From Oscillatoria sp. FACHB-1406 (GTDB lineage Bacteria; Cyanobacteriota; Cyanobacteriia; Cyanobacteriales; Spirulinaceae): 64,000 nucleotides of DNA. A program made the translations under genes and the position numbers. Below the pieces are notes generated by a model, which saw nothing but the letters and a program-made list of their open reading frames with translations, was not told the origin of the DNA and did no database searches. The DNA lies in assembly GCF_014698145.1 (NCBI RefSeq), contig NZ_JACJSM010000009.1:1-64000 (forward strand), read 5' to 3'. Positions 1 to 64,000 of the stretch are shown in pieces. The stretch's first letter is position 1. Every line of letters starts with the position of its first letter.

Positions 1-239
1 GGGGGAATTCATCTTTGAGAAGCCCATCAGTTACAGTGCCATGATTTCATTTTCCCTCATCAGGGGACTTGACTCCTACTCCCTCTCACCTGTCGCACAG
101 AAGGACTACTTTTTGTCGTGCGGAATGGGGGATTTAATGCTGGTGGGCGCTGCCCACCCTACTAAAATTACTAAAATTACGAATTACGAATTACGAATTA
201 CAAATTACAAATTACAAATTACGAATTACGAATTACAAA
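1..239. repeat. Intergenic repeat region with heptameric tandem array
   Basis: No gene is supported here. Bases 131-160 contain a hairpin of the GGTGGGCGCTGCCCACC type that also forms one arm of the 114-bp element found at 46515 and 61578. Bases about 165-243 are a tandem array of 7-base units (variants of TTACGAA and TTACAAA), the short tandemly repeated repetitive class common in cyanobacteria. An open frame crossing this stretch is made of repeat sequence and has no family features. Confidence 0.7.
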
Positions 240-2006
240 TTACCCTTCATGACTCATGATTAACTTTTTATCGCTCTGAAGAAGTTCAGTAAACCGAGCA
301 GCAGATAAAGGTTGGCTGAAGATATAACCTTGAATTTCATCGCAGTGGTGCGCGCACAAAAAATCTAATTCTGCCTCAGTTTCTACCCCTTCAGCCACTA
401 CTTTAATGCCCAGAGCGTGAGCCATTTGAATAATCGCGCTGATAATGGCTTGGTTGGCATAATTATCGACCAAGTTTTGAATAAAACAAGGATCGATTTT
501 GACGACATTGAAGGGAAATTGACGCAAGTAATTAAGAGAAGAATAACCCGTGCCGAAGTCGTCGATCGCGAGAGTCATTCCGAGGGCTTTGAAGGCGTTG
601 AGGCGTTGGGCGGAGATGGCGGCATTTTGAAGCAGACTGGATTCGAGAAACTCTAACTCGATCGATTGATAATTGAGGGGAATTTCAGCCAAAATTTTAG
701 CGATACGCTGGCGCATATCGATTTGGTTGAACTGACGAGCGGAAATATTAACGGCAAGACAGAGATGCTTCCAGCCCGCCTGATGCCATTGATAAAGCTG
801 CTTGCCGCCAGTTTTGAGAACCCATTCGCCAATTTCGCCCATGAGTCCCATTTCTTCGGCAGCGGGAAGAAATTTATCGGGCGCAATCCAACCGCGCTGG
901 GGATGTTGCCAGCGCAGGAGTGCTTCGCAACTAACGATTTGCCCGGTTTTAAGTTCGACTTTGGGCTGATAGTAAACTTCGAGTTCTTGGCGCTGCCAAG
1001 CGCGGCGAAGTTCGCTTTCAAGGCCGATGGGATTACTGCGATCGATGTTTAATAGGGCGGTGTAGAGTTCGACGCAGTTTCCCCCGCGCGTGCGAGCGGT
1101 ATTCATGGCTCGGGTGGCGCGATGCAGCAGTTTGTCGAGGCTTCTACCATCTCGAGGGTACAACGAAATACCAATACTGGCACTTAAAAAAACTTCTTGG
1201 CGATCGAGATGAAAGGGTTTGCTGAAGGGTTCTCGGATGCGTTCTACGGTATCGAGAACTTCTCGTTTATGGGCGACAGGCGGCAGGAGGAGGGCAAATT
1301 CATGGGCGTTGGAACTGGCAACTACGCCCCGTTCGCCCACGGCTTGGGCGAGTCGGCGGGCAGCCGCTTGCAGGAGGCGATCGCCCCAAGCATACCCGAA
1401 GTGGTCGTAGATGCGGTAAAAGCGATCTAAACTGAAGCAGAGAACCGGGACGATCGCGCCGTTGCTTCTTTCGGAGATATTTAAACCGTAGCGTTCGAGA
1501 AATTCTACGAAGCGCTCGTTGAGGGTTTGGCGATCGGGCAATTGCGTCAGGCGATCGCGTTCTAACTGCCGCTCGAGCCGTTGGGCGTAATACTGACGAA
1601 TGGCTTGATGTTTCTGTAGCTGCGTTTCGAGCGCTTTGAGGGTTTTCTCAGCTTCTAAGGGCGCATTGAGGCAATTATCGCCGCCTGCTTCGATAATTTG
1701 TTGTAAATCTACCGTTTCACTGCTCGAACCGAGGACGATGAAAGGAACGATCGCAGCCTGCGAGTCCTTTTTTAAGGCGCGCAACACCTCCCAACAGTCC
1801 GCATCGGGTAGCCGCGCTTCGCATAAAATTAAGTCGGGACGTTGGGTTTGTGCCAGTTGCAGGCCGGAACTCGCGGTTTCCGCAGCGATCGCATTGTAGG
1901 AACCGCTTTCGAGCCATTCAAGCAGTTGAGCGCGAGCGCTCGATTCGACGGCGATCGCGAGAATTTTAGCTTGTTTGGAAGTTCGGGCGCGATCGTTTCC
2001 TCTCAT
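240..2006 (-). CDS. REC-GGDEF-EAL protein, likely c-di-GMP phosphodiesterase
   Basis: 588 residues: receiver domain (about 12-125), coiled linker, GGDEF domain (about 150-310) and EAL domain (about 330-580). EAL landmarks are kept: EALLRW, the DDFGTGYSSLNYL loop, VVKID, AEGVE and QGY, so cleavage of cyclic di-GMP is plausible. The diguanylate cyclase signature is degenerate (SNAHEF where GGDEF or GGEEF is expected), so this domain is probably allosteric or structural. The receiver also looks inactive: the phospho-acceptor aspartate position reads E in LILCEARLP, and the conserved KP lysine position reads A in NAPLE. It is divergent from the riboswitch-thiC unit and stands alone. Intracellular; no membrane segment seen. 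Confidence 0.9.
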   Translation of the reverse strand: MRGNDRARTSKQAKILAIAVESSARAQLLEWLESGSYNAIAAETASSGLQLAQTQRPDLILCEARLPDADCWEVLRALKKDSQAAIVPFIVLGSSSETVDLQQIIEAGGDNCLNAPLEAEKTLKALETQLQKHQAIRQYYAQRLERQLERDRLTQLPDRQTLNERFVEFLERYGLNISERSNGAIVPVLCFSLDRFYRIYDHFGYAWGDRLLQAAARRLAQAVGERGVVASSNAHEFALLLPPVAHKREVLDTVERIREPFSKPFHLDRQEVFLSASIGISLYPRDGRSLDKLLHRATRAMNTARTRGGNCVELYTALLNIDRSNPIGLESELRRAWQRQELEVYYQPKVELKTGQIVSCEALLRWQHPQRGWIAPDKFLPAAEEMGLMGEIGEWVLKTGGKQLYQWHQAGWKHLCLAVNISARQFNQIDMRQRIAKILAEIPLNYQSIELEFLESSLLQNAAISAQRLNAFKALGMTLAIDDFGTGYSSLNYLRQFPFNVVKIDPCFIQNLVDNYANQAIISAIIQMAHALGIKVVAEGVETEAELDFLCAHHCDEIQGYIFSQPLSAARFTELLQSDKKLIMSHEG

Positions 2007-2169
2007 AACTCCACTGAATTCCTTTGTTGTTAAGATTTTTTGCGGGTTCTCTTTACGGTCAAATCCTTCTCCAGTTGCTTGTTACCGACGATCGGTACCG
2101 CCATTTATTAAAAATTCCCGACAGCCTCATTTTATCCAACTCAGTAATGTTACGATATTGAATCTAAGC

Positions 2170-2243
2170 TAGGAGCGCCCGGATTTTCGGGCTGAGATCG
2201 TATCCTTAGAACCTGAATCCGGTTAGGACCGGCGGAGGGAAGC
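2170..2243 (+). promoter_or_regulatory. TPP riboswitch (THI element) upstream of thiC
   Basis: The conserved blocks are in order: GGAGCGCCCGGA-loop-CGGGCTGAGA at 2172-2196, CCTTAGAACCTGAATCCGG at 2204-2222, and the closing GCGGAGGGAAGCTG at 2232-2244. They match the pyrimidine-sensor and pyrophosphate-sensor helices of the thiamine pyrophosphate aptamer. It ends about 22 nt before the thiC ATG, with a GAGGAA ribosome site at 2253-2258 between them. This favours translational control by sequestering the ribosome site, because no U-tract terminator is visible. Confidence 0.93.
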
Positions 2244-2253
2244 TGTTAATTAA

Positions 2254-3642
<1,389 letters not shown>

Positions 3643-3693
3643 TTTCAACGATAACGGCAAACGGGGCAGGGAGAAGAAGGAGTTGAAGTTGAG

Positions 3694-5787
3694 TTGAAAC
3701 GCTCCCTGCTGTCAAAGTTAATAAGGTTAGTTGCGATCGCGGGTTTATTTCTCGCGATCGTCTTTCCCTTTACCGCCGTCGTCCATCAACTGATCTCTGA
3801 AGTTGATACCCAAATTCAGTTCGCCCGACAGGAACGACGCGGCCTCGAGTACAATGCTCGATTGCGAACTGTATTAGAGTACCTTATCGAGCATCAAAGT
3901 CAAGTCCAAAGATATTTAGAAGGGGATAGCGCTTACAAACCGAGAGTTCTCGCGATTGAATCCCAAATCGATCGCGAAATCGAAGCAATAGACGTTCTCG
4001 ATCGCCGCCTCGGACAACCCCTGCGTACAAGCGAAGAGTGGCGCAAACTTAAGGGTGAGTGGCAGCAGTTGAAAAAGCAAGTCTTCAGCCTCGATGAAGC
4101 AGCAATAGTCGGCGCGCACGGGAAATTCGTCACGAAAGCGATCGCACTAATGAAGCAAGTCGGCGATACTTCCAACCTGATCCTCGATCCTGTCATCGAT
4201 AGCTATTACTTAATGAGTCCCGTCGTCGTTTATCTCCCGCAGTCAATCGAAAGCATCGACTCGGCTAGAACTCTCGGCGAAGAAGCCATCCGACGCGATC
4301 GCCTCGCGATCGACCAACAGGTTCAACTGTCCATGCAAGCGGGAACCTTAGAAACGGCTAGGGACGAGGTAGCGCGGGGGATGGAAGTGGCCTATCAAGC
4401 CAACCCAACGCTCAAATCTAAACTCGATACTGCCGTCCGGAGCTATATTAACACCGCGAGTTGGTTCTTGGAAGATTTAGCCCGCCTGAAAGCGGTAGAG
4501 GAAGCTTCCAAAGCGCCCGCGATCGATCTTTATACCACGGGCGCGCAAGCCCTCCAAGCAAGCTTTCACCTGTACGACGAGACATCGCCTGCTTTAGATC
4601 GACTGCTACAAGCGCGTTTGAGTCGGTTAATCCGCAAAAAATACCTCATCGAACTCTTTAGCGTTGCTGTTCTGGCGATCGCGATTTTGGGCTACCTGGC
4701 CTTTACCCTCAACCTAGAAAAACGCCGACAAGCCGAACAAGCCGTGCGTCAGGCAGAGACTAAGTTTCGCAGCATTTTTGAAAATGCCACCGAAGGCATT
4801 TTTCAGATCGCCCCCGAAGGAAAATATCTCAGCGCTAACCCGGCGTTGCTTCGCCTCTACGGGTACGACTCCCTCGAAGAACTCAACCGAAATCTCGATG
4901 AAACCGGACTACATTATTACGTGGATCCGCAACGACAGGCTCAATGGAAACAGGAAATTGAGTTACATCAAGCCGTTGCCGGATTTGAATCCGAAATTTA
5001 TCGCGCTGACGGCAGTCCGATTTGGATTTCAGAAAATGCCCGCGTTATTCGCGATCGCGGCGGTAATATTGCCTACTATGAAGGAACTGTGGTCGATATT
5101 ACCTATCGCAAGGCAGCCGAAGAAGCCCTGCGTTTAGAACAGGAACAATCCGAACGCTTGTTGCTCAATATTTTACCAGAAGCGATCGCCCGACAGTTAA
5201 AAACCGAACCGACAAACATCGCCGAATCCTTTGAGGAAGTTACCGTTTTATTTGCCGATCTAGTTGGGTTTACCGTCCTTTCGGCGCGAATGCCTCCCAA
5301 GGAATTAGTACATTTATTGAATACTATTTTTTCGGACTTCGATCGCCTTGCCGAACAACACGGATTGGAGAAAATCAAGACAATTGGGGATGCTTATATG
5401 GTCGTCGGGGGCGTACCGTTGCCCCGACTCGATCACGCCGAAGCCGTTGCTGCAATGGCCCTCGATATGCAAGATGCGATCGCGCAATTCAACGAGCGGA
5501 CGGGCGAATCGTTTAGCATGAGAATTGGGATTAATACGGGCCCCGCGATCGCTGGCGTAATTGGGATTAAAAAGTTCATTTACGATTTGTGGGGCGATAC
5601 GGTTAATGTTGCTAGTCGCATGGAATCGCACGGATTAGCCGGAAGTATTCAAGTGACGGCAAAAACCTATCATTTATTGAAAGAACTTTTTGAGTTTGAG
5701 GAGAGAGGACTGATTCAAATTAAGGGAAAAGGCGAAATTGAGACTTATCTATTAACAGGAAAAAAGAAGATAATTTATAATTCGTAA
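3694..5787 (+). CDS. Membrane PAS-class III adenylate cyclase
   Basis: 697 residues. TM1 is at about 11-31, followed by a roughly 285-residue extracytoplasmic helical region, TM2 at about 317-338, a PAS domain at 355-475 and a class III cyclase domain at 515-690. Metal-binding aspartates D522 and D566 are present. The adenine-selecting pair K562/D631 and the transition-state residues N638/R642 are all kept, so cyclic AMP rather than cyclic GMP is the expected product. It probably senses an external cue through the periplasmic domain. The TTG start at 3694 lies 11 nt after an AAGGAG ribosome site. It follows thiC by 51 bp, so read-through transcription is possible. Heptamer repeats begin at the stop codon. 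Confidence 0.92.
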   Translation: MKRSLLSKLIRLVAIAGLFLAIVFPFTAVVHQLISEVDTQIQFARQERRGLEYNARLRTVLEYLIEHQSQVQRYLEGDSAYKPRVLAIESQIDREIEAIDVLDRRLGQPLRTSEEWRKLKGEWQQLKKQVFSLDEAAIVGAHGKFVTKAIALMKQVGDTSNLILDPVIDSYYLMSPVVVYLPQSIESIDSARTLGEEAIRRDRLAIDQQVQLSMQAGTLETARDEVARGMEVAYQANPTLKSKLDTAVRSYINTASWFLEDLARLKAVEEASKAPAIDLYTTGAQALQASFHLYDETSPALDRLLQARLSRLIRKKYLIELFSVAVLAIAILGYLAFTLNLEKRRQAEQAVRQAETKFRSIFENATEGIFQIAPEGKYLSANPALLRLYGYDSLEELNRNLDETGLHYYVDPQRQAQWKQEIELHQAVAGFESEIYRADGSPIWISENARVIRDRGGNIAYYEGTVVDITYRKAAEEALRLEQEQSERLLLNILPEAIARQLKTEPTNIAESFEEVTVLFADLVGFTVLSARMPPKELVHLLNTIFSDFDRLAEQHGLEKIKTIGDAYMVVGGVPLPRLDHAEAVAAMALDMQDAIAQFNERTGESFSMRIGINTGPAIAGVIGIKKFIYDLWGDTVNVASRMESHGLAGSIQVTAKTYHLLKELFEFEERGLIQIKGKGEIETYLLTGKKKIIYNS

Positions 5788-5862
5788 TTCGTAATTTGCG
5801 GTCATCGATCTTGCCGAAATGCCGAAATGTAATTCGTAATAATTACCCCATGAATCAAGTCC

Positions 5863-5962
5863 TACCAATTCCCAATCGCGATGCACTAAATTCTTTTGCT
5901 GTAGGGGCAGCCACATTGTTATACCCTCTTCGGGAATCGTACAAAATCAATGAGAATTGGTA
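5863..5962. repeat. Family A miniature palindromic element (about 100 bp)
   Basis: Begins TACCAATTCCC and ends GAATTGGTA, giving imperfect terminal inverted repeats. The inside carries the family core (dyad-symmetric GTAGGGGC...CCCTC and TGCACTAAATT/CAAAATCAATG arms). Other copies are at 10061-10352, 12080-12506, 16937-17034 and 31643-31747. No coding capacity. The rest of 5788-6160 holds heptamer repeats and no recognisable gene. Confidence 0.75.
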
Positions 5963-6126
5963 TCAGGTGCTTGAAATGCGATGCTAGGAATTTATTTGTT
6001 TTCCAGAACTGAAGTTAGTTGCTCTAAAAACCGTATTATAGGGCTACGCAACTCGCTTAGAATATTGAGTAGCGGGCAGTTCCACCTCCAAAGGCTTGGT
6101 AAGTAGCATTATAATTAAGTTTGCCA

Positions 6127-6160
6127 GTAATTACGAATTACGAATTACGAATTACGAATT
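6127..6160. repeat. Heptameric tandem repeats abutting permease start
   Basis: About five units of the heptamer ATTACGA run directly up to the ATG at 6161, leaving no canonical ribosome-binding site. The same heptamer flanks other genes in the window. Confidence 0.75.
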
Positions 6161-7018
6161 ATGTTGACATTCTTACTCGATCCACTCCACTATGAATTTA
6201 TCCGCCACGCGATCGCGATTGGCTTAATCGTCGGTATTCTTTGCCCCTTCGTCGGCACTTATTTAATCGTGCAGCGCATGGCTTTACTCGGCGATGTAAT
6301 TGCCCATTGCGTCTTACCGGGACTCTCGATTTCCTTCTTTCTCGGCATCGATATTCTCATCGGTGCGTTTATTTCCGGGATATTAGGTTCCCTCGCGATC
6401 GCAGGAATTCGCACTCAATCCCGCGTTAAAGTTGATGCAGCAATGGCATTGACATTTTCGAGCTTTTTTGCATTAGGGATCGCTTTGATTACTGTGTTGC
6501 AAAATAAGCTGGATTTAGATAGTTTTTTATTCGGCGATATCTTAGGTGTAACCCAAACCGATATTTTACGAACCTTCTGTATTGCAGTACCGATTTTACT
6601 CGCGATTAAACTCTTTTATAAAGAACTCTTATTCTACACCTTCGATCGCACCGGCGCGCAAGCAATGGGTTTACCGGTCAACACAATTCACCTCGGCTTC
6701 ATGGCAGCAATTACCCTGACTATTATTGCCAGTATGCAAGCCGTTGGCGTTATCCTTGTCATTTCCCTCCTCGTCGGCCCCGCTTTAACGGCTTACCTCC
6801 TCGTTAAAGAACTGCATCAAATGATGTTTGTCGGAGCAATCTTCGGTACTTTGTCCAGTATTACCGGCGTTTATCTGAGCTATTATACTAATCTTCCTTC
6901 CGGCCCCGCGATCGTTTTAGTATCCTCCAGTTTCTTCGTTTTGGTATTATTATTTAGCCCCGATCGAGGCCTACTAACGAACAGTCGTTTGTTAACTCAG
7001 AAACGCAATATGAGTTGA
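6161..7018 (+). CDS. Zinc/manganese-type ABC transporter permease
   Basis: 285 residues, nearly all hydrophobic, with about eight transmembrane segments. It belongs to the ABC-3 permease family of ZnuB and MntB: GDVIAHCVLPG near the N-terminus, the TGAQAMGLP segment, and the EAA-like region around VILVISLLVGPALTAYLL. It should form the inner-membrane channel for a divalent metal (zinc or manganese) delivered by a periplasmic binding protein. No ATPase or binding-protein gene adjoins it, although these normally form one operon, so its partners must lie elsewhere or be lost. Metal choice cannot be read from the sequence. The start abuts heptamer repeats with no clear ribosome site. Confidence 0.88.
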   Translation: MLTFLLDPLHYEFIRHAIAIGLIVGILCPFVGTYLIVQRMALLGDVIAHCVLPGLSISFFLGIDILIGAFISGILGSLAIAGIRTQSRVKVDAAMALTFSSFFALGIALITVLQNKLDLDSFLFGDILGVTQTDILRTFCIAVPILLAIKLFYKELLFYTFDRTGAQAMGLPVNTIHLGFMAAITLTIIASMQAVGVILVISLLVGPALTAYLLVKELHQMMFVGAIFGTLSSITGVYLSYYTNLPSGPAIVLVSSSFFVLVLLFSPDRGLLTNSRLLTQKRNMS

Positions 7019-7413
7019 AATTAAGCTTTAAAAATATTGAACGATCGAACAGTCTCCGATGACGCACATTTTGCTAAAAGGGATAAACCAATCGCAGCAG
7101 AGAACGAGGTTTTGAAAAATAGTCCACAGTTGAGTCGATGCAGTAGGGTGCGTTAGCAAAGCGTAACGCACCGCTATATTGACTTAAATTTCAAGTTCGT
7201 AAATCCGTTGCAACATCATACTAATTGGAATCTGTATCTTACTCGAAAGAAAAACGCTATATCCCTTGTAGTTCATAGGATGAATCGCAATCTCAATTAA
7301 TGCGATATAACCCTCATTCAACTGGAGTGCTTGTCCTCGCTACCGCACGCACCGACAGCAAAGCTTAACAAGTCGCCCGGTTTGATATTGCGCTCTTGAA
7401 TGCGTATTAGAAA
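7019..7413. other. Gene-free interval with small palindromes
   Basis: Between the permease and tRNA-Ser I see no credible coding region. It contains the 26-bp palindrome at 7147-7172 and an AAAAACGCTATA segment near 7251 that also appears near 18028. Confidence 0.6.
7147..7172. repeat. 26-bp palindrome, GGTGCGTTA type
   Basis: Perfect or near-perfect dyad GGTGCGTTAGC...GCGTAACGCACC. Further copies are at 12367-12392, 12559-12584 and 61357-61382, usually followed or preceded by CCTAC. A hairpin with no coding content. Confidence 0.8.
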
Positions 7414-7500
7414 CGGAGAGGGAGGGATTTGAACCCTCGAAGACGTTGCCGCCTTAACGGTTTTCGAGACCGTCGCATTCAACCACTCTGCCACCTCTCC
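7414..7500 (-). tRNA. tRNA-Ser (anticodon CGA)
   Basis: 87 nt on the minus strand. The acceptor stem GGAGAGG pairs with the 3' CCTCTCC and is followed by a G discriminator. The anticodon arm is ACGGT-CTCGAAA-ACCGT, giving CGA, which reads UCG serine codons. The long variable arm (about 17 nt) is characteristic of class II serine tRNAs, and the T arm GAGGGTTCAAATCCCTC is intact. CCA is not encoded. Confidence 0.96.
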
Positions 7501-7630
7501 AAGGTGCTGGCCTGGTTTAGTATAGCATAAAATTTGCTGAGTAATTGACAATTCGTTCGGCTCTGCCCAACGAGGGATGTGATGTAACGAAAAAAGATTA
7601 GGCTTCAACAGAGCAATGAACGGCTGCGAA

Positions 7631-7696
7631 CGTTATCCATTGTCAATTATCCAAGACGTTATCCATTATCCATTGTCAATTATCAATTGTCCATTA
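7631..7696. repeat. Heptameric TTATCCA/TTGTCAA repeats
   Basis: Alternating 7-base units (TTATCCA, TTGTCAA, TTATCAA) fill the gap downstream of comEC and touch its stop codon. Confidence 0.75.
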
Positions 7697-9913
7697 TCAA
7701 TCTTGCTCGGAGAGGGTTTGCCAGCCTTTTTGGGGAGTCCATTGTAGGGGATTGTCGCGGGTGAGGGTGTAACGTTGCACGTTGGGGGGAACGGTTGCGA
7801 AAGAGGGCGCGATCGCAACTTTCGGTTTAAATTGCTTTAAAACTTCAGTCGGTAACGGTTTTCCCCACCAAAGCAGCGTCTCGATAGGCGAGGTGGGAGG
7901 AGCGATTTTGCTGGGGATAGCCAAGCTTGCATCGACAAATAACATTTTTTGCGCCCCAATCTGCAATTGCAAAACGGGCGGTTGCACGCTGAGAATTTGA
8001 ATCGCGGTTGTGCCGATTCGCTCGGTTTGTCCGATTTTTAAGGGCTGGTATGTTATGTTTTGAGGTTCATCAGCGGGAGTTTTCGCAGGCTCTACACTGC
8101 TTAAGAGCTTATTTACTTTTAAATTTGAGATAACTTCTTTCCAACCGCTTTTCAGGGGATTGACTGGCGCGATCGCGAAATCGAGGCGGTTGATGCCGCG
8201 ATCGCGCAAAAATGGAATCAGGGTATAACGGGCGCTATCTTCATCGGGATTCGCAATCGCAACCGCTTTACCTTTATCGCGAAGCAGGAGAACAGGTAGA
8301 GGACGTTCCGGCAAAATTGCAACTTGCACTCCTGTAAAATGTTGATAGCCCAGAGGAAGCAACACCGCCGTCAAAGCAGCCAGGATTGGTAGCAACCAAC
8401 GCTTTTGCAACGCAGGCAACAGCCAAATCCCCACAATTGCCCCATAAACAAACAGCAGTTGCCCGAGGGTAATCGTTCCCACTGCCCAAGCACTTCCCGG
8501 CAAGCGATTAAAAATTTCCACGATCGCGATTAACCCCCGTAAGGGATAATCGAGTAGCCACGCGATCGCGCTTCCCGCCGGTGGAAACGCCAACGCCGCC
8601 GCAGCAGACACCATTCCCCCCAAACTCAGCAGCGCAATTAACGGTGTCGCGAGGACATTCACGATTAAACTATAAGTCGCGATCGTACTAAACGCATAGA
8701 TGAGTAACGGCAGCGTCCACAACGAAGCCGCCACCGGAACTGCAATCGCGCCCGCGATCGTTGGCGGCAACCAGTCCAAACGCTGAGTTATCGCCGTTGC
8801 GGAAACAATTAAGCCCAACGTCGCCAAAAAACTCAACTGAAACCCCAAATCCCACACCCACAGCGGATTCAACAGCAATAGCACCGTCGCCGCCGCTAAC
8901 AGCAAGCCCAACGGCTTTAACTTGCGATCCGCCGTTAGCGCTGCCAATACCGCCGCCCCCATCAACGCCGCGCGCATCACCGAAGGCTGAATTCCCGTTA
9001 AAGCGACGTAAAAGAATAGCATTGCCAAACCGGAAATTAAGCGCGATTTTGCCCCCAACTTCCGCGTCAGCGCCAGCGCCACCCCCACCAACAGCGAAAC
9101 CTGAAACCCAGACGCAGCGAGGACATGGCTGAGTCCGGCGCGGCTAAACTCATCTTGGATGTCAAACGGCAAATCCACCGCCGCGCGCCCCAACACCATC
9201 GAACTCAACAACTGTCCCCTCGGACTTCCCAACCACCGCACTTGCGATCGCACGATGCGCCTTCGGATTTGCCACCATCCCCAAGGAGTCCTGCTAGGTT
9301 CTCCAAGCAGTTCCCCTGCCATCCCTGCAAAAACACCGCGCCGCGCTAAAAAGGTTTGAAAATCAAAAGCGCCGGGTAATGTCGGCGCTTGGGGTTGATA
9401 GAGTTGTCCGCGAAGGCGAATCCTGTGTCCGGGTACGAGTCCGGTTCCTTGGAGTAGGGGAACGGTAACGTAGAGTTTGCCCGTAACGATGCGATTGTTG
9501 GCGCGTGCCGCTACGCGGATCCCTGCGGGATCGCATTCCAGGGTAAAACGCACCTTTTGCTTGCGATTCAGGGTAGGAACTTCGGCAATCGTACCGCTAA
9601 CTTCTACGGCGGTAGGCGGAGTTGTAACCAGGCGGCTGATATCGTTTTCTCCGGGCTGCGGTACTCGCCATTGCAAAGATACGACCGCTAGCGCCGCCAC
9701 GATTCCCGCCGCCAACCACAGCGGCAAGCGCGGCCCGACTCGCCAAAATCGCGGTACGATAAAACCGGCTAACAAGCCTAAAATCGTCCATCCCGCCGCC
9801 AAGCCGCCCCACTGCTGCCAAGGAATATCCCTTAAATCCGTTCCTAAAATTCCCGTCGAGAACAAGCCAAGAATATAAGCACCGCAGAGAATCGCCCAGC
9901 TTGTCCCGTTCAT
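7697..9913 (-). CDS. comEC: ComEC/Rec2 DNA-uptake channel
   Basis: 738-residue polytopic inner-membrane protein expected to carry single-stranded DNA into the cytoplasm during natural transformation. The N-terminal soluble/OB-like region (about 90-200) follows three membrane helices. The competence channel domain spans about 225-500, with the family segment GRAAVDLPFDIQDEFSRAGLSHVLAASGFQVSLL. The remaining roughly 235 residues occupy the place of the metallo-beta-lactamase domain of ComEC, but no HxHxDH metal motif is present, so a nuclease activity there is doubtful. No other competence gene adjoins it. The ATG at 9913 is supported by the immediate N-terminal helix. Confidence 0.92.
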   Translation of the reverse strand: MNGTSWAILCGAYILGLFSTGILGTDLRDIPWQQWGGLAAGWTILGLLAGFIVPRFWRVGPRLPLWLAAGIVAALAVVSLQWRVPQPGENDISRLVTTPPTAVEVSGTIAEVPTLNRKQKVRFTLECDPAGIRVAARANNRIVTGKLYVTVPLLQGTGLVPGHRIRLRGQLYQPQAPTLPGAFDFQTFLARRGVFAGMAGELLGEPSRTPWGWWQIRRRIVRSQVRWLGSPRGQLLSSMVLGRAAVDLPFDIQDEFSRAGLSHVLAASGFQVSLLVGVALALTRKLGAKSRLISGLAMLFFYVALTGIQPSVMRAALMGAAVLAALTADRKLKPLGLLLAAATVLLLLNPLWVWDLGFQLSFLATLGLIVSATAITQRLDWLPPTIAGAIAVPVAASLWTLPLLIYAFSTIATYSLIVNVLATPLIALLSLGGMVSAAAALAFPPAGSAIAWLLDYPLRGLIAIVEIFNRLPGSAWAVGTITLGQLLFVYGAIVGIWLLPALQKRWLLPILAALTAVLLPLGYQHFTGVQVAILPERPLPVLLLRDKGKAVAIANPDEDSARYTLIPFLRDRGINRLDFAIAPVNPLKSGWKEVISNLKVNKLLSSVEPAKTPADEPQNITYQPLKIGQTERIGTTAIQILSVQPPVLQLQIGAQKMLFVDASLAIPSKIAPPTSPIETLLWWGKPLPTEVLKQFKPKVAIAPSFATVPPNVQRYTLTRDNPLQWTPQKGWQTLSEQD

Positions 9914-10060
9914 CGCTTATTGTGTTAAATCTTCGGGAAAATATAGCATTTTTCGGTCAAACTTGCGCCTCGTAATCTTACCGAATCCGGTCGGGGCATC
10001 ATTGGGGTAAAAACCAAATCGGTAGGGGCGAATGGTATTCGCCCTCTTGGGTGTAACTTA

Positions 10061-10352
10061 TACCAATTCTCATTTTCAATGCACTAAATTTTGTCTGTAG
10101 GGGCCATTAGCGTCAACTTAAGCTTAAACCTGCTCACCTAGCCCGCCTTGGGTTCAAACCCAAGGCTAATAGCTCAAGTCCTCATTTATAGGACTGGGAA
10201 ATTCAAATGTATCCAACCCGTTTCAACGGGTTTCAGCTATCAGCCAGGAACTTGAGTTCCTGGCGGGCTAAGTGTTTCACCTTAAGTTGACACCCATGAA
10301 CACTGTTATGCCCTCGCTCTGGGGAATAGTGCAAAACCTATGGGAATTGGTA
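10061..10352. repeat. Family A element interrupted by family B element
   Basis: The outer family A ends are TACCAATTCTCATT at 10061 and GGGAATTGGTA at 10342-10352. Its core is split by a 193-bp family B element at 10105-10297, inserted in the central hairpin next to GTAGGGGC. The outer element overlaps the 3' end of the small reading frame below. Confidence 0.75.
10105..10297. repeat. Family B palindromic element nested in A
   Basis: Ends CATTAGCGTCAACTTAAG and, on the opposite strand, CATGGGTGTCAACTTAAG. Inside are four consecutive hairpins: CTTGGGTTC/GAACCCAAG, AGTCCTcat/tataGGACT, AACCCGTTtcAACGGGTT and GCCAGGAACTTGAGTTCCTGGC. A second copy in opposite internal orientation lies at 12136-12451. 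Confidence 0.75.
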
Positions 10353-10549
10353 ATAGACTGGGCAGTAATGGGCAGTTCTTCAATATCCAGCAACTTCCAC
10401 CCATAGCGTCGTTCCATATTGTGGCAATTTTCCTTACCGACTGCTGCATGGCGGGAAATATCTTTATCTTCGTCGTATCGAGGTTTCATAAACGGCTCGG
10501 CAATATCATCGCACGCTCCTTCGTCGATCGGCTTGAGTTTGACTCGCAT
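10277..10549 (-). pseudogene. Unrecognised small gene truncated by a miniature element
   Basis: From an ATG at 10549 the frame encodes a charged, protein-like N-terminal part (MRVKLKPIDEG... ending in RRYGWKLLDIEELP). It then runs into family A and B element sequence, so roughly the last 25 residues are encoded by repeat DNA rather than by the original gene. I do not recognise the family. It is divergent from the XRE-like regulator, and the two could once have formed a pair. It could also be a chance frame. Confidence 0.4.
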
Positions 10550-10689
10550 CTGGTGCAACACTAGAGACAAGGTTGGTAGAGGAAGTCAATTGTTATCGGC
10601 ATCCCGGAAGCATCATAAATTCGATTCTAGAAATCAATTTACAGAAAAATCGGGTTGTTGTCAATAAATTTCTAGAAATATATTTCGCG

Positions 10690-10929
10690 ATGCCCGGAGA
10701 AAGTTTGCCAAGGTCGGAAGAGTTGAAATTCAAACAGTTGAGAGAAAATGCAGGACTCTCTCAAGAAGCATTGGCCAGAGCGTTGGATGTAACCTCAAAA
10801 ACGGTCAGCAATTGGGAACGGGGAGTTTCGCCAGCGAGTCTGACGATTCCTCAAGTCAAGACTCTCTGCAAGCTCTTAAACATTACCTTAGAGGAATTGC
10901 CCGATTTGCGCGGCCCGAACGCTAAGTAG
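10690..10929 (+). CDS. XRE-family helix-turn-helix regulator
   Basis: 79 residues from the ATG at 10690. It is essentially one Cro/C1-type HTH domain, with the recognition region SQEALARALDVTSKTVSNWERG at about 26-47 and a TLCKLLNITLEELPDL tail typical of the fifth helix. The frame stays open upstream, but that part is not HTH-like. Such single-domain regulators often accompany toxin-antitoxin or mobile modules, and both kinds of sequence surround it. The target is unknown. Confidence 0.8.
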   Translation: MPGESLPRSEELKFKQLRENAGLSQEALARALDVTSKTVSNWERGVSPASLTIPQVKTLCKLLNITLEELPDLRGPNAK

Positions 10930-10964
10930 GGAGGATGCAGAAGACAAGAGAACCATCTATGCAG

Positions 10965-11079
10965 GAATGGCACTGACGTTAAGCAAGAATAAATAGCCTG
11001 TAGAGACGTTGACTTGCAACGTCTCTACAGATATTTCGTAGGGTGGGCAGCGCCCACCAGCCTTAAGTCAGTGCCATTC
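10965..11079. mobile_element. Family D miniature element (115 bp) with 10-bp target duplication
   Basis: Terminal inverted repeats GAATGGCACTGAC and (opposite strand) GAATGGCACTGACTTAAGG. Two internal hairpins: GTAGAGACGTTG/CAACGTCTCTAC and GGTGGGCGCTGCCCACC. The flanks carry an exact 10-bp direct duplication ATCTATGCAG (10955-10964 and 11080-11089). Copies lie at 46515-46628, 61578-61691 and 63146-63257. No transposase inside, so movement must be in trans. The internal hairpins are in the reverse order relative to the other copies. Confidence 0.88.
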
Positions 11080-11081
11080 AT

Positions 11082-11222
11082 CTATGCAGCAATGCCGACA
11101 GAACCGACTCGAGTGGTTGGTTCCGGAATCGGCTCTCCGCGCTCTTGCAAAACCTCGGGATACAGTTCAATCGCTTCTTTAATATTTTCCTGAACTTCTT
11201 CCCTCTTTTTGGGTTGAGTATC
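11082..11222 (-). pseudogene. HicB antitoxin C-terminal remnant
   Basis: An open stretch on the minus strand encodes KKREEVQENIKEAIELY followed by PEVLQERGEPIPEPTT and a stop at 11084-11082. This matches the C-terminal half of HicB antitoxins (EALANIKEAIELYLE...GEPIPEP). No start codon or N-terminal partial-RNase-H half is found, and no HicA gene is nearby. The stop codon lies inside the target duplication of the neighbouring family D element. It is adjacent to, but in a different frame from, the PIN toxin. Confidence 0.65.
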
Positions 11223-11229
11223 GTAAAAT

Positions 11230-11628
11230 TCAGCGTAAAGAGTTGATGTGCGGTAAGTGACTTAGTTTGGCATCGAAAGAAGCAGTTTCACTACATCCTG
11301 CTAACTGATTTACCCTCGCAATTAAATAATCTGAAAAATCCGCATTCCCTAACCTCATTTGCTGAATCGCCCATTCAATAGCAGATGGCTCTTCAAATAC
11401 AAAAATGTTAGCTCTTAAAAGACTTTCTAATGTTTGAATGAGTTGTTCGCGACCGAGTTTATATCGACTTCGTAAAACCCAGGCAACCTCACAAAGGACT
11501 ATATTATTGATGAAGCAAGGTTCATTAACTTGTAAAGCTTCATTAATATAGCAATCGGCAATTTGCCACTGTGTTGGGTCGTCGCGGACTAAGAAACGCA
11601 CGATGACGTTAGTATCTAAGCCCCTCAA
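11230..11628 (-). CDS. PIN-domain toxin (VapC-like)
   Basis: 132-residue PIN-domain ribonuclease. The N-terminal GLDTNVIVRFLVRDD carries the first acidic residue, E47-type positions lie in CEVAWVL, and the C-terminal acidic cluster is in NADFSDYLIA and ASFDAKL. It probably cleaves RNA and is held inactive by the AbrB-like partner encoded just upstream, whose stop overlaps this start by 4 bp (11625-11628). That order, antitoxin then toxin, is typical of VapBC-type type II systems. The target is unknown. Confidence 0.88.
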   Translation of the reverse strand: MRGLDTNVIVRFLVRDDPTQWQIADCYINEALQVNEPCFINNIVLCEVAWVLRSRYKLGREQLIQTLESLLRANIFVFEEPSAIEWAIQQMRLGNADFSDYLIARVNQLAGCSETASFDAKLSHLPHINSLR

Positions 11629-11870
11629 ACTGATTCTCCTGCGCTTTCAATAATTGCCGCATCCATTTCCGCCAGGGAAATTGCTTCTCTCCCGGCTTGA
11701 TATAGCATTCCCGATAAGGTGCGGACATCAATCGGTGCAGGTTGGATGTAAACTCTGCCATTCGGCGCGATCGCTAACTCAATTTTGTCGCCCGGTTTTA
11801 AGTTTAGTCGTTCGATAATTTCTGAAGGTAAGGTAATTTGTCCGGAAGCCGTCAAAGTTGTAAGTGTCAT
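11625..11870 (-). CDS. AbrB/MazE-family antitoxin
   Basis: 81 residues. The N-terminal half is a SpoVT-AbrB swapped-hairpin DNA-binding domain (ASGQITLPSEIIERLNLKPGDKIELAI). The C-terminal tail (SGMLYQAGREAISLAEMDAAI) would wrap the PIN toxin. The first gene of a two-gene operon, it likely represses its own promoter as is usual for the family. The start at 11870 has the canonical MTLTTLTASGQITLP beginning. Confidence 0.88.
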   Translation of the reverse strand: MTLTTLTASGQITLPSEIIERLNLKPGDKIELAIAPNGRVYIQPAPIDVRTLSGMLYQAGREAISLAEMDAAIIESAGESV

Positions 11871-12135
11871 GTTTTCACCTCACTCATGGAGTTTTTGGTT
11901 AGAGGGCCAGGATAACGCTATAACAATCACTATCAGTATTTTATCGGGTCTGTTGGTGGGCAAGTTTATCTTAATGAATCTCTCAAAAAATCCTACTTGT
12001 TACCTTGTCCACCCTACGTTTACTAAATTTTATCTGTAGTAGTTATTCTAACCCGTAATTGAGGATTTTTTTTCTGTAATACCAAATCCCCGTCCTGATG
12101 CAATAAATTTTATCTGTAGGGGCAGCCGCATTGCT

Positions 12136-12451
12136 CATTAGCGTCAACTCAAGGTGAAACACTTAGCCCGCCAAGAACTCAAGTTCTTGGCTAATAGCTG
12201 AAATCCGTTGAAACGGGTTAAATACATCTGAATTTCCCAGTCCTATTTATAGGACTTGAGCTATTAGCCTTGGGTTCAAACCCAAGGCGGGCTAGATGAG
12301 CGAGGGGTTAATACCAATTTAAGATTATGTTGCCTAGAATCAACTCTCCTAAATTCTCAGGATAGCGGTGCGTTACGCTCCGCTAACGCACCCTACTTTT
12401 CATTCTATGCAGCTTCACATCAATCTGGTATAAGCTTAAGTTGACACCCAT
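12136..12451. repeat. Family B element interrupted by element C
   Basis: Same terminal repeats as 10105-10297 (CATTAGCGTCAACT / CATGGGTGTCAACT on the other strand), with the hairpins in reverse order. It is interrupted near its right end, between GGGGTTA and AGCTTAAG, by element C. Confidence 0.72.
12309..12432. repeat. Element C: about 124-bp insertion inside family B
   Basis: Begins TAATACCAATTT and ends TCTGGTATA. It includes the 26-bp GGTGCGTTA palindrome at 12367-12392. Comparison with the uninterrupted B copy at 10105 shows it sits where that copy reads TTAAGCTTAA, consistent with insertion at a TA dinucleotide. A partial second copy of its right part, including another palindrome (12559-12584), lies at 12507-12600 against the trmB stop. 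Confidence 0.65.
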
Positions 12452-12558
12452 GAGCATTGCTCTGCCCTAGTTGATGCGAATAGTGCAAAATTAATGAGAA
12501 CTGGTATAAGTTAGATTTAATAAGTATTAAACTCCCCTCAGTTTTTGGTTAAGATAAT

Positions 12559-12584
12559 GGTGCGTTACGCTTCGCTAACGCACC
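12559..12584. repeat. 26-bp palindrome, GGTGCGTTA type
   Basis: A perfect dyad GGTGCGTTACGC/GCTAACGCACC copy immediately downstream of the trmB stop codon, where it could also act as a 3' hairpin for that transcript. Confidence 0.75.
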
Positions 12585-12596
12585 CTACTTTTGATT

Positions 12597-13238
12597 CTAT
12601 TCATTATTCACTTTAAACAAGCATCGATAGACGGGTTCGTTGCGTTCTAAGGTGGCTTTTTCTCGTTCTGTGGCGATGGGAAAAGGGTTTTCTGTTAGCC
12701 ATTCGTCGGAGTGTTGCAATTTGAAAGCCGAGCAAGCGTTGAAGCGATCGCGCATTTGTCGGGCGATCGCTTCAACATCCGATTGCAGAAAAACCTGTCC
12801 GCCTTCCGGCAAAATTTCTGCTAACAATTCAACGAGTTCCGGTTGCACGGCGCGTCGCTTAGCGTGCCGTCTTTTGAACCAAGGATCGGGAAATTGAAGG
12901 GTGACGCATTGTAAGGTTCCAGCGGGTAGCGATCGCGCAATAACCGGCAGATCGATATTGACATTTCCGCACAAATAGTGTAGGTTTTTTGCCCCTAAAT
13001 CATTCCGCCAGCGATTCGCTTCGACGACCAGCGGTTCGCGAATTTCCAACCCTAAGTAATTCCAATCGGGTTGAATTTGTGCCAAGTCTCGCAGAAACCG
13101 TCCCCAGGCGCAGCCGATATCGAGGTGGAGCGGTTGTTTGGGGTTAAGATAAATTTCCTCCCAATTCGGCGGCGCGATCGGGTTTTGATACTTATGACTG
13201 AGGGGGTTAACGTGCTGTCGAACTCGAACGCGAGACAT
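12597..13238 (-). CDS. trmB: tRNA (guanine-N7)-methyltransferase TrmB
   Basis: 213 residues from the ATG at 13238 (MSRVRVRQHVNPLS, the usual start of the family). It transfers a methyl group from SAM to G46 in the variable loop of tRNAs. The SAM site is LDIGCAWGRFL, and the catalytic and tRNA-contact segment is QFPDPWFKRRHAKRR. The frame is open upstream to 13409, but those residues come from heptamer repeats (encoding [12 protein letters not shown]-like sequence) and are not part of the protein. Cytoplasmic. Confidence 0.95.
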   Translation of the reverse strand: MSRVRVRQHVNPLSHKYQNPIAPPNWEEIYLNPKQPLHLDIGCAWGRFLRDLAQIQPDWNYLGLEIREPLVVEANRWRNDLGAKNLHYLCGNVNIDLPVIARSLPAGTLQCVTLQFPDPWFKRRHAKRRAVQPELVELLAEILPEGGQVFLQSDVEAIARQMRDRFNACSAFKLQHSDEWLTENPFPIATEREKATLERNEPVYRCLFKVNNE

Positions 13239-13820
13239 ACTGAGGGGAAATTGATAATGGATAATGGATAATGGATAATTGATAATGAAATTCCATATTA
13301 CCGATGCTCTGAGTATCCCTATTAGAAGGAATAATCTTTCGGTAAGCCGCGATCGCAGCACGACGGGAGCAGCAGGAAATCTTTTCTCGAACGATAAAAC
13401 TGCGAACATCCCCTGAATTGTTTTCAGGCAAGATTCGGATAGTACGCGATCGCTTCAATGAGTCACGCGGCAAAAATCGAGCTTCAAAGCATCGAAACGG
13501 GGGATTAGGTCGGGAGCTTCGGCAGGAAAGCGCCTAAAGCGTTGCATCGCGACCTCAGAATGCGTCCTGCCAATTTGTCACGCAATGCTGCATTGCTGTA
13601 ATACTATACCATAAGGCGACCTTCAGTTTTGCTGACGGGAAGAATGCCGCGCCTTGAATTCTCGGTTTACCCAGATATCTCAGATCGGATAAAATCGGGC
13701 TATGATACACCCCCCTGAATTTTGTTCTCTACAAAATATCGTTAGGGACAAAGCCTTTGCGTCCTGCGATGGTTAGTTTACAGACCCTACAACCCTGTCA
13801 GGAGTCATTTGCCAGAGACT
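13239..13820. other. Gene-free interval upstream of trmB and a conserved gene
   Basis: Bases 13243-13290 are heptameric GATAATG-type repeats. The remaining roughly 500 bp have no supported gene in either strand and no recognised RNA. Presumably they hold the divergent promoters of the flanking genes. Confidence 0.55.
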
Positions 13821-14486
13821 ATGTTTATTTTAAAAAGACAGGATGTTGAAATTTCAAGCATTCAGCACCCGAAGCGAGAGCAAAAAATCCCAATTCTTAA
13901 ATATCAAGATCAGAGTTTCCGGCTGATCGGTGTTTTCGCAGCGAACCAAGCCGAAGAAGCGCGGAATTACTGGCGAGATCTCACAGACAACCAAGGAAAG
14001 TTCTGTATTCTCCTCGAAGAACCCGATCGCCATAGTATTTGGGGTAGAATTCGTGCCGATCAGTTGAGCGACGAAGAGAGTATGGCGGATGCTCGGCTCG
14101 TTCCCCTCGCGCAAGCAAGTTTAATCCTGTTACAGACGGTGTATCTAGATATCGAAGACTTGCTCGGCAATCGACAAGCCAAACAATTCCAAAAAGATAT
14201 CGCTCAAGTCTTTGTCGAGTGGAAGTTTGCCCAAGCCGATTCGCCCGCAGCCGTCGAAAGACTGTTAACTCAAGTCGATCCCCTCGATATCAGCCAAGTT
14301 CAGCCTTGGGAAGAGCATCAATTGATCACCCTTCTTCAAGAACTGTACCGTTTCGGCAAAGCCTACTTTGGCAATACGAGTTTTGCTGAAGAAGTTGAAG
14401 ATATTTTACAAGATATGCCCGATAAGGAGAGAGAGCAGTTTCTGGCTTGGCTGAAACGAACTCCTTTAGGCAAATGCTGGCGATAG
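13821..14486 (+). CDS. Conserved cyanobacterial protein, Npun_F0813-like
   Basis: 221 residues from the ATG at 13821 (a TTG at 13809 is closer to a CAGGAG and is the alternative). The start MFILKRQDVEISSIQHPKRE resembles, from memory, the Npun_F0813 family of cyanobacterial proteins of unknown function. The protein is soluble, mixed alpha/beta in the first 110 residues and helical and acidic towards the C-terminus (EEVEDILQDMPDKEREQFLAWL). No catalytic motif is visible. It stands alone, 108 bp before the next gene on the same strand. Confidence 0.7.
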   Translation: MFILKRQDVEISSIQHPKREQKIPILKYQDQSFRLIGVFAANQAEEARNYWRDLTDNQGKFCILLEEPDRHSIWGRIRADQLSDEESMADARLVPLAQASLILLQTVYLDIEDLLGNRQAKQFQKDIAQVFVEWKFAQADSPAAVERLLTQVDPLDISQVQPWEEHQLITLLQELYRFGKAYFGNTSFAEEVEDILQDMPDKEREQFLAWLKRTPLGKCWR

Positions 14487-14594
14487 TTTCGCCTTGTTCG
14501 GGCAGCCCAGCGCAACCCAAAACGCGCGATCGCCCATTCCTTGTTGAAAATCATGTCAAAATATTGTTCTGATTTAGCACCCAAATAAAGTCCT

Positions 14595-15584
14595 ATGAGC
14601 AGTGCTGTAGAAAAATCCCAGGAATCTGGCACCTACTTGAATGGTCAGAAAGTCATCTACGTTGGAATTGCTTGGGCAATTCTCTCTTTATTTCTGTTTA
14701 TTGGTGGCATTGTTGCGCCAGAATTTGGCGACTCCCAAGCCTATTTAATTGCTACCTATGTTGCAGAATCGCTACCCTTTATTTGTGCTGCGCTCTTATG
14801 CTACCGAAACTGGAAAAGTCCGAAAATTGTTAGCGGTCGCAACGTTTGGTTATTCGTCGGTTTGGGCATTCTTTCGTACTTCATTGCCGACTTGATTTTT
14901 GGGTTTTGGGAAGTTTACTGGGGTCTCGATCCGGAAGTTTCCCCCGCCGATTTCTTCTATATGTCCTTCTATATTTTGCTCGGCGGCGGAATGGTTTTGG
15001 CAGTGTTATCGAGGCGCTTGAACCTGGAAGGCTGGCAGTGGGGGACGCTTTCAGTTATTGCGGTTATTGGCATGACGCTAGCCGTGTGGGTTGCCTTAGC
15101 CAAACCAGCAGTATCCGCCGATCTCGAACCGGCGATCGCAACACCAGCCGCGATCGAACAAACCGTACCCGCCCCAGAACCCCCTAAAACAGAAATTGAA
15201 TCTCCGGCGCGCCAAATTCCCGCTTGGGTTCCCGCTACCGAAGAATTTTTACTTCAGTTTTCCACGCCGATTAACGTTTTTTACATCCTCTGCGATGTCG
15301 CCCTGCTCATTATCGCAGCAATGTTGTTACTCGCGTTTTGGGGCGGGGCTGTATCCCTCTCGTGGCGCATGATTGCCGCCGCTGCCCTCGCGAAATACGT
15401 GGCCGATATGTGGTTTAAATATGCAGGGACGCTTCCCACTGAATATGTCAGCGGCGGGCTGCTCGAAGTGTTCTTTGTTTTTAGCGGTATTCTCTTTGCA
15501 ATTGGTGCTGCCTTAGAATATGACATATCTAGTCGTCCGCGAAAACGGCGCAGAAAGGCAAGCGATCGCACTGAAGTAGCATGA
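14595..15584 (+). CDS. Conserved multi-pass membrane protein
   Basis: 329 residues with about eight hydrophobic helices: around 21-43, 52-70, 83-105, 118-137 and 146-166, then, after a proline/acidic linker (about 175-215), 230-250, 255-275 and 290-310. The C-terminus is basic (RPRKRRRKASDR). I do not recognise a catalytic family. The hydrophilic linker between two membrane halves suggests a two-module protein. Its stop overlaps the start of the next gene by 4 bp (ATGA), indicating translational coupling with that HTH protein. Confidence 0.75.
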   Translation: MSSAVEKSQESGTYLNGQKVIYVGIAWAILSLFLFIGGIVAPEFGDSQAYLIATYVAESLPFICAALLCYRNWKSPKIVSGRNVWLFVGLGILSYFIADLIFGFWEVYWGLDPEVSPADFFYMSFYILLGGGMVLAVLSRRLNLEGWQWGTLSVIAVIGMTLAVWVALAKPAVSADLEPAIATPAAIEQTVPAPEPPKTEIESPARQIPAWVPATEEFLLQFSTPINVFYILCDVALLIIAAMLLLAFWGGAVSLSWRMIAAAALAKYVADMWFKYAGTLPTEYVSGGLLEVFFVFSGILFAIGAALEYDISSRPRKRRRKASDRTEVA

Positions 15585-16498
15585 GTCCAAGAAAACTGAC
15601 CGACTCCGACAAACAAGAAATCCTCCAACTCTATCGAACGCCCCAGGAAACGACTTCCACCCTCGCAGAGCGCTATCAAGTTAGTAGCTCTACGATTAGT
15701 CGCTTCCTGAAAACTCACCTCGCGGAAAACGAGTATGAAGAACTCATCCAACAGAAGCGCCTCAGCCGAACTCCCGCTGGTGCTGCCCAAGTTATGAGTC
15801 AATTCACCCCGCCCCCAGACGAGCCAGAAGCGCCCCTGCTTGAGTTATTGAGCGCCAACGAACCCGAGGAACTCAAAACCCCCTCTCCTCCCGCCCCTAA
15901 CCCACGGCGGACGCGGCGACGCTCCTCTGCCCCCTCTCCCGAAACTGCCGTCGAAAAACCAATCCTGTCAACGCCAGCAGTTAACTACTTTGAGGTAGAC
16001 GAGGAAGAAGACGAGGACAGCGTTCATGCTCTCGAAGAAATGCTTGGAGAAGATTTGGGCGATCTCAACCTCGATACCGAAGAAGATCTCGAAGATTTTG
16101 AAGAAGAGGGTGATGATTTTGATGAGGAGGACGACGATTGGGCTGACGGGGAGGAAGTAACCCCCACCGTTAAAAGTCGGATTAAAATTCAAGTCCTACC
16201 TTTTTCCGAAGCAACATTACCGAGAATATGCTACTTAGTCGTCGATCGCGCAGCAGAATTGGTTACGCCACTGTTACGCGAATTCGGCGACCTCGGCACG
16301 ATTCCCACCGATGAAATTCAACAAAAAACGCTGCCGATTTTCGACAATCATCGCGTTGCTCGGCGTTTCTCCAAACGTTCACAACGGGTGATTAAGATTC
16401 CCGACGGCAAAATGCTCGAAAAAACGGGCGCTTGTTTGGAGGCAAAAGGCATTAAGCGCTTGTTAATTAACGGTCAGGTTTATGCTCTCGAATCTTAG
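15581..16498 (+). CDS. HTH protein with acidic linker and conserved C-terminal domain
   Basis: 305 residues. The N-terminal 60 form a transposase/recombinase-type helix-turn-helix (EILQLYRTPQETTSTLAERYQVSSSTISRFLK). A low-complexity linker at about 95-205 is proline-rich and then extremely acidic (long runs of E and D). A compact C-terminal domain at about 210-305 follows (VLPFSEATLPRICYLVVDRAAELV...). The acidic run resembles a DNA-mimicking or phase-forming segment; that is inference. It is translationally coupled to the membrane protein upstream and overlaps cutA by 17 bp, so the three probably form one operon. Confidence 0.78.
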   Translation: MSPRKLTDSDKQEILQLYRTPQETTSTLAERYQVSSSTISRFLKTHLAENEYEELIQQKRLSRTPAGAAQVMSQFTPPPDEPEAPLLELLSANEPEELKTPSPPAPNPRRTRRRSSAPSPETAVEKPILSTPAVNYFEVDEEEDEDSVHALEEMLGEDLGDLNLDTEEDLEDFEEEGDDFDEEDDDWADGEEVTPTVKSRIKIQVLPFSEATLPRICYLVVDRAAELVTPLLREFGDLGTIPTDEIQQKTLPIFDNHRVARRFSKRSQRVIKIPDGKMLEKTGACLEAKGIKRLLINGQVYALES

Positions 16499-16823
16499 TC
16501 AAGAATCGAACGCTGACAGTTACTGCGTTGTTCTTGTAACCGCCGCCTCGCAGCAGGAAGCAGAAGCAATTGCTTCTGCTCTTCTTTCCGCGCGACTCGC
16601 AGCTTGCGTCAGCATGGCTCCTATTCATTCGATGTACGTTTGGAAAGGGGAAGTAAATGCGGACGAGGAATGGCAACTGACGATTAAAACCCGTCTGGCT
16701 TGTTTTGCAGCGCTCGAAGCAAAAGTTCGGGAACTTCATTCTTACGAAGTTCCTGAAATTATTGCACTACCAATTGTGGCGGGTTCTCAACCCTATCTCG
16801 ATTGGATAAAAAATGAGTTATGA
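16482..16823 (+). CDS. cutA: CutA1 divalent cation tolerance protein
   Basis: 113 residues, the standard CutA1 length. Recognisable segments are VLVTAASQQEAEAIASALLSARLAACVS, the MYVWKGEVNADEEWQLTIKT beta-hairpin, and HSYEVPEIIALPIVAGSQPYLDWI. CutA1 forms trimers with a ferredoxin-like fold and is linked to copper and other metal tolerance, though its biochemical role is unsettled. It overlaps the 3' end of the HTH gene by 17 bp in another frame. Heptamer repeats (TGAGTTA, TGAATTA) begin at its stop codon. Confidence 0.95.
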   Translation: MLSNLSQESNADSYCVVLVTAASQQEAEAIASALLSARLAACVSMAPIHSMYVWKGEVNADEEWQLTIKTRLACFAALEAKVRELHSYEVPEIIALPIVAGSQPYLDWIKNEL

Positions 16824-16922
16824 ATTATGAGTTATGAGTTATGAATTACGTCTGATGTGCAATATCCGAAAGTCTTAATTTCCCTCACCCCCAGCCCCTC
16901 TCCCAATGGTGGGCGAGAGGGG
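16818..16922. repeat. Heptamer array and CCCTCTCCC hairpin
   Basis: TGAGTTA/TGAATTA units occupy 16818-16848. A GC-rich hairpin CCCCTCTCCC...GGGCGAGAGGGG at 16894-16922 follows; it lacks a U-tract on either strand. Confidence 0.6.
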
Positions 16923-16936
16923 AAAAAGAACAGTAA

Positions 16937-17034
16937 TACCATTTCCTACAAGTTTTGCACTAAATTCGTCGCCGTAGGGGCATAACACCGTTATGCCCTC
17001 TTAGGGATTCGTGCAAAATCAATGAGAATTGGTA
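16937..17034. repeat. Family A miniature element, uninterrupted copy
   Basis: A 98-bp copy from TACCATTTCC to GAGAATTGGTA with intact central hairpin GGGGCATAAC-A-CCGTTATGCCC. It is the best reference for the family because nothing is inserted in it. Confidence 0.78.
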
Positions 17035-17111
17035 TAAGATCGAGCTTTCTAGCTTCTAATTCCCATTAGGAGTGAATTGTGAATGGGGAATGATGAGTCG
17101 CTAATTACAAA

Positions 17112-17786
17112 TTAAGAACGAAATCCAGTTTCTCTTAAAATGATGCGGTTTCCTTTGCGAACAATTAAGTTTGCAGGTCGCTGAGAATTCTCTGTAATAA
17201 ATTGTTCGAGAACATAGGAATATTCTCCATTTCGCCAAGCAGTGCGGCAAACGCCATCCCGACAAGTGACTTTTCCGCCCGTTAAATCAATGCAATTATT
17301 TTGGTTGTCGCAACCGCGATAAGTCACATTTCCAGTTCCATTCGTTCCATCCCAGGAACTCATATTTCCAATTTCTAAAGTCCATTTTCCATTGCGTAAT
17401 ACCAGCAAATCTTGCTCTGGCAAATCTGCTAGTTCAACTTCAGAAATCAGCGTCTCTAAACGAGTTTTTCCGCAAGGTTCGATACTTTGGCAGTCATTGA
17501 CAGACAGTTTATTATAGGTTAAATTGACTCTTTGATTGAGAATTTCGGAAGCGCGCTCGCAAATTTCAAAAGTTGCACCAATGTTATAAGTTTGATTGCT
17601 ATCGCTGACGACTGTTGCATAGCACATGATATCGCCAACTTGCAGTTCGGTAATAGTCCCTAATCTCGGATAATTAGAGGAGTTTTGAGCGTGGGCGCTG
17701 TCGATCGCAATACTGCTTAATAATCCAGAACTCGCACCCACAATTATGCTTAAACTAGCGATGGCCCGTCGAGTAATTTTAACCAT
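17112..17786 (-). CDS. Exported Cys-rich protein, paralog of the next gene
   Basis: 224 residues. A signal peptide (MVKITRRAIASLSIIVGASSGLLSSIAI...AHA-QNSS) suggests export. The mature region is shared with the 18061-18912 product: YPxLGTITxLQxGDxMCYA, NDCQSxEPCGKTRLExLISEV, then NMxSWDGTNGTG and RGCDNxNNCIDLTGGKVTCRxGVCRTxWxNGEYSYV. At least eight cysteines are conserved between the two, pointing to disulfides outside the cytoplasm. I do not recognise the domain. It is the third gene on this strand after the kinase-TIR-cyclase gene; a 274-bp gap with palindromes separates it from its paralog. Confidence 0.78.
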   Translation of the reverse strand: MVKITRRAIASLSIIVGASSGLLSSIAIDSAHAQNSSNYPRLGTITELQVGDIMCYATVVSDSNQTYNIGATFEICERASEILNQRVNLTYNKLSVNDCQSIEPCGKTRLETLISEVELADLPEQDLLVLRNGKWTLEIGNMSSWDGTNGTGNVTYRGCDNQNNCIDLTGGKVTCRDGVCRTAWRNGEYSYVLEQFITENSQRPANLIVRKGNRIILRETGFRS

Positions 17787-17912
17787 TAATATTTCCCTAA
17801 CATTATTACTGCTATGCTAACCAATCGTTTAGCCTTCCGCAAGACATCGAGACGATCGAACTCACTTTACAAAATTTTATGACATGGATTTGTATAGCAG
17901 TTTTCACAGGGA

Positions 17913-18023
17913 TGAGGTACACCTAGCGGGCGAATACCATTCGCCCCTACGGGGCGGCGTTTAATTTCGAGGCGACCTCGAAATCCGCGCCCCTACCGAT
18001 TTGATTTTTGGAACTGTACCTCA
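17913..18023. repeat. Palindromic element with TGAGGTAC ends
   Basis: About 111 bp bounded by TGAGGTACA and TGTACCTCA. It contains hairpins GGGCGAATACCATTCGCCC and GAGGCGACCTCGAAATCC. A wider pair TATAGCAGTTTTC (17894) / GAAAAACGCTATA (18026) flanks it, suggesting insertion in another small element. The internal GGGCGAATGGTATTCGCCC hairpin also occurs near 10025. Confidence 0.55.
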
Positions 18024-18060
18024 CGCAAACGAAAAACGCTATATAATTCTTTCCTAAAAA

Positions 18061-18912
18061 TTAAGAACGAAATTCAGTTTCTCTTAAAATAACTCGATCG
18101 CCTTGCCGAACAATCAAGTTAGCGGGTTTTGCTTCCCCATCCGTTATAAACTGTTCGACGACATAAGAATATTCTCCGTTTTGCCAAATAGTACGGCAAA
18201 CGCCCTCCCGACAAGTGACTTTTCCGCCTGTTAAATCGATGCAATTATTTTTGTTGTCGCAGCCTCGATAACTCACACTTCCAGTGCCATTCGTTCCATC
18301 CCAAGACTTCATATTGCCAATTTCTAGCCGCCATTTTCCATTACTTAAAATAGTGGTATCTTGTTGGGCAGAATCGCCAGAATCGGCAGAACCGACAATT
18401 TTAACCTCAGAAATCAGGTTTTCTAAGCGTGTTTTGCCGCAAGGTTCGTTACTTTGACAGTCATTGACGCGCGTTTCTTGATAAGTTAAACGAGCTTTTT
18501 TATTCAATAATTCTGAAGCGCCTTCGCAAACTTCAAATGTTGCGCCTAGGTTGTAAGTTTTATTGTTATCGTCTGCGACTGTTGCGTAGCACATTAAATC
18601 TCCGGATTGTAGTTGAGTAATCGTTCCTAAGCTTGGGTAACTTGAATCATTTTTAGCAGCTTCTTTTTCAGAACTCTTGACATTTTCTTTCTGAGGACTG
18701 CTGGATTTTTCTGTTTCGGGACTCTTTAAAGTTTCCTTTTCCGAACTGCTTGAATTTTCCCTTTCAGTAAGGCTAACGTTTTCTTTTTCAGCACGGCTCG
18801 GATTGTTTGGTTCGGAAAGGCTCGAATCCTTAGAACAACTTCCTAAAAATACTGAAACCGTACCTAAAAGAATCATTAAACTCGCAATCGCACGTTGCTT
18901 TATTTTCGCCAT
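18061..18912 (-). CDS. Lipoprotein paralog with SEKE-type repeat linker
   Basis: 283 residues from the ATG at 18912, chosen because MAKIKQRAIASL aligns with MVKITRRAIASL of the downstream paralog and a GGAAAG site precedes it. The lipobox VFLGSC predicts a lipid-anchored protein. Residues about 25-85 are a low-complexity charged linker of SE/KE units (SEKE, TEREN, SPQKEN), absent from the paralog. The rest is the same cysteine-rich domain. It starts 45 bp after the stop of the kinase-TIR-cyclase gene, so co-transcription is likely. Function unknown; an envelope role is inferred only from its anchor. Confidence 0.8.
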   Translation of the reverse strand: MAKIKQRAIASLMILLGTVSVFLGSCSKDSSLSEPNNPSRAEKENVSLTERENSSSSEKETLKSPETEKSSSPQKENVKSSEKEAAKNDSSYPSLGTITQLQSGDLMCYATVADDNNKTYNLGATFEVCEGASELLNKKARLTYQETRVNDCQSNEPCGKTRLENLISEVKIVGSADSGDSAQQDTTILSNGKWRLEIGNMKSWDGTNGTGSVSYRGCDNKNNCIDLTGGKVTCREGVCRTIWQNGEYSYVVEQFITDGEAKPANLIVRQGDRVILRETEFRS

Positions 18913-18957
18913 TTTACTTTCCACCAAAAGCTTTAGCCATAAGCTAGCTATGCGTTT

Positions 18958-21900
18958 TCAGGCTGAGGGAAGACTGAGTGCCACTTGATAAATAGGCACA
19001 GGTTCGGGCAATCCCTTTAATTCCTGCGGTCCGCAATAGTTAACTTCAAGAGACAAATTATTTTTTACGACTTCATAAACGGTTTGCGAGATGCAAATCC
19101 CGCCCGGTTCTGCTTTGGCTTGCAATCGCGCGGCGATGTTGACTCCAACGCCTAAAACGTCGTCGCCGTTAAAGAAAACATCGCCAACGTGAATGCCAAT
19201 TCGATGTCTTAGAATTGCAATATCCGGCAAAGTTTCAGCCTTTTTCGCTAACGCTCTTTGAATTTCTCGAGCGCAATCGACGGCTTTAACGGCGCTGACA
19301 AAATAAATTAATAAGCCATCGCCCATCGATTTAAGAACTTGTCCGTCGTAGCGCTGACAAATCTCGCGCATGAGTTGAAAGTCGCGTTGCATCGATTCTA
19401 ATGCTTGGGTAGGATTGGCGACAGAAAGTGCAGTAGAATCGACAACATCGGTAAAGGCGATCGCGGCTAAGCTGCTTCCTTGCGTTGCAATAGAGGGTGT
19501 TTCCGGACGAGGGGCAATTTGCGAAACTCCCTCGAGACGCTCGCGGAAATAATCGCGATATACCGCACAGCGAGGTAATACTTCATTGCCGCTCAAATGC
19601 AATAACCCCATACTATACAGTTTAAAAGCCGTGTCGGGTTGAATAGAAACAGGTTCGTTTGCTGCTACCACAACCCTAAAATCGATCGCGAGTTGGGGAT
19701 ATTGTTTGAGAATCCAGAGATTGCGGCGCAGGTGATCCCCGTATAATCCCGATTCCGAGGCTCCGGTTTGCAGCAGTCGCTCGAGGGTTGTATCGCCTTT
19801 AGCAATATGATAGAGAGCGAGGCGCACTAGGTAAGGATGTCCGCCAACGGCAGCTAACAACGGTTCGATCTCGCGCGCTTTCCAGTCCAATCCGTGCAAC
19901 TGCGCTAAGTGCTGCACCTGTTGGCCATTAAATTCAGGCAGTTCGACGGGCAACCCGACGTTAAACGGCGATTGATTGACATTGAGGCGCACGTAAACTT
20001 CCGTCGAATGCACCACGACTAAGCGCAACTTTTGCCAAATTTCTCGATTTTTCGCCTCTTCGTGCCAAGCGCGCAACAAGCTAAAAAAGTCTTCCGCAAT
20101 TTCAGGATATTCAAAAACGCGATCGACTTCATCGAGTCCGAGAACGATTGGACTCTCGATTTCTTGCAGTAAATAGTCTTCAAAATACGTCGTACAATTT
20201 TCCTTACTGCCGAAAAGATCGTCCCAGTAATCGCCAACGCGGTTGGGGATTTGTAGGCGGCGGGTAATACTGGCACAAAACCAGCGCAAAAATTTATCGA
20301 GATCGGCAAAAATTTTGCCGTCGGCGAGTTGAAAGCTAAGGCTGACGGGTTTGCCGCCCTCTTGTTCGGCGTGCTGGAGAATGCGCGCCATCAGCGAGGT
20401 TTTGCCCATTTGTCGGGGCGCTTTAATGCGAATTAAACTGCCCGGTTGGATGATGGTTTCGTAGCAGCGCGCTTCGATGGGCGGGCGTTCGATGTAGAAG
20501 ACTGATGTTAAACCGACTTGTCCTTCGGGTAGAACGGGTTCGGCGGCGGGTAAGGGTTTGCCGCTGGGACTTTCTTCGGCGGGGAGGAGGGTGGGGAGAT
20601 AGTCTTCTTCGGTTGGGAAGTCTTCTGGCGCGCCGGAAAGCCGAAGGTGCAGTTCTTCGAGGAGGGCGGGCGTGTCGGCGGGAGAGTGCCAGTCGCGCGT
20701 GCCGCTGCGCGGATCTTCGTTAGAGCGTAAACTGGCGAGATAGCCGCGCAATTCGTAGTTGAGGGGGGCGCGTTCGGGCAGGTTGACTCGTACTAGGAGG
20801 ATGGCGGGTTTACCGTCGAGGGAGCGATCGCGCCGCCCTTTGACGCGACTCACCTGCTCGGTTATCATTTCGCTGGTGGCTGCATACTCGCACAACAACA
20901 CCACGAACAGATCGCAAATTTCTAAACCCTCGTTGGCGCGGCTGTTCCATTCTTCGCTCGGACAGAGGAAGACGCGATAACCCTCGGCGGTTAGCGCTTG
21001 GTAAAGTTCGTTAGCGAGGGTGCGATCGATGTCGCGATCGGCGTAGGCGATCGAGACGATCTCCGGGCGATCGACAACGGTTGCTTCTGCCTTGAGGGTT
21101 AGATTTGAGAGACGACTCGTTTCAAGGACAACTGTTTCGGCATCCGTTTCATCGAGTTCGGGCTGGCTGCTGGGGAAGAGTTCGCCGATGGGAGTGGTGA
21201 GGACGCGACTCACGCCTTGGAAAAAACGACTGAGGGGAGAGATGTTTTCGCCGTCTCGAGCGCGCCGTTCTAAATCCTCTAAGACAGCTTTAGCAGATGG
21301 ATAGCGCTGGGAGTAGGAAGGGGAAACCATTCTCGAGATAACCGCGATCGTCTCCGGGCTGATAATTAAATCTAGATGCCAGTTATTTTCCCAATCGGGT
21401 TCGCTTTGGAACTGAAGCGGTTTTTTGCCGGTGAGGGCTTGAATGGCGATAATACCGAGGGCGTAAATATCGCTGTTGGGCTGGGGGTTGCCTTGGGCTT
21501 GTTCGGGGGCGATGTAGCCCGGAGTGCCGATAACAACGGTTTGTGTTGCGGGGTTGCGCTCGTTGCCAGAAACCGTTCGCACTTGCTTGACGGCTCCAAA
21601 ATCAATCGGACAAAGCTTATCATCCGAGGCGCGCCGGATAATATTATCGGGTTTGAGGTCGCGGTGAATGACCCCAAAACTATGAATGAACTCGAGAACG
21701 GGCAAAATTTCTTTGAGGAGATTGAGAACTTGATGTTCTGTCCATTGTTGCCCCGGTAAGAATTCCCCGCGCAAGGAGAGTCCGTCGATGAATTCCTCGA
21801 CGAGGAAAAATTCGGCGTTCTGCTCGAAGTAAGCCAGTAGGCGCGGAATGCGATCGTGATTGCCGAGTTTTTCGAGGATTTCGGCTTCTTGGTGAAATAA

Positions 21901-22083
21901 CCGCCGCGCTACCGTTACATCTCGCGGCGTGTTGCTTAGTGGTTTGAGTTGCTTGACGACGCACTCCGGCTGTCCGGGGCGGCGGCGATCTTCAGCCAGG
22001 TAGGTTTGACCAAATCCTCCCGCTTCCAAAACTCGAATAATATGGTAGCGTCCGTCTAGGACTTGACCTAATATCACCGACAC
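18958..22083 (-). CDS. Ser/Thr kinase-TIR-AAA-adenylate cyclase fusion
   Basis: 1041 residues with four modules. (1) Hanks-type kinase, 13-275: GGFGQT loop, K44, HRD D142, DFG D161. (2) TIR-like domain, about 343-470 (PEIVSIAYADRDIDRTLANEL, ICDLFVVLLCEYAATSEMITEQ), with E409 or E405 as candidate catalytic glutamate. (3) AAA-like STAND-type NTPase, about 520-850: Walker A APRQMGKTS at 555-563, Walker B VLGLDEVD with D651/E652. (4) Class III cyclase, 870-1041: metal D879/D922, adenine-selecting K918/D975, N982/R986, so cyclic AMP is the expected product. All key kinase, P-loop and cyclase residues are kept. No membrane segment, so probably cytoplasmic. Likely first gene of an operon with the exported paralogs. 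Ligand and output are unknown. Confidence 0.9.
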   Translation of the reverse strand: MSVILGQVLDGRYHIIRVLEAGGFGQTYLAEDRRRPGQPECVVKQLKPLSNTPRDVTVARRLFHQEAEILEKLGNHDRIPRLLAYFEQNAEFFLVEEFIDGLSLRGEFLPGQQWTEHQVLNLLKEILPVLEFIHSFGVIHRDLKPDNIIRRASDDKLCPIDFGAVKQVRTVSGNERNPATQTVVIGTPGYIAPEQAQGNPQPNSDIYALGIIAIQALTGKKPLQFQSEPDWENNWHLDLIISPETIAVISRMVSPSYSQRYPSAKAVLEDLERRARDGENISPLSRFFQGVSRVLTTPIGELFPSSQPELDETDAETVVLETSRLSNLTLKAEATVVDRPEIVSIAYADRDIDRTLANELYQALTAEGYRVFLCPSEEWNSRANEGLEICDLFVVLLCEYAATSEMITEQVSRVKGRRDRSLDGKPAILLVRVNLPERAPLNYELRGYLASLRSNEDPRSGTRDWHSPADTPALLEELHLRLSGAPEDFPTEEDYLPTLLPAEESPSGKPLPAAEPVLPEGQVGLTSVFYIERPPIEARCYETIIQPGSLIRIKAPRQMGKTSLMARILQHAEQEGGKPVSLSFQLADGKIFADLDKFLRWFCASITRRLQIPNRVGDYWDDLFGSKENCTTYFEDYLLQEIESPIVLGLDEVDRVFEYPEIAEDFFSLLRAWHEEAKNREIWQKLRLVVVHSTEVYVRLNVNQSPFNVGLPVELPEFNGQQVQHLAQLHGLDWKAREIEPLLAAVGGHPYLVRLALYHIAKGDTTLERLLQTGASESGLYGDHLRRNLWILKQYPQLAIDFRVVVAANEPVSIQPDTAFKLYSMGLLHLSGNEVLPRCAVYRDYFRERLEGVSQIAPRPETPSIATQGSSLAAIAFTDVVDSTALSVANPTQALESMQRDFQLMREICQRYDGQVLKSMGDGLLIYFVSAVKAVDCAREIQRALAKKAETLPDIAILRHRIGIHVGDVFFNGDDVLGVGVNIAARLQAKAEPGGICISQTVYEVVKNNLSLEVNYCGPQELKGLPEPVPIYQVALSLPSA

Positions 22084-22488
22084 CTCACCCCCTTGAAGAA
22101 ATTAATGGCGTTATCCTCAGTTTAGCGAATTGTTGAGTTTTATCCACCCTTAAACGCTCGTTGCGCGATCGCGCTAATCTTCGCGATTTTTCTGCATAGG
22201 ACGTTTAAGCGATCGCTGTAGTAAGCGATCGATATCGAACTCTTTAAAGGGGTAAAAAATAGCCATCTTGTCAGATTGAAATAGGGCTTGCTGAATAATG
22301 AATAATTGATACTCTTAAGACATCCCTCGGTTGAAAGGTTTTCATTCTCACTATCAGCAAATAGTTATTGAAGTAAAAAGAATGCAGTCGTAGAGACGTT
22401 TCATGAAACGTCTCTACTTATTGAATCGGTTAGAGCGGAAGGTTAGAAGAAATAACTGTTGAGGTTATCTCCAACTCGCTTCAATGGG
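22084..22488. other. Gene-free interval with HIP1 cluster and a hairpin
   Basis: Several GCGATCGC-type sites at 22160-22230. The hairpin GTAGAGACGTTT-CATG-AAACGTCTCTAC at 22391-22418 resembles one arm of the family D element standing alone. No gene supported. Confidence 0.55.
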
Positions 22489-23628
22489 CTACGAAATTGA
22501 ATCATTCGCTCTGTTTTCTAGCGGCAAATATCCTTCGATGAGAAAATCGGGTTCTATACCCGTCACGGTAACGCGCTCCAGTTGTAACGCTTGCGTCATT
22601 TGAGTTAATCCTAATTCGCCGATGGGAGAAGGCGCATCGCGACCGCCGATAATTTTGGGGGCGACAAAGGCCATAATTTTATGAACGGCAGATTGCGCGA
22701 TCGCTTCAGCAGCCAAAACGCCCCCACATTCCCATAAAATCCGAGAAAGGCCGCGATCGTACAAATGCGCCATTGCCGCCGCTGGAGTTAAGGGCGACAA
22801 TTCCACCACTTCTACGCCCAGTTGCTCCAATTTCCCGCGAACGGTGGCATTTGCCCCCGTTTCTGTTAATACCAGTGTTGCGACTTCCGCCGTATGCCAT
22901 AACTTCGCCTCGAGGCGTAAGTTCAAACTGCGACTCATAACGACGCGCAACGGGTTGTGGGGATGGACGTTATGGCTGGTGAGGAGGGGATTATCTTGGC
23001 GCGCGGTGTTGCCCCCAATAATAACGGCATCGGCGGCGGCGCGTTCCCAGTGGACGAGATGGCGTGCTTTCTCTCCCGTTACCCAAGCACTATGGCCGCT
23101 GCTAGCCGCAATTTTGCCATCTAGGGTCATGGCATACTTGAGAATGCCGAAAGGTTGTTGGTAACGGATGCGATGAAAGAAAGCTTCGTTCAGTTGGCGA
23201 CAGGCGGCTTCTTCGACTCCGACGATAACTTCGATTCCCGCCGCGCGCAGGCGATCGACTCCCGTTCCGGCAACGAGGGGATTGGAATCGATCGCGCCGA
23301 CTACCACTTTTGCCACGCCTGCCGCGATTAAAGCTTCAGTACAGGGCGGGGTTCGTCCGTGGTGATTGCAAGGCTCTAAATTGACGTAAACCGTCGCTCC
23401 GCGCGCGTTTTCGCCCGCCGCTTGCAGCGCAAAAATTTCGGCATGGGGCTGTCCGGCTGCGGGATGGAAGCCTTCGCCGACAATCTCGCCATTGCGCGCA
23501 ACAATCGAACCGACGAGCGGGTTTGGGGTTGTGCGCCCCAAGGCGCGGCGGGCTAGTTCTAGACAGCGCTGCATCATGGCGCGATCGACCCAACCGATCG
23601 CGTCAGGGAAGGGGGAGGAAGATTGCAT
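22489..23628 (-). CDS. ribD: Bifunctional riboflavin deaminase/reductase RibD
   Basis: 379 residues catalysing two steps of riboflavin synthesis. The N-terminal zinc deaminase (about 16-150) shows HAEIFAL and PCNHHGRTPPC, supplying the zinc ligands and proton-shuttle glutamate. The C-terminal NADPH-dependent reductase (about 160-370) shows LKYAMTLDGKIA and WECGG. An alternative start is the MM pair at residues 18-19, but the upstream ATG at 23628 is kept because the sequence is open and ordinary. No other rib gene is nearby. Cytoplasmic. Confidence 0.95.
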   Translation of the reverse strand: MQSSSPFPDAIGWVDRAMMQRCLELARRALGRTTPNPLVGSIVARNGEIVGEGFHPAAGQPHAEIFALQAAGENARGATVYVNLEPCNHHGRTPPCTEALIAAGVAKVVVGAIDSNPLVAGTGVDRLRAAGIEVIVGVEEAACRQLNEAFFHRIRYQQPFGILKYAMTLDGKIAASSGHSAWVTGEKARHLVHWERAAADAVIIGGNTARQDNPLLTSHNVHPHNPLRVVMSRSLNLRLEAKLWHTAEVATLVLTETGANATVRGKLEQLGVEVVELSPLTPAAAMAHLYDRGLSRILWECGGVLAAEAIAQSAVHKIMAFVAPKIIGGRDAPSPIGELGLTQMTQALQLERVTVTGIEPDFLIEGYLPLENRANDSIS

Positions 23629-23760
23629 AGCAACAGATGGGGGAAGTAAGATGACAGCAATTGTGGCTCTAGGGGAAGTGGCAAGATTGTCGTGGCTTCA
23701 GCCCGACGTAGTGTGTCAAAATAGGCCCAAGCCCGACTTTATTTTTAGAGATACCACACA

Positions 23761-24210
23761 ATGTTTGTCCGGTGGGAGCAACGGAAGGAGAATTTAGAAG
23801 CAGTGCTGGTTGAGGCTGACAGTCAAGCTCGGCAACGAGTTGTCAAAACGCTAGCCTGCATTAAAAACGAAGACGTTCATACATATTGGGGACATCTGAA
23901 TTTTTGGAAGGATGTTTCGAGTGTCTTAGAAGATTTCCCGGACGAAACGCGCGAGCAAATCGTTGGCGAGCTTTCCGGGCGGATTGTCCCCGTTCCAAAT
24001 TGGGCGGTGGAGAGAATGGAAGCTTTGTTTAACGAATATCATCAACGAGGCGAATCGCTCTTGGAAGCGATCGAGGCAGAAAAACAACGGCACGAGATGA
24101 AGTTAATCGAACTGACGCTGCAAGAAAAAGGCGAACGCGAAGAATTGGAGGCGAAGAAGGCGACGTTGTTAGAGGAGATTGCTAGCGAGTTGGGTCGGAA
24201 TGATGAGTGA
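23761..24210 (+). CDS. Small conserved helical protein, unknown function
   Basis: 149 residues. The first 85 look globular (WEQRKENLEAVLVEADSQARQRVV..., DVHTYWGHLNFWKDV), and the last 60 form a highly charged coiled coil (EAIEAEKQRHEMKLIELTLQEKGEREELEAKKATLLEEI). I do not recognise a family. It is divergent from ribD across 132 bp and convergent with ackA; no clear ribosome site precedes the ATG. Confidence 0.65.
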   Translation: MFVRWEQRKENLEAVLVEADSQARQRVVKTLACIKNEDVHTYWGHLNFWKDVSSVLEDFPDETREQIVGELSGRIVPVPNWAVERMEALFNEYHQRGESLLEAIEAEKQRHEMKLIELTLQEKGEREELEAKKATLLEEIASELGRNDE

Positions 24211-24289
24211 TGAATTGTGAGCGATCGATTATGAGTAGAGGCGGGTTTTAAAACTCGATACCTTATACTCTTTCATCATTCAGAACTCA

Positions 24290-25489
24290 TCATTCATCAT
24301 TGATTTTCCAGCATTCTTGCGCGATCGCCCAATCTTCCCGAGCGCGGATAACAAAGACGCGAACCGGCGATTCAGCACTGGCAATATCGCGATCGATGGG
24401 ACGCGCTTCATTTTCGGCTTCATTGAGTTGCAATCCGAGGAATTCTAAGGCTTGGCAAGCACTGCGCCGCACGAGGGGAGAATTTTCGCCGACACCGCCG
24501 GTAAAAACGAGGGTATCTAAACCACCTAAAGAGACTAGCATCGCTCCAATGTGTCGCTGCAAGCTGTGGAGGTAAACCTCTAAGGCGAGTTGGGCGCGAT
24601 CGCTTCCAGACGCGATCGCGCGATTAATTTGTCGCAAATCGTTCCCCACTCCCGACAGTCCCTTCAACCCCGATTCTTTATTCAGCAAGCGGTTTAAGCG
24701 TTCGACATCGTAGCCCTGACGCAGTAAGTGAATGAGAATGCCGGGATCGATACTTCCGGAACGACTGCCCATCATTAACCCTTCCAGGGGCGTAAATCCC
24801 ATTGTCGTATCGATGCAAGTGCCGTCGCGGATGGCGGCGAGAGATGCGCCGTTACCGAGGTGGCAGGTAATCAGGCGGTGGGGAAGGCGATTTTGTAGCG
24901 CTGCGACGCGATCGCGGCAATACTGATGGTTGATCCCGTGGAACCCATAGCGGCGAATCCCTTGTTCGTAAAAAGAGTAAGGAATGGGATAAACGGCGGC
25001 GGCGGGGGGAAGGGTAGCGTGAAAGGCGGTATCGAAGACGGCGACTTGCATTACATCGGGCAGCACTTTAGAAATTGCGTCGATTCCTTCGAGGTTGACG
25101 GGATTGTGTTCCGGTGCAAGGGGAATCAAAGACGCGATCGCCTCGACAACTTCCGGAGTCACGCGCACCGCTTCGCGATACTTCTCGCCGCCGTGAACGA
25201 TGCGATGTCCGACAGCATCGATTTCTTGGAGATCGGATAGCACTTGCGTTTCACCTTGATACAGCGTCGCTAACATTCGCCCTATCCCTTCTTGGCGTTC
25301 TCCCCCTAAAATTTGTTCTTCTAACGATGTACCTTGCTGCGTTGTCACCGACAGCATCGCCGCATCCTGCATCCAGTCAATTTTCGCTTCCCAAAGCGGT
25401 TTGGGCGGCGTATCGGGAAGGGCATTCAGGATTTCGTACAAACAGCTTTTTTGGGTGCTAGAACCCGCATTTAAAACCAGAATTTTCAT
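24290..25489 (-). CDS. ackA: Acetate kinase
   Basis: 399 residues, the standard length. It interconverts acetate plus ATP with acetyl phosphate plus ADP. Family signatures: NAGSSTQKSCLYE at the N-terminus, GHRIVHGG, DTAFHATLPP, GFHGINHQY, ITCHLGNGASLAAI, TTMGFTPLEGLMMGSRSG and VFTGGVGENS. In cyanobacteria it works with Pta in overflow metabolism and acetyl phosphate balance; no pta adjoins it. Cytoplasmic. Heptamer repeats lie just past its stop. Confidence 0.97.
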   Translation of the reverse strand: MKILVLNAGSSTQKSCLYEILNALPDTPPKPLWEAKIDWMQDAAMLSVTTQQGTSLEEQILGGERQEGIGRMLATLYQGETQVLSDLQEIDAVGHRIVHGGEKYREAVRVTPEVVEAIASLIPLAPEHNPVNLEGIDAISKVLPDVMQVAVFDTAFHATLPPAAAVYPIPYSFYEQGIRRYGFHGINHQYCRDRVAALQNRLPHRLITCHLGNGASLAAIRDGTCIDTTMGFTPLEGLMMGSRSGSIDPGILIHLLRQGYDVERLNRLLNKESGLKGLSGVGNDLRQINRAIASGSDRAQLALEVYLHSLQRHIGAMLVSLGGLDTLVFTGGVGENSPLVRRSACQALEFLGLQLNEAENEARPIDRDIASAESPVRVFVIRAREDWAIAQECWKINDE

Positions 25490-25601
25490 GGCGATTAGTT
25501 TAGCGCTTCCTGCAAGATTTCTTAGAGCGAGCTTGTTATCGTTAGTTTAGAAGAGTCCTCGTTAGTGACACTTTAAGACTGTAAGACTGTAAGACTGCGA
25601 T

Positions 25602-26675
25602 ATGTTTAACCGCTCGAAGCTATTCCTTCTCTCCCTCCTCGCTATCTCAGCAACCCTAAATGGATGCCCTAGCGTCCAACCCCCCGTTACCAATAATCCG
25701 CCCTCCCCCGAACCCAGCCAGACTTCTGAACCCCCTCCTAGTTCTCCTAAACCCGCCTCGCCAACCCCCACGCCTCAACAACCTCAATTTAAAAATCGCG
25801 TTAAAGTTTATTTCCCTAAAACGCCTGAAAGTAACGAGAACTTCAGTTACGTCGAACCCGTTTGGAGAAATACTAACAGCGATGGGGTCGCTCAATTCGC
25901 GATCGCGCAACTCCTCGAAGGTCCCACCTCCCAAGAACAACAAGTCGGACTCGTCCGCGCCGTCCGACTAAAAGACGCATCCAACTGCGGCAGCGACTTT
26001 AAGATTGAAATTGCCAAAAAAGTCGCGCAACTGCAATTTTGTCGCACGGTTGTTTCCGGCGGCGTGGGAGATGATGCGCGCGCCCTCAGCGCCCTCAACG
26101 CTACCCTCAAACAATTTCCCACCGTCGATTCTGCTGTTATTCTCGATAAAAATGGCAACTGTCTTGGCGATGGTAGCGGCGACAACCGCTGTTTAGCCAA
26201 CCTTCCCCGCAAACTCGATACGACGGCAAAACTTGCCCTAACTAGCCTCGGCCCCGTTCGCGTCGGGATGACCCCGGAAGAAGCAAGCCGCGCCGCCGGA
26301 ACTAAAATTGTCGAGTGGGGAACCAACCCCGAACGCTACTGCCTGTACTATCGACCGGAAGGCGAACCGAAAGACGTTTCTTTTATGGTCGTCGAAGGTC
26401 GAATTGCCCGCATTGATATCGACACTCGCAGCATTACTACGCTCGGAGGCGCAAAAATTGGCGACAGTGAAGCGCGCATTCGCGCACTCTATCCCGGACA
26501 AATCAAAGCAGAACCCCACGAATACGTTTCGGGGGGCAAATATCTCATTTTTGTGCCGCGAGACTCCGCACAGGGCAATTATCGGGTAGTTTTTGAAACT
26601 GACGCGAGCGGAATAGTCACCCGGCTTCGCAGTGGCAAATTGCCGGAAGTGAAGTATGTTGAAGGCTGCGCTTAG
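25602..26675 (+). CDS. GerMN-domain lipoprotein
   Basis: 357 residues. The signal peptide ends in lipobox ATLNGC, making C22 the lipid-anchored residue. A proline-rich spacer (about 25-65) is followed by a GerMN-type domain at about 67-200 (KVYFPKT..., AIAQLLEGPTSQEQQVGL, SALNATLKQFPTVDSAVIL) and a C-terminal domain of about 140 residues (LGPVRVGMTPEEASRAAGTKI...). GerMN domains occur in envelope lipoproteins of spore-formers and many non-sporulating bacteria, so no link to sporulation is implied. The second domain begins like other small periplasmic domains (VRVGMTPEEA). Expected at the cell envelope. Confidence 0.85.
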   Translation: MFNRSKLFLLSLLAISATLNGCPSVQPPVTNNPPSPEPSQTSEPPPSSPKPASPTPTPQQPQFKNRVKVYFPKTPESNENFSYVEPVWRNTNSDGVAQFAIAQLLEGPTSQEQQVGLVRAVRLKDASNCGSDFKIEIAKKVAQLQFCRTVVSGGVGDDARALSALNATLKQFPTVDSAVILDKNGNCLGDGSGDNRCLANLPRKLDTTAKLALTSLGPVRVGMTPEEASRAAGTKIVEWGTNPERYCLYYRPEGEPKDVSFMVVEGRIARIDIDTRSITTLGGAKIGDSEARIRALYPGQIKAEPHEYVSGGKYLIFVPRDSAQGNYRVVFETDASGIVTRLRSGKLPEVKYVEGCA

Positions 26676-26819
26676 CGATACAATTTTCGACACGGTAGCT
26701 CGAGCGAGGGCGACTCGAAACAGTCGAATCAGTGGGCTACGAGTTGGAATTTCTTTGGAGTTTTAAGGGGAATGTGCCTCCCCCAAAGAACGTTTCGCAA
26801 GCTTCAAGGGATTCCATTC

Positions 26820-26865
26820 TCAATTGTCCTTGTCAATTGTCAATTATCCATTATCCATTAGCCCC
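26820..26865. repeat. Heptameric TTGTCAA/TTATCCA repeats
   Basis: Seven-base units directly upstream of the glycosyltransferase ATG, leaving no evident ribosome site. Confidence 0.7.
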
Positions 26866-26867
26866 CT

Positions 26868-28010
26868 ATGACCAAAATCCTCATTCTCTATTCCTCCCTC
26901 GGTTCGGGACATATCAGCGCGGCGAAGGCACTGGAGGAAGCTTTTGCTCGTTTTCCTGAAGTGACGGTGACGAGTGAAGATGCTCTCGATTATGCCAGTC
27001 CGATCTATCGCAGTGCAGTTACCCAAGCTTACAAGCAATTAAGCGAGAAAGCGCCGCAGTTATACAAAGCGTTTTATGAAGGCAGCGATACGGCGGATTT
27101 GGAAAAATCCCTCGATAATAACCTCGCTTGGGCAAAAATCGAACGTCTTTTCTTTAGGAAATTGGGTCAGTTGGTACGAGATCTAGACCCCGATGTTATT
27201 GTTTGCGTCCAACAAATTCCCAGTCGTTTTCTGCAATTATTGGAACAAGAAGATAAGCTTTCTAAACCGCAATATGTCGTTATTACCGATATCATTGCCC
27301 ACAGCACTTGGATTAATTACGGTGTTGATGGCTATTTTTTGCCGAATAAATTGGGAGCTAATTTGTTGATTCAACGTGGCGTAAATCCCGATATTCTCCA
27401 CGTTACCGGGATTCCCATCAAGCTGGAGATTATGGAACCAAAAACGAAGGAAGAGGTGCGATCGCGTCTCAATCTTCCCTTAGATGCTCCCGTTATAACC
27501 CTTTTTGGCGGCGGACTCAATTCCCGTCGAGTTCGCGCTATGGTTGTGGATTTGCTAGCGACTTTGCCTTCGGGAACGTTAATCGTGGGGGCGGGGCGCA
27601 ATGAGGATTTGTTGGAGGCCTTGGAAGAAGTTGAAAGCAGTCCGACGGTGGAGTTACGCAAGCTTGGGCTTATCGATTCGGTTGACGATTTGATAGTCGC
27701 AAGCGATGTAGCGATCGCGAAGGCGGGCGGACTGATTAGCAGCGAAATCTTGGCACGCGGTACGCCGACGGTAATTGTGGATCCGATTCCGGGACAAGAA
27801 GAACAGAATGCCGACGCGATCGCGGCAGCAGGGGCAGGCGTACAATTGCGATTATTAGAAATGGTTGCCCCAGCAGTTCGTTATTTGCTCGAACATCCAG
27901 AACGCCTTCAGGAGATGCGAAAATCTGCCCTCGAAATCGGGCAACCTCGCGCTGCGTTGAATATTGCTGAGTGCATTCTTAATGATTGGCGATCGCGGAA
28001 TAATGAATAG
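26868..28010 (+). CDS. MGDG synthase/MurG-like glycosyltransferase
   Basis: 380 residues of the GT28 family. The N-terminal half is of the monogalactosyldiacylglycerol-synthase type (LILYSSLGSGHISAAKALEEAF; YKQLSEKAPQLYKAFYEG). The C-terminal half has the sugar-nucleotide site (LFGGGLNSRRVRAMV; DVAIAKAGGLISSEILARGTP; DPIPGQEEQNADAI). Likely a lipid or polysaccharide glycosyltransferase acting at the inner face of a membrane. In cyanobacteria the first galactolipid step uses a different enzyme (MgdA, a GT2), so the acceptor here is uncertain. Confidence 0.85.
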   Translation: MTKILILYSSLGSGHISAAKALEEAFARFPEVTVTSEDALDYASPIYRSAVTQAYKQLSEKAPQLYKAFYEGSDTADLEKSLDNNLAWAKIERLFFRKLGQLVRDLDPDVIVCVQQIPSRFLQLLEQEDKLSKPQYVVITDIIAHSTWINYGVDGYFLPNKLGANLLIQRGVNPDILHVTGIPIKLEIMEPKTKEEVRSRLNLPLDAPVITLFGGGLNSRRVRAMVVDLLATLPSGTLIVGAGRNEDLLEALEEVESSPTVELRKLGLIDSVDDLIVASDVAIAKAGGLISSEILARGTPTVIVDPIPGQEEQNADAIAAAGAGVQLRLLEMVAPAVRYLLEHPERLQEMRKSALEIGQPRAALNIAECILNDWRSRNNE

Positions 28011-28240
28011 TGAATAATGAATAATGAATGATGAGTGGTGAATGGGGGAATGATGAGTGATGAATAGTGAATGATGAATAATGAATAGTGAATGATGAAT
28101 AATGAATGATGAGTGCTTGAGGAGGAAGCACAATTGGCTCGCTAACTCCTATTTGGGACGTTCCAACAAGCCCTAATTATCCATTATCCATTGTCAATTA
28201 TCCATTACCTAATTATCCATTATCCATTGTCAATTATCCA
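28005..28240. repeat. Long heptameric repeat tract between convergent genes
   Basis: From 28005 to about 28113 the 7-base units are GAATAAT, GAATAGT, GAATGAT and variants, more than ten in a row. From about 28172 to 28242 they are TTATCCA/TTGTCAA. The tract lies between convergent genes, so it is a shared 3' region. Confidence 0.8.
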
Positions 28241-28891
28241 TTATTTACTTCGTTCTTCTAAGACGCGATAAACATCCCGCAATTCAACGTTATGGTGTGC
28301 CATCGCGACGAGGGCGTGATAAAACAAATCGGCGACTTCGGAAGCGATCGCGCTTTTATCGTCATCCTTACAAGCCATCACCACTTCTGCGGCTTCTTCC
28401 CCAATTTTTTTCAAGATTTTGTTATCGCCGCCGTTGAATAACTTGCAGGTGTAAGACGTTTCGAGGGGATTATCGCGGCGATCGCGAATTGTTTCGTACA
28501 ATCCCGATAACGTATTGGCTGGCGGCGCTTCTTTCCCCTCCCCGACTTGATGGAAACAACTGCGCTCGCCCGTATGACAAGCGATATCGCCGATTTGTTC
28601 GATCGCGACCAAAATCGCATCGCTATCGCAATCGTAACGCAGCGATCGCACCTTTTGGAGGTGTCCGGAAGTTGCCCCCTTATGCCACAATTCTTGGCGC
28701 GAGCGGCTCCAGTACCACATTTCCCCCGTTTGCAGCGTTTTCTCCAGGGATTCTCGATTCATCCAGGCCATCATTAGCACCGTACCATCGAGGTAATCCT
28801 GCGCGATCGCTGGAACTAAACCTTGTTCGTTGTAGCGGATGCGATCGAGGGGAATGGCGCGATCGAGACTTGACGGGGAAACAGTAGACAT
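28241..28891 (-). CDS. hisIE: Bifunctional histidine biosynthesis protein HisIE
   Basis: 216 residues that fuse two consecutive steps. The N-terminal phosphoribosyl-AMP cyclohydrolase (about 15-115) has [18 protein letters not shown](Y)[17 protein letters not shown], and the metal residues in DCDSDAILV and CHTGERSCF. The C-terminal phosphoribosyl-ATP pyrophosphatase (about 125-216) has [20 protein letters not shown] and [11 protein letters not shown]. Order and length are usual for cyanobacteria. Not linked to other his genes here. Confidence 0.96.
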
Positions 28892-28941
28892 TGCAGAAAC
28901 TTAACTATCGGGCTTGTAGCTCCAATATTGTATAGTCTCCT

Positions 28942-29058
28942 ATGATAATTCGTAATTCGTAATTCGTAATTCGTAATTCCCCCCTCATCATTCACCATTC
29001 ACCCATTCATAATTCATCATTCATAACTCATAATTCCCCCACTCATCATTCATAACTT
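28942..29058. repeat. Heptameric repeats between hisIE and phosphatase genes
   Basis: TAATTCG units at 28947-28977, then TTCATCA/TTCATAA-type heptamers to about 29055. Confidence 0.75.
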
Positions 29059-29065
29059 AAGAGTA

Positions 29066-29824
29066 TTACGAGCGGCTATAACGTAATCCTCGCCGCCCTC
29101 CTAAAAGCTTAAGGGGATGAACTTTGGTTACGACTTCTTCTAAGGGGAGAACGCGCTGCCGATCCGTCAGCGTATTGACTTGATAGACTTGTTGATTGGT
29201 ATAGTCAAAACCCGTCAGCCAGCCGCTTTGGTGGTGATAAGCCCCTGTATCGATATCGAGCCAACCGCAACCGCGCGCTAATTTTCCAGGCTGAACGCCG
29301 GGGAGGGTAAAGGTGATCGTATGACCGGCGATAATTAGTTTGTCTGGGAAAAAGGGTTCGACCATGTAATGAAATTCATCGCGAATCCAGCAAAACTGTT
29401 CGATAGTTTGCTCTTCGAGGGGCATTTGCGGATGCACGCCTGCATGAACTAGCCAAATATCGCCTAAATCTAGGTAGGCGGGCAGATTTTTTAGCCATTC
29501 AAAATGTTCGGGCGGAATTCCGCGATCGCCGTAACTGTCGAGGGTGGCTTGACCGCCGCTGTAGAGCCAGGATTGACGAATGTGATGGGGCAAATCTGGC
29601 TCTTCTAGGACATCGAGAAACATTTGTTCGTGGTTGCCGAGCAAACAAGGACAGTTATTTGACATCACGAATTCTACAACTCGATCGCTGTCCGGGCCGC
29701 GATCGATTAAGTCGCCCACAAAGTAAATCATATCCTCCGCAGTGGGTGCGATCGCATCTAGTAACTGCATGAGTGCATCGTAGTAACCATGCACATCTCC
29801 AATAAAAATTCGACGCTTTGTCAT
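29066..29824 (-). CDS. Metallophosphoesterase (PPP-like)
   Basis: 252 residues from the ATG at 29824, placed directly before the first metal motif (MTKRRIFIGDVHGYYDAL) and preceded by AAGGGAA. It carries the calcineurin-like metal motifs GDVHG, GDLIDRG, GNHE and a later GH pair (LIIAGHT). It belongs with small bacterial PPP-type phosphatases and ApaH relatives; substrate (phosphoprotein or dinucleoside polyphosphate) cannot be told. The frame is open to 29959, but the extra residues resemble nothing. A kinase fusion is encoded in the same window, but no direct link can be claimed. Confidence 0.88.
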   Translation of the reverse strand: MTKRRIFIGDVHGYYDALMQLLDAIAPTAEDMIYFVGDLIDRGPDSDRVVEFVMSNNCPCLLGNHEQMFLDVLEEPDLPHHIRQSWLYSGGQATLDSYGDRGIPPEHFEWLKNLPAYLDLGDIWLVHAGVHPQMPLEEQTIEQFCWIRDEFHYMVEPFFPDKLIIAGHTITFTLPGVQPGKLARGCGWLDIDTGAYHHQSGWLTGFDYTNQQVYQVNTLTDRQRVLPLEEVVTKVHPLKLLGGRRGLRYSRS

Positions 29825-30090
29825 TGTTTCCCTTCGCACATCCAAAAATACATCGAACAGCAGATTTTCCTTAACATCGAGCAATCCTAACGATTTCCCC
29901 GAGTGAGAGGGATTGTTTGTTATGCCGATCTGTTTAACGTTCCCGATTTTGACTGGCAACCACTATTTAATTATAGGAACTGCTATAAGAACCGCGACGG
30001 GCTGCACTTTCTGCTCTTATACGTTAGCAGCCCTTCGCGCGGAAAATCCGTTAGACTTAACCCTAGATAAGGTTTGAGGTTCAGTAGGGC

Positions 30091-30690
30091 GTGACTTATT
30101 CTACAGCAGTAAAAATTAATATTTTGCAACAGCCAACGAGTGGAGCATGGGTCGAACAGGCGATCGCGAATCTCGATGAAGTCTTACTCGACCATTCCCA
30201 CTGCGAACGCAAAGCAGCAGCCACGGCACTCAATCTCATGTTTCGCTACCCTGCGCGCGAGGAACTCGTCCGACAACTGACGGCGATCGCGCGCGAGGAA
30301 CTGGAACATTTCGAGCAAGTCAATCAATGGCTGGCACGACGAGGCGTACCGCTTGCACCGCTGAACGCGCCGCCCTACGCTGCCGGACTCAAAGCGCAAG
30401 TCCGCCGCGCCGAACCGCACCGATTGCTGGATTCCTTGCTTGTTTCGGCGTTAATTGAAGCGCGATCGCACGAACGCCTCGCCCTCCTCGGGGAATATTG
30501 CCCCGATCCCGAACTGGCTAAATTCTACCGCGCTCTGGTCGCCTCAGAAGCTCGACACTACGGCGTTTATTGGCTGCTTGCCGATACTTACTGCGATCGC
30601 GCCGTCGTGCAAAGTCGCCTCGAAGAACTCGCCGTTATTGAGAGCGAACTGCTTGCCACCTTACACCCAGAACCCCGCGTCCACAGTTGA
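30091..30690 (+). CDS. miaE: tRNA 2-methylthio-isopentenyladenosine hydroxylase MiaE
   Basis: 199 residues from a GTG start. A ferritin-like diiron monooxygenase that hydroxylates the prenyl side chain of ms2i6A37 in tRNA. Ligand-bearing helices are visible: DEVLLDHSHCERKAAATALNLM, REELEHFEQVNQWL, and LIEARSHERLALL with later EARHY. Length is usual. It lies 113 bp upstream of a tRNA-Leu(UAA) gene, one of the tRNAs reading codons that start with U and likely to carry A37 modification; the proximity is probably chance. Cytoplasmic. Confidence 0.93.
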   Translation: MTYSTAVKINILQQPTSGAWVEQAIANLDEVLLDHSHCERKAAATALNLMFRYPAREELVRQLTAIAREELEHFEQVNQWLARRGVPLAPLNAPPYAAGLKAQVRRAEPHRLLDSLLVSALIEARSHERLALLGEYCPDPELAKFYRALVASEARHYGVYWLLADTYCDRAVVQSRLEELAVIESELLATLHPEPRVHS

Positions 30691-30803
30691 GCGAAATTCC
30701 CCGTATCGGGTAGGTTTGCCAAAAAATTCAGCATTAAGGCAGCGATCGCGTTTTTAATTGACACAAATGCTGCTACACTAAATAAGCTAACCTCAAAGGT
30801 TAT

Positions 30804-30889
30804 GGGGGCGTGGCGGAATGGTAGACGCTGCGGACTTAAAATCCGTTGACCCTGAACAAGTCGTGTGGGTTCAAGTCCCACCGCCCCCA
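30804..30889 (+). tRNA. tRNA-Leu (anticodon UAA), no intron
   Basis: 86 nt with acceptor stem GGGGGCG/CGCCCCC and discriminator A. Anticodon arm GCGGA-CTTAAAA-TCCGT gives UAA. The variable arm is long, as in class II tRNAs, and the T arm is GTGGGTTCAAGTCCCAC. The group I intron found after the first anticodon base in many cyanobacterial copies of this gene is absent. CCA is not encoded. Confidence 0.96.
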
Positions 30890-31125
30890 TTCTAATTCGT
30901 AGTTCGTAATTCGTAATTCGTAATTGGGAGTCTTAGCTTAGGACATTGGGTAGGGTGGGCAGCGCCCACCAGCCAAGACTTTCAGCGGGGAGGGCGGGTT
31001 TTTATTTCTAGATCGCTCTCATAACAATAGTTTCAGCTAAACCCGCCCCTACAAGTCTTGTTAACTTTTTTTATGCCCTCCTACTTACAGGCGATTTATT
31101 CTTTCTTTATGTCAGTGCTATTCGA
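30890..31125. repeat. Repeat-derived gap after tRNA-Leu
   Basis: TAATTCG heptamers at 30892-30924, then a degenerate relative of family D: GGTGGGCAGCGCCCACC at 30953-30969 and a GTCAGTGCTATTC right end near 31112-31124. No gene. Confidence 0.55.
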
Positions 31126-31599
31126 TTAGGGCTGAGTTTCGCACGCACCAATACTCACCCACTCGCTCGAACCATCTTGCCAATGTTCCTTTTTCCAAAT
31201 CGGGGCATTATGCTTGAGCGTATCAATTGCGTAACGACACGCTTCAAACGCTTCACCGCGATGGGGACAACCAACCGCCACCAAAACGCTAATTTCGCCA
31301 ATTTGAAGTTTCCCAACGCGATGGTGAATAATCACTCGATTGGTACTCGGCCAGGTTACTTGAATTTCTGCGGCAATTTTGCGGAATATTTCTAACGCCA
31401 TCGGTTCGTAGGCTTGATATTCCAAAAAAGCGACGGATTTTCCATCAGTTTTATTACGAACCGTACCGCTCATTACGACAACTGCCCCATTACTTGCATT
31501 ATCCGCTAACCCATACGCTTCTTCTAAGGAAAGGGGGGCAAACGTAATGCGAAAGGCGTTTCTTTCTACAATTTTGGAGTCGGCAAGAGAGGGAATCAT
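31126..31599 (-). CDS. moaE: Molybdopterin synthase catalytic subunit MoaE
   Basis: 157 residues from the ATG at 31599 (upstream frame to a TTG at 31626 is short and unneeded). MoaE transfers sulfur from thiocarboxylated MoaD to precursor Z, making molybdopterin. Family signatures: SGAVVVMSGTVRN-like segment (NGAVVVMSGTVRNKTDGK), FLEYQAYEPMA, HRVGKLQIGEISVLVAVGCPHR, and the catalytic lysines in LKHNAPIWKKEHW. Other moa genes are not in the window. Cytoplasmic. Confidence 0.95.
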   Translation of the reverse strand: MIPSLADSKIVERNAFRITFAPLSLEEAYGLADNASNGAVVVMSGTVRNKTDGKSVAFLEYQAYEPMALEIFRKIAAEIQVTWPSTNRVIIHHRVGKLQIGEISVLVAVGCPHRGEAFEACRYAIDTLKHNAPIWKKEHWQDGSSEWVSIGACETQP

Positions 31600-31642
31600 G
31601 AAACTATAGCAATCCTTTCTTAACAAGGGGTGAAATCGTCGT

Positions 31643-31747
31643 AATGCCGATTCCTAACCGCGATACACTGATTTTTTTCCTGTAGGGGCATAACACTGTT
31701 ATGCCCTCTTGGTTATGTTCTCTTGGGGAATCGTGCAAAATCAATGG
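31643..31747. repeat. Family A miniature element, degraded copy
   Basis: Starts GCCGATTCC, keeps the GTAGGGGCATAACACTGTTATGCCC core at 31682-31706 and ends GTGCAAAATCAATGGA. The terminal repeats have drifted, and a short internal duplication (CTCTTGG...TCTCTTGG) is present. Confidence 0.65.
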
Positions 31748-31846
31748 ATCCAGTAGTGGCAATCGTGAATAATAGAAAAAGAAGCTGAAACCCAGCAATT
31801 GCACATTCATTTTATCCTTATCTGCTCATCTAAATTCTCGAACGAT

Positions 31847-32077
31847 ATGGAACAAAACACCGATCCGTTGGATGCAGTCGAACTGAAGTCAGAAAAAGGC
31901 GCGGACTACACCCCACTGAGAGACCTGCTGAAGACGCAACAATCGAAGGACGCGGACAAAGAAACCATGATAGTGATGCTCGAAATTGCGGGACGGAGAA
32001 GGCAAGTTTGGTTAGATACTGAAAGCATCGACACATTTCCCTGCGCCGACTGCGTACTACACCCCATTGTTTATTGA
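31847..32077 (+). pseudogene. Broken GUN4-domain gene
   Basis: From the ATG at 31847 the frame gives 76 residues. Residues 18-70 match the start of a GUN4 domain: GADYTPLRDLLKTQQSKDADKETMIVML, AGRRRQVWLDTESIDTFPC. In intact GUN4 proteins FPC is followed by xDLRTIDQLWVKYS; here FPCADCVL is followed by a stop. Restoring one base after GAC (32049) recovers D-L-R-T, which indicates a frameshift, after which similarity is lost. GUN4 binds porphyrins and stimulates Mg-chelatase, and GUN4 domains also occur in regulatory proteins; this remnant cannot bind as a full domain. Confidence 0.75.
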
Positions 32078-32313
32078 GATTTAGGATGGGATGCGTCACG
32101 TTTGTGTAGGGGCATTGCTGGCGATCGCTGAGTAAATATACAGATGTCTCTCGCTCTGTCAACCTATCGGTAAAAACTACACGGGTTTTTCACCATAACT
32201 TCACGAAAATTTTGCATTATTAGGCATTCACGCGAGTAAATTGGTAAATAGGTGCTATTCGCTTTCGGTATTAGCGATCGCCATTCCGCCCAAACTTCGT
32301 TACCTATATCGGT

Positions 32314-32853
32314 ATGCCTGCACTTTCCGCCTGGACTCAATATCAACAAACCGCCCTCCTGAGAGGAGAAATTATTTTGAACGCGCAGTCCCATACAGCT
32401 TGGGGTGGCGCTTGTACGGCGAGTATGTATCTGCCGATGGCGCGATTGCTCGTTTGGCAGCAAGTTACGAACTATCCGCGTTGGGTTCACTACTTCCCCG
32501 ATATCGTCGAAAGTCGGGTTTTACCGGAAGCCGAAGGTTTGACTTCTGGGTACAAGCGATTGTATCAAACGGCTCGCAAAGCTTTTCTGATGCTGGCGGT
32601 TGAGGTGGAAATTTACCTCAAAGCGATCGAAGTTGTCCAGCAGCAAATCCAATTTCGCATGGAAAAAGGAAGTTTCGTCGATTTCAGCGCCGATCTCAAG
32701 TTAGAAGACTTTGAGAACGGCACTCTCCTATCCTACAGCGTTGCTGCTACTCCCTTAATCCCCGTCCCCGGACTGTTGATTCAGCAAGCGATGCACTTCG
32801 ATTTACCCACGAATATGCGGAAAATGCGTCAGGTTTTGTGCGATCGCGCTTAG
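32314..32853 (+). CDS. SRPBCC-fold protein, cyanobacterial
   Basis: 179 residues. The pattern resembles START/polyketide cyclase-type SRPBCC proteins: an N-terminal strand region, then ARLLVWQQVTNYPRWVHYFPDIVESRVL, central strands (LMLAVEVEIYLKAIEVVQQQIQFRMEKGSFVDFSADLKLEDFENGTLLSYSV), and a long C-terminal helix. These proteins bind hydrophobic ligands; no catalytic residue can be assigned. It is the last gene before convergent hemF, with a hairpin terminator for hemF between them. Cytoplasmic. Confidence 0.72.
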   Translation: MPALSAWTQYQQTALLRGEIILNAQSHTAWGGACTASMYLPMARLLVWQQVTNYPRWVHYFPDIVESRVLPEAEGLTSGYKRLYQTARKAFLMLAVEVEIYLKAIEVVQQQIQFRMEKGSFVDFSADLKLEDFENGTLLSYSVAATPLIPVPGLLIQQAMHFDLPTNMRKMRQVLCDRA

Positions 32854-32920
32854 AGGCTATATCGTGAAGAAAATCTCGAATTCTCAGTTGGGCAAGCATT
32901 GTCTTTCCCGATTTTAAATC

Positions 32921-32949
32921 AAAAAAAAGGGACGGTATTGAACCGCCCT
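32921..32949 (-). terminator. Rho-independent terminator of hemF
   Basis: On the minus strand: GGGCGGT-TCAAT-ACCGTCCC (one bulge) followed by eight U, 33 nt after the hemF stop codon. A canonical intrinsic terminator. Confidence 0.85.
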
Positions 32950-32981
32950 AGAAGGAGATTACACGGGTAAAATAGTCATCT

Positions 32982-34235
32982 TTAAGGGGCTTCGTCTGGG
33001 TAGACTTTTTGATACTCCTCCAATTCTTCGACGGAGAGTAACGGCTTAAAAGCTTCTTGGCGCGATTGCAATAAACTTTGAGCTAGCGCCGACATTTCGC
33101 GATCGCGCAATCCTGCATCTGTTAGTTCGTCGAAGCAGCGATGATAAACTTGCTCCAGTTCGTGGTGAAATTTAAACCGTAAATCCCGCGCTTTATTTTC
33201 ATCGGATTGCTTCCAGTTAACCCAATCTTGCGCTTTGAGAAACACTTCCGTTAACTCCGCTTCCGGCGTTCCCGGTTCGGGTTGATAGCCATATTCCCAG
33301 CGGGTTAAGGGCGGCAGCGACATTAAAATCGATTCGGTGCGCCCGTTGGTTTGCAAGCCGAAAATCGTGCCGCGATCGTAAACTAAATTAAACTCAACGT
33401 AGCGTCCCCGGCGATACAATTGGAAGTTACGTTCGCGATCGCCGTATCCCAAATCTTTTCTGCGATCGACAATAGGCAAATACGCCGGTAAGAAGGAATG
33501 CCCGCAGCTTTGAGCGAACGCAAACAAATCTTCCCAACCGCGCCCCACAAAACCGACTTCTTTCGCGTACTGCCCCGCCTCCTGTTCCGGATTTGAACCG
33601 CAGTACAACTGCCCGCGATAATCTTGGTAATCAAAGAAAATCCCGCCTACGCCCCGTGCTTCTTGGCGATGTTTCAGGTAAAAATATTCATCGCACCAGC
33701 GTTTAAACACATTGTAATATTCCGGGTGATGCGCGTTGCACGCTTGCTGGATGGTTTTGTGGAAATGAATGACATCTTCAACAAAAGGATAGTACGGCGT
33801 GAGATCGATACCACCGCCAAACCACCAAATCGGGCCAGCTTCAAAGTAACGATAGTTGAGGTGAACGGTGGGAATGTAAGGACTGCGCGGGTGGAGAACC
33901 ATTGAAGTTCCCGTCGCAAAGTAGCTGTGTCCTGCTGCTTCCGGGCGTTGCGCCAAAATTGAAGGCGGAAGCGTATCCCCCCACACCGCCGAGAAATTAA
34001 CGCCGCCTTGCTCGAATACACCGCCATCGCGAATCACGCGCGTGCGCCCGCCGCCGCCGCCTTCTCGCTCCCAGCTATCCTCCTTAAACTTCGCTTTGCC
34101 ATCGATTTCTTCTAAACCTTGGCAGATTTCATCTTGTAAGTCCATTACGAACTGCTTTGCTCGGTCTTTGGAGTCCGCAGGCGGCATTCTGTTTTCGGTC
34201 GTGGGTTGGGGAAGGGGTTGGACGCGATCGCTCAT
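32982..34235 (-). CDS. hemF: Aerobic coproporphyrinogen III oxidase HemF
   Basis: 417 residues. Oxygen-dependent oxidative decarboxylation of coproporphyrinogen III to protoporphyrinogen IX for heme and chlorophyll. The core (about 25-341) shows [87 protein letters not shown] and PGTPEAEL. Residues 342-417 form a helical, charged C-terminal extension ([23 protein letters not shown]...) beyond the usual end, whose role is unknown. It is divergent from the ho-hemN pair, which encodes the heme oxygenase and the oxygen-independent counterpart. Cytoplasmic. Confidence 0.95.
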
Positions 34236-34477
34236 AACTTCTCAATTCCTTCGTTGCTGAAAAATTTGCCTTTAATAACTCTATGGATATAGACCGCTTT
34301 AAGAGCGATTTCTTTTCAAATCTTCACATCCTGCCGTTAAAGCACGGATTAATAGGCTTTGTAGCGTTACTCGTTCCCTCCAATGTAAAGTTTTGAAAAC
34401 TTATTTATCTCCAAATGCTTTATCGCTATAGAGTGATTAAACGAAATCGCCCATTTCCCAGCTTAGGAGAGCAACCC

Positions 34478-35230
34478 ATGACTTGCGACTTAGCAACGCA
34501 ACTGCGAGAAGGAACCAAGCAATCCCACACCCTAGCGGAAAACACCGCCTTTATGAAATGCTTCCTTAAAGGGATTGTGGAAAGAGAACCACTCCGCAAA
34601 CTTTTTGCCGATTTGTACTTCGTTTACAGTACCCTAGAAGCAGAACTCGAACGCCACATCGAGCATCCGGCTGTCGGAGCGATTTATTTCCCCGAATTAA
34701 ACCGTAAAGAGAAGTTAGAGCAAGACTTAGCGTATTTTTATGGGGAAGATTGGCACGATTTGATTCATGCGTCCGCAGCGGGAAAAACCTATGTCGCGCG
34801 CATCAAAGAAATTTCCAACAACGAACCCGAACTCCTGATTGCTCATGCCTACGTTCGTTATATGGGCGATCTTTCCGGCGGACAAGCCCTGAAAAATATT
34901 ATCCGTTCTGCCTTAAAATTACCGAGCGATCGCAGCATTAACTTCTATGAATTCAATGCAATTTCCACCGTTGAAGCGCGGCGAGAATTCAAAAATAAAT
35001 ATCGCGACGCGCTCGATCGACTGCCGATTGATAAGACTACCGTTGCCAGAATTGTTGAAGAAGCAAATTATGCGTTTGCGCTCAATCGCGATGTCGTTCA
35101 TGAATTAGAAAACGAAGTAAAAGCCGCCATAGGTATTCATGTTTTCGAGTTACTAACGCGCCAAGATATTCCAGGTAGTACCGAACGCGCTCCCGGAAAA
35201 CCAGCAGTAGAATTAGTCGCGGTTGAATAA
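34478..35230 (+). CDS. ho: Heme oxygenase (biliverdin-forming)
   Basis: 250 residues from the ATG at 34478, 10 nt after AGGAG; the open frame upstream to 34415 is not needed. It opens heme to biliverdin IX-alpha, iron and CO, feeding phycobilin synthesis. The proximal heme ligand lies in LREGTKQSHTLAENT, and the distal helix is YVRYMGDLSGGQALKNI. Followed after 105 bp by hemN on the same strand. In Synechocystis a second heme oxygenase gene (ho2) sits with hemN in a micro-oxic operon under ChlR; the same pairing here suggests this is the low-oxygen type, but that is inferred from order only. Confidence 0.94.
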   Translation: MTCDLATQLREGTKQSHTLAENTAFMKCFLKGIVEREPLRKLFADLYFVYSTLEAELERHIEHPAVGAIYFPELNRKEKLEQDLAYFYGEDWHDLIHASAAGKTYVARIKEISNNEPELLIAHAYVRYMGDLSGGQALKNIIRSALKLPSDRSINFYEFNAISTVEARREFKNKYRDALDRLPIDKTTVARIVEEANYAFALNRDVVHELENEVKAAIGIHVFELLTRQDIPGSTERAPGKPAVELVAVE

Positions 35231-35300
35231 TGAATAATGGATAATACGATGATACGGCTTAAAGTATTTTAAGCTATTATCAACTATCCATTATTTATCG
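35228..35300. repeat. Heptamer-like repeats between ho and hemN
   Basis: TGAATAATGGATAAT at the ho stop and CTATCCATTATTTAT near 35285 are inverted copies of the same repeat unit around ATACGGCTTAAAGTATT; a weak hairpin between the two genes. Confidence 0.5.
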
Positions 35301-35335
35301 TTTTTTTACATTAGAAACTTTCCTCAAAAACTGTA

Positions 35336-36733
35336 ATGCAACTTCTAGAACAAGCCGTAAAATTCGATACAAACCTAATTCAAAAATACAATAAACCCCT
35401 ACCTAGATATACGAGCTATCCCCCGGCTACGCAACTCACAACCGATTTTACAGGCAACGATTTCAAAGCCGGAATCGTAGCCGGAAATTACAAACAAACG
35501 CCACTTTCCCTCTATTGCCATATTCCCTTCTGCGAAACGCCGTGTTATTTTTGCGGTTGCAACACCCTGATAACGCAACGCAAACAAGTTGCGGAACCTT
35601 ACCTTAACTACCTCGCCCGCGACATCAAACAAGTTGCCGAACTGGTTGATTCTCAGCGCCAAGTTAACCAGATGCACTGGGGCGGGGGTACGCCAAATTA
35701 TTTAAATCAGACTCAGATTGAGTTTTTGTGGCGAACGATTCAATCGCACTTTAACTTCAATCCGGACGCAGAAATTTCGATTGAAATTAATCCTCGCTTT
35801 GTCGATCGCGACTACATTTTATTTTTAAGAAATTTAGGCTTTAATCGCATCAGTTTCGGCATCCAAGACTTTAACCCCATCGTTCAGCAAGCCATTAATC
35901 GCGTCCAACCCGAAGAAATGCTATTCAATGTGATGAGTTGGATTCGCGAGGCAGAATTTGAGAGCGTTAATGTCGATCTGATTTATGGATTGCCTTTTCA
36001 AACGCTAGAAACTTTTACAGAAACCATCAAAAAAACGCGCGAACTTAATCCCGATCGCGTGGCAGTATTTAACTTTGCTTACGTGCCGTGGATGAAAGCA
36101 GTACAGCGCAATCTTCCCGAAGATAAGCTACCTAATGCTGCCGAAAAACTCGCTATTTTCAAAATGACAATCGAGCAGCTAACGGGGAATGGTTATGTTT
36201 ATATTGGTATGGATCATTTTGCCAAACCCAACGACGAACTTTCCATCGCGCAACAAGATGGAACCTTGCACCGCAACTTCCAAGGCTACACGACGCAGCC
36301 CGAATCGGATTTGCTTGGATTTGGGATGACTTCGATTAGTATGCTGCACGACGTTTACGCGCAAAATCACAAACGTCTCAAGGATTATTATGCCGCGATC
36401 GATAACAACGAACTGCCAATAGAGCGCGGTGTCAGTCTCAGTCGCGATGACTTAATTCGACGCACAGTTATCATGGAATTGATGTGCGAATTTCAACTCT
36501 CATCCCACGCCTTAGAAGAAAAATATCATTTAGGGTTCGATTTCGAGTTTGAGGATTATTTCAACCGCGAAATTCCCGAATTCAAAGCCTTAGAAGACGA
36601 CGGTTTAATCGAAATCGTACCGCACGGAATTAAAGTTACCGCAGCCGGACGATTGTTAATCCGCAATATTGCTGCTGTTTTCGATGCTTATTTGCGGGAA
36701 CCCAAACATCAGCAGTTTTCTAAGTCTATGTAA
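35336..36733 (+). CDS. hemN: Oxygen-independent coproporphyrinogen III oxidase HemN
   Basis: 465 residues, full HemN length. A radical SAM enzyme carrying out the HemF reaction without oxygen. The iron-sulfur motif CETPCYFCGC sits in LYCHIPFCETPCYFCGCN. Further signatures are HWGGGTPNYL, ISIEINPR, RISFGIQDFNP, VNVDLIYGLPFQT, and Y(I/V)GMDHFAKPNDEL, which distinguishes true HemN from HemW-like proteins. The C-terminal substrate domain is complete. Together with ho it would allow heme and bilin synthesis when oxygen is low, while divergent hemF covers aerobic growth. Cytoplasmic. Confidence 0.95.
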   Translation: MQLLEQAVKFDTNLIQKYNKPLPRYTSYPPATQLTTDFTGNDFKAGIVAGNYKQTPLSLYCHIPFCETPCYFCGCNTLITQRKQVAEPYLNYLARDIKQVAELVDSQRQVNQMHWGGGTPNYLNQTQIEFLWRTIQSHFNFNPDAEISIEINPRFVDRDYILFLRNLGFNRISFGIQDFNPIVQQAINRVQPEEMLFNVMSWIREAEFESVNVDLIYGLPFQTLETFTETIKKTRELNPDRVAVFNFAYVPWMKAVQRNLPEDKLPNAAEKLAIFKMTIEQLTGNGYVYIGMDHFAKPNDELSIAQQDGTLHRNFQGYTTQPESDLLGFGMTSISMLHDVYAQNHKRLKDYYAAIDNNELPIERGVSLSRDDLIRRTVIMELMCEFQLSSHALEEKYHLGFDFEFEDYFNREIPEFKALEDDGLIEIVPHGIKVTAAGRLLIRNIAAVFDAYLREPKHQQFSKSM

Positions 36734-37045
36734 AGCTAATTATAAGGACGTTTAATTGAACGTTCCTACGATTTCTAGGCATTTCTAGATTAGCCCTAGT
36801 TTTAATATAAAATAAGTAGTAGTCGGGCGGGCATTACAGCAGCACTTTTAAATTTAGGGTGCAACTTTAAATTTGCAATGCCCACCCTATAAGACTTTGG
36901 TGAGCAACACAATTCAATTAATTGCTTAGGAGTCATACTCGTTACCTTGCCTACCCTACTAGACCTTCCGAATGGTTTCGTTTAGAGCGAGGAAGTATGC
37001 TTAAAAATCAATTGTGAGATCGCCATTGATACTTGACAATTTTAT
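36734..37045. other. Gap between hemN and the McrB-like island
   Basis: Contains the inverted repeats GGACGTTTAATTGAACGTTCC (36747-36767) and GGGCGGGCATTA...GCAATGCCCACCC (about 36825-36890). No gene. The change from HIP1-containing to HIP1-free AT-rich sequence occurs here. Confidence 0.55.
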
Positions 37046-37618
37046 TCAGAAGCGATTTTCAGATGGTTGTTTGAGAGTATCTAGAATTTCTTGAAGAGTA
37101 AAATGTAAATAGTAAAATACAGGTTCTCCATTGACAGAAATAAATCCATATTTTCGATAATCTAGAAAAAGTTTTTGCGGGCGATATGAAAAATATGGAC
37201 GACCTTCTCGACGATCTGAGTAACTAAGCCTCGCTTCTCCACTATTCCCTGAAAATGAAGGACTAAGATATGCAACTTGAATTGGGGTCATTTCTTCATC
37301 AAATGCAACGCTCCATTTCAACTTGTTGATTAGTCTTCCATTAATATCTCTTTCACCTAAGTCGAAAAATAAGGTGTTGTAAAAATATTCCATTTCTACT
37401 TGGTTGAAATCTTTCAAAGTTATAGTCTCCAAATATGGAACGAGTTGAACTGAATCCTCAATTTTAAGTATGCTTTTAAAGAAAACATCAGCCTCCCTAA
37501 TAACGTAAGATTCAGCTATACCCTTATGCTCTTGAGTAGCAAAAGAAATAAATGGAATGTAAGAGCTATACACTCCACGATTGTTTTCATGAATTCCAAA
37601 AATGCTAAAATCACTCAT
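37046..37618 (-). CDS. Unrecognised third gene of McrB-like operon
   Basis: 190 residues that I cannot assign. It appears soluble and mainly beta-rich with many aromatic residues (GVYSSYIPFISFATQEHKG, ARLSYSDRREGRPYFSYRPQK, YGFISVNGEPVFYYLHF), ending in a short helix. Its ATG overlaps the stop of the nuclease gene by 4 bp (37615-37618), so it is translationally coupled and made with the McrB-like NTPase and nuclease. The NTPase has no N-terminal DNA-recognition domain, so this protein could supply target recognition, or it could regulate the complex; both are inference. Confidence 0.75.
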   Translation of the reverse strand: MSDFSIFGIHENNRGVYSSYIPFISFATQEHKGIAESYVIREADVFFKSILKIEDSVQLVPYLETITLKDFNQVEMEYFYNTLFFDLGERDINGRLINKLKWSVAFDEEMTPIQVAYLSPSFSGNSGEARLSYSDRREGRPYFSYRPQKLFLDYRKYGFISVNGEPVFYYLHFTLQEILDTLKQPSENRF

Positions 37619-39174
37619 GAATTTTCATCTAGATAAACTTTTTGAATTAATAAAAAATTAGCTTTAAAGACATCAATTTTGACGCGCATACCATTGTATT
37701 TTAAAGGAAACCCGATTTCTCCCCAAGGATTAGCTTCGGGTGGATTTTCGTAAAAGTAAGGAATAAAAAACCAATTTTCCGAAATGGTATGAGTTTGTTG
37801 AATAGCAAATTCATACGTCAGTTGTTTTATAATATCTTCCCTAAACTTTTGTTGTGATTTTTTAGAAAGACTGGAGTTCGTGTAAAAGCTTAATGGCACA
37901 TACTTGTAGTCAACAATTATAACTTTAGAAGGGTTTCTTAGAGATCTTAAAATTAAATCTGGTCTAGGAAAGCGACGAAATCTAGTCTCACTTCTATCTC
38001 TTGCATTAAAATCGTCATATTGCCGATTTGTATAGACTAATGTGCCAGGTTTACTATCCATCTCGATACACAGTAATTCGTTCCAACCAAAGAAACCGTT
38101 CGTCTTGGAATAGGGAATATCAGAAATAGTACAATAAATCCATTGATTCCAATGTTTGCTTCCATCATGAGTAGAATAATTTCCAACTCGGCTTTGTTCT
38201 CTATCGTTTCTACGAAGATTAGAATAATTTTTTAGAGAAATATCTGTATCAGCGTATAGTATTTCTTTACGGTATTTCTTGAAAAAGAATGTGTGGCACA
38301 TATCCTCCCAAAGTAATGAGAAGCCTTTAATCCCCCAAAAATCTCCATCTGTTTGGTTAGAGTTTAGTTCTCCGTATAGAAAGGTTTCTATAGCTTCATA
38401 AAGTTGCCAATAATCAGAATCTTTGTAGTAAGTGTTTCTATCAATATTGTCTAATGCTTCTTTCAAAATACTAACTGTTTCAACAAATGTATCTTTATCA
38501 AAGATAGATTGATTAACTGTAAGATAATTGTCCTGAAAGTGTTGTGAGAAGAACTGAATATCTTGCAAGCGCGCTTTAATATTATCAGGAACATCTTCTT
38601 GAAGTTGTTGCACAATTTCATCAAGAATATAGCAGTACAAATTTATTAATTCTGTACTTTCATATCTAACTATGGGACGCGCTAAGTCCATAGATTCTAC
38701 ATAAACTACATCATTTTCCAAGTAAACTGCTCTGTCTAAATATCGATGTATCTGAGAATAATTAATCTCTTCGCTTCGTCTAACTTTCTTTTGAATTGAA
38801 TTTATAGCAAGATCGTCATAAGCTTCTAGAATTTGCTCAATCATCTTTATCTTGCTATATAAAACGCATACTTCCCCTTCTGCCGTCTGCATACTTACCC
38901 CGCCTGGAGAAAGTGTTGTTTGATCTTGGTCTCGTTGAAAATGTGAAGGATTACGATTAAATCGATTTGTAGTTATATTATCCTGCTCAAACTTTCTAAA
39001 AGTTCGATACATTCCAAAAAATAAGTTCCTAATCTCATCAAAATTTCCTTCTGGAAAGTCCTCAAATCCGTTTGGAAGACAAAACTCAAACTCTTCGCTA
39101 GATGAAGATTTACGAATTCCCACAAAAGAATCCTTAGAACCCTTTACTAGCTTAAGATCGGAGAAATCAAACAT
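37615..39174 (-). CDS. McrC/DUF2357-like PD-(D/E)XK nuclease
   Basis: 519 residues. The long N-terminal region (about 1-270) is helical with coiled-coil character. The C-terminal nuclease domain shows LLWEDMCHTFFFKKY (E290), RPDLILRS (D406) and KVIIVDYKY (D422, K424), the E...D...DxK arrangement of PD-(D/E)XK endonucleases, followed by a helix rich in Q and T (IIKQLTYEFAIQQTH). Together with the NTPase encoded 6 bp upstream it resembles McrC, DUF2357 or LlaJI-type subunits. Expected to cut foreign or modified DNA when driven by the NTPase. AT-rich, with no HIP1 sites, unlike the flanking DNA. Which subfamily it belongs to needs a profile search. Confidence 0.82.
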   Translation of the reverse strand: MFDFSDLKLVKGSKDSFVGIRKSSSSEEFEFCLPNGFEDFPEGNFDEIRNLFFGMYRTFRKFEQDNITTNRFNRNPSHFQRDQDQTTLSPGGVSMQTAEGEVCVLYSKIKMIEQILEAYDDLAINSIQKKVRRSEEINYSQIHRYLDRAVYLENDVVYVESMDLARPIVRYESTELINLYCYILDEIVQQLQEDVPDNIKARLQDIQFFSQHFQDNYLTVNQSIFDKDTFVETVSILKEALDNIDRNTYYKDSDYWQLYEAIETFLYGELNSNQTDGDFWGIKGFSLLWEDMCHTFFFKKYRKEILYADTDISLKNYSNLRRNDREQSRVGNYSTHDGSKHWNQWIYCTISDIPYSKTNGFFGWNELLCIEMDSKPGTLVYTNRQYDDFNARDRSETRFRRFPRPDLILRSLRNPSKVIIVDYKYVPLSFYTNSSLSKKSQQKFREDIIKQLTYEFAIQQTHTISENWFFIPYFYENPPEANPWGEIGFPLKYNGMRVKIDVFKANFLLIQKVYLDENS

Positions 39175-39180
39175 TAGTTA

Positions 39181-40422
39181 TTAAGGAGAAAAATTTGTTT
39201 CACTATTACTATTTGAATTTGCTGCTGTTTCTGTCCAGTTCATCAAACTATGTACGAAATTATTATGGAGCAGAGTAAAGTCACCAAAAGTAACTAGCTG
39301 GTCACGCTTAACCCCTAGTAAGTCAGCTAGTGGCTTTTTATCTCGGTTGAAAACACTATCCCATGCAAAAAACATCAATTTATTCTGAATCTTCGCAGAA
39401 GTGACAGGTTGTTTTATAAAAAAATAACCAACTTGCTTATCTTCAATACCCCGAATAGAAGCATGATGAGTTTTAATAAAGCTATTAAAATTTCTAATCA
39501 ACTTCTTCCATTGTTCTTCAGTTAAAATGCCATGTTCGCCATAAGTTGGCGTTGGTGGCTTACTGTCATCCCAGTCCACAAATTCCCAATCCCAACGACG
39601 TTTAAATGCACTATCCATAAAATAGATAGAATTATCTGATGTATTCATGGTGGCTATTATTGAAAGATTGGGAGGTAGCCAAATTTTTCGATCCTTTAAA
39701 TTAAGTTTCAGTCCATCAACTCTATTTTGAAAAGTAGTGTAATTTTTAACCCAATCGCTTTCGCCTGGAAATTTATATTCAAACTGATCTCCTTCAAGGG
39801 CTTTTTCCTCAACTCCTATTAATGAAAGCAAAGTTGAAAGTTCTATTTCTGTAATGTTGATGCCGTAAGAAGACCATCCACTATCATCCCGATCTAAAAG
39901 CTGAAAGACTGTACCAAAAATAGCGGATGAGTTTCCCCTATTAATTTCATCTATGACTAAAGCAACATTTGAAGCTTGATTACAAGCTATCTCTCGAGCG
40001 CGATTAATCTCAAAGTCTTTATTTTTATCAGAAAGTTCTTTAAGCTCTTTACTTTTTGTGGGAGCGATGTAGTGAGACAGAATATTTTTATAGGCTTGAG
40101 AAAGCGCTTTTAGAAAATGTCCTTCATAAAACTTATATCTAACGCTTCTACCTTTTGTTATGGGTACAAGTTTACCCATAAAATCACCATAAGTATATTC
40201 TGGGTGAAAAACTGTTTTGATGATACTTTCTGGATTAATGGTCTCGTCAATCTTCAAGTCTTTAGGAATTATCTCTCGATCGATTCGGTAACTCTTACCT
40301 GTGCCAGGGCTTCCAAACAAGATTTTCTGAATTGGATGTGTAGTATTTATCTGCTGTGTTTCTGTGGTTGATGATTCGCTATGAGGAGCATCATACATAC
40401 GTTTAACTGATGAGGGTCGCAT
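39181..40422 (-). CDS. McrB-like AAA+ NTPase, minimal form
   Basis: 413 residues. Only about 30 precede the AAA+ core, so the DNA-binding N-terminal domain of classical McrB is missing. Walker A is FGSPGTGKSY (36-45), Walker B with the McrB extension is VIDEINRGN (156-164), and the sensor region is MNTSDNS (259-265), where classical McrB has MNTADRS. The arginine region is FKRRWDWEF. It is probably the motor subunit hydrolysing GTP or ATP to drive the nuclease. First gene of a tight three-gene operon. No methyltransferase adjoins it, so a modification-dependent (type IV) or other antiviral role is more likely than classical restriction-modification. Confidence 0.88.
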   Translation of the reverse strand: MRPSSVKRMYDAPHSESSTTETQQINTTHPIQKILFGSPGTGKSYRIDREIIPKDLKIDETINPESIIKTVFHPEYTYGDFMGKLVPITKGRSVRYKFYEGHFLKALSQAYKNILSHYIAPTKSKELKELSDKNKDFEINRAREIACNQASNVALVIDEINRGNSSAIFGTVFQLLDRDDSGWSSYGINITEIELSTLLSLIGVEEKALEGDQFEYKFPGESDWVKNYTTFQNRVDGLKLNLKDRKIWLPPNLSIIATMNTSDNSIYFMDSAFKRRWDWEFVDWDDSKPPTPTYGEHGILTEEQWKKLIRNFNSFIKTHHASIRGIEDKQVGYFFIKQPVTSAKIQNKLMFFAWDSVFNRDKKPLADLLGVKRDQLVTFGDFTLLHNNFVHSLMNWTETAANSNSNSETNFSP

Positions 40423-40720
40423 ACCTGAGCTAGTGGATATTATATAAATTTAGCATTTCAACTATGTAATTATTCCCAGTTATTACTACCGATTTAAAAT
40501 TTAACAGGAGAAATATAACCAATTTGTTTAAACTGTTAAGCATGGTCAGTCCCAACTTGGATGAAACATTTAATGGAAAGTCAGAATATCTAAATTAGAA
40601 TTGTATCGCAAATACAGTACGATATAGAATACTGTCTAATTTTGATTTTTCCCGATCGCCAACAACATTAGCGCTACAATAGCGATCGCGCCAAAAATTG
40701 CGATCTACCGCTAACTGTTA
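40423..40720. other. Promoter region of McrB-like operon and permease gene
   Basis: A 298-bp divergent gap. The left 200 bp are AT-rich like the island, and HIP1-type sites reappear at about 40680. No gene or repeat recognised. Confidence 0.5.
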
Positions 40721-42028
40721 ATGGTCGAACACCGCCAACTCAATGCCCTCTCCCTCGCCGCTCTGCTCGTTTCCGCTCACTACGGTTTGGGGTTTCTCCT
40801 CGGTACAGGGGAAAAAGCCTTTACCCTCGGAATGGCGGGCAGTCTTTACGCAATTTCAATTGCGCTGGGAACGATCGCTCTCCTCGCTCTAGCTAAATTT
40901 TACTGGGAAAATGTCGAACAAATTTGGACGTTGTTAGGACAGCGTTACGGGAGAGGCGCGCAAATTTTAGTCGGTTCGATGTCGTGGTTATCTTTAATCG
41001 GTATTGAAGCGGTACAAACGATCGCGGGCGTTTCCATTCTGAATGTTGTCGGCGCGCCCGCTCTACCGACGACGATCGCGTTAACATTAGTTTTTCTCCT
41101 CGTTTCTCTCCTGCCCGTAGAGAAAGCCAGTCGCCTCTTTCAAGCCCTGTTAGCTTGCAATCTTTGTGCTTTATTTTACAGTTTAATTCAATTGCACGGT
41201 TTGGGAGAATACGCGCGATCGCCGCTCGCGTTTATTCCCTCCCTCCAACAAGCCGAACCGGCAAGCGCGATCGGGATTTCTTTGTGTACGATCTTGTTGG
41301 TTCTCATCGATATGAAATACCAACAATATATCGTCCGCGCTAAAGATTTAAAAAACCTTTACATCGGTTGCATTTTAGCGGCATTTATACTATTTGCTTT
41401 AGCTTTATTGCCTTCCGCTGTCGTCATTTCCGCGCAAAATGCTGAGATTTTGCCGCCAGAAACTACTGCCAAAGCTGCCATTCCATACATCCTTTCTTGG
41501 GTAGGCGGCGGCATTACCAATCCGCTGGGGATTTTACTGATTATTTCCCTCATTGTCCCGGCATTAGGAGTCGGTAGCAGTATTCTGCGAATGCAGACTA
41601 AAACGATTCTCGATTTTGGCTTTATCGAAGCTTCAAACGTCAATCGTTTTGCCGTGGCGAGCGCGAATGCCATCCTTGGGTTTATGGTGGCCCTGCGCGG
41701 CGGTTCGATTGTGAACTTAATCGTGCAATTTTATGCCGTTTATGTGGCGACGATAATGATTCCTTTTGTGGCTTACCTTTTAGCAAGTTTTGAACGATAT
41801 ATTTTCTCGTCTTTTAGCGTTTATTTTTCGCTGGGAACGGGGGGAGCGGCAGCAATTTCGATGTTAGTTTTAACGTTAATCGATTCTAAAGTTGCCGTTT
41901 TGAATAGTCCTGAATTAACGATTATGGGGATGGGGTTTGGGTTTGGGGTGTTGGGTTTGTTGGTGGGACAAGCGATCGCGATTAGGACAGCGCCGAGGGA
42001 GAGTTCCGAACCGCGCGAACTTTCTTAG
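40721..42028 (+). CDS. Sodium/solute symporter-like membrane protein
   Basis: 435 residues with about 12-13 transmembrane helices. The beginning ALLVSAHYGLGFLLGTGEKAFTLGMAGSLYAISIALG matches helix 1-2 of the sodium:solute symporter (SSF/LeuT-fold) group, and the segment ILRMQTKTILDF before helix 9 is compatible. Substrate cannot be told. It is single-gene, divergent from the defence-like island, and returns to normal base composition. Inner membrane. Confidence 0.72.
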   Translation: MVEHRQLNALSLAALLVSAHYGLGFLLGTGEKAFTLGMAGSLYAISIALGTIALLALAKFYWENVEQIWTLLGQRYGRGAQILVGSMSWLSLIGIEAVQTIAGVSILNVVGAPALPTTIALTLVFLLVSLLPVEKASRLFQALLACNLCALFYSLIQLHGLGEYARSPLAFIPSLQQAEPASAIGISLCTILLVLIDMKYQQYIVRAKDLKNLYIGCILAAFILFALALLPSAVVISAQNAEILPPETTAKAAIPYILSWVGGGITNPLGILLIISLIVPALGVGSSILRMQTKTILDFGFIEASNVNRFAVASANAILGFMVALRGGSIVNLIVQFYAVYVATIMIPFVAYLLASFERYIFSSFSVYFSLGTGGAAAISMLVLTLIDSKVAVLNSPELTIMGMGFGFGVLGLLVGQAIAIRTAPRESSEPRELS

Positions 42029-42051
42029 GTTGACAAGCAGATGTTAAAGCC

Positions 42052-42513
42052 CTACGATGCGCCGACCGATAAATCTTTAGCAAAAACCATCGACTGCTTG
42101 ATATTTGCATAGCCTAAATGTTGGTAGAAGCGGTGCGCTGCTGGGCGAATAATGTTAGAACGCACTACAATGCGATCGCACCCGCGCTCTTTTCCCCACT
42201 GTTCGCCGCATTCAACTAACCTTCTGCCAGCCCCGCAGCCGCGATACTCCTCGTCAACAATCAACCCTAAAATGAAAGCAGAGGTCGGCTCGATCGCGAG
42301 ATAGCAACGATGGACGTGAATCCACGCGATCGCGCGATCGTCCTCGGTTGTGGCAACATAAATAGCATGGTCATCGTGGCGCAACAAAACCTGAAGGCGT
42401 TCTCGCATTTGTGCCTCCGTTGTCGGATAGCCCAAGCGATCGGATAATACCGAAATGCGATCGGCATCTGGCAATGTCGCCAAACGTAACTTTAAGGAGA
42501 ATACAGAGTTCAT
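42052..42513 (-). CDS. GNAT-family N-acetyltransferase
   Basis: 153 residues from the ATG at 42513. An earlier in-frame ATG at 42531 falls in heptamer repeats and is not used. The acetyl-CoA motif is LGLIVDEEYRGCGAGRRLVECGEQWGKERGC, followed by VRSNIIRPAAHRFYQHLGY, the typical motif A/B order of GNAT enzymes. The N-terminal LRLATLPDADRISVLSDRLGYP is the usual first strand-helix. Substrate unknown. Convergent with the symporter gene. Cytoplasmic. Confidence 0.85.
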   Translation of the reverse strand: MNSVFSLKLRLATLPDADRISVLSDRLGYPTTEAQMRERLQVLLRHDDHAIYVATTEDDRAIAWIHVHRCYLAIEPTSAFILGLIVDEEYRGCGAGRRLVECGEQWGKERGCDRIVVRSNIIRPAAHRFYQHLGYANIKQSMVFAKDLSVGAS

Positions 42514-42662
42514 CCACAATTCATCACTCATAATTCATCACTCACAATTTATCCCCCCGTCTCCCCATCCCCCCAAGAACCCAGAGATTTCCTAACCCGA
42601 AAACCGTAGCCCGGTGAGGTGAATTGCTATAATACCGCTACGATAGCCCCAAACAGAGGGAA

Positions 42663-45422
42663 ATGCAGCCAACCGATCCGAGTTTATTTACCGAGTCAGC
42701 CTGGGAAGCGATCGTCAAATCGCAGGATATCGCGCGTCAATTCAAAAGCCAGCAACTCGAAGTCGAACACGTCATCATCGCTGTTCTTGAAGGCGAAGGC
42801 GTTGCCCAAACCATTTGCGCCCGCGCCAACATTGACGTATTGCGCGCCGTCCAACAACTCGAAGCTTTCGCCAACCGCCAGCCCCGCGCCGTTAACGTCA
42901 CTCAACTTTACCTCGGACGCGGACTCGATACCCTCCTCGATCGCGCCGAAGCCTCCCGCAACAGTTGGCAAGATAAACTAATCTCAGTCGAACATCTCCT
43001 CCTCGGTTTCGCAGAAGACGATCGCATCGGCAGACAACTCCTCAAAAAATTTAACCTCGATCCCCAAGATCTCGAAGCGATTATCAAATCCGCCCGCGAA
43101 ACCCAAAAAGCCGCCGAAACCACCCAAGCGGAAACCGAAGCCGCCGAAGAAAAATATCAAGCCCTCGAAAAATACGGGCGCGACCTCACCGAACAAGCCA
43201 AAGAAGGTAAACTCGATCCCGTCATCGGGCGCGATGAAGAAATTCGTAGCGTCATCCAAGTCCTTTCCCGCCGCCTCAAAAATAACCCCGTCCTCATCGG
43301 CGAACCCGGAGTCGGGAAAACCGCCATCGCTGAAGGACTCGCCCAACGCATCGTCAACGGCGACGTTCCCGAATCCCTCAAAAACCGCCGCCTGATCTCC
43401 CTCGATATGGGCAGCATCATCGCTGGTGCGAAATACAGGGGCGAATTTGAAGACCGTTTGCGCGGCGTGCTGCGGGAAGTTACCCAATCCGACGGTCATA
43501 TCGTCCTGTTTATCGACGAACTGCACGTTGTCGTTGGTGCGGGGGCTGGCAGTCAGGGGGCGATGGATGCGGGCAACTTGCTTAAACCGATGCTTTCGCG
43601 CGGGGAACTGCGTTGCATCGGCGCGACGACGTTAGATGAGTATCGCAAGCATATTGAAAAAGACCCCGCCCTCGAGCGCCGCTTCCAACAGGTTTACGTC
43701 AAACAGCCCAGCGTTGAGGATACGATCTCGATTTTGCGCGGACTGAAGGAACGCTACGAACTTCACCACGGCGTAAGGATTACCGATTCTTCCCTAGTGG
43801 CTGCCGCTACACTCTCCCATCGTTATATTAGCGATCGCTTCCTCCCCGATAAAGCGATCGATGTCGTCGATGAAGCTGCCGCCCGCCTGAAAATGGAGAT
43901 TACCTCCAAACCCGTCGAACTCGAAGTCATCGACCGCCGCTTGATGCAATTGCAGATGGAGAAACTCTCCCTCGAAGGCGAAGGCAAAACCTCCACTTCC
44001 ACCGTTTCCGCCACACAAGACCGCCTCAGTCGCATCGAACAGGAAATTAGCGAACTGCAAAGCAAACAAGAAAGTCTCTCTTCTCGCTGGCAAAATGAAA
44101 AGCAGATGCTCGAAGCTATTAGCAGCTTAAAGGAAGAGGAAGAACAACTGCGCCTGCAAATCGAGCAAGCAGAACGCGCTTACGACCTCAACCGCGCCGC
44201 CCAGCTTAAATACGGTCAACTCGAAACCCTCCAGGAAGACATCGCCGCCAAAGAAAGCGAACTCCTCGCCCTGCAAGCGCAAGGATTAGCCCTGCTGCGC
44301 GAAGAAGTCACCGAAGCCGATATCGCCGAAATTATCGCCCGTTGGACGGGCATTCCCGTGACGCGCTTGCTGGAATCGGAACGCCAAAAATTATTGCGTC
44401 TGGAAGATCACCTGCACCAACGGGTTATCGGTCAAGGAGAAGCCGTTTCTGCCGTCGCCGCCGCCATTCGTTTGGCGCGGGCGGGGATGAAGGATGCGGG
44501 AAGACCGATTGGTTCGTTCTTGTTTATGGGGCCGACGGGCGTGGGCAAAACCGAACTGGCGCGCGCCCTTGCCGTGTTGCTGTTTGACAGCGAAGAAGCG
44601 ATGATTCGGCTGGATATGTCCGAATATATGGAAAAACATACGGTTTCGCGCTTGGTGGGCGCGCCGCCGGGATATGTGGGCTATGAGGAAGGCGGACAGT
44701 TAACCGAAGCCGTGCGCCGCCGTCCTTATGCGGTGGTGCTGCTGGATGAAGTGGAGAAAGCACACCGGGATGTTTTTAACATTTTATTACAAATCCTTGA
44801 CGACGGTCGCGTTACGGACTCTCAAGGGCGCACGGTGGATTTCCGCAATTCTATTATCGTGATGACGAGCAATATCGGCTCGCAGTATATTTTAGAAACG
44901 TTGATGGAGGATGGGGAAGGGAAGCCGGTTGAAGAGGATGAGAATTATGAGAAGATGCGATCGCGCGTTTTGGATGCCTTGCGCAGTCATTTCCGCCCGG
45001 AGTTCCTCAATCGCATCGATGATTTGATTATTTTCCATACCTTGCGTCGGGACGAATTGCGATCGATTGTGACGTTGCAACTTCAACGGATTCAAAAGTT
45101 ACTTTCCGAGCAAAAGATTGTCCTCGAATTAACCGAAGCGGCGATGGATCGTATCGTCGAAGCGGGTTACGATCCGGTGTACGGCGCGCGCCCCCTCAAA
45201 CGAGCAATTCGACGCGAATTAGAGCAGCCGATGTCTACAAAAATTCTTGAAAATGCCTTTGGGGAAGGGGATACAGTCGTTATTGATTGTCGGGAGAATG
45301 CGCTTGTTTTTGAGAAGAAAGAAGCGGCGAACGTAATTCCGACTAAGACGACTAAGAAAGCAAAATCTCCAGTGCCAGTCCCGACAACGGTTGAGGTTGT
45401 GGCTGAGAGTATTGAATCTTAA
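42663..45422 (+). CDS. clpB: ClpB-type disaggregase
   Basis: 919 residues. The N-terminal Clp repeat domain (about 5-150) is followed by AAA-1 with Walker A GEPGVGKT, the coiled-coil middle domain (about 410-540; [19 protein letters not shown]...), AAA-2 with GPTGVGKT and [15 protein letters not shown], and a D2-small domain ending in [21 protein letters not shown]. It rescues aggregated proteins with DnaK. It is longer than typical ClpB because of an inserted Glu/Asp-rich loop ([18 protein letters not shown]) and a C-terminal Lys/Pro/Val tail after residue about 885. The middle domain argues against ClpC. Cyanobacteria often have two ClpB; which this is cannot be decided here. Cytoplasmic. 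Confidence 0.95.
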
Positions 45423-45429
45423 TATTCTT

Positions 45430-46014
45430 TTAATCGGTCTTATTTCGAGCGATTTGATAGACTATCAAATCTAAAATTTCACCATTTTGTGTTTCGAGCT
45501 TCGATTCCTCAATCGGCTTTCCCCCTAAAGATTGAGGAATCTTAGCACTTGGGATATTTTGGCGATCGACGGGATAAATCATACAATCAAGATCGAGATG
45601 CTGCCAGCCCCAATCAACCAAGGTGCGAATCGCTTCCCGCCCGTAGTGGTGGCCGTGGGCGCTTTTTTTTAGCCAAATACCGAGTTCTGGCTTATCAATT
45701 TTACCTCTGCCATGCAAACCGCAACAGCCTAAAAATTCCTCAGTTTGCTTGGATAAGATAGCGAAGACTAAATTGTTACCAATCTCCATCCAGCGACGAG
45801 TTTCCGTAATAAAATGCTGGGTTTCAGAAATTTCTTGAGGCGGAGAAGGTGACATATACTTCGTCACTTCAGGGGTAAATTCCCGGAAAATATCGCTCGC
45901 GAACTGTTCGGAGATGGGGACTAATCTCAATCGTTCGCTTTCCAGGGTAAGCTCGAGAAAGTTTATCGGTTGAGCGTCAAGGAAAGTAAACGCTCTCATT
46001 TCATCGGTATCCAT
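45430..46014 (-). CDS. RimJ/RimL-type GNAT acetyltransferase
   Basis: 194 residues. The N-terminal ESERLRLVPISEQFASDIFREFTPEVTKYM is typical of ribosomal-protein-serine/alanine acetyltransferase relatives. Acetyl-CoA motifs are LGIWLKKSAHGHHYGREAIRTLVDWGWQHL and, later, the NxPSAKIPQSLGG segment, a modified NxxSxxVxxKLGF. Substrate unknown. Convergent with clpB, 7 bp between stop codons. Cytoplasmic. Confidence 0.85.
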   Translation of the reverse strand: MDTDEMRAFTFLDAQPINFLELTLESERLRLVPISEQFASDIFREFTPEVTKYMSPSPPQEISETQHFITETRRWMEIGNNLVFAILSKQTEEFLGCCGLHGRGKIDKPELGIWLKKSAHGHHYGREAIRTLVDWGWQHLDLDCMIYPVDRQNIPSAKIPQSLGGKPIEESKLETQNGEILDLIVYQIARNKTD

Positions 46015-46131
46015 GAGATGTCAAGCGCGATAAAGGTTAGGAGAAGTCTTCATACCATTATAAACAAAATAGATTTTGATGTAGCTTGACTCGATAAGTG
46101 CTATATTAATCGACCTAAATATTGTTACTTC

Positions 46132-46453
46132 ATGAAGGATACGACAAGCTAATTTAGAAGGGGCAACCTTTGAGGGAGCAAACTTAGCTCGGGCCGATTT
46201 TCATTGTGGTGCGGGAAGTTGTACTGACTTAGACAACACGAACTTTAAAAATGCCAATCTCGCGGGAGCCGATTTTCGCGCGGTTGGATTTACCGTTGTG
46301 GAAGAGATTGGCTTACCCAACGTTGATTTTACGGGGGCAGATTTGAGTGGGGCAAATTTTGAGGGGGCAAGCTTAAAGGGAGCTTTGCTGGATGGCGCTA
46401 AACTTTGCAAGACTACCTTGCCCGATGGAAAAATTTCAAACCGAAATTGCTAA
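46132..46453 (+). pseudogene. Pentapeptide-repeat protein, start frameshifted
   Basis: From 46139 an open stretch of 104 codons encodes A(N/D)LxG pentapeptides (RQANLEGATFEGANLARADF, then FKNANLAGADF, FTGADLSGANFEGASLKGALLDGAKL), ending PDGKISNRNC and stop. No ATG, GTG or TTG opens this frame near its beginning. The ATG at 46132 is one base out of frame, and deleting one G at 46137-46138 would join them as MKIRQANLEG. This suggests a recent 1-bp insertion or an unusual start. The repeats would form a quadrilateral beta-helix; function unknown. Confidence 0.7.
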
Positions 46454-46965
46454 TAGTTTTAAGCTTGCCGGTCTACTACCCGATGTCTCCGAACGTTATC
46501 CATTGTCCATTGTCGAATGGCACTGACTTAAGGCTGGTGGGCGCTGCCCACCCTACGAAATTATCTGTAGAGACGTTGTATACAACGTCTCTACAGGCGA
46601 TTTTTCAACTCTTATTTCAGTGCCATTCGTCCATTGTCCATTATCCATTACACGAAGTCCGCCTCAAAAAATCCCTACGAATGTTGGGTTTCCTTTCTCG
46701 AGCTAACTTATAAATTGAATGATAGGCGTAGTGCTATAAATCATAGCTGAACAACACTAGCTTAAGGCTGGTGGGGGCTACCCACCTACAATTTCTAGCT
46801 TGAATTATGTATGTAGTGCTATGAATTATAATCGATCGCACGCTGTTTTTAGGAAATAGAGGAGTCAGTCTTGTAGATAAACCCCAGACTTGACGCTCGG
46901 AGAACTCCGAAGCAGTCGAGTCAACGGTCTCTAACAGTAAGCTAACGCGATTTATTATAGACCTT
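46454..46965. other. Repeat-rich gap before higB
   Basis: Contains the family D element (46515-46628), TTGTCCA heptamers on both sides of it, and a second decayed GGTGGGGGCTACCCACC segment near 46768-46784 flanked by direct copies of GTAGTGCTAT(A/G)AAT (46729 and 46812). No gene. Confidence 0.6.
46515..46628. mobile_element. Family D miniature element, 114 bp
   Basis: GAATGGCACTGACTTAAGG ... TTATTTCAGTGCCATTC with hairpins GGTGGGCGCTGCCCACC and GTAGAGACGTTGTATACAACGTCTCTAC. Flanked by the 10-bp direct repeat GTCCATTGTC on both sides, though the target is itself a heptamer repeat, so the duplication here is weaker evidence than at 10965. Confidence 0.85.
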
Positions 46966-47268
46966 ATGCGAATTTTATCCTCCAGAATCCTCCGTAAATT
47001 CTGTAAATCTCATCCAGATGTTAAAAAGGCACTGAAAAATTGGTTTTACGAGGCTTCTCGTGCCAATTGGCGCAGTCCTGCCGATATCAAAGCCCATCGT
47101 TGCAGTGCTAGTATCCTTGCCAATAATGGTGTGGTCTTTAACATTCGAGGTAACAATTATCGGTTGATGGTTAAAGTTCACTATAAAAAGGGTCTTATCG
47201 TTATCAAGTTCATTGGCACTCATGCAGAGTATGACAAAGTTCCGATGAATGGCCTTTTATTAGCTTAA
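46966..47268 (+). CDS. higB: HigB-family mRNA interferase, orphan
   Basis: 100 residues matching HigB toxins along the whole length: MRILSSRILRKFCKSHPDVKKALKNWFYEA, WRSPADIKAHRCSASILANNGVVFNI, NNYRLMVKVHYKKGLIVIKFIGTHAEYDKV. These RelE-superfamily nucleases cut mRNA at the ribosome. HigA antitoxin genes usually follow directly; here an intrinsic terminator comes 23 nt after the stop and no HigA-like frame is seen. Either the antitoxin is lost and the toxin is inactive, or it is neutralised in trans. No internal damage is visible. Confidence 0.9.
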   Translation: MRILSSRILRKFCKSHPDVKKALKNWFYEASRANWRSPADIKAHRCSASILANNGVVFNIRGNNYRLMVKVHYKKGLIVIKFIGTHAEYDKVPMNGLLLA

Positions 47269-47290
47269 AAGGGATTGATAGCGTCAACTC

Positions 47291-47316
47291 GGGCGGGCAA
47301 TTACCCGCCTTTTTTT
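47291..47316 (+). terminator. Rho-independent terminator after higB
   Basis: Stem GGCGGG-CAATTA-CCCGCC followed by seven T, 23 nt past the higB stop. The closest match to a textbook intrinsic terminator on this strand in the window. Confidence 0.9.
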
Positions 47317-47323
47317 CAGGAAA

Positions 47324-47625
47324 TTGCGAAATAATGCTTGTAGTTACATTGAAACTCGGTCGCACCAGGACTTCCTAGCGCGAGTCGAACCAACAGTTTT
47401 TGAAAGCAGTTTTAATAGGGTGAGTTTAAGGCGGCGGAATGCGATCGACAGTTTAGCGATCGCGGCGATTGGGGTTTATCAGCGCCATCTCTCCCCCCGT
47501 AAGGGTTTCGCTTGTGCGTATCGCGTTCTCCACAACCGCGATTCTTGTTCTTAAAATTTAAGTGATTTTTGATGACCTTCGTGCTTCTCAAACAATTAAG
47601 CGCGCTAAAAGCAAATTTTTGACTC
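47324..47625 (+). pseudogene. YidD-like protein remnant
   Basis: The frame starting with TTG at 47324 encodes AIGVYQRHLSPRKGFACAYRVLH followed by SCS and a stop at 47554. This is the central signature of long cyanobacterial YidD-like proteins (GYQ(R/K)xxSPxKGFxCAxRVLxxxxSCS). In intact proteins about 40 more residues follow. Another frame downstream (47562-47625) gives DDLRASQTIKRAKSKF, which resembles that missing tail, so a frameshift and decay are likely. YidD assists YidC-dependent membrane insertion. Confidence 0.5.
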
Positions 47626-47722
47626 TGGTACTGTTTGAGGAGGGTCGATCGCCGCTGGGAGAAGGGTTTTCTCAGTCTTCAGGAGTACGTGATAATACTT
47701 AATTTAATGTAACCTATCCGGA

Positions 47723-50700
47723 TTGTCGGAGGAGATCGCGAAGGATAGAGAGGTAGCGAGTCTCCATAAGCGCATGACGACTGACGAAACCACGATTCAA
47801 GACTTCCTGGGGCATCTTCCACCGTTCGATCGCCTTCCAGACCAAGCCCGCACTAAAGTTGCCAAACAACTGCAATTGCGAACCTATTCAATGGGAGAAG
47901 AGATTTTAGTCGGAACGGCTTTACCGACTGAAGTTTTGATTATTTATCAAGGTTACGCGCGCCTTTTAGGGTACGACTCTAAAACGCGAATGCCGATCGC
48001 GCTAAAGCTGCTGCAAACCGGATCGATGCTGGGTTGGACGAGTTTGCTGCGCGGTGTCGCGACAGAAACCGCGATCGCGTCTACGGATGTAGCAGCGTTA
48101 ACTTTGCCCGCATCAACCTTTCTCAAACTCCTCTCCAAACATAGCGCGATCGCGCAGTATTTCGACCAGCACGCCTCGGAAAGCGAAGTTTTTGAGTTAT
48201 TCGGTCAATATCTTCAAGGACAAGCCAAAAAGATTCCGAACGCGCTCGATCTCGTCCAGCAAGCTTGTCCGGATGCCGTTATTTGCAACTTTCCCGCCGG
48301 TCAAACTGTTTTACGCAATCAACTCGATGCGAACTATCTCTGGTTTGTAAGTTGCGGCGAAGTGGTGGCACTGTCGGAATCGGGCGCAACGCCTGCGGTT
48401 TACTTACCCCTGGATAAGAGCGATTTTCGCATTATCGGCGATCGCCCTGCCCGGTTGTTAGGAATTCTTAAATCGACCTCCTTAGAAGAAGCGGGTATCA
48501 TTCAAACTTTAAAACCCGAAATTAAAAAAGAGCAAGAAGAATCGGGAATTGAAAATGAAAAAACCGAGTCTGAAAATAACCGCGAAGAAGAGGAAACTAG
48601 CGTTCAAAGCTTAGAATTTAACCTTCCACGGGAAGGAGAACGCGAACAGAGAAGAGAAAGACGCACTGAAGGAGAAAGAACGAGTTCGGTTGGTAAACCC
48701 TCCAATTCAAAAACGAATTATCCGTTTGTTCGAGGGCGACGGGGCGCGATCGATATCTCGATTGCTTGCTTGACAATGGTGAGTCAATATTTCGGCGTAC
48801 CGCTGCGACGAGAGGTGATGCAGCGAGTTTTAAGCGATCGCTTGCAAGGACGCGATCGCCCTTCTTTAGCGGTTTGCGGTGCTGTTATCGAATTAATGGG
48901 GCTGCACGCCCAACTGATGAACGTTCCCGCACGTGCAGCGGCGCGCATTCAAGCCCCCGCTCTTATCGGTTGGAAAGATAGCATCGCCGTTCTTTGGGAA
49001 GCGAGCGATCGCGGTTTTATCCTCAGCGATCCTAAAGAAGGCGTTCTTACTTATACCCCCGAAGAATTCGCCCAACACTGGAATAAAACGACCCGCGTTC
49101 TCCTCATTCAAGCGGGAAAAGAAACGCCCCGACAGCGCTTTGGCTGGCAATGGTTTTTGCCCTCCCTACACCGATACCGTAAAGTCTTACTTCTCGTTTT
49201 AGTTTCCTCTTTTTTCGTTCAACTCGCAACCCTCGCTAATCCCCTCATCGTTCAACTCATTATCGACCAAGTTATCGTTAAAGGAAGCTTTGAAACGCTC
49301 AACACTTTAGGGCTATTTCTCCTTATCGTCGCCATTTTTGAAGCATTACTGGGAAGCTTGCGAACTTATCTCTTTGTCGATACGACTAATCGCATCGATC
49401 TTACCCTCGGTACGCGCATCATCGACCACTTATTGCGCCTGCCCCTTCCCTACTTTGAAAAGCGTCCTGTCGGCGAACTTTCCAGCCGCATTAACGAGCT
49501 TGAAAATATTCGCTCCTTCCTCACGGGAACGGCATTAACCGCAGTCTTAGATGTAATCTTTTCTGCCATTTACATTGTGGTGATGATTATCTATAGCTGG
49601 CAACTGACCATTGCTGGCTTAGCCACCGTTCCCCTCTTTATTCTGCTGACTTGGTTTTTCTCGCCCGTGATTCGCCAACAACTGCGCGCTAAAGCCGAAC
49701 AAAACGCTCAAACGCAATCCTACTTAGTGGAAGTGCTATCGGGAATTCAAACCGTTAAGGCGCAGAACATTGAAGCGCGATCGCGTTCTTCTTGGCAAAG
49801 TCGTTACGCGCGTTATGTCAGTTCCGGATTTAAAACCGTTATTTCTTCTACGACGGCTAATTCTATCAGCAACTTCCTGAACAAAGTTTCCGGTTTATTG
49901 GTGCTGTGGTTTGGCGCTTCTCTCGTTCTGAAAGGAGATTTAACTCTCGGTCAATTGATTGCTTTTCGCATCATCGCCGGTTATGTCACCGGACCGATTT
50001 TACGGCTCGGTCAACTTTGGCAAAACTTACAAGAAACGAGCTTATCTCTTGAACGTATTGCTGACATTATCGACCACAATCGCGAATCAGAAAAAGACCG
50101 TACTAATATCCCGATGCCGAATATTCAGGGAGCCGTAACTTACGAAAATGTTGCCTTCCGTTTCCGCAGCGGCGAGCGCCTGCAACTCGATAATGTCAAC
50201 TTAGAAATTCCCGCCGGTCAATTTGTTGGAGTTGTCGGTCAAAGCGGCGCGGGAAAAAGCACTCTGACTAAGCTATTAGTCCGATTATACGACCCTGAAG
50301 GCGGGCGAATTTTAATCGACGATTACGATATCAGTAAAGTCGAACTTTACTCGCTCCGCCAGCAAATTGGAGTCGTTCCCCAAGAAACATTGCTATTCGA
50401 CGGAACGGTAGAAGAAAATATTGCCCTCACCAATCCCGACGCGACAACTGATGACATTATTCAAGCCGCAAAAATCGCCGTCGCTCACGAATTTATCATG
50501 AATCTTCCCAATGGTTATAACACGCGGGTTGGCGAAAGAGGTTCTGCCCTTTCTGGCGGACAAAGACAGCGAATTGCGATCGCGCGCACAATTCTTCAAT
50601 ACCCTCGAATGTTAATCTTAGATGAGGCAACCAGTGCATTAGACTACCAAACCGAACGTCAAGTTTGTGACAATCTAGCCCGCACATTTTCCGATATGAC

Positions 50701-50863
50701 AGTCTTCTTTATTACCCACCGTTTAGGAACCGTGAGAAATGCCGACCGCATTCTTGTTATGGATAAGGGACGAGTAGCAGAATCCGGCAATCACGACGAA
50801 CTAATGATGATGAAAGGACGCTATTTCGTTTTATCCCAACATCAGGAATTCGTACTGGGATAG
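47723..50863 (+). CDS. Type I secretion ABC exporter (HlyB-like) with cNMP-like N-terminus
   Basis: 1046 residues, start TTG at 47723 or ATG at 47774. A cyclic-nucleotide-binding-like fold at about 28-180 lacks the usual Glu and Arg of the phosphate cassette (GWTSLLRGVATETAIA), so ligand binding is doubtful. A second partial copy lies around 185-250 and a charged linker at 262-330. The peptidase-C39-like domain (335-465) has I345 where the catalytic Cys is expected and no His, like the substrate-docking domain of HlyB. Then come six TM helices (485-760) and an ABC domain with GQSGAGKST (839-847) and LSGGQRQRIAIART. It should export unprocessed cargo; the adaptor and two beta-helix proteins follow on the same strand. 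Confidence 0.93.
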   Translation: MSEEIAKDREVASLHKRMTTDETTIQDFLGHLPPFDRLPDQARTKVAKQLQLRTYSMGEEILVGTALPTEVLIIYQGYARLLGYDSKTRMPIALKLLQTGSMLGWTSLLRGVATETAIASTDVAALTLPASTFLKLLSKHSAIAQYFDQHASESEVFELFGQYLQGQAKKIPNALDLVQQACPDAVICNFPAGQTVLRNQLDANYLWFVSCGEVVALSESGATPAVYLPLDKSDFRIIGDRPARLLGILKSTSLEEAGIIQTLKPEIKKEQEESGIENEKTESENNREEEETSVQSLEFNLPREGEREQRRERRTEGERTSSVGKPSNSKTNYPFVRGRRGAIDISIACLTMVSQYFGVPLRREVMQRVLSDRLQGRDRPSLAVCGAVIELMGLHAQLMNVPARAAARIQAPALIGWKDSIAVLWEASDRGFILSDPKEGVLTYTPEEFAQHWNKTTRVLLIQAGKETPRQRFGWQWFLPSLHRYRKVLLLVLVSSFFVQLATLANPLIVQLIIDQVIVKGSFETLNTLGLFLLIVAIFEALLGSLRTYLFVDTTNRIDLTLGTRIIDHLLRLPLPYFEKRPVGELSSRINELENIRSFLTGTALTAVLDVIFSAIYIVVMIIYSWQLTIAGLATVPLFILLTWFFSPVIRQQLRAKAEQNAQTQSYLVEVLSGIQTVKAQNIEARSRSSWQSRYARYVSSGFKTVISSTTANSISNFLNKVSGLLVLWFGASLVLKGDLTLGQLIAFRIIAGYVTGPILRLGQLWQNLQETSLSLERIADIIDHNRESEKDRTNIPMPNIQGAVTYENVAFRFRSGERLQLDNVNLEIPAGQFVGVVGQSGAGKSTLTKLLVRLYDPEGGRILIDDYDISKVELYSLRQQIGVVPQETLLFDGTVEENIALTNPDATTDDIIQAAKIAVAHEFIMNLPNGYNTRVGERGSALSGGQRQRIAIARTILQYPRMLILDEATSALDYQTERQVCDNLARTFSDMTVFFITHRLGTVRNADRILVMDKGRVAESGNHDELMMMKGRYFVLSQHQEFVLG

Positions 50864-50869
50864 TTTTAA

Positions 50870-51098
50870 TTGACAATGGATAACGAAAGAGTTGTTTTAA
50901 GTTAATTATTTTGTCTGAGTTTGAATTTTGAGTGTGTTTACTTTTCATTGTCAAACTGCACTTTTTGAGTTATCTATCGTCAATCGCCAAACTGATTTAT
51001 CCACCTCTTCGTTATCCATTATCAATTCCCCTATCTTCGTTATCCATTGTCAATTATCAATTAAAACTATCCATTATTCATTATTCATTATCTATTAA
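50870..51098. repeat. Heptamer-containing gap between exporter and adaptor genes
   Basis: TTGACAATGGATAACG at the start and repeated TTATCCATTGTCAAT units at 51007-51098. No gene; the ABC and adaptor genes may still be co-transcribed. Confidence 0.65.
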
Positions 51099-51101
51099 CC
51101 T

Positions 51102-53414
51102 ATGCTAGCCCTACTCGCCTGCACGAACTGTTTAGAAACTCCTGCCGTACCTGTTGCTGCACCCGCAGAACGCGATCGCGGTAGCGAACAACAAACTTCA
51201 GTCAAACATCGCCCAACAGACGCTCGCAACCCCAGCGGAATCGGCAGCCCGGAAACGATCGCGACTCCGCCGGAAACAAGCCAGAAAGCTAAGGCAAAGC
51301 TACCCCAAGCAGCGGACAATTTGCAAGAAGTTTCTACGCAGTCCGCTCGCTCGAAACTCGCACTCGGCAGCGTTGGCGCTCCCGTACTGCAATTACAATC
51401 AAAATTGCAAAAACTTGGTTATTATTCGGGGGATTTAGACAGTCGCTACGGCGAAAAAACGCGATCGGCGGTTGAAGCGTTTCAAAAAGCACAAGGCTTG
51501 CCGCAAGATGGCGTGGTTGGGGCGAAAACTTGGCTGCGTTTGTCTGGCGGTAAAACGCCTACTACAGCGACTCCTTTTAATTCGCAAGCTTTTGTTAAAA
51601 GTCAAGCCGCAACACCTACTAATCCGCCTAAAGCGATCGCGAAATCGAAAATTACGACGGCATCTTTATTCGGCTTGCTCGTCTTCTTTTCGGCGGGATT
51701 GGGCGTAGTCGCGGTGATGCGGAAGTATGGAACCGTGGCGCAGCTTCAAACGGCGCTGGCGGGCGATTTCCCCTATCCGGTGGAACGACGGGGTAACGGT
51801 TTGTTCGACGAACCGGAGGAAATCGAGGAATTCGAGCAACCCGTGATGCTGCAACAGTCTCCGGTGCTGCCAAACGCGATCGCTTGGACGCTAATTGGCT
51901 TAGCACTGTTCGGGCTAACCTGGGCTTCTGTCGCCAAAATCGAACAGGTGGTTCCGGCGCGGGGACAACTCAAGCCTCAAGGAGCCGTCAAAGAAATCCA
52001 AGCACCAACTAGCGGTGTTGTCAAGCAAGTTTTTGTTAAAGACGGGCAGCACGTCAAAGCGGGCGATTTGTTGGTGAGTTTCGATCCCACCGCACCCAAG
52101 GCGGAGTCGGAATCATTACGAAAAGTTCGCGCCTCCTTAGTTGCGGAAAACGAGTTCTACCGTCGGATTTTGGCTTCTTCGAGTCCCATTCAGGTGCGCC
52201 CGACGGATATTGCGCTTGCGCCGGAAGTGCTGTCCCTGGCGAAAAATCGCGCCGCGCTGCTCGCGGAAAATCAATTGTTGCGATCGCGCCTCAATGGGGG
52301 TAACGGCGCGGGGGCGGATGCAGACGAACGCTCTCGCCTCGCCGTTGCCAATGCCGAATTTCAGGCGCGCCAGCAATCAGCAGCCCTCGCTGTGGCACAG
52401 TTAGAGCAAGAATTAAGTAAAAACCAAGCCCAGCTTGCCGATTCTCGCACGCGCTTAGCGACCGATGAAGGCGTGTTGCAAAATATTGCCGCCCGCAATC
52501 GTTTAGCCGTTGCCAACGCGCAAAAAAGCCTGGAGATCGATAAGACGATTTTGGGGCGCATCGAACCCTTAGTCGAAGAAGGTGCGATCGCGCGCGTTCA
52601 ATACGATCGCCAACTCCAAGAAGTCACGCAGCGTTCCAGCACTTTACTCAATGAAAGCAGTCAGGGGCAAATTCAGTACAATCGCCAACTCCAAGAAGTA
52701 CAAACGCGCAAAGCAGAAATCGCGCAACTTCAAGCCGAACAAAAACGTCTTCGTTTTAATATCGCTCAAAGTCAGGCTGAAGCCATTGATAAGACTTCTA
52801 CCATCCAAAAAGATATTTTGGATACCATTTCTGCTAACAAACAAAAATTAGCAGACCTGGACAGTCAAATGAACAAAACGATTCTGGAAAATCAAAAAAG
52901 TTTAGCAGAAATTGATAGCAAAATAAGTCAAACTGAGTTATCATTGAAATACCAGGATTTGCGAGCGCCAGTCGATGGTACCATCTTCGATCTTCAATCC
53001 AGGGATGCCGGTTTTGTAGCTGACACGAGCAAAACTTTAGTCAAGATTGTTCCCGATGATAGTTTAGTTGCAGAAGTCTTTATCACCAATAAAGACATTG
53101 GATTTGTTCGCGAAAATATGAAAGCTGATGTCCGCATCGAATCTTTCCCTTACAGCGAATACGGACAGATTAGCGGCAAAGTAATTTCCGTGGGTTCCGA
53201 TGCACTACCGCCGGACAATACTCATCAAACTTATCGATTTCCAGCCAAGATTAAATTAGACGAACAAGCGCTCGATGTAAACCGCCGCAAAGTTTCCCTG
53301 CAATCGGGAATGGCAGTCGATGTCAACATCAAGATTCGCGAAGATCGGCGAGTGATTAGTTTATTGACAGACCTGTTTACTAAAAATATCGAAAGCTTGG
53401 AAAACATTAAGTAA
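51102..53414 (+). CDS. HlyD-family adaptor with N-terminal peptidoglycan-binding domain
   Basis: 770 residues. An N-terminal export-like segment is followed by a peptidoglycan-binding type 1 domain at 88-148 (SVGAPVLQLQSKLQKLGYYSGDLDSRYGEKTRSAVEAFQ). Then TM1 at about 187-205, a cytoplasmic loop, and TM2 at about 258-277. After these come the HlyD barrel (ARGQLKPQGAVKEIQAPTSGVVKQVFVKDGQHVKAGDLL, about 286-330), long coiled coils (about 335-655) and a C-terminal barrel (DLRAPVDGTIFDLQ...). The two membrane segments place both the peptidoglycan domain and the adaptor outside the inner membrane. It bridges the ABC exporter to an outer-membrane TolC-type pore, which is not encoded here. The extra domain is unusual for HlyD proteins. 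Confidence 0.92.
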   Translation: MLALLACTNCLETPAVPVAAPAERDRGSEQQTSVKHRPTDARNPSGIGSPETIATPPETSQKAKAKLPQAADNLQEVSTQSARSKLALGSVGAPVLQLQSKLQKLGYYSGDLDSRYGEKTRSAVEAFQKAQGLPQDGVVGAKTWLRLSGGKTPTTATPFNSQAFVKSQAATPTNPPKAIAKSKITTASLFGLLVFFSAGLGVVAVMRKYGTVAQLQTALAGDFPYPVERRGNGLFDEPEEIEEFEQPVMLQQSPVLPNAIAWTLIGLALFGLTWASVAKIEQVVPARGQLKPQGAVKEIQAPTSGVVKQVFVKDGQHVKAGDLLVSFDPTAPKAESESLRKVRASLVAENEFYRRILASSSPIQVRPTDIALAPEVLSLAKNRAALLAENQLLRSRLNGGNGAGADADERSRLAVANAEFQARQQSAALAVAQLEQELSKNQAQLADSRTRLATDEGVLQNIAARNRLAVANAQKSLEIDKTILGRIEPLVEEGAIARVQYDRQLQEVTQRSSTLLNESSQGQIQYNRQLQEVQTRKAEIAQLQAEQKRLRFNIAQSQAEAIDKTSTIQKDILDTISANKQKLADLDSQMNKTILENQKSLAEIDSKISQTELSLKYQDLRAPVDGTIFDLQSRDAGFVADTSKTLVKIVPDDSLVAEVFITNKDIGFVRENMKADVRIESFPYSEYGQISGKVISVGSDALPPDNTHQTYRFPAKIKLDEQALDVNRRKVSLQSGMAVDVNIKIREDRRVISLLTDLFTKNIESLENIK

Positions 53415-53499
53415 TTAACAGTGACTTGCTCGTTGTTAATTGCTTCCGATAACGGTTCGCTATTTGCCTTTGTTCACCTTTCACTGTTCGCTAAATATT

Positions 53500-56388
53500 A
53501 TGGCAACGATCGCAGTAACAAACATCAATGATAGCGGTGCGGGTTCTTTGCGCGCTGCTCTATCCTCCGCACAATCCGGCGATATCATCGTCTTCGATTC
53601 CGCCCTCACCGGACAACAAATCACTCTCACCAGCGGTCAACTCACGATCGCAAGCAATGTCACCCTTGACGGTTCCGCAGCCTCCGGTGTAACGATTAGC
53701 GGTAACAACGCCTCCCGCGTCATCGATGTCGCCGCCAACCTCAACGTCACCCTCAAAAACTTAACCATCGCCGACGGACACACCACCGGAACCGCGATGG
53801 ATGGTGCTGGAGGTGGTATTCGCACCGGACTGAACACCACCCTCGTTCTCGAAAACAGCACCCTAAAAAATAACTACGCCAGCGGCGACGGCGGCGGCGG
53901 ACTCTGGGCAGGCAACAACAGCACCACAACCATTACCAATAGCACCTTTGAAGGAAACAGTACCGCCGGATTGCAAGCACCCGGAAGCGTTGGCGAACGC
54001 GGCGGCGGTGCGATTGCCGTTGCCAGCGAAAGCGTCATTACCGTTAGCGGCAGCACCTTCAATAACAACACCGGCATTAACGGCGGTGCGATTAATACCG
54101 TCCTTAGTACCCTCACCGTCAGCGGTAGCACCTTTACCAACAACGATACGACTCCCGGTGGCGCATTTGGCCCCGATACGCGCGGTTACGGCGGTGCGAT
54201 TTACTCCGACGGCGGTAAAACCGGAGTCAGCGATTCGATTGCGATTACAACCAGTCGCTTCGACGGTAACAAGGCAGCGGGACAAGGCGGCGCAATCTTC
54301 CTGTATCCTTATTCCGGTCACGATACGGCTTCCATCAGCGATAGCACCATCGTCAATAATTCCGTCATTAAAGATGCCAAGGGCGACTCCCTCGGCGGCG
54401 GAATTCGCATTGGCGGCGGCGGCGGTTTTACGATGACAAATACCACCGTTGCGAACAATACTTCCAACAATCAAGGCGGCGGACTGTGGGCAGGAGAAGG
54501 CTCGCCGATTGAGATAACTAATAGTACCTTCTACGGCAACCGCGCCCTTTCTACAAATGGAATTAATGGAGAGGGCTTAGGCGGTGCGATGTTGCTGGCG
54601 AATAATCCTCCGACAACGATTACCAGCAGTACCATTGCCAATAACTACGCAGCGTTTCAAGGCGGGGGATTCTGGGGCGGCGGCAGCAATACAACGATTA
54701 ACGATAGCTTAATTACCAGCAACCAAGCTAACAACAACAATCAGGGGTGGAATATCAACCACCAAACTGGCGTAACTTATAACGGCAGCGGCAACGTTGA
54801 GTACAATCCTTACAATGGCAACGATACTAAAGTCGTTGGCAGTTCGCAGGTTGTGGATCCGCAGTTGGCTACCTTCCTCGATAATGGCACAGCTTTGCAA
54901 AGTCCCCCACAACCGGGTAATGCGACAGTGACGGCGGGGGCGGATCCGAACGGCGCGCCCTTACCGACGATTCCCCTTGCGCCGACGAATCTCGTGGCAA
55001 CGGCGGCGAACGATACGGAAATTGCACTTTCTTGGGGGGATAGTAGCAATAATGAATCGGGATTTAAGATCGAGCGATCGCTTGATAATACCAATTGGTC
55101 AACCGTCGGTACGGCAGCGAGCAACAGCACCTCCTACACCGATACGGGATTGAGCGCGAATACCCAATACTATTATCGCCTCAGTGCGATTAATGGGGCC
55201 GGGGCTTCGGGCGCGATCGCGGCAGACACTACCACAACAAATACCGGAATCGGCGGCACTCCTGTCGGCGGCACTCCCATCGGTGGCACTCCCATCGGCG
55301 GAACTCCCATCGGCGGAACTCCTGTCGGTGGCACTCCCATCGGCGGAACTCCCATCGGCGGCACTCCTGTCAGTGGCACTCCTGGAAGCAATCCCGTTAC
55401 ACCCAGCTTGACGCAAAATGCCAGTAATATCTTTACCCTCGTCGGCGGCGAAAATCTGCTGTTCGCGCTCAATGGTACTAATACTCAGGCTGTCAACGAA
55501 ATTGCCGCTTTCAAAGTAGACGACGATCGCGGTACGATTAACGGCATTGCGCCGGGAGAAGCCGGTTACTTACAAGCCGCCCTCAGTAATAGCAAAGTTA
55601 TCTTTTCTGCCTTACCCAAAATTTTCCCCAACCTCAGCACCAATCGCAATATTAGCTTCGATTCCGGCGATAAACTCGGTTTCTACTTGGTTCAAAACGG
55701 AACCACGGAAAAAGCATTAAGCGAACTTGCCAGTGGAGGCGCACCCGATAACGTCTTCTTTGCGAATGCTAGCGCCAATGCAGGCGGTGCTAGCGCCCTG
55801 CAAACGTCCGATTTGGGGAATAATCGCTATCGTCTTGCGTGGGAAGATCGGTTTGGGGGTAGCGTTGACTTCGGCGACTTAGATATGACAGTCGAACTGT
55901 CTCAAGCGCCGCCGCCGATCGCAACCCAGCTTCAAGGCACGAATTCTCTAGAAGTCCTCGACTTGACGAACCTGACGAGTTCGGTGCGCGCTCAATTTTC
56001 GGTTCATAGTGATGCTGGGTATAGCAACTCCTTCGGATTTTACGCGATCGACGATGCCACCGGACGCATCGGCGACCTAAAACCGGGAGATGCGGGTTAC
56101 GCGCAAGCGGCTGTCAGCCAGCGCATCGATCTTAATTCGCCTCTATCGGGCGGTCAACTTTTAAGTCCTTTCTTAATTGCCAACGGTACGGCGGATGACT
56201 TTTTAAGTAAAAACCCCGGAAATCAAGCGAATAACGGGCCGAATGCCTACTTTGGCAGTACCAGTGCAAACCCCGATGGTGTCGATCATATTCGCTTAAT
56301 TGGGGATAATACTTTTGCCTTTGAAGATTTATACGGAGGCGGCGATAAGGACTATAACGATTATGTCGTTCAGGTCAATTTTGCTTGA
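53500..56388 (+). CDS. Beta-helix exoprotein with FN3, GGTP repeats and DUF4114 domains
   Basis: 962 residues from the ATG at 53500, chosen because MATIAVTNINDSGAGSLRAAL matches the start of the paralog at 57050. No signal peptide, consistent with type I secretion. The first 450 residues form repeated TxxNSTFxxNxAxxxGGGxW turns of a right-handed beta-helix (Chlamydia PMP-like). A fibronectin III domain follows (about 505-585), then a GGTPIGGTPV pentamer tract (nucleotides 55252-55385). Two DUF4114 domains close it; the last ends FAFEDLYGGGDKDYNDYVVQVNF. Probably a surface or matrix adhesin. Likely cargo of the exporter encoded just upstream. Confidence 0.88.
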   Translation: MATIAVTNINDSGAGSLRAALSSAQSGDIIVFDSALTGQQITLTSGQLTIASNVTLDGSAASGVTISGNNASRVIDVAANLNVTLKNLTIADGHTTGTAMDGAGGGIRTGLNTTLVLENSTLKNNYASGDGGGGLWAGNNSTTTITNSTFEGNSTAGLQAPGSVGERGGGAIAVASESVITVSGSTFNNNTGINGGAINTVLSTLTVSGSTFTNNDTTPGGAFGPDTRGYGGAIYSDGGKTGVSDSIAITTSRFDGNKAAGQGGAIFLYPYSGHDTASISDSTIVNNSVIKDAKGDSLGGGIRIGGGGGFTMTNTTVANNTSNNQGGGLWAGEGSPIEITNSTFYGNRALSTNGINGEGLGGAMLLANNPPTTITSSTIANNYAAFQGGGFWGGGSNTTINDSLITSNQANNNNQGWNINHQTGVTYNGSGNVEYNPYNGNDTKVVGSSQVVDPQLATFLDNGTALQSPPQPGNATVTAGADPNGAPLPTIPLAPTNLVATAANDTEIALSWGDSSNNESGFKIERSLDNTNWSTVGTAASNSTSYTDTGLSANTQYYYRLSAINGAGASGAIAADTTTTNTGIGGTPVGGTPIGGTPIGGTPIGGTPVGGTPIGGTPIGGTPVSGTPGSNPVTPSLTQNASNIFTLVGGENLLFALNGTNTQAVNEIAAFKVDDDRGTINGIAPGEAGYLQAALSNSKVIFSALPKIFPNLSTNRNISFDSGDKLGFYLVQNGTTEKALSELASGGAPDNVFFANASANAGGASALQTSDLGNNRYRLAWEDRFGGSVDFGDLDMTVELSQAPPPIATQLQGTNSLEVLDLTNLTSSVRAQFSVHSDAGYSNSFGFYAIDDATGRIGDLKPGDAGYAQAAVSQRIDLNSPLSGGQLLSPFLIANGTADDFLSKNPGNQANNGPNAYFGSTSANPDGVDHIRLIGDNTFAFEDLYGGGDKDYNDYVVQVNFA
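55252..55385 (+). repeat. 15-bp minisatellite encoding GGTP(I/V)
   Basis: About nine tandem units of GGCGGCACTCCCATC with a few variants lie in frame within the exoprotein gene. They encode a flexible linker between the FN3 and DUF4114 parts. Unit number may vary among strains. Confidence 0.85.
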
Positions 56389-56438
56389 TAACTTTGATAT
56401 CAGCAGTCGTTCTGCTCTCCCCTAAAAATTAGCTAAAT

Positions 56439-56477
56439 AACAGGAGTATTTTGCCTTAGCACAAAAACTCCTGTTTT
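56439..56477 (+). terminator. Probable terminator after first exoprotein gene
   Basis: AACAGGAGT-A-TTTTG-CCTTAGCA-CAAAA-ACTCCTGTT followed by TT; 51 nt after the stop codon at 56388. Stable two-part stem but a short U-run, so moderate support. It would separate the two exoprotein genes into different transcripts. Confidence 0.55.
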
Positions 56478-57049
56478 GCCTATATTGATTTTGATTTTTA
56501 ATCCATTGGCGATCGGATTTTAGGATGAGATTTTGAAGGGGCGATCGCGGCATTTGCATTCCCGATTGTCCTCTAGCTGGAAATCTAGGGGAGTCGATCG
56601 GCTTAGAGAGCGTAGTTCTACCGCTTATCTTCATCCTTAAAAGTACCGATTAATTTTATTAATTTACAAATTCTTTAAAAATAGAAAATTTAGTGTTAAG
56701 ATTTGACTGGCAACCTAGTTTTCTTACAATCTAGCCTCCAGGATTATCGAAAGTTCCATGAGTCAATGGACTTTGCCTCTACCCATTGCAAGGTTGCCAA
56801 ACGTCTAAGCACAATAATTAAAGCAAATCTAGAGGGGACGCTTGCAATTCGCTCGAATTACAAGCGTTGTGCAACAAAATTCGGATAACCCTTATGATTG
56901 TCAGCAGAATTTTGTAGAAATTGAGCTTCGATCGCGATTCAAAAAGCGCTATAAAGTTGCTTTTTCAGTTTTGAGCGAGCCAATTTATGCCGGGAAATTT
57001 TGCGTCTATCTCAGCCCAAACGTTTACACCATTACTAACCCATTAAGTC
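56478..57049. other. Long gap before second exoprotein gene
   Basis: About 570 bp with no supported gene. AT-rich around 56640-56700, which could hold the promoter of the second exoprotein gene. Short frames here have no family features. Confidence 0.55.
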
Positions 57050-59263
57050 ATGGCTATTATCACGGTTACGAATAGCAACGATAGCGGTACGGGGTCTTTG
57101 CGGGCTGCGATCGCGGCAGCCAAAGCCGGAGATACGCTGCAATTTTCCTCTACCCTAGCCGGAAAAACGATTACCCTCACCAGCGGTCAACTCGCGGTCA
57201 ACAAAAACTTAACCATTGATGCAACGGCAGCTTCGGGTTTAACCATCAGCGGTAACAACGCCTCCCGCGTCATCGACATTGCCGCCAACCTCAACGTTAC
57301 CCTGCGCGGTCTTACCATTGCCAATGGAAAAACAACCGGAGTGGCCTTAGATGGCGCGGGCGGGGGCATTCGCACCGGCATCAACACGACCCTAAACCTT
57401 CAAAATAGCGTCGTCCGCAACAACTTCGCTAATGGCGACGGCGGCGGCGGACTCTGGGCTAGTAGCGGCAGCAATGTCACCGTTACGAATAGCCGCTTCG
57501 ACTATAACAACACCAACGGCTATCAAGCCCAGGGCAGCGTCGGCGAACGGGGCGGCGGCGCGATCGCGATCGGAAGTAACAGCAGCCTCAACGTCAGCGG
57601 CAGCAGCTTTACCGGCAACACCGGAATTAACGGCGGCGCGATTAATACCGTCCTCAGCACCCTCACCGTCAGCACCTCTACTTTTAAAAGCAACGACACT
57701 ACCAAAGGCGCTGCATTCGGCCCGGATACGCGAGGCTACGGCGGCGCTATTTATGCAGATGGCGGCAAAAGCGCTATCGTTGATACCATCTCCATTACGA
57801 GCAGTCGCTTCGACAGTAATAAAGGCGCGGGACAAGGTGGCGCGCTATTCCTGTATACCTACTCCGGAGGCGATAGCATTACCCTCAAAAACAGCACCGT
57901 TACCGGTAATTACGTTGCTAAAGATGCGCAAAACCTCTCCCTAGGCGGCGGACTGCGCGTAGGCGGCGGCGGGAGTTTCACCATGACCAATACCACCGTC
58001 GCTAAGAACCGTTCTCTCGACCAAGGGGGCGGACTCTGGACGGGAGAAGGCTCGCCAATTTCAATTAACAACAGCACTTTCTATGGGAACGCTGCCAAGT
58101 CTTTTGACGGTAAATCGGGTCTGGGGGGTGCAATGCTTCTATCGAATAACCCCACAACTTCGATCGTTAATAGCACGATTGCCAACAACTATGCCGCATT
58201 CCAAGGCGGCGGTTTTTGGGGGGGCGGCTCGAAAACTACGCTCAAAGATACTCTCGTGACCAGCAACAAAGCTTACAACGGCGGCAACAACTGGAATATT
58301 TATCACGACACGGGAACGACTTTCACTAACGGCGGCGGCAACGTCGAGTACAATCCCTACAATTCCAACGATACCAAAGTAGCTCCTAACGTAACCATTA
58401 CCAATCCACTCTTGGGTGCTTTCGTCGATAATGGGACGGCTTTGCAAACGCCGCCGCAACCGGGCAATACTCTGGTGACGGCAGGGGCAGATCCGGTAAG
58501 TGGAATAGCAGCAGCTAGCCCTGATATCCTGTTGGCTTCAGCAACTCAAGTCGATGCGATCGCAGTAGGAGGAACTAACGATAGCAGCTTAGTCGCCGAT
58601 AACACCACGACCAAACTCGATCCGGTAACGGGAGTAGAAACCCCTGCGCCGGTATTAGGAACGCCGCCTGCTGCTACGCCCGGAAACGTGGGAACCGAAG
58701 TTACCCCAGCGCCAGTATTAGGAACGCCGCCTGCTACTGCGCCCGGAAACGTGGGAACCGAAGTTACCCCAGCGCCAGTATTAGGAACAAATAACACCCA
58801 CGATGCCAGTTGCATCGATAACGCTTTCGTCGCTGCGAGCAAACTGCAAAGCGTATTTGCCGCGATCGCGAATAACCTCCAGCATGGTGCTACCGGCAGC
58901 GACAACGCTGGCGGGCGCGATCCCTTCGGACTGCACGCAAGTGACAACTTCAGCGGTACTTTCGGCAGCTTGCGGGGTGCAGTGGATTCCTTACAAGCTT
59001 CCTTCGGACAGCAACTCAACCTCAATGCTGTTGCTGAAAGCGAGGAACAATTCAATCCGGCAGCCCTGGCTAAGCAATTCCTCGGTAACGTCAACGTTCC
59101 GGGCGAAGGAGACGGTTCGATCTCTCTGGGAAGTACCAGTACCCCGACCGGCAACTCAGAACGCCATCCGCTACTCGGAGACAATACTTTAGCCGTCGAA
59201 GATTGGCACGGAAACGCCCATAAACTCCCTGAAAGCGTCGCTACCGCAACGCATATTGCCTAA
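57050..59263 (+). CDS. Beta-helix exoprotein, paralog with different C-terminus
   Basis: 737 residues. The first roughly 460 align nearly residue for residue with the beta-helix of the preceding exoprotein (VTNxNDSGxGSLRAA, GNNASRVIDxAANLNVTL, SVGERGGGAIA, GFTMTNTTVA-type turns). The C-terminus differs: three TPAPVLGTPPA repeats (about 540-580), then a helical region (ASDNFSGTFGSLRGAVDSLQASFGQQL) and AALAKQFLG; there is no FN3 or DUF4114 domain. No signal peptide. Probably exported by the same type I system and possibly displayed differently. Its own upstream gap and the hairpin before it suggest separate transcription. Confidence 0.87.
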   Translation: MAIITVTNSNDSGTGSLRAAIAAAKAGDTLQFSSTLAGKTITLTSGQLAVNKNLTIDATAASGLTISGNNASRVIDIAANLNVTLRGLTIANGKTTGVALDGAGGGIRTGINTTLNLQNSVVRNNFANGDGGGGLWASSGSNVTVTNSRFDYNNTNGYQAQGSVGERGGGAIAIGSNSSLNVSGSSFTGNTGINGGAINTVLSTLTVSTSTFKSNDTTKGAAFGPDTRGYGGAIYADGGKSAIVDTISITSSRFDSNKGAGQGGALFLYTYSGGDSITLKNSTVTGNYVAKDAQNLSLGGGLRVGGGGSFTMTNTTVAKNRSLDQGGGLWTGEGSPISINNSTFYGNAAKSFDGKSGLGGAMLLSNNPTTSIVNSTIANNYAAFQGGGFWGGGSKTTLKDTLVTSNKAYNGGNNWNIYHDTGTTFTNGGGNVEYNPYNSNDTKVAPNVTITNPLLGAFVDNGTALQTPPQPGNTLVTAGADPVSGIAAASPDILLASATQVDAIAVGGTNDSSLVADNTTTKLDPVTGVETPAPVLGTPPAATPGNVGTEVTPAPVLGTPPATAPGNVGTEVTPAPVLGTNNTHDASCIDNAFVAASKLQSVFAAIANNLQHGATGSDNAGGRDPFGLHASDNFSGTFGSLRGAVDSLQASFGQQLNLNAVAESEEQFNPAALAKQFLGNVNVPGEGDGSISLGSTSTPTGNSERHPLLGDNTLAVEDWHGNAHKLPESVATATHIA

Positions 59264-59586
59264 ATCGCAATAGCGAAGAAGCGCTGAATGGGCTTTTTCT
59301 AACTCACTCTGACCCTCAGTTGAGGGTCAGAGCAATGAATAGTGAATAATGAATAGTGAATAATGAATGGGGAATGGTGAATAATAAACACTTAAACTAC
59401 TGTTAGAATTTCTCTCTCACCCCGTCTCCTCGTCTCCCCCTCTTCATTATTCATTATTCATCATTCATCATTCATCCCCCCGTCTCCCCCTCTTCATTAT
59501 TCATCATTCATTATTCATTATTCACCCCCCCGTCCCCCAGTCCCCGGTACACTGAGCGAAGTCGAAGTGCCGTCCCCCCGTCAGCT
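59264..59586. repeat. 3' hairpin and heptamer tract after exoprotein gene
   Basis: A perfect 12-bp stem CTCTGACCCTCA/TGAGGGTCAGAG at 59307-59332, without a U-tract. Then GAATAAT/GAATAGT heptamers (59335-59375) and TTCATTA/TTCATCA heptamers (59440-59525) interspersed with C-rich CCCCGTCTCC segments. No gene. Confidence 0.65.
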
Positions 59587-60471
59587 TTAACTGAGGTCAT
59601 TCAACCGGATTTTAGGTGATGGCGTGCGGAAGAGGGCATCGGCGACGCGGCAAACGTCGTACATTTCGGCAACATCATGGATACGCAGAATATCTGCACC
59701 GCTCGCGATCGCGCGGCAACAAACCGCAGCAGTTCCCCAAACGCGCTCTTTGGGCTGCGGCTTATCTAATAAATGCCCGATAAAGCTTTTGCGCGAAGGG
59801 CCGACTAAAATCGGAGCTTGCAGCGATTGAAAGCGATCGAGATGGCGCAGCAGTTCGAGGTTTTGGGGGTAGGTTTTGGCAAAACCGATACCGGGATCGA
59901 GGATAATCTGCGATCGCGCAATTCCCGCCGCGATCGCTTTTTCCCTTTGCGCCCCCAGAAATTGGCAAATTTCCCCAACTAAATCCTCGTAATCCGTCAG
60001 GGTTTGCATCGTTTGGGGCGTTCCCCGAATGTGCATTAGGATGATGGGGACGTTCAGTTCTGCCGCCGTCGAGAACATCGCCGCATCGAACGTGCCGCCC
60101 GATATATCGTTAATGATATCGGCTCCGGCTGCGATCGCGGCTTTTGCCACCGTCGCCCGCGTCGTATCCACTGAAATCGGAATTTCCGATACCCCTCGCA
60201 GCGCCTCAATAACGGGGATAACGCGCCGCAACTCTTCCGTTTCGTTAATTTGTTCCGCTCCGGGGCGCGTCGATTGACCGCCGATATCGATTGTGTCCGC
60301 GCCCGAGGCGACCATTGTCCGGGCGCGTTCGAGGGCAGAATCGACGCGATCGAACTCGCCCCCATCGCTGAAACTATCTGGGGTAACATTGAGAATCCCC
60401 ATCAAATAGGTGCGTTCTCCCCAAATGAAAGAACGCCCCCGCACCGTTAAGCTCAACCTCTCCCCCGTCAT
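59587..60471 (-). CDS. folP: Dihydropteroate synthase FolP
   Basis: 294 residues. Condenses p-aminobenzoate with hydroxymethyl-dihydropterin diphosphate in folate synthesis and is the sulfonamide target. Signatures: [19 protein letters not shown] (pABA/pterin loop 1), [14 protein letters not shown] (loop 2), [23 protein letters not shown] and [13 protein letters not shown]. Its start overlaps the tpiA stop by 4 bp (60468-60471), so the two are translationally coupled, a common cyanobacterial order. Cytoplasmic. Confidence 0.97.
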
Positions 60472-61214
60472 TGGCTGAGATTAGCTGGGGTTTTGAAATT
60501 GACAATTCGGGCAAACCCCGCCGGATCCAAACTCGCACCACCCACCAGCGCGCCGTCAATCTCCGGCTGCGCCATAATCTCATCGATATTATTGGGGCGC
60601 ACCGAGCCACCGTATTGGATCGACACATTAGAATTATCCAACAGCGATCGGATCAAACCAATCGTGCGATTCGCTTCCACTGCCTCGCAGGTATCCCCCG
60701 TTCCAATCGCCCAAATCGGTTCGTAGGCAATGACTAAATTCTTTTGGTCGATCCCGATCAAATCCTGCTCGATTTGCTGGGTAATGACCTTCTCCGTGTC
60801 TCCTGCATCCCGTTGTTCCTTGCTTTCTCCCACGCACAGAATCGGGGTAATATCGTGCTTCTGGGCGGCTCTCAAACGCCAATTTACCGTTTTATCGGTT
60901 TCCCCAAAATATTGGCGGCGTTCGCTATGTCCGACAATCGCGTAACTGACGTTCGCTTCTGTCAGCATCGGGCCCGAAACTTCCCCCGTATAAGCTCCCG
61001 TGTCCTCCCAGTGAATGTTTTGCGCCCCCAGACGCACCCGCCCCCCGTGGAGACTCGCGGACATCGCACCCAGCGATGTAAAAGTCGGACAAAGAATTAC
61101 ACCCCGCTTTTCATCAACCTCTTCTAACTCGGGTAGAAATGCTTGCAGAAACTGCTTGCACTCCGCCTGAGTCTTATACATTTTCCAATTACCAGCTATA
61201 AGAATTTTCCGCAC
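60468..61214 (-). CDS. tpiA: Triosephosphate isomerase
   Basis: 248 residues from a GTG at 61214. Interconverts dihydroxyacetone phosphate and glyceraldehyde 3-phosphate in glycolysis and the Calvin cycle. Active-site segments are GNWKMYKT (Asn and Lys), IVGHSERR (catalytic His) and [11 protein letters not shown] (catalytic Glu and flexible loop), with [13 protein letters not shown] for phosphate binding. First gene of the tpiA-folP pair. Cytoplasmic. Confidence 0.97.
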
Positions 61215-61577
61215 GGTTCTGTATGAATTGCGTTAATTTCAACACTTCGCAAATTTAAGTTTAAAGCTTTTGGGGGATTTCTTAAAAGTGTAGCATTGCC
61301 GACTGCCTCGATCTTGACAATATCCGACACCCATGATAAAGAAGCTCTAGCAGTAGGGTGCGTTAGCGAAGCGTAACGCACCATTCCTTTACCTTCAGAA
61401 AAATCTAACCCGTACAAAATCCTCTTACAATTGTGCAAATAAGCAACTTAATATCGATCGCGCTCATCAAACAATTTAGCAGCGAAATTTTTATTGCGGA
61501 AGTGCCTTAACGCTCTTCAGATAATTTGCACGTAGGGGCGAATGGTCATTCGTCCTTCTAGCAACCCATTGATACGT
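61215..61577. other. Gap upstream of tpiA with palindrome and duplicated segment
   Basis: Includes the 26-bp GGTGCGTTA palindrome at 61357-61382. From about 61487 the sequence (TTTTTATTGCGGAAGTGCC...CGTAGGGGCGAATGGT) recurs with few changes at 63041, marking the left edge of a tandem duplication. No gene. Confidence 0.6.
61357..61382. repeat. 26-bp palindrome, GGTGCGTTA type
   Basis: A perfect dyad copy GGTGCGTTAGCG...CGTAACGCACC upstream of tpiA. The only GGTGCGTTA copy in the last 50 kb of the window. Confidence 0.75.
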
Positions 61578-61691
61578 GAATGGCACTAACTTAAGGCTGG
61601 TGGGCGCTGCCCACCCTACGAAATCGCCTGTAGAGACGTTGTATACAACGTCTCTACAGGCGATTTTTCAACTCTTATTTCAGTGCCATTC
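61578..61691. mobile_element. Family D miniature element, 114 bp
   Basis: GAATGGCACTAACTTAAGG ... TTATTTCAGTGCCATTC with both hairpins intact. The flanks show ATTGATACGT on the left and TATTGATGCGT on the right, a target duplication with one mismatch and a 1-bp offset. It lies 14 bp past the DUF2330 stop and is duplicated along with that gene. Confidence 0.85.
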
Positions 61692-61705
61692 TATTGATGC
61701 GTCCC

Positions 61706-63040
61706 TCAATTCCAAATCCTGCGCCACCAGGGACGAGAATCGACCTTGGGGAACTCAATCTTGCGGCGAATCTCATTAACATTCCAGCGAGTCAAACTTG
61801 CTAAAGTCGTCGCTTCCTTCTCCAATCGTTCCTGTAATCCCTGTTGATAATTTTCTGCTGCCGGACAATCCATCTCTCCTTTGTAAGGATGGCGGATAAT
61901 ATAGCGCCCTTGGAAGTTTTCGCGATTTCCCGTTTGTTGGAAACGCAAGTCTTCCGGGAAGGTATTGCGGTTGTAGCGGACGTGCAAGCGGGTCATAAAA
62001 ACGTTGCTACCCCCGCCGAAATTGCGTTGGGGCTGTGCGGAATTAAGCCAAAATACGCCCGCTTCTTTCAACTCTTCTGGGGTTAAGGGTTCGGCAGCAC
62101 AAGGGTCGCACCAAGCCATATCCCAAGCGTATTCGAGAAAGGCGACTTTCTTGTTTTCTCGTTCGTGGGCGGTTTGATACATTGCCTTGTAAAATTCGGC
62201 GAACTCTTCTTTAACGAATTCGGGAATTTCGGCATCGGACGGGATTTTAGCGCTGCGATAATTGGTCAGTTCGACTTGTCCTTGGGGGGAAAGAACGTAA
62301 ACGATTAAGTCTTGTTCGCCTTGTCCGTTGACAGTTCCCAAGCGAATTGGAAGCATAAATCGGGGCGATTCGTAGGCAATAGCCAGAGGACGCAGGGATT
62401 GAAAGTCGCTTTTTTGGAATTCTTCGAGGTTGACTTTAGCGACGAAGAATTTCATGTTGTCGCGGATGTAGGGTTGAAGGAGTTGACTCGCACCGGGGGG
62501 AATTTTGTAGCCGTTTTGCACCAGCCAAGTTTCGAGTCCGTCGGATTCTTTAGCTGAAAGGATGAGGATGTCGTACTCGCCGACGGTGAAGCGTGCTTCT
62601 ACGGTTACGCCTAAACCATCTGCTGCTTGTTCGCGCGCTCTACCACTTACCATCGGAGCGGGTGCGGCTGGTAAACTCCTTGATGGAGGTGGAGTATAAC
62701 AGGGATCTTCGTCAAAATATTCTACTAAACGCGGCGCGCTGAAGTTATCGAGTCGTTCGATAACTTTTGGATTGCTGACATGAACTTGGTCTTTTGTTAT
62801 CGGCACGGGAACGGGAACGACGAGGGCAAAGTCTTTGGCTTCGCCTTTGTAGTCGTTCGCCATTGTTAGGATAGTTCGTTCTCCGTCCCGCGCGATAATC
62901 ACCTGCGAGGCTTGATTGTACAAACTGGAGTCAGCTTTAGCGACATAAAAGCCACAGAAAGCCCAAGCGGGTCGTGCTAAGCCGATTAACGCGATCGCAA
63001 CGACAACAGTTGAGAGTAAAATTCGGATAAGTTTCATCAT
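61706..63040 (-). CDS. Exported DUF2330 protein, copy 1
   Basis: 444 residues. The signal peptide (KLIRILLSTVVVAIALIGLARPAWA) is followed by the DUF2330 start FCGFYVAKADSSLYNQASQVIIARDGERTILTMANDYKG and VVPVPVPIT, with conserved CGF and a later CAEP cysteine pair (WCDPCAAEPL). Function unknown; the domain occurs in exported proteins of cyanobacteria and myxobacteria. A second, almost identical gene lies directly upstream (63271-64000). They differ clearly only around GVFWLNSAQPQRNFGGGSN versus LNSSQPNSGGGQN. Location: periplasm or outside. Confidence 0.88.
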   Translation of the reverse strand: MMKLIRILLSTVVVAIALIGLARPAWAFCGFYVAKADSSLYNQASQVIIARDGERTILTMANDYKGEAKDFALVVPVPVPITKDQVHVSNPKVIERLDNFSAPRLVEYFDEDPCYTPPPSRSLPAAPAPMVSGRAREQAADGLGVTVEARFTVGEYDILILSAKESDGLETWLVQNGYKIPPGASQLLQPYIRDNMKFFVAKVNLEEFQKSDFQSLRPLAIAYESPRFMLPIRLGTVNGQGEQDLIVYVLSPQGQVELTNYRSAKIPSDAEIPEFVKEEFAEFYKAMYQTAHERENKKVAFLEYAWDMAWCDPCAAEPLTPEELKEAGVFWLNSAQPQRNFGGGSNVFMTRLHVRYNRNTFPEDLRFQQTGNRENFQGRYIIRHPYKGEMDCPAAENYQQGLQERLEKEATTLASLTRWNVNEIRRKIEFPKVDSRPWWRRIWN

Positions 63041-63145
63041 TTTTATTGCGGGAGTGCCTTAACGCTATTCAAACATTTGCACGTAGGGGCGAATGGTATT
63101 CGTCCTTCTTATTAACCTTCTGTAGGTAGCAACCCATTGATACGT

Positions 63146-63257
63146 GAATGGCACTAACTTAAGGCTGGTGGGCGCTGCCCACCCTACGAAATATCAATAA
63201 CGACGTTGTATACAACGTCTCTACGGCGATTTTTCAACTCTTATTTCAGTACCATTC
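63146..63257. mobile_element. Family D miniature element, 112 bp
   Basis: Second copy in the tandem duplication: GAATGGCACTAAC ... TTATTTCAGTACCATTC, with ATTGATACGT before and ATTGATGCGT after. The second hairpin has lost bases at its left side (ATAACGACGTTG in place of TGTAGAGACGTTG), breaking the palindrome. Confidence 0.82.
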
Positions 63258-63270
63258 ATTGATGCGTCCC

Positions 63271-64000
63271 TCAATTCCAAATCCTGCGCCACCAGGGACG
63301 AGAATCGACCTTGGGGAACTCAATCTTGCGGCGAATCTCATTGACATTCCAGCGAGTCAAGCTTGCTAAAGTCGTCGCTTCCTTCTCCAGACGTTCCTGC
63401 AATCCCTGTTGATAATTTTCTGCGGCCGGACAATCCATCTCTCCTTTGTAAGGATGGCGGATAATATAACGCCCTTGGAAGTTTTCGCGATTTCCCGTTT
63501 GTTGGAAACGCAAGTCTTCCGGGAAGGTATTGCGGTTGTAACGAACGTGCAAGCGGGTCATAAAAACGTTTTGTCCGCCTCCAGAATTGGGCTGTGAGGA
63601 ATTAAGCCAAAATACGCCCGCTTCTTTCAACTCTTCTGGGGTTAAGGGTTCGGCAGCACAAGGGTCGCACCAAGCCATATCCCAAGCGTATTCGAGAAAG
63701 GCGACTTTCTTGTTTTCTCGTTCGTGGGCGGTTTGATACATTGCCTTGTAAAATTCGGCGAACTCTTCTTTAACGAATTCGGGAATTTCGGCATCGGACG
63801 GGATTTTAGCACTGCGATAATTGGTCAGTTCGACTTGTCCTTGGGGGGAAAGAACGTAAACGATTAAGTCTTGTTCGCCTTGTCCGTTGACAGTTCCTAA
63901 GCGAATTGGAAGCATAAATCGGGGCGATTCGTAGGCGATAGCCAGAGGACGCAGGGATTGAAAGTCGCTTTTTTGGAATTCTTCGAGGTTGACTTTAGCG
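63271..64000 (-). CDS. Exported DUF2330 protein, copy 2 (partial at window edge)
   Basis: The C-terminal roughly 243 residues of a second DUF2330 protein; its 5' part lies beyond the window. The visible part is almost identical to copy 1 over its whole length, at the protein level and largely at the DNA level, apart from the NSSQPNSGGGQN loop. A start at 63915 within MLPIRLGTVNG would be wrong: the frame continues upstream through the matching ESPRF segment to the window end. Repeat period with copy 1 is about 1565 bp. Confidence 0.88.
   Translation of the reverse strand, partial: AKVNLEEFQKSDFQSLRPLAIAYESPRFMLPIRLGTVNGQGEQDLIVYVLSPQGQVELTNYRSAKIPSDAEIPEFVKEEFAEFYKAMYQTAHERENKKVAFLEYAWDMAWCDPCAAEPLTPEELKEAGVFWLNSSQPNSGGGQNVFMTRLHVRYNRNTFPEDLRFQQTGNRENFQGRYIIRHPYKGEMDCPAAENYQQGLQERLEKEATTLASLTRWNVNEIRRKIEFPKVDSRPWWRRIWN

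Follow-up and report, generated by a model that had tools for sequence, protein, structure and literature searches.

The combination of a cyclase with a regulatory NTPase, as seen in the protein described here, is familiar from mammalian sAC and from the mycobacterial cyclase-ATPase regulators; we know of no TIR domain or kinase in either. A kinase and a cyclase are likewise joined in one protein in the kinase/cyclase fusion of the TOMM system (TIGR03903), although our protein scores only 114 bits against this NCBIfam model, below its cut-off of 705.75. A further such protein is Tery_2857 of Trichodesmium, a kinase with GAF and CYCc domains (PMC2176072), which is set apart by its description in the accessible part of that article, where the GAF domain is named and TIR and AAA domains are not. 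The conflict systems of multicellular prokaryotes tie TIR, Ser/Thr kinase, cNMP cyclase and trypsin modules to NTPases, but, as portrayed in the accessible portions of PMC7159879 and PMC8195603, they are ternary, employ effector-associated domains, and have vWA/MoxR and further NTPases as their core; AAA_35 goes unmentioned in the accessible text of PMC7159879. The AAA_35 family (PF14516) is touched on in passing in the available part of PMC11119718, and the literature searched, which mostly does not extend to subscription papers, yielded no published account of what the AAA_35 domains considered below do, or of AAA_35 pairs.

The locus lies in the window (the whole 64,000-nucleotide stretch of Oscillatoria sp. 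FACHB-1406 DNA that was analysed) and comprises a single gene whose product carries Pkinase, TIR_2, AAA_35 and Guanylate_cyc domains in that order (Table 1), as had been read from the sequence beforehand. The residues singled out in that reading are all present, namely, K44, D142 and D161 in the kinase, K561 and D651/E652 in the NTPase, and D879, K918, D922, D975, N982 and R986 in the cyclase. The TIR_2 match covers residues 343-438 (E 2e-8; 35.2 bits, the cut-off being 28), and the C-terminal boundary of the TIR domain, at residue 483, was set beyond this span by an AlphaFold2 model. Since all four matches pass the curated Pfam cut-offs, and every one of the modules recurs among relatives of this AAA_35 family, the architecture lies far beyond chance. 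Misassembly is an unlikely source of the four-module join, as the genome holds no near-identical second copy of any of the modules; the best other matches within it are 56% identical for the kinase, 55% for the AAA_35 domain and, for the cyclase, 41% across a stretch of 76 residues. By eye, a purine-rich stretch immediately 5' of the start codon is a possible ribosome-binding site.

Table 1. Position of the gene and its modules in the window
Feature	Coordinates	Strand	Basis
Whole gene, KIN-TIR-AAA_35-CYC, 1041 aa, GTG start	18958..22083	-	ORF and Pfam
Hanks-type Ser/Thr kinase, residues 13-261	21301..22047	-	Pfam Pkinase, E 1.9e-33
Degenerate TIR domain of five beta-alpha units, residues 343-483	20635..21057	-	Pfam TIR_2 and AlphaFold2 model
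Codon of Q410, the TIR catalytic glutamate position, Gln here	20854..20856	-	Profile alignments
AAA_35 NTPase, residues 518-848	19540..20532	-	Pfam AAA_35, E 6.2e-150
Class III adenylate cyclase, residues 871-1032	18988..19473	-	Pfam Guanylate_cyc, E 2.1e-14

A pattern scan across 84,980 species, each represented by one genome, gave 48 loci with relatives, and others were gathered from whole-genome sets of 39, 386, 388, 388 and 42, which overlap; as the window protein served as the query for these loci, the module frequencies are biased. They reveal that the AAA_35 domain of the window protein belongs to a cyanobacterial family, the members of which we term A proteins, with interchangeable modules at either end. 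The AAA_35 domain may be preceded by TIR, KIN-TIR, CYC-TIR, CHAT-TIR, HTH-like-TIR or HTH-like modules, whereas a C-terminal cyclase is present in CHAT-AAA-CYC, HTH-like-AAA-CYC and AAA-CYC proteins (HTH-like is our own label, given on sequence; in L110 and L161, the two proteins scanned, the region has no Pfam match). In one further locus, L037, a trypsin-like domain precedes TIR and AAA. A-type domains are found in 27 of 39 close-relative genomes at E 1e-100, the host genome included; among 72,556 plasmid records, 41 match at 1e-60 and none of these covers 80% of the query.

Kinase, TIR and cyclase occur together in none of the 101 other A genes, eight of which are truncated where their locus ends. 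Nor was a second four-module protein seen among the candidates scored in the overlapping genome sets (at most six per genome in the large sets, with E cut-offs of 1e-40, 1e-65 and 1e-65), which is not proof of absence. The search for the exact domain order, proposed in the preliminary description, retrieved the KIN-TIR-AAA and TIR-AAA-CYC subsets elsewhere, but, within the sets covered, the full order from a single genome. The window protein is the most heavily stacked A protein seen among the sets searched: its components and several three-module combinations are known, and the four-module stack was seen once in those sets.

Of these partial counterparts, one is a class-level relative (L174:3605-5731), found after the 101 A genes had been counted, that shares with the window protein a TIR, an AAA_35 domain (65% identical) and a C-terminal cyclase (60%) in the same order, but differs in having no kinase, in retaining the TIR glutamate, and in having a second AAA_35 gene directly downstream, with WD40-like repeats discernible by eye. 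The KIN-TIR-AAA_35 proteins of Acaryochloris and other cyanobacteria (L031-L036 and L044) also have the same order, and AAA_35 domains that are 60-65% identical, but lack the cyclase; of the eight such genes counted, one (L045) encodes the kinase in a reading frame of its own. The CYC-TIR-AAA_35 and CHAT/HTH-AAA_35-CYC proteins draw on the cyclase family of the window protein (53-68% identity to its cyclase among the rows listed, with the exception of L172 at 38%), but the cyclase is N-terminal or the N-terminal module is a different one.

The NTPase domain matches the AAA_35 profile from end to end (positions 1-331 of 331). It scores 608 bits against our A model, of which it is one of the seeds, and it is 45-71% identical to other A domains versus 22-29% to those of a second, divergent type (B; see below), which places it, as judged by sequence, with the type 1 (A) domains. 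Its motifs comprise the Walker A residue K561, the Walker B pair D651/E652 and a GxP-like GGHP at 747-750; across 33 AAA_35 rows, K561, G747, G748 and P750 are invariant, and D651 and E652 are each kept in at least 90%. The order of helices and strands beyond the nucleotide-binding domain, together with the GGHP motif, is in line, in the model and alignment, with the layout of STAND NTPases, in which helical and winged-helix parts with a GxP motif accompany the nucleotide-binding domain; a STAND-type assignment is plausible.

Both terminal modules retain the residues expected of working enzymes. The kinase is of the Hanks type, having the VAIK-like lysine (K44) and the HRD and DFG aspartates (D142 and D161), and is nearest to other cyanobacterial kinases: it is 57% identical to one in L042, 55% to two kinases of its own genome, and 49-55% to those of the KIN-TIR-A genes. 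Class III cyclases rely on two metal-binding aspartates, a Lys/Asp pair that recognizes the purine, and an Asn/Arg pair that acts on the transition state; read by column over 50 aligned rows, the window cyclase keeps all six (D879/D922, K918/D975 and N982/R986, respectively). The PDB entries for Ma1120 and 3mr7 rank among its best sequence matches, and by identity it lies nearest the C-terminal cyclases of the CHAT-A-CYC and A-CYC proteins (up to 68%). The kinase and cyclase are predicted from these residues to provide two working outputs.

Many A genes have a companion. B denotes a second, divergent AAA_35 gene that lies downstream of A on the same strand, as is the case for 54 of the 101 other A genes (46 within 600 bp and eight at 761-2547 bp); in two more, A and B are fused. 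In 24, including 10 of the HTH-A type, B is absent although 3 kb or more is available for it, and 21 are not judgeable. This count left out 24 loci that were duplicate places, the window itself or B only, along with L082 and L169 (identical in the A domain) and A domains shorter than 250 aa (from broken genes, for example, L038 and L064); the B of L063, which overlaps its A by 204 bp, was scored as absent. By type, B is present for 6/8 KIN-TIR-A, 8/11 CHAT-A-CYC, 6/7 A-CYC, 15/22 TIR-A, 3/6 CYC-TIR-A and 2/19 HTH-A genes. Four of the five B proteins scanned with Pfam have WD40 or TPR repeats: AAA_35 is accompanied by WD40 in L031 and L048, by TPR in L037, and by nothing further in L042, whereas the fifth, from contig C17 of the host genome, has WD40 by Pfam and a B-type AAA domain by genome search and tree. 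Given the frequent downstream B, and the repeats within it, many A proteins resemble one half, the effector, of a pair. That A and B act together is argued for by the two fusions, which have the order A-B in L072 and B-CYC-A in L116. Moreover, the two trees agree in part: 17 A-CYC/CHAT-A-CYC rows (support 100/100) are mirrored by 13 of their B (100/99), eight KIN-TIR-A by five of their B, and five H-A-CYC by four of theirs, three B pieces of less than 230 aa having been left out of the B tree.

The explanation towards which we lean, with some reserve, is that the window protein is a stacked form of an A-type AAA_35 switch, in which the kinase and cyclase provide the outputs and the TIR serves as a scaffold, and that in many such systems B is the sensor. 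B, with its divergent AAA_35 domain and, often, a WD40 propeller or TPR repeats, would perceive the signal, and A, with AAA_35 and its interchangeable modules, would be the output half. On receipt of the signal, the AAA_35 domain of the window protein would bind ATP and then assemble, drawing the C-terminal cyclase domains into a dimer that makes cAMP, while the N-terminal kinase would phosphorylate itself or partners; the TIR would be inactive and retained for assembly, and the protein would either be partnered in trans, by the C17 B, or act alone. Class III cyclases need to dimerize to work, and an assembling NTPase would, therefore, be a natural gate for one. The full-length model of the 1041-aa protein (pTM 0.34) is uninformative on how the domains are arranged. 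If the pair model is true, one AAA_35 switch can be connected to many outputs, two of them working in the window protein, which would then offer a tractable case of an NTPase switch gating both cAMP production and phosphorylation, and a natural example of a TIR retained past the loss of its enzyme. More tentatively, these genes may represent a split NLR-like system in which a sensor ATPase, B, and an effector ATPase, A, co-assemble, the window protein being the most stacked form among those compared, with its sensor encoded elsewhere; were this so, it would be an undescribed cyanobacterial system with phosphorylation and cAMP as the outputs of the window protein, and a TIR turned from enzyme to scaffold.

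An NLR-like system invites the question of phage defence, of which the window protein could be an effector; this would be compatible with our favoured explanation, as its purpose, but we consider it somewhat unlikely. The set of TIR, kinase, cyclase and trypsin-like modules does resemble that of the conflict systems, as far as the accessible text of PMC7159879 and PMC8195603 goes. However, no defence gene was recognized among the neighbours scanned, several of which belong to no named family; the PADLOC run took in ten neighbours (12597-28891) and the two genes directly downstream, and the ten gave no match at 1e-5 except for a generic methyltransferase (mad2). Those that Pfam names are ordinary (RibD, ThiC, MGDG synthase and haem genes). 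The PADLOC matches of the window protein itself are to kinase models that an ordinary kinase of the same genome matches better, and the defence-kinase label PD-T4-6 was rejected, with 303 bits for the window protein against 338 for the own-genome kinase and 342 for that of L042. A link to the two downstream exported-protein genes was also discarded, as these matched only the window's own copies in the loci compared.

It is slightly less probable that the window protein is a stand-alone integrator that has no need of B, with the kinase as its sensor or regulated part, the AAA_35 domain as its gate and the cyclase as its reporter. There is indeed no B beside it: the next genes downstream (18061-18927 and 17112-17786) have no Pfam match, and the B genes of this genome all lie elsewhere. 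The lack of an adjacent B is shared with the 24 A genes noted above, including the KIN-TIR-A genes of L035 and L044. Against this, Pfam finds no sensor-like repeat domain in the window protein, and the genome contains an orphan B of the WD40 type. 

In all, the host genome encodes three A genes and three B genes in which the AAA domain is complete (C17, C18 and C27), plus a partial B domain on contig C26. The C27 A adjoins the C27 B, and the C18 A is 6 kb from the C18 B, which sits in a 1911-aa kinase-like protein, suggesting that the A served by a B may differ from it in kind. With these two pairs taken, the window A and the C17 B are left over, and no A was found near the latter, either in the 7.5 kb read or, by genome search, on contig C17. 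The C17 B is thus, by elimination, the candidate trans partner of the window A; elimination is what the pairing rests on, as there is no adjacent B and the B tree does not single out the C17 protein, which falls in a group of poorly separated branches with the B of many A types.

The TIR domain was expected in the preliminary description to have E405 or E409 in an active site and possibly to add an NAD-derived signal. That the region folds as a TIR was borne out: the AlphaFold2 model is a confident five-unit beta-alpha fold (mean pLDDT 88.1, pTM 0.83), and its top structural match is the TIR of L6 (Z 14.2, rmsd 2.9 over 140 residues), followed by RPS4/RRS1 (Z 14.0), a TIR-APAZ/Ago complex (Z 14.0) and RUN1 (Z 13.5), TIR structures among the best matches spanning Z 14.2 to 12.2. 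The fold match by itself is not exclusive to TIR, since DNPH1, a nucleotide hydrolase, reaches Z 13.4. In alignments made with a family profile of 46 of 48 rows (L033 and L057 excluded), the conserved glutamates of Cat1, Roq1 (two chains), RUN1 and a bacterial TIR all fall at residue 410; that of RUN1 is chain position 81, which we take, allowing for a numbering offset, to correspond to E100, mutated in 7s2z. The catalytic glutamate at this WxxxE-type helix C position is absent from the window TIR, where the residue is Q410. Of the 48 TIR rows, that of the window protein included, 42 have glutamate at position 410; the others have Gln (the window protein, L081 and L106), Ala (L047), Ile (L052) or Val (L084). 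E405/E409 were rejected as the NADase active site on the five alignments to solved TIR domains, and the window TIR probably has no NADase activity. Most likely it is inactive and kept as a scaffold for assembly.

That the domain retains NADase activity, by way of E409, E405 or a shifted helix, and that the protein accordingly yields cAMP plus an NAD-derived signal or kills by NAD depletion, is improbable. The fold is retained, E405 is invariant in all 48 rows, such that the family could use an unusual catalytic residue, and E409, beside the catalytic position, is Glu in 38 of 48. Set against these are Q410 and the stretch between F372 and L387 (the BB-loop region), which has 14 residues in the window protein versus 19 in 37 of the 48 rows, although it is shorter still, at 11, in L088 and L089. 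The Pfam TIR score is also weak, at 35 bits versus 51.5, 70.6 and 77.7 for the three relatives compared (L081, L174 and L037, respectively), but this score does not track catalysis, given that L081 outscores the window protein and also has no glutamate at position 410. Of the signal integrator envisaged at the outset, a multi-output role remains plausible, with the kinase, NTPase and cyclase residues kept, whereas the NAD-derived signal finds no support for the window copy.

We regard a chance or decaying fusion with lost function as very improbable, for even though the sets searched gave the four-module protein from a single genome and its TIR is degenerate, the 1041-aa frame is open and active residues are retained in three of the four modules.

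As to how the stack arose, the tandem genes of L064 suggested a fusion of neighbouring KIN-TIR-A and CYC-TIR-A genes, but topology tests did not support this. In a 47-row AAA set, a clade of the window protein with CYC-TIR-A (six rows) was rejected (p-AU 2.4e-5) and one with H-A-CYC (three rows) weakly so (p-AU 0.023), whereas clades with A-CYC/CHAT-A-CYC (13 rows; p-AU 0.060) and with KIN-TIR-A (six rows; p-AU 0.44) were not rejected at 0.05; the subsets were chosen after the first tree had been seen, and the set did not include the L083 A-CYC gene. With TIR and AAA combined, a clade with L174 was rejected (p-AU 1.3e-5), and the best tree groups the window protein with KIN-TIR-A, with support of only 47/0. 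Forcing the 18 C-terminal-cyclase rows together was rejected (p-AU 0.001), and the tree requires at least five changes for the C-terminal cyclase and two for the kinase; C-terminal cyclases have probably been gained more than once. The window cyclase is nearest to the A-CYC group by identity, yet the AAA domain does not clearly lie with that group.

Within the TIR domain of the kinase-TIR-AAA_35-cyclase protein, the alignment places a glutamate at E405 in 48/48 TIR domains of the family; this invariant residue differs from the canonical TIR catalytic position.

The two genes directly downstream perhaps share its transcript. The nearer lies 30-48 bp from its stop codon, and their products, which found no match in a Pfam scan, are 55% identical to each other, with N-termini resembling export signals.

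Features within and beyond the window
Feature	Position	Strand
E405 codon	20869-20871	
Downstream paralogue, nearer	18061-18927	-
Downstream paralogue, farther	17112-17786	-
Natural fusion, order A-B	L072:5269-8157	
Natural fusion, order B-CYC-A	L116:424-3138	
Orphan WD40-type B gene, 1185 aa	L159:1996-5553	
Second cyclase gene, PAS + Guanylate_cyc	3694-5787	+
ABC exporter, cyclic-nucleotide-binding + C39-like domains	within 47723-56388	+
HlyD-type protein, same cluster	within 47723-56388	+
DUF4114/beta-helix protein, same cluster	within 47723-56388	+
Palindromic repeats	about 10999-11030; few hundred bases upstream of 22083	

Among relatives, A (the AAA_35 protein with swappable modules) and B (a second, divergent AAA_35 protein) are naturally fused at two loci. 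The orphan WD40-type B gene (L159) is on contig C17 of the same genome as the window, with no A gene within the 7.5 kb examined; its product is a candidate to partner the kinase-TIR-AAA_35-cyclase protein in trans. A further A gene, on a contig filed under Candidatus Gracilibacteria, groups beside Hydrococcus A genes in the tree, and that contig is probably cyanobacterial and mis-binned.

The exporter cluster is possibly a secretion system responsive to cyclic nucleotides. Separately, the second cyclase matches Guanylate_cyc strongly (227 bits). Similar short palindromic repeats, TAGAGACGTT...AACGTCTCTA, were noted by eye, one copy lying upstream of the kinase-TIR-AAA_35-cyclase gene.
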